Positions 1 through 29,902 of a stretch of 29,902 nucleotides of DNA are shown one piece after another. The notes under the pieces were generated by a model. It worked only from the letters and a program-made list of their open reading frames with translations. It had not been told where the DNA came from and did not search any database. The stretch covers positions 1-29,902 of the forward strand of contig CAXKVV010000047.1 of NCBI GenBank assembly GCA_964058805.1, in the 5' to 3' direction. The DNA comes from Schoenoplectus triqueter (taxonomy: Eukaryota; Streptophyta; Magnoliopsida; Poales; Cyperaceae). The first letter of the stretch is position 1, and every line of letters begins with the position of its first letter. Both the position numbers and the translations under genes were made by a program.

Positions 1-718
1 CTCTCTTTTTCATTAGTTTATAGCATGCTGTTTTTTTCTGTGCTGCCATTAGCAATTCCTCTAAGAGAACTAAATAAAGAAAATATTATTTTTCCTACGG
101 ATACTTAACACTATCAAGTTTGACTCTGACCCATCATAAAAAGTATAAACGATATCGAAGAATTAACTAAAGAGAATTTAAATAACCAGTATAATGTATG
201 TTTTTTTACTATATTTGCAAGAAGTATCCTTATACGAAATAAACGGGTAAAAGAAGTTTTCTGAAGTAAAAACTGTTCCTCTATAGTAAAATAATGATGG
301 ACAACAATTAAAACATATTCTAATATATTTTGGATAATGTATATCGATCGGTACTCGGTAGGAATGCGAATCAATTTCTAATACAATAATATTTATAGAT
401 TAACACCAAATCCCGTGATTCTAGCTAGCTAAATTCTTACAACAAGAAGAAAATACAAGCAAGTACCTGTAATTAATTGTTTGTGTCTATATCCCAAGAC
501 AAGTTTCATGCATGAGGAAACCTTCAATTAATATGGATAATATATTAAACGATCATCATCTTATATGCTTCAAGTCTCCACATCTCAATTGTTTCAAGAT
601 ATGGAGATATAATCATCTGATGATATTGGTTCTACATCTCTACAATAGAAAATGGTTGAGCATATAACCAGAACTAATTAATTAATTAGTTAACTTGCTA
701 GTCCTCAAAGCAGTATAT
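1..718. other. AT-rich 3' flank of the WIP gene, no gene seen
   Basis: This stretch lies downstream of the minus-strand WIP gene, so its right part should hold that gene's 3' untranslated region. I see no convincing coding frame, RNA gene or repeat. The one short open frame (about 86 codons, minus strand) resembles no family I know and has the base composition of its surroundings. Confidence 0.5.
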
Positions 719-2039
719 CTAAAAAATCATATGGTCATGATCAATATTATCATCCGCATTGACACCATCATCTCCTTCCTCTCCTTCATCATCCTCATCA
801 TCGCCATCGCCATATCCATCGACATCATCTCTCATCATATTATCGCCCACAACCATCGACTCAATCATGTGAGGTGCATGACCATCCCCAAAAGAACGGA
901 CATGATCCTTCAATGACCTCTTGTGCCTGAAATCTGAACCACAGATGCAAAACCATAAGCGACCACAATTTTTCTCATGTGTACGCCAATCCCCACGCAC
1001 AGCAAATGGCTTTCCACACCGGCGACATGCATAAGGCCTTGGGCAATGCTTACGTTTGTAGTGTGTTTGAAGTGTGCGGAAATCCTTGAGGGGTCGAGCA
1101 CGTGGGTGGCCGATGTTGTTTCTGCAACCATCAGCACAACAGTAGCATGGCAACCGCATTAACGATGGTGAAAGTGCTGTAGGGGGGATGACTGGGCCTG
1201 GCCTGGTTGGGCCTCGTAGTGAATCAGAACCTTTACGATATTGTGATCCATGCCCCCACATGTGCATCTGCATTAGAAGGAGCAAAGTTAAATATCTATG
1301 GTTTACATATTATCACCTATTTTCATTTGATAGTTATGAAAATAGATGCTAATTAGTTAAACATATATATGTTCTCATTGTTTAATTTTTTACATTTGGC
1401 AAATATAAATTAATGCTACAATGGTTACTATCTCTATGTAATGGAGTAAAGTTGCATACAATCATACATATTGAATGAAAGCTTCTAATAAAATGTTCTA
1501 TACAAAAGTACAAGGCGCACTAATGATAAAACAAGTGCAACAATTATCGTGCTGGTGCTATTAATTTACAGATTCAAAAGTTAAAATACATCCTGTTTAT
1601 GTCCAATACCATGTATTTTTATTTCTTTTAATCTTTTTTCGAAGGGAATGAAGGGATATACCTGCATGTTATTGAACCGATTAAATGTCTTATGGCATAC
1701 AGTGCAGGAGAACTGTGTCGTGCCAACAAGGATCTCGGCAGGAGACGGTATCCAGTACTGACTTGGGACATGATTACCACTGCCAGGTGTAACTGCTGGT
1801 TGGTTCTCACAATTTGTAGAGTTGGTGCCAGGCGGCGCTATGGATAATGCGATCGTTAGGTCAGAAGGCTCGGAAGGAAAAGCAAAGGCAGAAGCTGAGA
1901 TAGAAGCAGAGGCAGTACAAGAAGAAAAGCTAGAAGAGGTGTAAGAGGAGTTAGGGTTTTGGTGGCCAGGAGGCCAAAGAGTGAGAAGTAACATGGACTG
2001 ATCTTCTTCTTCTTCCTCAAAATTTTTGTGGAAGTGCAT
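719..2039 (-). CDS. WIP-family C2H2 zinc-finger transcription factor, two exons
   Basis: The gene reads right to left. Exon 1 is 2039-1662 (126 codons) and exon 2 is 1267-719 (182 codons plus TAG). The 394-bp phase-0 intron has a CAG|GTATAT donor and a TGCAG|ATG acceptor. Splicing gives 308 residues and rebuilds the family signature across the junction, ...FNNMQ followed by MHMWGHG. The name-giving W-I-P tripeptide is at about residues 96-98. Zinc finger 1 uses C112, C115, H128 and H132 and is split by the intron. Fingers 2 to 4 follow (the CYCC...[14 protein letters not shown]...HEKNC and CICGSDF...H blocks). A family property is that such proteins are nuclear regulators of organ and seed-coat development (TT1, NTT and DOT5 in Arabidopsis). 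The N-terminal 90 residues are Ser/Ala-rich and low in complexity, as is usual. The C-terminal tail after finger 4 is strongly acidic (about 18 Asp/Glu in 33 residues). The frame is intact. Which WIP paralogue this is cannot be decided by eye. Confidence 0.93.
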
Positions 2040-2132
2040 TGTTAGGTTTGAAGGATATTTAGGGTTGAGTTTTGGGCAAGTGATTAAAGGAGTGATGAGG
2101 AGTTGTCCAAAGAGATGGGTAAGGTTCGTTTC

Positions 2133-2140
2133 TATTTATA
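2133..2140 (-). promoter_or_regulatory. TATA box of the WIP gene
   Basis: On the minus strand this reads TATAAATA inside CTATAAATAG, 94 bp upstream of the start codon at 2039. This would leave a leader of roughly 60-70 nt. The proximal promoter up to 2317 contains nothing else I recognise, and the palindromic-element chain begins at 2318, only about 180 bp further upstream. Confidence 0.55.
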
Positions 2141-2333
2141 GATGTAGAAAGAGAAAGAGTGAGGGAGTGGAATGAAATCAATGATTAATTGGCGGATGAA
2201 TCTAGTAGGACGAGAAAATGGATCAAAATGTAAAATTAAAAGGAGAACTGAAAAGCAAAATGCATGGGTACCAGTATGGGTTGTGGCCTTGTGGGGGCAG
2301 GGTAATTAATGTTAAGTTATATATATATATATA

Positions 2334-2788
2334 GAGTAAATATACATCAAATTATTTTTTTGAACTTAACTCAAAATATACATTAAATTATTTTCAAATT
2401 TTAATTTATCATTTTCATAAAATTCTTTATATGAAAATCTTATGCGATGCAAAAATATGAAGTGTTTTGAGCTTTCTAAGTTATGATTTTTAATTTTTGA
2501 AAATGAGCTCTAAAAATAATAATAATATATTCAATATTTGAACATTATTTTTTAAAATTAAAAACGATGACTTAAAAAACTTAAAACACTCTAAATTTTT
2601 GCATCCCATAAGATTTTCATATAAATAATTTAATGAGCATGATAAATTAAAATTTTGAGATAAGTTGATGTACTTTTTAAGTTAAGTTCACGGAAGGTCT
2701 TCGTCAACTTAACCTCACGGAAGGCCTTCGTGAGCTTAACCTCACGGAAAGTCTACATCAGCTTAAACTCACAGTATCTTTACTTATC
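2334..2788. mobile_element. Palindromic element C1, (TA)n-bounded
   Basis: First unit of the left chain, between TA runs at 2318-2333 and 2789-2798. The left arm (GATGCAAAAATATG, GTGTTTTGAGC) is matched as reverse complement by the right arm (AACACTCTAAATTTTTGCATC) around an A/T-rich centre at about 2500-2540. The right end is enlarged by a 27-bp tandem repeat. No coding capacity. Similar in build to a MITE, but I know no family with these termini. Confidence 0.6.
2688..2768. repeat. 27-bp tandem repeat, 3 units
   Basis: Units start at 2688, 2715 and 2742 (TCACGGAAGG...), and a fourth partial start lies at 2769. The unit is the terminal cap of family C, which occurs singly at the ends of C4 (18,640-18,680 and 18,990-19,020). 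It therefore looks like a local expansion of the element end. Confidence 0.75.
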
Positions 2789-2798
2789 TATATATATA

Positions 2799-3211
2799 GA
2801 GAGAGTGTGTGTGTGAGGCTATGGTGCTTCATAAAGCACAAAACCTCCTGTGCTTCACGTCCGCATCTCGAATTTGAAAGTTCAAACGGCCGATCCAAAC
2901 CGTTGAACATGATTTTCATATTGAACTATACTTGGAGATCAAAATTTATCTTTTTTTGAATTTTTTTTCTATTTTTTAGATGGGTACAAAATCGCTAGTT
3001 TTGGATGGTGCAGAAATCGTTAGATTAGCAAACTTTGTACCCATTTAAAAAATAGCAAAAAATTCAAAAAAATATAAAGTTTGATCTCCAAGGATATTTC
3101 AATATGAAGATGAGGTTCGATGGTTTGGATCGGCCATTTGAACTTTTAAATTTGAGATATGGACGCGAAGCACAGGAGGTTTTGTGCTTCACGAAGCACC
3201 ACAGCCTCTCT

Positions 3212-3242
<31 letters not shown>
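2799..3242. mobile_element. Palindromic element A1
   Basis: Arms of about 180 bp run inward from GAGGCTATGGTGCTTC and from the complementary end CACCACAGCCTC. Shared arm blocks include GCTTCACGTCC / GGACGCGAAGC and GGCCGATCC / GGATCGGCC, and the centre is near 3010. The cap is a small palindrome of the type GTGCTTCGCGAAGCAC. The ends carry GA/GT tracts on the left and a long CT tract on the right, then TA runs. No protein is encoded; a short frame that spans the GA/CT tracts is a repeat artefact. Confidence 0.7.
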
Positions 3243-3260
<18 letters not shown>

Positions 3261-3279
<19 letters not shown>

Positions 3280-3679
3280 TTTGGCTACGGTGCTTCGCGT
3301 AGCACGGACGGTCCGTGTGCTACGAACCGTTTCTCCGTCTTCAAAGTTTAAATAGTTGATCCGATCGGTCAAAATATTTTTCATATGAAAAAGTAGGTGG
3401 AGACCGAATTTTATATTTGTTATAATTTTTTACTATTTTTTAAGATAGCTAGAAAATCACTTGATTTAATTATTATGAGCCATCCAAAAAGAGTCATTTT
3501 CTAGCTATCTTAAAAAATAGTAAAAAAATTCTAAAAAATATAAAATTTGGTCTCCAACTAAATTTTTATATGAAAAATATTTTGACCAGTCAGATCGACC
3601 ATTGAAACTTTAAAAATGGAGAAACGGTTCGTAGTACACGAGCCATCCGTGCTACACGTAGCATCGTAGCCAAACTCTC
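3261..3679. mobile_element. Palindromic element B1
   Basis: Bounded by (TA)n at 3243-3260 and 3680-3701. Ends read TTTGGCTACGGTGCTTCGCG and, inverted, ...CATCGTAGCCAAA. The arms share GAACCGTTTCTCC / GGAGAAACGGTTC and AGCTAGAAAATCACT / TCATTTTCTAGCT, with the centre at about 3470. It is related to family A in the inner arm (GGAGACC, ATTTTTTA). Confidence 0.7.
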
Positions 3680-3701
3680 TATATATTTATGTATATATAT
3701 A

Positions 3702-4056
3702 GATAGTGGAGATACCGTGAGTTTAACTCAAAAAAAACATATTAAATCATCTTGAAATTTTAATTTATCATTCTCATTAAATTCTTTATATAAAAATATT
3801 GTGGGATGCAAAAATTTGGAGTGTTTTGAGCTTTTTAAGTCACCGTTTTTAATTTTTTAAAATGATATTCAAGTATTGAATATATTATTATTATTTTTAG
3901 AGATGATTTTCAAAAACTAAAAACCACAACTTAAAAAGCTCAAAACGCTCCAAATTTTTGCATCCCATGAGATTTTCATATAAAGAATTTAATGAGAATG
4001 ATAAATTAAAATTTCGAAATGATTTGATATGTTTTTTGAGTTAAGCTCACGGTATC

Positions 4057-4087
<31 letters not shown>
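3702..4087. mobile_element. Palindromic element C2
   Basis: The left end AGTGGAGATACCGTGAG is complementary to the right end CTCACGGTATCTCCACT, so the termini of family C are clear here. The arms match through GATGCAAAAATTTGGAG / CTCCAAATTTTTGCATC. The centre is at about 3885. The right side carries a (CT)n tract and then a (TA)14 run at 4088-4115. Confidence 0.72.
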
Positions 4088-4115
<28 letters not shown>

Positions 4116-4119
<4 letters not shown>

Positions 4120-4360
4120 GGCTATGGTACTTTGCGAAACACAAAATCTCTTATGTTTTACGTCCATATCTTGAATTTTAAAGTCCAAACGGTTGATCTA
4201 AACCATTAAATATGTTTTTTATATTGAAATATCTTTCGGGATCAAATTTTATATTTTTTGAAACTTTTTTCTATTTTTTAGATGGGTAAAAAATCAGTAG
4301 TACGGACGACGGATGTAGAGTATGGGAGGTTTTATGTTTCGTGAAGCATCATAGTCTCAC
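4116..4360. mobile_element. Palindromic element A2, right arm mostly deleted
   Basis: The left arm is complete (GTGAGGCTATGGTAC to GATGGGTAAAAAATC). It then jumps to the outermost part of the right arm (GGGAGGTTTTATG...CATAGTCTCAC), so about 150 bp of centre and right arm are missing compared with A5. Confidence 0.6.
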
Positions 4361-4370
4361 TATATGTATA

Positions 4371-4752
4371 ATTAGGCTATGGTGCTATGCATAGAATGTA
4401 TCGTCTTTGTGCTATGGATTATTTTTTTCATTTTTAAAGTCTATATAGTCGATCCGAACATCTCAAAATGATTTTCGATATGAATATCTAGATATAACTC
4501 AAATTTTATAATTTTTAGAATTTTTAGAATTTTTAGATGGTTAAAAAATCACTTCTTTTGAATGACTAATAATAATTAAATCAAGTAAATTTTCAACCAT
4601 CTAAAAAAATAGTAAAAAAATTTAAAAATTATAAAATTTGATCTATATCTAGATATTTATATAAAAATCATTTTGATTAGTTTGAATCAACCATTTAGAC
4701 TTTAAGAATGAAGAACTGATCCGTAGCACGGAGATAATCTGTGTTATGCATA
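4371..4752. mobile_element. Palindromic element B2, diverged
   Basis: The left end TTAGGCTATGGTGC and right end near TTATGCATAGC flank arms that share GATCCGAACATCTC / GATTAGTTTGAATC and AAAATCACTTCTTTTG / AAGTAAATTTTC. It is more diverged than B1. Only a short TA-like spacer (4361-4370) separates it from A2, and its right edge is not followed by a TA run. Confidence 0.5.
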
Positions 4753-4820
4753 GCTCGAGCTTAGTTAATTCACATCTCTATAAACATAGTTCGAGCTTAG
4801 TTAATTCACATCTCTATCTA
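4749..4820. repeat. 36-bp direct tandem duplication
   Basis: Two units, 4749-4784 and 4785-4820, each beginning CATAG(C/T)TCGAGCTTAG and containing TTAATTCACATCTCTAT. They differ at the unit end and at one internal base. The duplication starts exactly at the outer edge of B2. Confidence 0.85.
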
Positions 4821-5627
4821 TCAGACTTATCACGGTTAATTAACCTTACTACTTTGAAATTAATTTGACCAATTACCGGAATAGAGGAAGAAATTAATTT
4901 AAAAGATAAGTTTCTAGTACTTCACTAATTGAAAATGCTTCTCTACTAGAGAAAAATATCATTGCACACGCAGCTAGGCACAAATATGATAACATGTAAC
5001 AGTAGTTTAATTAGTATCATATATCGGTGTTTAGTGTGGTAGATTATATTTTTTTTATGAGTTTCTTGCTGGATTTATTTCTTGATGTTCCAAAACAGGG
5101 AATTTATAATATAATTATCGGTTACGAAATTATGATAAAAGATACGGATTCCCAGCTTGCACATGTTATATATATTATTTTAATAAAAATAATTTATAAA
5201 TCTCAAAACTTTCTTTTCCCTCCAGTTTCTTTACTAGATTATTTTTTTCATGTTATGTTTTCCATTTCTTAATTGCTACTACCTAGTTGCTATGACCAAT
5301 AATATAACATGAAAAATAAACTAGAGTGATAGATTCAATTTTTCAGCAAGTAAACCCTTGACAATCATAATATATAAAAGAAAAGAAGCAGACCATTGAT
5401 ATTTTCGTTTTAATTAACATACAACAATGAGAAGTAGAGAATTTTGAGATGAATCAAATTAAATGTCGACTGTTAACCTTACCAAAAGAGTCGTATAATT
5501 AGTTCATCTAAATAACTGATTCAACAAGGTCATATTTAAACATATTAATTAAAAATTATACTTGTAATGATTTCATGTCATAATTAACTGGAGGGCTTAA
5601 TTCCAAAAAAAAAAAAATCACATCACA
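4821..5627. other. AT-rich stretch, nothing recognised
   Basis: No supported gene or clear repeat. Open frames here (for example 5027-5272) are short, hydrophobic because of the T-rich sequence, and resemble no family. Confidence 0.5.
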
Positions 5628-5830
5628 TGGGATCGCAGGTACAGTGGATTGTCCATAAACCTCAACCTAAAATCAAGGTATTTTGGAGGGTTCTGATAGG
5701 AGAGGAGAGACAAGCCCCGTAAAGGAAAGTAAGCGGGACCCAATACGGAAGCTGGGCCCACAACAAGCAGTGGCATGCAGGTGCACGACTTCCGATGCAC
5801 AGGAAAGGAAGTGTGTTTAATACTTTAATT
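5628..5830 (+). pseudogene. Possible LINE remnant (reverse-transcriptase zinc-binding region)
   Basis: The plus-strand translation from about 5629 contains HKPQPKIKVFWRVL. This resembles the 'W.L..P.KIKVF.WR.L' segment that follows the reverse transcriptase in plant L1-type LINEs. The frame meets a stop soon after and would need a frame change to continue. The stretch is richer in G+C than its flanks. The match is short and made by eye, so this is only a suggestion; it could be chance. Confidence 0.3.
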
Positions 5831-6179
5831 TATGTTTAGCTTTGTTGTCCTCCGCCATATATGATATGATCGATATATATTGGTCTCTGGTTTGGTTGGC
5901 TCTGATGGAGTTTACCTTTTCTGGATGTATTCACTCCTGTCTTTAGCCTTGGCCGGTTTTAGCTAAGTTCGGTTCTTTATTCTTGAGAATAAAATTTCTT
6001 TTCTAGACTGGGCCTACCATTAATTCTGCATGCTTAATTATGTACTGAAAAATTTCAGTTCTGTGATGAAAACTGGGATGAATAAATATAAAATGCTTTA
6101 AGTTTTGCCCCTCTAATATATTGATACGTTGACAGTAAACAAATGTGCATGTTTACTGACGAAAATTTTAATAAACAGC

Positions 6180-6560
6180 TGATCGTACAAATTTTTATCA
6201 GTAATTTTATTGTGCAAATTTTTATCAACAACAATATTTCCTAACTGAACTGTCCGTGCATAAATTTTTACCAATAAATTAATTGTACAAATTTTTACCA
6301 GTAATAATACTTCCTGACCACAGTGGCGCCCTGTATAATTTCATAAAAAAATATAAATTTGTATATCTAGTGCTCTCTAATATTTTTTTGTATGTAGTAA
6401 ATGTCTGATCCCTTCAATATCGCCCTCCCTCCTAAATCTAAAATTCTGGCTCCGCCCCTGTCTGTCCGAACTGCCCTATATAATTTTTTATTAATAAATT
6501 AATTGTGTAAAATTTTACCAGTAATAATATTTTTTGACCGAACGGTCCGCAACTATATAA
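6180..6560. repeat. 73-bp tandem repeat interrupted by a MITE
   Basis: Units start with TTGT(G/A)CAAATTTTTA at 6210 and 6283, 73 bp apart. A third (TTGTGTAAAATTTTACC) starts at 6503, and part of one more precedes 6210. The middle unit is 220 bp long; removing the MITE at 6321-6460 and one 8-bp target copy leaves 72 bp, which agrees with the period. Confidence 0.75.
6321..6460. mobile_element. Small hAT-type MITE, 140 bp
   Basis: The left end CAGTGGCG and the right end, which inverted reads CAGGGGCGGAGCCAGAATTT, fit the CAGGGGCGG-type termini common in plant hAT elements. Flanking octamers CCTGACCA and TCTGTCCG are a decayed 8-bp target duplication. The reconstruction is supported by the neighbouring tandem unit, whose intact sequence has TTCCTAACTGAACTG where the MITE now sits. 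Non-coding. Confidence 0.65.
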
Positions 6561-6893
6561 AATATGATACATTTCTTTACTAAAATTTAACTCGTCAATA
6601 ACCTTAGGGTAAAATAAAGAACGTTATATCACTACCAAACTGGGATACGAAGGACTAAGAACTAAAAACTAGGTTAGGTTTTTTAGGATGGGGTTGAGTA
6701 TTAATTCCTATAGGAGCAGGATTGCTTGCTGTTTTCTCTCTCAATTAGTACAAACATCACTGTGACATTTTAAGCAAACAAAAAGGGATCTCTCGTGTGA
6801 GAAGATTGAATGGTTCATACCATTGATTTAAAATATGAATTTCAATATACGTGCGGATAGTCATCGCATACCGCATATGCGGTATGCGGCCGC

Positions 6894-8568
6894 TATTAGT
6901 TTTATGTCCTAGGAGCCAATCAAATATTAATGGCTTTATATTTTATTCATGCATTGGATGATTTTATCTTTTTGTTCCTTGAGTATTTTATTATAAATAG
7001 ACCATTTGGGTTGATGACTTGGAATTGCAGAACTCTATTAAATAAATTAATAAATAATAAATACTCTAAATGTCCCTAATCAAGATAATTAGCAGGAACA
7101 CTAATTATCGGAGAAGATTAGTATGTGGATTGAAAGATGATCAGGTTCTGCATATCATATGATAAAGCGTTATCAATTTAATCACATAAATAGCTAATAG
7201 CGATTAGTTTATTGGACATGATCCAAATGAAACAATGAATGGATTGTGTTTGTGTCATCATTTTGTTTCATTAGTATTTTGAATTCTATGTATGAGATGG
7301 TTCATCTTTTTCACATAAAGATTGATCATAGTGAGTATTTTCTAACGCTGACCGTAACAGGCAGTCATAAGGATCATGCTTCTTTGTTCATGAATTATGT
7401 AGGAATAAAGTTATTTATCAAGAATACTATGTCCCTCATAATGAGTGATGATATCTTTGGGCCCCTTGATGAAGTATGATTGTAAGCATGCAATATATAT
7501 AATTAAGTGATTAATTATATACAATCAGCTTTGGATCAAGAAATGAATAAATCGCAAGGATGACACATTCCTACCTTGGATTATTCTTGATATCATGTGA
7601 CATAAGAATTAACACAACAAGAAATATATTTTCTTGTATATGATCGTAATATTATAATGTAGATATTATCTGTGTCAATTGGATAGTCGTAATGTGTTGC
7701 TAGATACCGCTTACGACTTGTAAAATTAAAAGGAGTTTTATTTTTACCGCCAACATAACATAGATCCTCCCGGGTCACACCATATAGGCTCTTAACTAAC
7801 GTGACAGAATTCAGTCATAGAGATGACAACCTTAATCACTAATATGTGTAACATATTATAATATGAGAAATTAATTATTTGGGCCATAATAATTAATTGG
7901 ATTAATTGGGTCACAAATAATATATTGTTTGGGCCATAATAATTAATAGGACTAATTTGGCCACAAAACAATATGGCCCATTGAAGGGGGCTGCCATGAG
8001 AAGAGAGAGAAAGACAAAAGTTATTTGATTGTATGAAAAGCAACAAATATGGTTGTATAAAAAGTTACAATAGCAATTAACCTTTTATCAAAAGTTGAAA
8101 AAGGTGTAACTTTTTATTAATGAAAATATTTTGAAATATCTCAAAATATGGGGATATAACCCCTTGGCTGTCCACCTCTCTCTCCATCCCATTTTTTTTC
8201 TTCTTGTTCTCTTATTTCTTGTTCTCATGTGTTGAGAAAAATCCAGAAAATTAAAGAGTTAATTTTAAAGGGTTGAAACCTTGATTAAGGAAAATACTAA
8301 TTTGTTCTACTAGCATAGAACTATTAGTAGTTAGTTAATCCTAGGTGGATACTTAGAGAGGCGTCATTCTTTTGGCGCTTGGGAAGATAGGAGAAGAGCT
8401 CGCAACCACCATCCTTGGAAGTCTACACCTTCGATTACGATATTGAAGGAGGTATGAGCTTCTTAACCCCTTTTCGGTTTAAATATCAACTAGATAACAA
8501 TGGATCCTTGGTTGTTGCTTGTAAATTTTTGAAATTTATACCATATGCATAACCTAAAAATCCTAACA
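6894..8568 (+). repeat. 5' LTR of the copia element
   Basis: 1,675 bp, from TATTAGTTTTATGTCC to ATCCTAACA. By eye it differs from the 3' LTR by about eleven substitutions (mostly transitions) and one 1-bp length change, roughly 99.3% identity. It contains a 50-bp direct repeat (GGGCCATAATAATTAAT at 7881 and 7931) that is also present in the 3' LTR. A 77-codon open frame in both LTRs (7246-7479) looks incidental. Confidence 0.95.
6992..6998 (+). promoter_or_regulatory. Possible LTR TATA box
   Basis: TATAAAT, followed by AG, about 100 bp inside the LTR, with an identical copy at 14754-14760 in the 3' LTR. It is the best TATA match in the early LTR, but the LTR is long and A/T-rich, so the true promoter could lie elsewhere. 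Confidence 0.35.
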
Positions 8569-8570
8569 AT

Positions 8571-8582
8571 TGGTATCAGAGC
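8571..8582 (+). promoter_or_regulatory. Primer-binding site for initiator tRNA-Met
   Basis: TGGTATCAGAGC begins two bases after the 5' LTR. This is the standard complement of the plant initiator methionine tRNA 3' end and primes minus-strand DNA synthesis in most plant copia elements. Confidence 0.95.
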
Positions 8583-10584
8583 AAGGACGTTTTCTAGTTG
8601 ATTTTTAGCCTATTTATGTATATTTGATACATAGAAATGTTATTTGGATAATCTATTTGCTTGTATTCTTGAAAATTTTCTTGACTATTCTATTTCATAA
8701 ACTATCATTTGTGACCATAAATGATTAGTCTATTTGATAGAATATTTATTTGATGCATGAGTTGCATTTTGGAGTTACCCGATTGGAGAAAATGTTGTTT
8801 CTTTCGATCGAACGGTAAAATAATTTTAAAAGTAAATCTATCCATTAAATAGTAATACAATCTCTCATCCAAAATTTGTTTATAATGTCTAGAGTAGAAC
8901 AAAATTTATTTCATAAAATTTGGACGAATTTTAAATGTGATTCAATGAGAAACCGTTTCAGCCGTTGTGCTGAAAACAGCACTGGGGTCCCTTGTTGTGA
9001 CCCAAGTTTGGCTTAGTTCGGTTTAGAATTACTTGAAATCCTTTTGAGTGATTGTTATACTGTTGTTATAGTAATAATTTAGACTAAACAAAGTACGGAT
9101 GGATTTATGAATAAAATCTAAAAGTGGTAGATGATAAGGTTGTTTTAGCTTAAGGCTGAAACCTTTTTCATTTTTTTTTATCTCTGGGATTGAGATCTAT
9201 CAAAACTGTTTTAATGGGTATATATACATGTCTAAAGGAGTCCATGTGAATTTTTTGAGATTTTTTAGGCACCGAAAATATTCGGGTACTTTTTCGAAAA
9301 GTTTGTATATTGACCAAGTCAAGTTAAATTAGATTTATTAATATCATTGTAAGTTAAGAGTTAAAAAAATGATATTATAATCATTTATTTTCTGTTGAAA
9401 GAAAAGAAATTAATTTTGAAGTGTCAAAATTTAAGACTAGGGTTTAAATAATCAAATTAGTTGATGTTTTGCAAAGCTTGTTTGAGTGATTGCAATTTCT
9501 CGATTTAAATATTCTTAAAATTGCATTAAAATTTTGTTTACTCTTACTTGCTGTTGACAAAAGTATTTTAAACCTATGTACAAAAGGATAATGACAAGCA
9601 AATAGATTTAGAACCAAATAATGAATTAGGGGCAAATAAAGTAGCATGTGCATGGTATATGTGCTAACTTGTTTTTGTAGGTGGATTGTGGGTTTGTATG
9701 GCTCATGATTATCAATGCCTTGTGTGTTATATGAATGTTGTGTGAATGTTTGTAATGCGGCCTAAGGTGCCATTGATTATTCATTAGATTAATTTAATTA
9801 TGGCAAAGTATGTTAGATTGCCATTGATGTATTATTTCATTCATGGCTTGCATGCCACTTAGGATTTAGGATTGGGGAATTCTAAAATGTAAATTTTTAT
9901 TTTATTTTAGAATAGTTCTAAATGTAGAATAGGAATGGATGGGTGTTAGTAGCTTAGAAAATATTTCTTTCATGGAGATGATCGAAGAAGCTACAATATG
10001 CAAGCGGGAGCCATACAAGCTCACGAAGCATGTGTTATGATTTGAGATGCTTATTTATTTTATGTGTTGTATGATTGAGTATCATAGGATAGGTATGGGT
10101 GTATGTTGAAATGACTACAAAAAAAAAACACATAAAATGTCAAGTCCCATAAAATATCAAGTGTGAATACCCTCCCTACTCTATCCTTTTCAAATCATCG
10201 ATCGTATTTCAACGAGACCTACTCAGTAGGAGTTGTTTGCTATCTTTGGGAGTTGAGGGATACGTCCGACGTATCATGACCAAATAGAGAAAGGTTAGCT
10301 TGACAAGGTTATGAAAACAGTTTTGGACCTAGGGGTATAGTTTGTAAATTGTATAAAGATATTAATTACAAACCAAGAGTCATATGGAGATATGATCGGT
10401 AAAGTAGTTGCCCACCTAAAATAAACTAAATCAAGTTCATGCCGCCGCTGGCTTGTCTTAGTTGAAAATATGGATCTTGGACCTACTACAAAAGGGGACG
10501 ATTAATTGTAGTGGGAATTTTATTACTAATAAAACTATACATGAATAAAATAATTAAGACCTTTACTTTGAATATTTGTAGATT
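8583..10584 (+). other. Copia untranslated leader, about 2 kb
   Basis: The stretch between the primer-binding site and the gag start has no frame above about 70 codons and no recognisable domain. It should hold the packaging and dimerisation signals of the element RNA, but I cannot point to them. A long leader fits the Angela/BARE group. Confidence 0.7.
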
Positions 10585-13500
10585 ATGGCAAATCAATCTT
10601 TTTCGCTGCGTTCGATCTTAGAAAAGGAAAAACTTGCCTCCAACGGTTCCAATTATATTGATTGGCACCGTAACCTTAGAATTGTTCTGAGGCAAGAGAA
10701 GAAAGAGTATGTCCTATCCACTCCAGTTCCTCTGCCTCCGGGCAACAGGGCCAGCAAGGAGGAATAAGAAGCGTATAACAAGCATTTTGATGATGAGTCA
10801 GATGTGAATTGTCTCATCATAGCTGTTATGAGTCCTGAGCTTCAGAAGCGTTTCATGGACTCCGCTTTAGACTCCTGCGAGATCATGGAGCAACTTAAGG
10901 AATTGTTCCAAAAAAAAGCTCGTGTAGAACGGTGTGAAATCACCAAGGCTCTCGTGGAATGCAAAATGGCTGAAGGTAGTTCTGTAAGCTCTCATGTTAT
11001 GAAGATGATGAGCTACATGCAACAACTTGAGAAGTTGGATAATCCCGTACCACAAGGGATGACTACTGATTTTATCATCAACTCTCTCCCACCCAGTTAT
11101 TCGGGTTTTGTCATGAACTTTCACATGAATGATATGGAGAAGAGTCTTGATGAGCTCCATGAGATGCTCAAAATGGCCGAAGAGGACATTAAGAAAAGTG
11201 GTCCCAAAGTTGTGCTAAGTGTTAGTGACAAAGGGAAAAAGATCAAGAAGAAAAACGCTTACAAAACCAAAAAGGGCAAAGGAAAGGCTCCAGTGAAGAA
11301 CACAAGTGGTCCTAAAGGAAATCAAAAGTTGAAATCCCCGGCTACTCCTGACACTGAGTGCTTTTATTGCAAGGGAAAGGGACACTGGAAGAGAAATTGT
11401 CCAAAGTACCTCGCCGACAAGAAGGCAGGGAACGTCCCTAGCACTTCAGGTATTTTTATTATTGAAGTCAATATCACTACTTCTAATTCTGAATGGGTAT
11501 TTGATACCGGATCTTGTGCTCACATTTGTCAAAATGAACAGACACTAAAGAATAGAAGGCAGTTAAAGAAAGGTGAAGTAATGCTACGAGTTGGAAACGG
11601 TGCGAATGTGTCCGCCGTTGCCATAGGAAACATAGAATTAGTTTTACCTAGTGGACTTTTATTGGAGTTAAAAGATGTTTACTTCATTCCATGTATTTCT
11701 CGAAATATTGTATCAATTTCCTTATTAGATTTGGATGGTTATCATTTTGCTTTCAAAAATAAATGTTGTTCCTTCTTTAGAAATGATATTTATTTTGGGA
11801 GTGCAAATTTATTAAATGGTCTATATATACTTAATATTGAAAGACCTGTTTTGACTTTGGATAATAACAAGAAACAAAAGACCTCACATGAAAGTATGAC
11901 TCTCATGTGGCATTATCGCTTAGGTCATATAAACGAAAAACGCATTAAAAGACTTCAAAATGTTGGACTCTTAGATCAATTTGGTTTTGAATCAATTGAT
12001 ACATGTGAATCATGTTTATTAGGAAAAATGATCAAAGCACCTTTTACCAAGAAAGGTGAAAGAGCAAGTGACTTGTTAGGTCTCATACATAGTGATGTTT
12101 GTGGACCCATGAGCACTTGTGCAAGAGGAGGTTATCAATACTTTATTACTTTTACTGATGATCATAGTAGATATGGATATATTTACTTAATGAGACATAA
12201 ATCTGAATCTTTTGAAAAGTTCAAAGAATTCAAAAATGAAGTTGAAAACCAACTAGATAAGAAAATTAAGGTCTTACGATCAGATCGTGGTGGCGAGTAC
12301 TTAAGTCATGAATTCGGTACATATCTAAAAGAATGTGGAATTGTTCCACAACTCACTCCACCTGGAACACCTCAATGGAATGGTGTTTCCGAAAGGAGAA
12401 ATCGAACTTTATTAGACATGGTTCGATCAATGATGAGCAAAAGTGACTTGTCCATTTCTTTTTTGGGTTTTGCGTTAGAAACAGCAGCATTTACACTGAA
12501 TAGAGTTCCATCGAAATCTGTAGATAAAACACCTTATGAGATATGGTTTGGAAAGGTTCCTAATATGTCATTTCTCAAAATTTGGGGTTGTGAAGTATAT
12601 GTCAAACGAATGATATGTGACAAACTTAGACCCAAATCAGATAAGTGTTATTTTGTAGGATACCCTAGGGAAACCAAAGGGTACTACTTCTTTAATCATG
12701 TTGAGAATAAAATAGTTATTGCACGACATGGTATATTTTTAGAAAAAGAGTTTCTTGCAAGGAGAAGTAGTGAAAATAATGTGAACATTGAGGATGTTCA
12801 AGAAACATCAAAAATTGATGATTCAACATTAGATATTATGTCAAGTGGGAGTGAGACTATATCAAATGTACAAAATGTTGTACAAGAAAGTCAAGAACAA
12901 CCTCCACTCGTCCTACGAAAGTCTACAAGAGAAAGTCGCCAACCCGAAAGGTATTTGGGACTTCATGAGATTCTTATGCTTGATAGTGAGGATCCAATAA
13001 ATTATAAGGAAGCGATGGAAAGGCCCGATTCCAATGAATGGCTTGATGCAATGAAATCTGAAATGCAATCCATTTATGACAATAAGGTATGGACCTTGGT
13101 TGATATTCCCGAAGGGATTAAACCCATCGAAAACAAATGGGTCTTTAAAAGAAAAACTGGCATGGATGGAGATTTGACTGTGTACAAAGCACGGCTTGTA
13201 GCGAAGGGTTTCAAGCAAATTCAAGGAGTTGATTATGATGAAACTTTTTCGCCCGTGGCTATGTTCAAGTCAATTAGGATTTTATTAGCAATTGCCGCAT
13301 TTCATGATTATGAAATATGGCAAATGGATGTCAAAACCGCCTTCCTAAATGGCAACTTAGAAGAAGATGTATACATGATACAACCTAAGGGTTTTGAAGA
13401 TCCTAAAAGTACTAAGAAAGTATGTAAGCTTCAAAGATCTATTTATGGATTGAAGCAATAATCAAGAAAATGGAATATACGTTTTGATGAAGAAGTTAAG

Positions 13501-14571
13501 AAGTTGAATTTCATCAAAAATAATGAAGAGCCTTGTGTATATAAAAAATTCAGTGGGAGTGTGGTTGTGTTTCTTATTCTTTATGTAGATGATATACTTC
13601 TAATTGGGAATGATATACCAACCTTGAATAATATCAAGAGTTCATTAAAGAAAGTGTTCTCAATAAAAGACTTGGGTGAAGCTACGTATGTATTGGGAAT
13701 AAAGATCTATAGAGATAGATCAAGAAGACTCCTAGGTTTGAGCCAAAATACATACATAGACAAGGTATTAAAAAGATTTAGAATGGAAGATTCTAAAAGG
13801 GGATTCATACCTATGTCGCATGATATACACTTGAGTAAAACTCAGTGTCCTTCAACCAATAATGAGCGTGAAGAAATGAGTAAGGTACCATATGCTTCAG
13901 CTATTGGTTCGATAATGTATGCTATGTTATGCACACGTCCTGACGTGTCATATCCTCTTAGTGTGACTAGTCGATATCAAGCTGACCCAGGAAAGGCACA
14001 TTGGACGGCAGTCAAGAACATTCTCAAATATCTTAGAAACACTAAGGAATTATTCCTTGTTTATGGTGGAGAAACAGAGCTCGTTGTAAGGGGTTACACC
14101 GATGCCAGTTTTCAAACCGATAGAGATGATTCGAAATCACAATCAGGCTATGTGTATATTCTTAATGGTGGCGCTGTAAGTTGGAAGAGTTCCAAACAAG
14201 AGACTACAGCAGATTCAGTCACCGAGGCAGAATACATAGCAGCGAGTGAAGCAGCGAAAGAGGGAGTTTGGATCAAGAACTTTCTAACTGAGCTAGAGGT
14301 GGTTCCAAGCATCTCAAGTCCAGTGGATCTATACTGCGACAACACAGGAGCCATAGCTCAGTCAAAGGAACCAAGATCACATCAAAGATCCAAACATGTT
14401 CTAAGACGATATCACTTGATCCGCGAGATTGTAGATCGAGGTGATATAAAGGTCAATAAAGTGGACGGGGTTGCAAACACAGCTGACCAACTAACAAAAC
14501 CTCTTCCAAGAGCCGCGCATGAGATGCACATTATATCTATGGGGATTAGGCATATGAGTGATTGGCTTTAG
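10585..14571 (+). pseudogene. Copia gag-pol polyprotein with two in-frame stops
   Basis: One continuous frame that starts MANQSFSLRSILEKEKL and ends at TAG 14569-14571. It is interrupted by TAA at 10765-10767 (early gag) and TAA at 13459-13461 (within reverse transcriptase, after YGLKQ). There is no frameshift, since all three parts share the frame. In order: gag; a CCHC zinc knuckle at 11359-11400; the protease active site DTGS at 11503-11514; the HHCC pre-integrase domain near 11910-12030; integrase with catalytic Asp 12094, Asp 12283 and Glu 12391 (D-35-E spacing); reverse transcriptase with the YVDD box near 13582-13593; and RNase H with Asp 14101, a Glu near 14224 and Asp 14338. Motifs needed for catalysis are all present, so the stops are the visible lesions. 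As it stands it cannot make full-length polyprotein without readthrough. Confidence 0.93.
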
Positions 14572-14655
14572 AGGTTGTTTTAGACATATGAGATATATTC
14601 TATATTGTATTGGATAGAGATCATCTTTTGATTGACTCTAGTCCAAGTGGGAGAT
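14572..14655 (+). promoter_or_regulatory. 3' untranslated spacer and polypurine tract
   Basis: AAGTGGGAGAT at 14645-14655 directly abuts the 3' LTR. This is the usual copia polypurine tract that primes plus-strand synthesis. The preceding 70 bp are non-coding. Confidence 0.85.
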
Positions 14656-16331
14656 TATTAGTTTTATGTCCTAGGAGCCAATCAAATATTAATGGCTTTA
14701 TATTTTATTCATGCATTGGATGATTTTATCATTTTGTTCCTTGAGTATTTTATTATAAATAGACCATTTGGGTTGATGACTTGGAATTGCAGAACTCTAT
14801 TAAATAAATTAATAAATAATAAATACTCTAAATGTCCCTAATCAAGATAATTAGCAGGAACACTAATTATCGGAGAAGATTAGTATGTGGATTGAAAGAT
14901 GATCAGGTTCTGCATATCATATGATAAAGCGTTATCAATTTAATCACATAAATAGCTAATAGCGATTAGTTTATTGGACATGACCCAAATGAAATAATGA
15001 ATGGATTGTGTTTGTGTCATCATTTTGTTTCATTAGTATTTTGAATTCTATGTATGAGATGGTTCATCTTTTTCACATAAAGATTGATCATAGTGAGTAT
15101 TTTCTAACGCTGACCGTAACAGGCAGTCATAAGGATCATGCTTCTTTGTTCATGAATTATGTAGGAATAAAGTTATTTATCAAGAATACTATGTCCCTCA
15201 TAATGAGTGATGATATCTTTGGGCCCCTTGATGAAGTATGATTGTAAGCATGCAATATATATAATTAAGTGATTAATTATATACAATCAGCTTTGGATCA
15301 AGAAATGAATAAATCGCAAGGATGACACATTCCTACCTTGGATTATTCTTGATATCATGTGACATAAGAATTAACACAACAAGAAATATATTTTCTTGTA
15401 TAGGATCGTAATATTATAATGTAGATATTATCTGTGTCAATTGGGTAGTCGTAATGTGTTGCTAGATACCGCTTACGACTTGTAAAATTAAAAGGAGTTT
15501 TATTTTTACCGCCAACATAACATAGATCCTCCCGGGTCACACCATATAGACTCTTAACTAACGTGATAGAATTCAGTCATAGAGATGACAACCTTAATCA
15601 CTAATATGTGTAACATATTATAATATGAGAAATTAATTATTTGGGCCATAATAATTAATTGGATTAATTGGGTCACAAATAATATATTGTTTGGGCCATA
15701 ATAATTAATAGGACTAATTTGGCCACAAAACAATATGGCCCATTGAAGGGGGGCTGCCATGAGAAGAGAGAGAAAGACAAAAGTTATTTGATTGTATGAA
15801 AAGCAACAAATATGGTTGTATAAAAAGTTACAATAGCAATTAACCTTTTATCAAAAGTTGAAAAAGGTGTAACTTTTTATTAATGAAAATATTTTGAAAT
15901 ATCTCAAAATATGGGGATATAACCCCTTGGCTGTCCACCTCTCTCTCCATCCCATTTTTTTTCTTCTTGTTCTCTTATTTCTTGTTCTCATGTATTGAGA
16001 AAAATCCAGAAAATTAAAGAGTTAATTTTGAAGGGTTGAAACCTTGATTAAGGAAAATACTAATTTGTTCTACTAGCATAGAACTATTAGTAGTTAGTTA
16101 ATCCTAGGTGGATACTTGGAGAGGCGTCATTCTTTTGGCGCTCGGGAAGATAGGAGAAGAGCTCGCAACCACCATCCTTGGAAGTCTACACCTTCGATTA
16201 CGATATTGAAGGAGGTATGAGCTTCTTAACCCCTTTTCGGTTTAAATATCAACTAGATAACAATGGATCCTTGGTTGTTGCTTGTAAATTTTTGAAATTT
16301 ATACCATATGCATAACCTAAAAATCCTAACA
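14656..16331 (+). repeat. 3' LTR of the copia element
   Basis: 1,676 bp, the partner of 6894-8568, offset by 7,762 bp. It differs by single-base changes spread along its length and by one extra G near 15750. It ends CTAACA, followed by the GCCGC target copy. Confidence 0.95.
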
Positions 16332-16583
16332 GCCGCATATGCGGATTTTCATGCGGAGTCTTATATGCGAATTTTATATCTATAATATAATAAATAGAAG
16401 TATAGAATATTAGAAAGAAGAAGATGATCTAGTTATTTCAATGTTTATATAATATCACATTTGTGCAAGTTCAATTAATCTCAATAAAATATATATTATT
16501 TTTATAAATTTTTAAGATATTTTTCATTTTTTTATGATATATACCGTATATTAGACGAGTTTTTTAGCTTTTATATAATATAT

Positions 16584-16675
16584 ACCGCATACTAGGCTGC
16601 ACAAACCACATACTGGACTGCACAGACCGCATATTGGACCGCACAAACCGCATATTGGACCAAAACCGCATATTA
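16584..16675. repeat. 21-bp subterminal tandem repeat in the hAT element
   Basis: Units begin ACCGCATA or ACCACATA at 16584, 16605, 16626 and 16647 (21 bp apart), then at 16665 (18 bp). They carry the GCATA motif that also dominates the other end of the hAT element. They are probably transposase-binding repeats, an inference from other plant hAT elements. Confidence 0.75.
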
Positions 16676-16819
16676 ACACAACATATTATTCTGAGTACGG
16701 TCCGACCACTGCATACGCATATGCGTCCGCATGGACCGCATTTTAAAACAGTGGTTCATACCTTTCTCAACGTGCTCGATCAATTAATGCAAGATTTAGT
16801 AAATTATTATTAGCTGGCT

Positions 16820-16851
<32 letters not shown>

Positions 16852-16874
<23 letters not shown>

Positions 16875-17288
16875 AGGCTAAGGTGCTCCATGAAACATCA
16901 AATCTCTTGTGCTTCACGTCCGTATCTCGAATTTAAAAGTTTAAATGGCCAATCCAAATCGTAGAACATGATCTTCATATTGAAATATCTTTCGAGATCA
17001 AATTTTATATATTTTTTTAATTTTTTGCTTTTTTTTAGATGGATACAAAATAACTAGTTTTTGAAAATCAGTTCTAAAAATAATAATAAAATATTCAATG
17101 TTTGTATATTATTTTTAAAAATTAAAAAAAGTGACATGGAAAACTCAAAACATCCCAAATTTTGGTACCCCACAAGATTTCAATATGAAGAATTTAATAA
17201 GAGTGAAAAATCAAAATTTGGAGATCATTTGATATACTTTTTGAACTAAGCTCACGGAGGTCTTCCGTGAGCTTAAGAACACCATAGA

Positions 17289-17321
<33 letters not shown>
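16852..17321. mobile_element. Chimeric palindromic element: left half A, right half C
   Basis: Positions 16852 to about 17060 follow the left arm of family A (TAGGCTAAGGTGCTCC ... GATGGATACAAAAT). From about 17060 the sequence is the right half of family C (TTCTAAAAATAATAATAAAA ... CTCACGGAGG). The two halves cannot pair with each other. Both outer edges are normal: (TA)n(GA)n on the left, (CT)n(TA)n on the right. Confidence 0.65.
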
Positions 17322-17339
<18 letters not shown>

Positions 17340-17751
17340 GGGATTGACTACGGTGATTCCATAAGCATTTCGATCTGAAATGCTTATGGCTCGAATTTTA
17401 AAACCCCGTACTCGAAAGTTCAATTTAAATATCTCAAAAGATTCTTCATATCTTAATCTTGTAGATTATCAATTTTTATCAAATTTGAAATTAGTTTACT
17501 ATGCTTAATAATTTTTGAAATATGACTCTAAAAATAATTTAAAATACTCATTTTTATAGGCCAAATATTACTATCTTTTAAAAATTATTAAGCATAGTAA
17601 ACAAACTCCAAACGTAATGAAAATTGATAATCTACATAATTATGATATGAATAAATTTTTGAGCTATTTAAATTAAAATTTCGGACGTGGAATTTTAAAA
17701 TTTGAGTCATAAACACTTGACCGAAGTGCTTATGGAATCACCATAGCCAAA

Positions 17752-17774
<23 letters not shown>
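17340..17774. mobile_element. Palindromic element D1
   Basis: Ends GACTACGGTGATTCCATAAGCA and, inverted, ...TGCTTATGGAATCACC. The arms share TTACTATGCTTAATAATT / AATTATTAAGCATAGTAA and a centre near 17550. A small palindrome CATTTCgatctGAAATG sits inside the left cap. Non-coding. Confidence 0.7.

Positions 17775-17832
<58 letters not shown>
17775..17832. repeat. (TA)29 microsatellite
   Basis: 58 bp of uninterrupted TA between elements D1 and E1, the longest of the TA runs that separate the palindromic elements in this window. Confidence 0.95.
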
Positions 17833-17836
<4 letters not shown>

Positions 17837-18604
17837 GAGGTTAAGGTGCTTTGCAAAGTAAAGAATTATTTTTATTTGGCACGAGATTTTATATTTCGAT
17901 GGTTCAAATGATCAATCTGAGTTTCTCAAAAAAAATTATGCCAAATCTGATGAGATATTAAATTTCATAATTTTTTGAGTTTTCTAACTATTTTTAATTA
18001 TTTTTAAAAATAATCTTGTTGAACATTAAAAAATTATTTCAGGGCTATTTTTAAAAATAATTTAAAAATAGTTAAAAATCTTAAAAAAATCATAAAATTT
18101 AATATTCCACCAGATTTTGACATAAAAAAATATTGAGAAATTTAGATTGACCATTTGAGCCTTCGGGATAAAAAATCTCACACCAAAATAAAAATGATTC
18201 TTTACTTTGTAAAGCAGCACAAAGCCTCCTGTGCTTCGCGTCTGTATCTTGAATTTGAAAGTTCAAATGACAGATCCAAACCGTTAAAAGTGATCTTCAT
18301 ATTGAACAATCTTTGGAGACCAAAATTTTTATTTTTTTAATGTTTTTGCTATTTTTTAGATAGGTACAAAATTGCCAGTTTTGAATGGTGCAGAAATCGT
18401 TAGATCAGCAAATTTTGTACACATTTAAAAAATTACATAAATTTTTAAAAAATATATATAATTTGATCTCCAAGGATATTTTAATATGAAGATGATGTTC
18501 AATGATTTGGATCGGTATTTTGAACTTTTAAGTTCAAGATACGGACGCAAAGCACGAGAGATTTTATGCTTCGCGAAGCACCATTGTCTCTCTATCTCTC
18601 TCTC
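17833..18604. mobile_element. Fused palindromic elements E1 and A4
   Basis: 17833 to about 18213 is a nearly complete family E palindrome (GGTGAGGTTAAGGTGC..., arms GGTTCAAATGATCAATCTGA / TTAGATTGACCATTTGAGCC). Where its right end should continue, it joins a family A element that lacks its first ~20 bp (AGCACAAAGCCTCC...). A4 then runs to GAAGCACCATTGTCTC at 18588. The (CT)n(TA)n(GA)n spacer between them is missing. The junction falls in the terminal mini-palindrome that both families share (AAAGCA / AAGCAC). Confidence 0.65.
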
Positions 18605-18618
18605 TATATATATATATA

Positions 18619-19036
18619 GAGAGAGAGAGAGTAATGATACCGGGAGCTTAAGCTCACGAAGGCCTTCCGTGAGTTTAACTCAAAAAATATATCAAATCAT
18701 CTCCAAATTTTAATTTATCATACTCATTAAAAAATTTATATGAAAATCTTATGGGATGCAAAAATTTAGAGTATTTTAAATCACCGTTTTTAATTTTTAA
18801 AAATCATCTCTAATAATAATAATAAAATATTTAATGTTTGAATATTATTTTTAAAAATTAAAAACGGTGACTTAAAAAACTCAAAACACTCTAAATTTTT
18901 GCATCCCATAAGATTTTTCAAATAAATAATTTAATGAGCATGATAAATTAAAATTTTAAGATGATTTGATATAATTTTTGAATTAAGCTCACGGAAGGCC
19001 TCCGTGAGCTTAAGCTCACGATATCTTCTCCGAGCT
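18619..19036. mobile_element. Palindromic element C4
   Basis: Bounded on the left by a TA run (18605-18618) and GA tract. The left cap carries the palindrome CACGAAGGCCTTCCGTG and the right cap CACGGAAGGCCTCCGTG. The arms match through ATGCAAAAATTTAGAG / CTCTAAATTTTTGCAT, with the centre near 18825. The right edge runs into about 55 bp of unrelated sequence (19037-19091) instead of a TA run. Confidence 0.7.
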
Positions 19037-19103
19037 ATGAGCGCGCGTAGGGGGGGAAGTCTATGATCTGCTTTCAAAAAATGAGCAAAGCTATATATAT
19101 ATA

Positions 19104-19538
19104 GAGAGAGAGAGAGTGTGTGTGTGTGTGTGTTAGACTATTGTGAAAACGTTTGCATTCCGAGCTCAAGTGCATACGGCTCAAATTTTATGATAACACG
19201 TCCGAAATTCAAAATTATCATTCTCATTAAATTCTTTATATCAAAATATTGGGGGTACAAAAAATTAGGGTATTTTGAGTTTTCTAAGTATTTGTTTTGG
19301 ATTTTTGAAAATCAACAACAACAATTCAATATTTTTATTATTATTTTAGTGATGATTTTCAAAAAACTAAAACAAATACTTAAAAAACTTGAAATATCCC
19401 AAATTTTTGTATCCCCTAATATTTTGATATGAAAAATTTAATGAGAATGATAATTTTGAATTTCAAACGTGTTACGATAAATTTTGAGCCGTATGCACTT
19501 GGGCTCCAAATGCAAATATTTTCACAATAGTCTAACTT
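19104..19538. mobile_element. Palindromic element F1
   Basis: Ends GTTAGACTATTGTGAAAACG and, inverted, ...ATTTTCACAATAGTCTAAC. The arms share GTGCATACGGCTCAAATTT / AAATTTTGAGCCGTATGCAC, with the centre near 19330. The left edge shows (GA)n then (GT)n tracts. The only copy of this family in the window, and among the better conserved palindromes. Confidence 0.75.
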
Positions 19539-19562
19539 TATATATATATATATATATATATA

Positions 19563-19972
19563 TTTAGTTTGTCTAGCATGCTTCCATTATCATTTTAACT
19601 GAAATTCTAATTAGTCAAATTTTACTTTTTCATGTTCATAATTTCAATTTAAGTATCTCAATAAATTCTTTATATCATAATCTTGTAGAATACTAATTTT
19701 AATCATGTTTAGAGTTAGTTTACTATACTTAATGATTGTTGAAAGATAGCCCTGAAATAATATAAAAATAATAAAAAGTATATGTCAAAAAAGATTACTT
19801 TCTAAAAATCATTATTAAACTAACTCCAAACATGATGAAAAATAGTATACTATAAGATTATCATATAAAAAATTTATTTAGCTACTTAAATTAAAATTTT
19901 GAGTTTGAAAAATTAAAATTTGACTCGTTAACATTTCGAGTTGAAAAGCTAACGTATGTATGCTAGACAGAC
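19563..19972. mobile_element. Palindromic element D2
   Basis: Family D inner arms (TTTACTATACTTAATGATT, TCATATAAAAAATTTATTTA) with its own cap, TAGTTTGTCTAGCAT on the left and ATGCTAGACAGACTA on the right. The centre lies near 19770. Confidence 0.65.
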
Positions 19973-19994
19973 TATATATATATATATATATATA

Positions 19995-20397
19995 GAGTGA
20001 GGCTATGGTGCTTCGCGAAGCACAAAACCTCCCGTGCTTCGCGTCCGTATCTCGAATTTGAAAGTTCATACGCTCGATCCAAACCGTTGAACATGATCTT
20101 CATATTGAAATATCTTTGGAGATCAAATTTTATATTTTTTTGAATTTTTTTGCTATTTTTTAAATGAGTATAAAATTTGCTGATCTAACGATTTCTGCAC
20201 CATCCAAAACTAGCGATTTTGTACCCATCTAAAAAATAGCAAAAAAATTCAAAAAAATATAAATTTTGATCTCCAAAGATAGTTCAATATGAAGATCATG
20301 TTCAACGGTTTGGATCGGGCGTATGAACTTTCAAATTCGAGATACGGACGCGAAGCACGGGAGGTTTTGTGCTTCGCGAAGCACCATAGCCTCACTC
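19995..20397. mobile_element. Palindromic element A5, near-perfect copy
   Basis: At 403 bp this is the cleanest copy. The arms start GAGTGAGGCTATGGTGC and end as the complement GCACCATAGCCTCACTC. They match almost without change over about 190 bp on each side, around a centre near 20195. The edges go straight from the element into (TA)n with no GA or CT expansion, so it shows the probable original terminus. The caps GTGCTTCGCGAAGCAC are palindromes themselves. No open frame of interest. Confidence 0.82.
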
Positions 20398-20419
20398 TAT
20401 ATATATATATATATATATA

Positions 20420-20828
20420 GTTTGTCTATGGTGCTTCCAGTAGCACTTCGGCCGAAACGCTATCAGTCCAAATTTTAATTTTTTATACTCAAAATTTCAA
20501 ATTTAAGTAGCTAAATAAAATCTTTATATCATACTTATAGAATACTATTTTTATCGTGTTTGGAGTTAGTTTACTATGCTTAATGATATTTAGAAAGTAA
20601 GCATTTTTAACATATAAATTTTATTATTTTTGTATCATTTTAGGGCTATCTTTTAAAAATCATTAAGTATAGTAAATTAATTCCGAACATGACAAAAATT
20701 ACTATTCTATAAGATTATCATATAAATATTTTATTGAGCTACTTAAATTAAAATTTTGACAATGAAAAATTAAAATTTAGATTGGTAGTATTTCGGCCGA
20801 AGTGCTACTAGAAGCACAATAGACAAAC
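20420..20828. mobile_element. Palindromic element D3
   Basis: Cap AGTTTGTCTATGGTGC / GCACAATAGACAAACT with the nested palindrome CTTCGGCCGAA on both sides. The arms share the family D interior (GTTTACTATGCTTAATGAT / ATCATTAAGTATAGTAAA). Bounded by TA runs. Confidence 0.75.
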
Positions 20829-20848
20829 TATATAAATATCTATATATA

Positions 20849-21252
20849 GAGACAGAGAGACAGAGAGAGAGTTATGCTATGGTTAGTCGTGATGTATAAA
20901 ATATTTTTGTATTTCACGTCGTATATCTCATTTTTAAATTCAAAACACCGATTTGACCGTTAGAAGTGTTTTTCATATTGAAATATGTTTGGAGACTAAA
21001 TTTTATATTTTTAGAAAAAATTCTATTTTTTGAGGATTAGAAAATATTTTTTATTAAAAAATCATAAAATCAAAGCATTTTCATCCCATAAAAAAATAGA
21101 AAAAATTTCAAAAAAAATATATAAAATTTGGTCTCCAAACATATTTCAATATGGAGAATACTTTTAACGGTCAAATTGGTGTTTTGAATTCATAAATGAG
21201 AGATACGATACGAAGTACAAAAATATTTTGTACTTTGTGACTAACCGTATCA

Positions 21253-21272
<20 letters not shown>
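20849..21272. mobile_element. Palindromic element G1
   Basis: Ends GCTATGGTTAGTCGTGATGTA and, inverted, ...CTAACCGTATCATC. The arms share CCGATTTGACCGTTA / TAACGGTCAAATTGG and TTTGGAGACTAAATTT / AAATTTGGTCTCCAAA, with the centre near 21065. Its inner arm resembles families A and B. Confidence 0.7.
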
Positions 21273-21304
<32 letters not shown>

Positions 21305-21307
<3 letters not shown>

Positions 21308-21625
21308 GTGAGGTTATAGTGCTTTGTAAAGAAAAGAACTGATTTTACTTTGGCATGAGATTTCATATCCCAATAGCTTTAGTGATCAATCTAAGTTAAA
21401 TAATATTTTTTTTATATTAAAATCTTGTGGGATATTAAATTTCATGATTTTTTGAGATTTCTATCTATTTTTTAAATTATTTTTAAAAATATCTTTGTTT
21501 GATGTAATAAAATGATTTATTTCAGAGCTGTTTTTAAAAATAATTTAAAAAATAGATAGAAAGCTCAAAAAATCATGAAATTTAGTATGTCATAAGATTT
21601 TAACATAAATACATTATTGAGTAAC
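21305..21625. mobile_element. Palindromic element E2, right end missing
   Basis: The left arm and centre match E1 (GGTGAGGTTATAGTGC, TTTTTAAATTATTTTTAAAA). The right arm stops after AACATAAATACATTATTGAG, about 100 bp before the expected terminus, and goes directly into a TA run (21626-21645). Confidence 0.6.
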
Positions 21626-21645
21626 TATATATATATATATATATA

Positions 21646-21816
21646 GTAAAGATACCGTGAGTTTAAGCTTACGGAGACAATCCGTGAGGTTAACTCAAAA
21701 AATATATCAAATCATCTCGAAATTTTAATTTATGATACTCATGAAATTTTTTATATGAAAATCTGTTGGGATGCAAAAATTTGGAGCGTTTTGAGCTTTT
21801 TAAGTCTTGTTTTTTA
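21646..21816. mobile_element. Palindromic element C5, left arm only
   Basis: Typical family C start (AGTAAAGATACCGTGAG, then GATGCAAAAATTTGGAG). It ends abruptly near 21816, before the palindrome centre, where unrelated G+C-richer sequence starts with TGCGACAC. The missing half is not in the window. Confidence 0.65.
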
Positions 21817-22899
21817 TGCGACACTTTTTCGCGCACTCCGCACCACCGCTAGGTGGCGATGGGATGCGGAAGAAGGACATGGAGATCCCTCCTGAACGTG
21901 TATTTTAGTTGACGCCGGTTAATCTCGCCATCTTAGACTCATTGGAAGGCACATTTAGGGGTTTTTTTAGTGATTGTGAGTACTTGTAGATTCGGATGGG
22001 CGCAAGCCCCTACCGTTAATTATCCTAGGCTATTAACCTCGAGGCACCTCTGGATCTTGAAAGGGAGAAGCAAATAGTACAGCTAAATGATGGTCAAGTG
22101 GTCACGTGCTTCAGTGATCAAGATCACTGAAGCATCTTGGATTTACCAACTGGTCAATCCAGTGGGATATGATGGTGAAAAGATGAACTTACTACAGATC
22201 AGTTCAATCTTTACCGCTTCGGGAGGCAATCTTACTACAGATCAGATTGACCTCTACGGAGGGATGGAAGGTGAGTCTACTACAGAACGACTCGAACTTA
22301 GTTGACCTAGAAGATAAACCTACTACAGAATGGTTCAATCTTTACTAGTCAACGACCAATCACACAAGATACAACTCGAATCACTTAGCCGGTTGATCTT
22401 GAGGTTGGTGAATCAGGAGAAGGACGGATTTGGCCCACATATTTCTTCTCACTTATCTTCTAGATCATGAATTTCAAGCACTAAGCTGATCCATAAACCT
22501 AGGAACACAACTGCACACAAAGTCAAACCTGAAGCACTGAGCCAGTTTGACATTGAGGCATGTGTCAGTGAATGAACCTACTACATAATGGTTCATATTC
22601 ACTGTTTGAGGATGAATCTACTATAGAACGATTCAATCCTACAATCTCGGGAGATGAACTTACTACAGATCAGTTCAATCCCCTGAACTAGAAGACAAAC
22701 TTATCAACGGATTAGTTTAGTCTTACTAGTTTGACTGGTCATGAATTACTTGTTCATGACACAGAGTCATCATGATGTCATCTCCTTGGACATCATGATG
22801 TTCTTCTATTTTGAAATTAACATGTTTGCTCATGTCTGATGTCATAGTCTTTGTCATTCTTCGACGGACGTCAAGATGTTCTTGTCTCGACTGGCTGTT
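21817..22899 (-). mobile_element. 3' non-coding region of the gypsy element, possible LTR edge
   Basis: Sequence between the broken C5 element and the gypsy polymerase stop. It starts TGCGACACTTTTT, which could be the outer LTR end of a minus-strand element (an LTR ends in CA). No second LTR, polypurine tract or envelope-like frame was found. Most of 22107-22724 is a hairpin tract (listed separately). Boundary assignment is tentative. Confidence 0.4.
22107..22724. repeat. Tract of short hairpins with a near-constant loop and co-varying stems
   Basis: Eight hairpins share the loop TACTACAGATC or a close form and a build of inner stem, usually one unpaired A on the 3' side, then outer stem. 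Inner stems: GAACT/AGTTC (22185, loop 22190-22200), CAATCT/AGATTG (22227), GAGTC/GACTC (22273), AACC/GGTT (22317), ATGAACC/GGTTCAT (22572), GAATC/GATTC (22614), GAACT/AGTTC (22656) and AAACT/AGTTT (22697). A second type has a 16-nt loop related to CTGAAGCACTGAGCCA: CAAC/GTTG (22372), AT plus ATG/CAT with one mismatch (22467) and GTCAAAC/GTTTGAC (22522). Two further hairpins are TGCTTCAGTGATC/GATCACTGAAGCA (22107-22134) and GGATT.ACC/GGT.AATCC (22139-22160). Stem sequence changes on both sides together; loops stay the same. Function unknown. Confidence 0.85.
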
Positions 22900-25851
22900 C
22901 TAAATATTGCATTTGAAGATTCTACCATCTTTGCCCGAAATGTCCACCGCTCCGAAAGGGTAGACTTTCCTCACCGTGAAGGGTCCGGACCATCGAGACT
23001 TGAGCTTGCCTGGAAAAAGCCTTAGTCTAGAATTAAACAAAAGTACAAGATCACCTTCTTTGAAGATACGGCACGAAATGCGCTCATCGTGCACCTTCTT
23101 TGTGCGTTCCTTGTATATTCGGGCGTTCTCGTAGGCTTGAAGACGCATTTCCTCCAGTTCGTGCAAGTCGAGGATGCGCTTCTCTCCAGCGGCTTGTAGC
23201 TCCATGTTGAGCGTGCGTGTGGCCCAGTATGCCTTGTGTGCAATCTCGACGGGCAAGTGACAGGGCTTCCCGTAGACTAGCATGAACGGGCTCATTCCGA
23301 GTGGCGTCTTAAAAGCGGTGCGGTACGCCCAAAGTGCGTCGTTGAGCTTGAAAGCCCAATCCTTCCTTGTCACCGACACCGTCTTCTCCAAAATAGCCTT
23401 GATTTGCCTGTTAGACACTTCAACCTGCCCGTTAGTTTGAGGATGATAAGGAGTTGATACCTTGTGGGTTACCCCATGCCGTTTCAGAAGTTGCTCAAAC
23501 TGGCGGTTGATGAAGTGCTTGCCACCGTCACTTATTACAACGCGCGGCACTCCAAAGCGCGGGAAGATCACATCCTTGAAGAGGCGCTTAACAGAGTTAC
23601 TATCCGCTTTGGCACAAGCTAGCGCCTCCACCCATTTGGACACATAGTCCACTGCCACAAGAATGTGCTCATTACCTTTCGAAGAAGGAAATGGTCCCAT
23701 GAAGTCGATTCCCCACACATCGAAAATCTCGACCTCCAGAATGGGCTGTTGTGGCATCTCACTGCGCCTTGATATGTTTCCGGTCCTTTGGCACTCGTCG
23801 CACGATTGCACGAAAGCATGTGCATCCTTGAAGATGGTTGGCCAAAAGAAACCTGACTGCAAGACCTTGGCAGCAGTTCTAGAGGAGGAGGTGTGGCCTC
23901 CGTAAGCAGATGAATGGCAATGGAAAAGAATAGAGTGTACCTCCTCTTTCGGCACACACCGCCTAATCATCCCGTCAATACCAACTTTGAAGAGGAAGGG
24001 CTCTTCCCAGATGTAGTGCTTAGCATCGGCTTTGAACTTTTTCCTCTGCTGGTATGTCATGTCCTCCGGAATCACGCCGGAGCAATGAAAATTGGCAAAA
24101 TTCGCATACCATGGTGTGCTTGTGGTGCGCGTCCCAATCGCGTAGAGTCGCTCCCCAGGTATCGAATCGTCGATCGGTACACGGTCCTTCTCCTCGCCTT
24201 CCCAATGTAGTCTTGACAAATGGTCAGCTACTGAGTTTTCCGACCCCTTTTTATCTTGGATTTCAATGTCAAATTCCTGCAAAAGAAGAATCCAACGAAT
24301 AAGACGGGGTTTGGCATCTTTTTTAGCGAGAAGATACCTTAGTGCAGCGTGGTCGGTGTAGACGATGATCTGAGATCCGACCAGGTAGGCACAAAACTTT
24401 TTGAGAGCATACACCACTGCCAAAAGCTCCTTTTCTGTCGTGGTGTAGTTGGCTTGTGCGGAATCAAGGACTTTGCTCGCGTAGCAGATGGCAACGGGTT
24501 TCTTGTCCTTCTTTTGGCCAAGAACGGCCCCCACAGCATAATCACTGGCGTCGCACATGATCTCAAAGGGTTGAGACCAGTCCGGGGGCTGGAGAATGGG
24601 AGCGGACATGAGGGCTTTCTTCAACCTGACAAAAGACTTAACACATTCATCAGAAAAATCAAATTCGTTATCTTTTATCAGAAGGTTTGTTAAGAGCTTA
24701 GCAATTCGAGCGAAGCCTTGAATGAATCGTCGATAGAATCCGCAATGCCCGAGAAAGCTTCGCACGTCCTTAACAGTCTTAGGCACGCACATTTGCTCGA
24801 TCACTTCTATCTTCGCCTTATCCACCTCGATGCCCTTACCAGACACCTTATGTCCCAAAACCATGCCTTCCTCCACCATGAAGTGGCATTTCTCCCAGTT
24901 GAGCACCAAGTTAGTTTCCTCGCACCGCTGCAAAACTTTACACAGATTTTCAAGAGAAGAGTTAAAAGAAGTACCAACAATAGAAAAATCATCCATGAAA
25001 ATTTCGACTTCTTTTTCAATATAAGCAGAGAAAATTCCCATCATTGCCCTTTGGAAAGTAGCAGGTGCGTTACACAAGCCAAACGGCATCCTACGATAGG
25101 CGAAGGTGCCATACGGACATGTGAACATTGTTTTCTCCATATCTGCAAGGTGAATTGGTATCTGGAAGAAACCGGAGTATCCATCGAGATAGCAGAAGTG
25201 GGAGTGATTTGCCAAACGCTCAAGCATCTGATCAACAAATGGCAACGGGAAGTGGTCCTTACGTGTCGCGGCGTTCAGCTTGTGGTAATCGATACACATC
25301 CTCCACCCAGTCGTGGGTCGCATTTGGACCATTTCTCCCTTCTCATTTTGAACAACTGTGTGCCCTCCTTTCTTGGGCACCACATGAATCGGACTCACCC
25401 ATTTACTGTCGGAAATAGAGAAAATAATGTCAGCTTCACATAATTTAAGAATTTCTTTCTTTACCACGTCTTGAAGCACTGGGTTGAGTCGTCTTTGGTG
25501 TTGCACCGATGGCTTATGATCGTCCTCCAGATGTATCTGGTGCTCACAAATAGCTGGGCTGAGCCCCTTGATGTCATGAATAGAGTACCCGATGGCCCCC
25601 CTGTGAAGTCTCAACTTCTCCAAAAGTTTGTTAGTTTCATCGGGGCTTAATTGAGCACCCACAATAACGGGAAAAGATTTTTCCTCATCAAGAAACTCAT
25701 ACCTGAGGTTGTCGGGCAGCGGGTTAAGTTCGACCTTTTTAGGAGTGTCAAATGGTGGAATGCTGCCCTCACCGTGCTCTGGATCAGTTATCTGCGAGGA
25801 GTCCAGAGCTGCCAGCGGGTCGTTGGGGTTACCAGACGGGTCGCAGACTGT
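22900..25851 (-). CDS. Ty3-gypsy polymerase (RT, RNase H, integrase), Athila-like, lacking gag and protease
   Basis: The minus-strand frame is open from 25851 (stop TAA at 25852-25854) to TAG 22902-22900, about 984 codons, without internal stop. There is no natural start in it; counting from the GTG at 25662: reverse transcriptase has LDGYSG at about 159-164 and FMDD at 222-225; RNase H has MCDAS at 369-373 and [11 protein letters not shown] at 435-445; the integrase HHCC finger is at about 581-624; the integrase catalytic triad is Asp in GIDFMGP (653), Asp in SDGG (712) and Glu in NGQVEVSNR (748); and a GPF-type C-terminal motif is near 893. The order RT-RH-IN is gypsy, and the wording before the RT ([16 protein letters not shown], then the [14 protein letters not shown] block) is that of the Athila lineage. 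The protein would stop just after the integrase C-terminal motif. Gag and protease are absent upstream, so the piece is a fragment despite its clean frame. Confidence 0.88.
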
Positions 25852-25854
25852 TTA

Positions 25855-25933
25855 CCCTTGAAAAATTTCAAGGATGAGTAGCCGAATAAATGAAAAGAGA
25901 GGGCCCACTGATCAGAAGAGGTCGCTGCCTAAC
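25855..25933. other. Junction between polymerase fragment and tandem repeats
   Basis: The frame of the polymerase is broken at 25852, and coding similarity is lost within a few bases. The sequence then leads into the first 242-bp repeat. No protease or gag motif was found here on either strand. Confidence 0.4.
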
Positions 25934-26620
25934 CCCGGAACAAATCCATTAGTCCCACAAGGAAATGTCAGGGTGAGAGACAAGGATATAAATACTCCAC
26001 CACCTCCTATTCATTCGAGGTGGCTGACCATCGGGAGATTTTAGAGAGAGAAAAACTCCTGATGGGTCAACCATATGATTACACTTTTTCTGACAAGTGG
26101 GACCCACCTGGCAGCCCCTTATGAGCAGCTCTAACAACATAGACCTAGCCCATTTTACTAAGAAACCTAATTAACCCGGAACAAGGGTTAAACGCTAATC
26201 CCACAAGGAAATATCAAGGTGCGAGACAGAGATATAAATACTCCGCCACCCCCTGCTTATTCGAGGTGGCTGACTCTCAGGAGATTCCAGAGAGAGAAAT
26301 CTCCCGAGGGGTCAGCCATCTGATCACATTTTTTTCTGACAAGTGGGACCCACCTGGCAGCCCCTTATAAACAGCCTCAACAGCATGAACTTGGCTTATC
26401 TAATGAGTTTAATCAACCCGGAACATGGGTTAAGCATTAATCCCACAAGGAAATCCTAAATGCAGAGCAAGGATATAAATACCCTGTCATCTCCTATTCA
26501 TTTGATGTGGATGACGCTCAAGAGATTCAAGAGAGAGGAAGAGATCTCTTGATGGGTCATCCATGTAATTATTTTTCACTGACAGGTGGGCCCCACACCT
26601 CAGTGACCTATCAAGGGAGT
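25934..26620. repeat. Three tandem repeats of about 242 bp, each with a hairpin and TATA-like box
   Basis: Units start CCCGGAACA at 25934, 26175 and 26417, with following blocks AATCCCACAAGGAAAT, TATAAATA (25987, 26233, 26474), a hairpin and a GTGGGACCCACCTGGCAGCC-type block. The third unit is shorter and ends near 26620. Hairpin arms are TGGCTGACC.../GGTCAACCA (26021-26073), TGGCTGAC.../GTCAGCCA (26267-26318) and TGGATGAC.../GTCATCCA (26508-26563). The TATA-like boxes could be functional or simply part of the repeat. No open frame spans the units. Confidence 0.85.
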
Positions 26621-27420
26621 CAGAATTGAACTCTAAGAATCTACTCTCAGAGCAAACCCTAAGAACTGAAGCAGTATAATCCCTATGCAACAAGGAATGA
26701 TGTCAATGCCAAGCTAGTATTCTGATACAAATAATCATGAGAAATTTCAAATGTGATTTTGCTTTCAAGGCTGACCTGGTGCCAAAGCTGTGAGCAACCA
26801 CCTAACCATGCTTTGATTTGTGTCAATTACTGATAAGTAGTCAGTTCTTTGACCAAGTCACCCTCATGTTAAGGGATTGAAAGTCAATTTCACAAGACTG
26901 ATCAGGTGCCAAAGCTGGGAGCAACCATCTGATCAAGTCTAGATTTGTATCAACTATTGACATGTAATCAACTGTTGATCAGATCAAACCCTAATGAATA
27001 TCAATATAAGTCTAATTGGTATTTAGTTAGGGTGGTTTCTGCAAGAGAGAGATAATTGGCAGAGACACCAAGCTACAATTGAAATCTGGGATTAATTTGG
27101 AGGAAGAGACAGGGTTTTATAGATAAAAGAATTTTTAATTCAAAGAGGCAGGGGTAAAAATGGAATTAAAAATTACAGGGATGATCATCATGAATTTAGG
27201 GATTTTTGGTGAAAATTTCATAATTTTTGGATAAGTGGAGCTATCAAAATAAATTCAGAGAAGATAAAACAGATTAAAAAGGGAAGATCAAGGGCTGAGA
27301 TTCAATCAAGGGTTCATCTGGGTGCAACTTGGGGACAGAGACATATCTGGGTGCAAACTGGGGATCCCAAACATATACACACAGAATCAGAGAAGAGAGG
27401 GTATGACACGTGTCAGCATC
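26621..27420. repeat. Non-coding stretch with a 127-bp imperfect direct repeat
   Basis: GGTGCCAAAGCTG(T/G)GAGCAACCA occurs at 26778 and again at 26905, with further similarity through GATTTGT(G/A)TCAA, a spacing of 127 bp. The second copy forms a strong hairpin: TGATCAGGTG (26899-26908) with CATCTGATCA (26926-26935), then an unpaired A and AGAC/GTCT outside. Its 17-nt loop resembles the 16-nt loops in the 22.3-22.5 kb tract. The rest (27030-27420) shows no gene. Confidence 0.65.
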
Positions 27421-27690
27421 TCATTGGGCCACTTCAGTGCCACGTGTCAGCACCCCATTGGTCCACCTCAGCCAGGTGGGCCCCACCACCACACTGACCT
27501 GACATGTGGGCCCCACCAACATGCCACGTGGCAGGCCATGATAGGTCCACCTCACTCCAATACATGCCACATGGCACCACCAGGGAAGTCCACCTCACCC
27601 CCTCTGTGCCACACGACACAATCATAGGAAGCCACCTCATTCAGCCTGTGCCACATGGCACCATACTACAGAGCCACCTCAGCAGCTGTT
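27421..27690. repeat. 42-bp tandem repeat with palindromic TGCCACRTGGCA core
   Basis: CCACCTCA recurs at 27463, 27547, 27590, 27632 and 27674 (84, 43, 42 and 42 bp apart). The palindromic core recurs at 27438 (TGCCACGTGTCA), 27522 (TGCCACGTGGCA), 27565 (TGCCACATGGCA), 27607 (TGCCACACGACA) and 27649 (TGCCACATGGCA). An extra GACACGTGTC lies at 27405. Two cores contain CACGTG, the plant G-box bound by bZIP and bHLH factors. The unit near 27480-27520 is diverged but keeps the spacing. Short frames across this block are artefacts of the repeat. Confidence 0.8.
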
Positions 27691-27939
27691 AATTGGATCA
27701 TTAATGCTAAAAGGGAAATGCTTAACCTAGCAACCAATCATAACATGCCAACTCAGCCCAATTAATATTAATCTATGAATTAATCAGCTAATGATCATCT
27801 CTGTGGGCCTAGGCACAGAAACTTACAGGTGGGGCCCTATTGTCAGGTCCATGAGCCAGAGGCGCATACTATTGTGTGAACCAAGCTCACACAAATAAAA
27901 GACAGAATTTAAATCAAAGAGATAATATGGAGTGTGTAC

Positions 27940-28084
27940 CTGGCCCTTGCGCATTGTCCCTCTGACTGTGGGTCCCACTCTGTGGCGGTTCACATGCGCC
28001 GAGACCGGCCCCTCCGGAGGCGCCTTCTTCTTCCTTTCTTCCTCTTCTTCTCTTTCTTCCGCGCGACTGGCCGAGAGGCGCCAT
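27940..28084 (-). CDS. Candidate first coding exon, product unrecognised
   Basis: On the minus strand ATG at 28084-28082 lies in a good plant context (ATCATGGCG). It opens a 48-codon frame rich in Arg, Lys and Glu (GRKRRRGRKEEE at residues 9-20), and then a donor site CCAG|GTACAC at 27940/27939. If unspliced the frame ends after about 56 residues. A TATA box lies about 210 bp upstream. The stretch is much richer in G+C than its flanks. No downstream exon was found, and the 42-bp repeats begin some 250 bp away. Alternative: TGGCGCC at this spot is the start of a gypsy-type primer-binding site (tRNA-Asp-like), and the sequence to its right would be the end of an LTR (...AATCA on the minus strand). 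I cannot decide between the two. Confidence 0.35.
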
Positions 28085-28292
28085 GATTGAACAAGTTAGA
28101 GACAGTAAAATCTTTCAGATTCCTTCAATAGAGAGATACATATCATTGATTAGAGCATGTGTCAAGTATGAATTTCGAGAAATATGAAGAGAGCTTGCAA
28201 TTGAATGAATTGGTGAAGAAGGTGATAGCAATGGTAATTGAGTAAAAATCGGGCTCAAATAGAGAAATGGAGATTTTTCATTATACAGAGGC

Positions 28293-28299
28293 TTTTATA
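28293..28299 (-). promoter_or_regulatory. Minus-strand TATA box
   Basis: Reads TATAAAA within CTATAAAAGCC on the minus strand, about 210 bp before the ATG at 28084. The region between is A/T-rich with pyrimidine stretches, as in a leader or the R-U5 part of an LTR. Confidence 0.45.
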
Positions 28300-28594
28300 G
28301 TATTTAGGAGAGCTCTCTGGCGATTGCCAAGTGTGGAGAAGGTTCTAGAATGATCCAAAAGAAAGTGAAGGCCGGTTAATTCTAGAGAATGGCAAGAGGG
28401 TAAATAGGGAGATACATATAACTAACTCCAAACGGCCTAACCACTGACAGCTGACTCAATTGAGTAATTAGAAAGCACAAATACATCCTAACCATTGATT
28501 TCAATTGGACCAAAGGTTGAGATTGAATCCAAGCCGTGATCCAAGTACTAATCACCCAACCAATCACCATTTAGCAATCTACACACCCTTAGCT

Positions 28595-28603
28595 TATATA
28601 AAT
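28595..28603 (+). promoter_or_regulatory. Plus-strand TATA box with candidate non-coding first exon
   Basis: TATATAAAT is followed by a purine-rich leader with no long frame (about 28630-28795), and then a good donor site, CACTG|GTATGT, with the exon ending at 28795. The pair would be a short 5' exon with an intron continuing to the right. The acceptor and coding part are not identified. Confidence 0.35.
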
Positions 28604-28796
28604 CGAATTGAAGAACACAGGTGAAGAGGGAGGAAGGAGAGAATAACCTAGCAGCTAGTAGCAAGAAGAGGAAAGAGTGAAAGAGGAGCTAATTGAGCCA
28701 ATTGATAGTAGTCTTGGTTTGTTTCAAGCCAAAGTCTCTCAATTCGGCCCATTCAAAGCTATTATACATTCTATTCATTATCTACAAGATCACTGG

Positions 28797-29101
28797 TATG
28801 TATTTCTCTGAGTTTGAGATATAATTGAAAAAGATTTTTTTTTTTAAATCGTGCAATAAGCTCAGTTCTTGTGATGAACCGTACATAAATCTGCTATTTC
28901 TCTTTCAATTTCAATCTTACATCTTGATTCTTGTATCTCTCTTTGAATTCTTTGCTCTCCATCTTTACCTTTCGATTGAATTTCAAAGATTGCCAGTATT
29001 GCATATGAAATTAGTTATGAAACTTGAATAATCAAAGACCCGAGCTTCTAGTTTGAACTTCATGTAATCATTGTATCTTTCTTCTATCACCTGATTATAC
29101 A
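28797..29101. other. AT-rich stretch, nothing recognised
   Basis: T-rich, without a supported frame; may be intron of the transcript suggested by the donor at 28796. A 68-codon frame (28825-29031) has no recognisable feature. Confidence 0.4.
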
Positions 29102-29435
29102 AATGGGATTGGTAGTAGAGCTATACAGTTCTCCCATTCATTGCGGAATATAAAAGCCAGTTCAGTATTGAATCAGTAGTAGGATTATCTAATCCTCCTG
29201 ATTCCATTGCTTGAATGATTGTTATGACACTCACAATCAATTCAAAGTGCAAGAAGGTACAGTAATTAAGAGTAATCCAGTACGCAGCCCTTGAATAAAC
29301 ATGATCGGTACCATATCAAGCAACACCAAGGTCAACCAGGCCATAAATGAAGGATCCATAAAGAATTGATCTTGCAAACATGATTAGAAGGTATAAACGA
29401 TCGACAACAGAAGATTAATTATGAGGATTGTCGAT
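29102..29435. repeat. Second group of hairpins
   Basis: Four hairpins: AATGGGA/TCCCATT (29102-29138, 23-nt loop); AGGATT/AATCCT inside AATCAG/CTGATT (29171-29203); GATTGT/ACAATC, one unpaired A on the 3' side, then TTGAAT/ATTCAA (29211-29245, 10-nt loop); and ATCGACAA/TTGTCGAT (29400-29435, 20-nt loop). The third has the same build as the hairpins at 22.2-22.7 kb. The first two contain GTAGTAG, which resembles the inverted left loop (CTGTAGTA). Confidence 0.6.
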
Positions 29436-29495
29436 TAATCAAGTCGAATTTGCAATCGAAAACTTAACCGGTACCGAATTGAAACTGTACCAGAA

Positions 29496-29786
29496 ATGGT
29501 ACTCTTACACACAATGAAACACCGTACCGATCTTCAATCAGATACTATAAACGTGTTCCTGACAACGAGGCGACACTGCTGGGTCTACCTGATCGGAGGG
29601 ACAGAGCTCCGGCTGCCGGAAACAACCTCCAGCGTGAATCTCAGCGAGGCAGTCAACGGGATAGTCAGAGGGACGAGTGTGCACGACTTTCAGCGCATAA
29701 ACACGAGATTTGATGCACGACAACACATCTTGAAGGAATCCAACGACAGTCATAAATCGCAGCTTAAAGGAGAAAGAAAGAGTTGA
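29496..29786 (+). CDS. Short open frame, 96 codons, unrecognised
   Basis: Starts at ATG 29496 and ends with TGA at 29784-29786. The middle (29550-29770) is clearly richer in G+C than its surroundings. The product has no membrane segment or signal peptide that I can see; its second half is polar and rich in Arg, His, Lys and Ser. A minus-strand frame of 71 codons overlaps it (29538-29753), so the strand is uncertain. It might be an exon of a gene continuing past the window edge, or a remnant of a mobile element. I recognise no family. Confidence 0.3.
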   Translation: MVLLHTMKHRTDLQSDTINVFLTTRRHCWVYLIGGTELRLPETTSSVNLSEAVNGIVRGTSVHDFQRINTRFDARQHILKESNDSHKSQLKGERKS

Positions 29787-29902
29787 TCTGAACCCTTCAT
29801 CTCAGGAAAGTGAATCTCAAAATAGATCGAACGGCCCAAATAAGAATAAAGTTATATGAAAGATATGCACTAATCTCGGTATGGATCCAAAGGCCCAGAT
29901 TG

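Follow-up and report, generated by a model that had tools for sequence, protein, structure and literature searches.

Organization of the window and the hairpin tract

The window analysed here is a 29,902-nt stretch of Schoenoplectus triqueter DNA (contig CAXKVV010000047.1, positions 1 to 29,902). Its hairpin tract occupies positions 22107–22724 and lies in a partial long terminal repeat (LTR) with a pol ORF beside it. The following features were assigned at the locus:

21815..22913, minus strand: 3′ part of an LTR copy, with the LTR 3′ end at 21815 (sharp common end, flanks differ)
22107..22134: 12-bp hairpin at the tract edge (fold and pair counts)
22137..22162: hairpin with the 12-nt loop TACCAACTGGTC, which resembles the loop of Q2, the eighth named hairpin
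22180..22211: hairpin A1, 11-nt loop
22223..22254: hairpin A2, 11-nt loop
22268..22299: hairpin A3, 11-nt loop
22311..22342: hairpin A4, 11-nt loop
22355..22409: longer hairpin in the A4–A5 interval
22522..22551: further hairpin in the A4–A5 interval
22569..22600: hairpin A5, 11-nt loop, with a different register of the outer stem
22609..22640: hairpin A6, 11-nt loop
22651..22682: hairpin A7, 11-nt loop
22692..22724: hairpin Q2, 12-nt loop TATCAACGGATT (covariance-model match, E 9.4e-4)
22900..25662, minus strand: pol ORF outside the hairpin element (Pfam: reverse transcriptase, RNase H, integrase)
25849..28617, plus strand: 5′ portion of another LTR copy, same family but opposite orientation

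The initial annotation had described eight hairpins with a near-constant loop, and all of them were present at the named places. In seven of them the loop is 11 nt long and reads TACTACAGATC or a variant thereof, and in the eighth it is 12 nt long. An unpaired A had also been noticed at a constant place on the 3′ side of most hairpins; among 133 distinct hairpins, pre-selected for at least four of five inner pairs, the base left unpaired 3′ of the inner stem was A in 105, G in 23 and T in 5. A search of Rfam at gathering scores gave no match within the window.

Elsewhere in the window, a Copia-type element was recognized by eye from its ORFs at 6894–16048, and its end blocks are near-identical (99–100% over 300-nt blocks). 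At 2302–4729 and 16795–21816 lie nested inverted repeats together with CT/TA microsatellites; the 25 longest of 61 inverted-repeat arm pairs measured 135–318 nt, with 72–93% complementarity.

The LTR and the element that carries the tract

The neighbouring pol had been taken as the context of the tract, which was placed 3′ of an Athila-like polymerase. This context had to be abandoned: the tract does not extend that pol at its 3′ side. The LTR copy in the window is truncated at 22913, where the pol fragment joins it, and in other copies the homology runs past 22913 into common sequence without pol. The tract belongs to the LTR of a different, Tat/Ogre-like element. For the second LTR copy of the window (25849..28617), the contig ends before the expected place of the tract.

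In the 82-Mb assembly, 40 scored of 682 candidates gave 51 stretches homologous to the tract. The first 40 matches each spanned 513 or more of the 631 query bases, with 100% identity for the window itself and 84–92% for the others. Among the 36 matches kept after dropping those that started beyond query base 12, homology begins at window positions 21814–21817 in 33, and most copies read TGTGCGACC.. there. The LTR 3′ end reads TATGCGAC.. on the plus strand of the window and TGTGCGAC in most copies. This terminus had 726 genomic matches at up to 3 mismatches, and its reversed control had 0. The opposite LTR terminus is ..AAGGGTAAACA. The LTR has TG..CA ends (TGTTTACCC..GGTCGCACA). Target site duplications of 5 bp were clear in two of the four copies examined (CATCT in C13 and GCGCT in C1906); a third was ambiguous within a TA repeat, and C1146 had none.

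A complete LTR of 7059 bp was delimited in the young copy L048 (contig C22). It extends from TGTTTACCC to GGTCGCACA over L048:133–7191, and GGATC and TGGCACACCCGGTGGGACC come directly after it. The primer site TGGCACRCCCGGTGGGAC was found 5 nt after the LTR end at 273 places (at most 1 mismatch). The complementary tRNA 3′ end had two genomic matches, both in tRNA-Arg(TCT) genes identified by ARAGORN; tRNA-Arg is the Ogre-type primer. An additional RNase H between RNase H and integrase is a mark of the Tat clade (Ogre, Retand).

Of 67 right-end matches, 20 had the internal flank AAGAGCC.. and one had a close variant of it. Internal-flank ends and other-flank ends were spaced by 21,520 bp (C1009), 21,790 bp (C2084), 21,519 bp (C751) and 21,545 bp (C422), as expected for the two direct LTRs of full elements. 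C1743 and C2080 depart from this simple pair pattern, each with two internal-flank ends separated by about 19.5 kb. Given a 7059-bp LTR and about 21.6 kb of LTR-to-LTR spacing, full elements should measure close to 28.6 kb.

In contig C2065 (loci L031/L032), a gag domain (PF03732, E 3.6e-8) lies at L031:7807–9999 on the minus strand, opposite to the orientation of the tract. Based on this relation, the sense strand of the tract in the window is the minus strand. An ORF with a plant mobile domain (PMD; PF10536, E 5.6e-27) was found antisense to gag at L031:1325–3271 (+). Scoring of the 7996 candidates that shared most words with the PMD protein gave 26 relatives; 19 were in JGI contigs, with 37–96% identity. 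The first relative listed under an organism name belongs to Rhynchospora and is 37% identical. The tracts of sister LTRs, compared in seven pairs chosen by spacing, were 97.5–100% identical, which indicates that the family was recently active. Taken together, the carrier of the tract is a giant Ty3 retrotransposon of Tat/Ogre-like type, and the tract is found within the final ~1 kb of its 7-kb LTR.

Several other repeats were seen in these elements. The LTR end together with the primer site is repeated at 146-bp spacing in C22:535544–535865, C13:652590–652765 and C1004:5012–5333. A unit with three hairpins (~134 bp in L048) is tandemly duplicated at L048:6578–6880 and L046:1270–1545, and a separate ~134-bp tandem-repeat array lies elsewhere in the LTR, outside the tract (L029:9434–10000, L030:1–222). 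A further stem-loop was seen by eye just inside the internal region, beside the LTR (L031 from ~1330, at the flank AAGAGCC..).

Pairing within and between tract copies

The regular geometry of the hairpins was compared with chance. A pattern of a 5-bp inner stem, an 11-nt loop, one unpaired base and a 5-bp outer stem, each stem with at least four of five Watson–Crick pairs, was found in 6 stretches of the tract; 2000 dinucleotide shuffles gave a mean of 0.17 and a maximum of 3. Against 20 shuffles each, the folding z-scores of the tract were −9.8 as DNA, −5.5 as minus-strand RNA and −7.3 as plus-strand RNA. In the young LTR L048, folding of the 200-nt tract windows was weak to moderate, with sense z between −0.3 and −2.9. 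Two other stretches of this LTR, L048:601–800 and 1001–1200, folded more strongly than the tract windows, with sense z of −5.9 and −5.6.

A covariation test had been proposed for the hairpins of the window, and they exceeded their shuffles on most of its measures. In the seven 32-nt hairpins with an 11-nt loop, 90% of the cells were paired, and 13 cells with changes on both sides were spread over 8 of the 10 stem pairs. None of 500 shuffles attained the observed value on four of the five measures; 408 of 500 did so on the fifth, the number of further pair types (10 observed). A chance origin, or plain tandem duplication of one hairpin, is therefore hardly credible. Duplication does occur, as the doubled 134-bp unit with three hairpins in L048 (6578–6880) demonstrates, but it does not explain why differing stems all pair, and neither the 0/500 results nor the geometry count of 6 against a maximum of 3 fits this explanation.

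The covariance model R2, built from the seven hairpins, gave 311 matches at E ≤ 0.01 across 38 sources, and in a run on 20 sources all matches at E < 0.01 fell inside a tract. The best 150 of the 311 matches, aligned by fitting to the model, represent 77 distinct hairpins. These had 94.7% paired cells and 123 cells with changes on both sides in 9 of 10 pairs; all five measures were reached by 0 of 500 shuffles, and slid controls gave 2–19 such cells. In the 133 distinct hairpins that were anchored on the loop and then selected for at least four of five inner pairs, the innermost pair was CG in 65, TA in 54, CA in 5, TG in 4 and another combination in 5.

Copies within one lineage are related, and the figures of the model-based, loop-anchored and genome-wide searches are thus counts and not independent events: anchoring on the loop only, with the stems unused, gave at least four of five Watson–Crick inner pairs at 217 of 244 anchors, and pattern searches of the genome matched 905 places with 11-nt loops and 2132 with 12-nt loops (3,037 together), with 0 matches for both controls. 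The possibility raised earlier, that the genome holds this single tract only, can be set aside. In the 2132 matches with 12-nt loops, the middle pair was A-T in 1703 and G-C in 378 (2081 together), and the innermost pair was C-G in 1923 and T-A in 170 (2093 together). One exact pattern was also searched for in viral contigs, with 0 matches.

Pairing was also followed between corresponding positions of different tract copies. By parsimony reconstruction on a tree of 47 tracts (L059 and L061, out of 49, fell below the 450-letter rule), both partners changed on 48 branches, 27 of which ended in a Watson–Crick pair. In 1000 partner shuffles the respective means were 17.9 and 3.6 and the maxima 33 and 11, and slid partners gave 30–41 both-change and 3–11 Watson–Crick-ending branches. 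When L063 and L060 were also omitted for suspected local misalignment, the pair-restoring branches fell from 27 to 21, out of 34 both-change branches; the 45-tract null had means of 9.4 and 2.6 and maxima of 19 and 9 (1000 partner shuffles), and slid partners gave 18–27 and 3–7. Pairing is thus kept while the sequence changes, as the initial annotation had stated for the window, both in paralogous hairpins and at corresponding positions of different copies.

It should be noted that when all pair-restoring events were counted on the 45 tracts, including one-sided repair, the null was not exceeded: there were 49 on internal branches (null mean 34, maximum 55) and 53 on terminal branches (null mean 98). 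This broad null is high because shuffled pairs begin mismatched and have more to repair. In a set of 32 mostly old copies (matches of at least 450 bases, duplicates removed), 45 pairing and 17 non-pairing double-change cells were found against ~37 expected doubles, and the variation was 0.083 in the loop, 0.05 in the inner stem, 0.07 in the outer stem and 0.07 in the rest. This modest signal, with loops no less variable than the rest, would fit a set made up mostly of dead copies.

Based on these results, the stems are very probably under selection on structure. Paired stems could also arise by mutation bias and have no function if one arm were corrected from the other when templates are switched, either in reverse transcription or as DNA is replicated. 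Watson–Crick co-changes against single changes away numbered 5:68 on internal and 15:264 on terminal branches, with no clear internal enrichment, and some tips of the tree show replacement-like multiple co-changes (for example, L056 at A7); both observations suit such arm-to-arm copying, as do wobble intermediates without strand preference. However, the copying of an arm should erase the unpaired base that most hairpins keep at a constant place, and it does not predict that subfamilies differ jointly in their loops by different extra bases. Sister LTRs of seven elements differed at 36 positions, 3 of them in type-A stems (58 hairpins) and all three one-sided, a comparison of low power; counting only hairpins with 11-nt loops, there was 1 stem difference. 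We regard arm-to-arm copying as improbable. Of the two origins first proposed for the fold, maintenance is thus favoured, and copying between arms is weakened.

Loop variation, probable position in the RNA and possible function

When ten tracts were set side by side, the stems were hairpin-specific and the loops alike, a likeness that is in part by construction, since a permissive criterion on the loop (TA or AA at its start, an ACAGA-like core) was used to pick the hairpins. Whole-tract folds of four tracts were also made without this criterion. Each tract has about 8–10 hairpins with the common loop motif. Type-A loops are 11 nt long in the window, L044, L068 and L053, and mixed in L048, L066 and L070. 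Three of the seven young elements (L072, L074 and L076) had 12-nt loops at each of the eight type-A hairpins detected in them, of the form TAC-NN-ACAGA-NC, where NN is AA, CA, CT or AT depending on the hairpin, and their stems were paired. These varied extra bases suggest several separate loop changes in a common direction, with either polarity between 11 and 12 nt. The simplest reading of the shared differences is that the loops are adapted to one reader. A Pumilio-like UGUA site was considered as the identity of the loop and dropped, as some 12-nt loops have no UGUA. No conserved self-complementary motif was seen in the loops by eye.

In L048, the hairpins lie at 6222–6876 and the LTR ends at 7191, which places them ~0.3–1 kb upstream of the primer site. 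Sense TATA-like motifs occur at L048:325–5441, upstream of the tract. The best of them, at L048:3021, was dropped as a conserved promoter after a search of the other fetched loci over 3 kb gave no match; few of these loci include the relevant LTR segment. The likely place of the tract is the 5′ leader (R-U5) of the genomic RNA. Were transcription to start downstream of it instead, the tract would be found towards the 3′ end of that RNA; both R-U5 and U3-R are contained in the genomic RNA, so the tract should be included with either start site.

The initial annotation had left open whether the fold exists as RNA or as a DNA cruciform, and strand tests on wobble pairs did not separate the two. 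The two kinds of wobble intermediate were about equally frequent on the tree (24 vs 26 on internal and 87 vs 100 on terminal branches). In the seven young elements, the ratio of sense-type to antisense-type wobbles was 17:4 in inner stems and 9:25 in outer stems; after four rows judged spurious by eye were dropped, it was 14:0 in inner stems, at only four positions, and 5:24 in outer stems.

We consider that the structure probably acts as RNA. A function at the DNA level would involve LTR hairpins, single-stranded or extruded as cruciforms, that are bound by a protein, for instance an antisense-encoded product, to control transcription or integration. The DNA folding z of −9.8, the lack of an overall strand preference in the wobbles and the antisense PMD protein encoded by the element are in line with this explanation. 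Short interrupted stems with 11–12-nt loops, however, are poor candidates for cruciform extrusion, and the non-Watson–Crick states of inner stems in young elements suit sense RNA, although at 4 positions and with the outer stems opposite. On balance, we find a DNA-level function quite improbable.

An RNA array could also have another role: it might regulate translation from a long leader, by shunting or ribosome entry, affect the stability of the RNA or be bound by a host RNA-binding protein. In L048, 76 ATGs occur in the 4.1 kb from one TATA-like motif to the LTR end, and a scanning ribosome would need help there; the leaders of plant pararetroviruses use structure in this way, as described in part of PMC5902531. 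A repeated near-identical loop, on the other hand, is more suggestive of a binding site than of a single large fold, and we see such other roles as unlikely.

With middling confidence, we favour a conserved RNA stem-loop array in the LTR of a giant Tat/Ogre-like element, with stems that are kept to display the loop to a trans-acting factor. Selection on active copies would maintain the stems for this display. A single factor, with Gag of the element itself as the likeliest candidate, would dock at the repeated loop, and the docking may help to package or dimerise the genomic RNA; the analogy here is with the psi stem-loops of retroviruses and the hairpins of Ty1. A role of the array in Gag binding and packaging is a tentative candidate. 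More speculative, and in our view rather doubtful, is a lock-and-key arrangement in which ~8–10 stem-loops show one loop motif to the element's own Gag and subfamilies, having altered the loop jointly in many of their hairpins (11 vs 12 nt), would each package their own RNA.

The element resembles the Tat clade (Ogre/Retand) in its tRNA-Arg primer site, gag domain PF03732, PMD ORF, TG..CA ends, tandem repeats and large size. To our knowledge, little is known about how plant LTR retrotransposons select RNA for packaging. If our reading is correct, the array would be a defined multi-copy RNA motif with evolutionary support, available as thousands of natural variants and young copies in one genome, and the motif variants would make both the cis signal and its protein partner directly testable. 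A loop difference common to many hairpins could then be a natural record of the co-evolution of an RNA motif and its reader.

According to the part of PMC6317226 considered here, a PMD is present in 57% of Ogre elements, whose LTRs reach about 5 kb and whose total length reaches about 24 kb; the present LTR (7059 bp) and the element length of near 28.6 kb implied by the spacing (21.5–21.8 kb in four pairs) are above the ranges given there. The LTR is also far longer than the 315–1194 bp that PMC11963269, in the part considered, gives for Retand. The word "hairpin" does not occur in PMC6317226, and neither "hairpin" nor "secondary structure" occurs in the main text of PMC11963269. The initial annotation knew of no described element part with such a design; likewise, full-text literature searches, with sources covered in part, returned no published description of such a hairpin array, and literature searches of the same partial coverage returned no plant LTR-retrotransposon packaging signal of multi-copy design.

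Further parallels come from retroviruses and Ty1. Retroviral psi sites consist of multiple stem-loops in the 5′ UTR (PMC5454406, introduction, in part). The present array has multiple conserved stem-loops, as packaging signals do, and it is likewise predicted to sit close to the primer site, with the promoter on one side and gag on the other; its presence in the genomic RNA would follow from its place in the LTR. In comparison with psi, each tract here has ~8–10 hairpins with a common loop motif, and binding to it is a candidate function. The hairpins of the Ty1 leader are a further likeness within LTR retrotransposons; their loops act in dimerisation, which compensatory mutations support (PMC5454406, in part). 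Ty1, however, uses two complementary loops, whereas the loops of the present array are alike.
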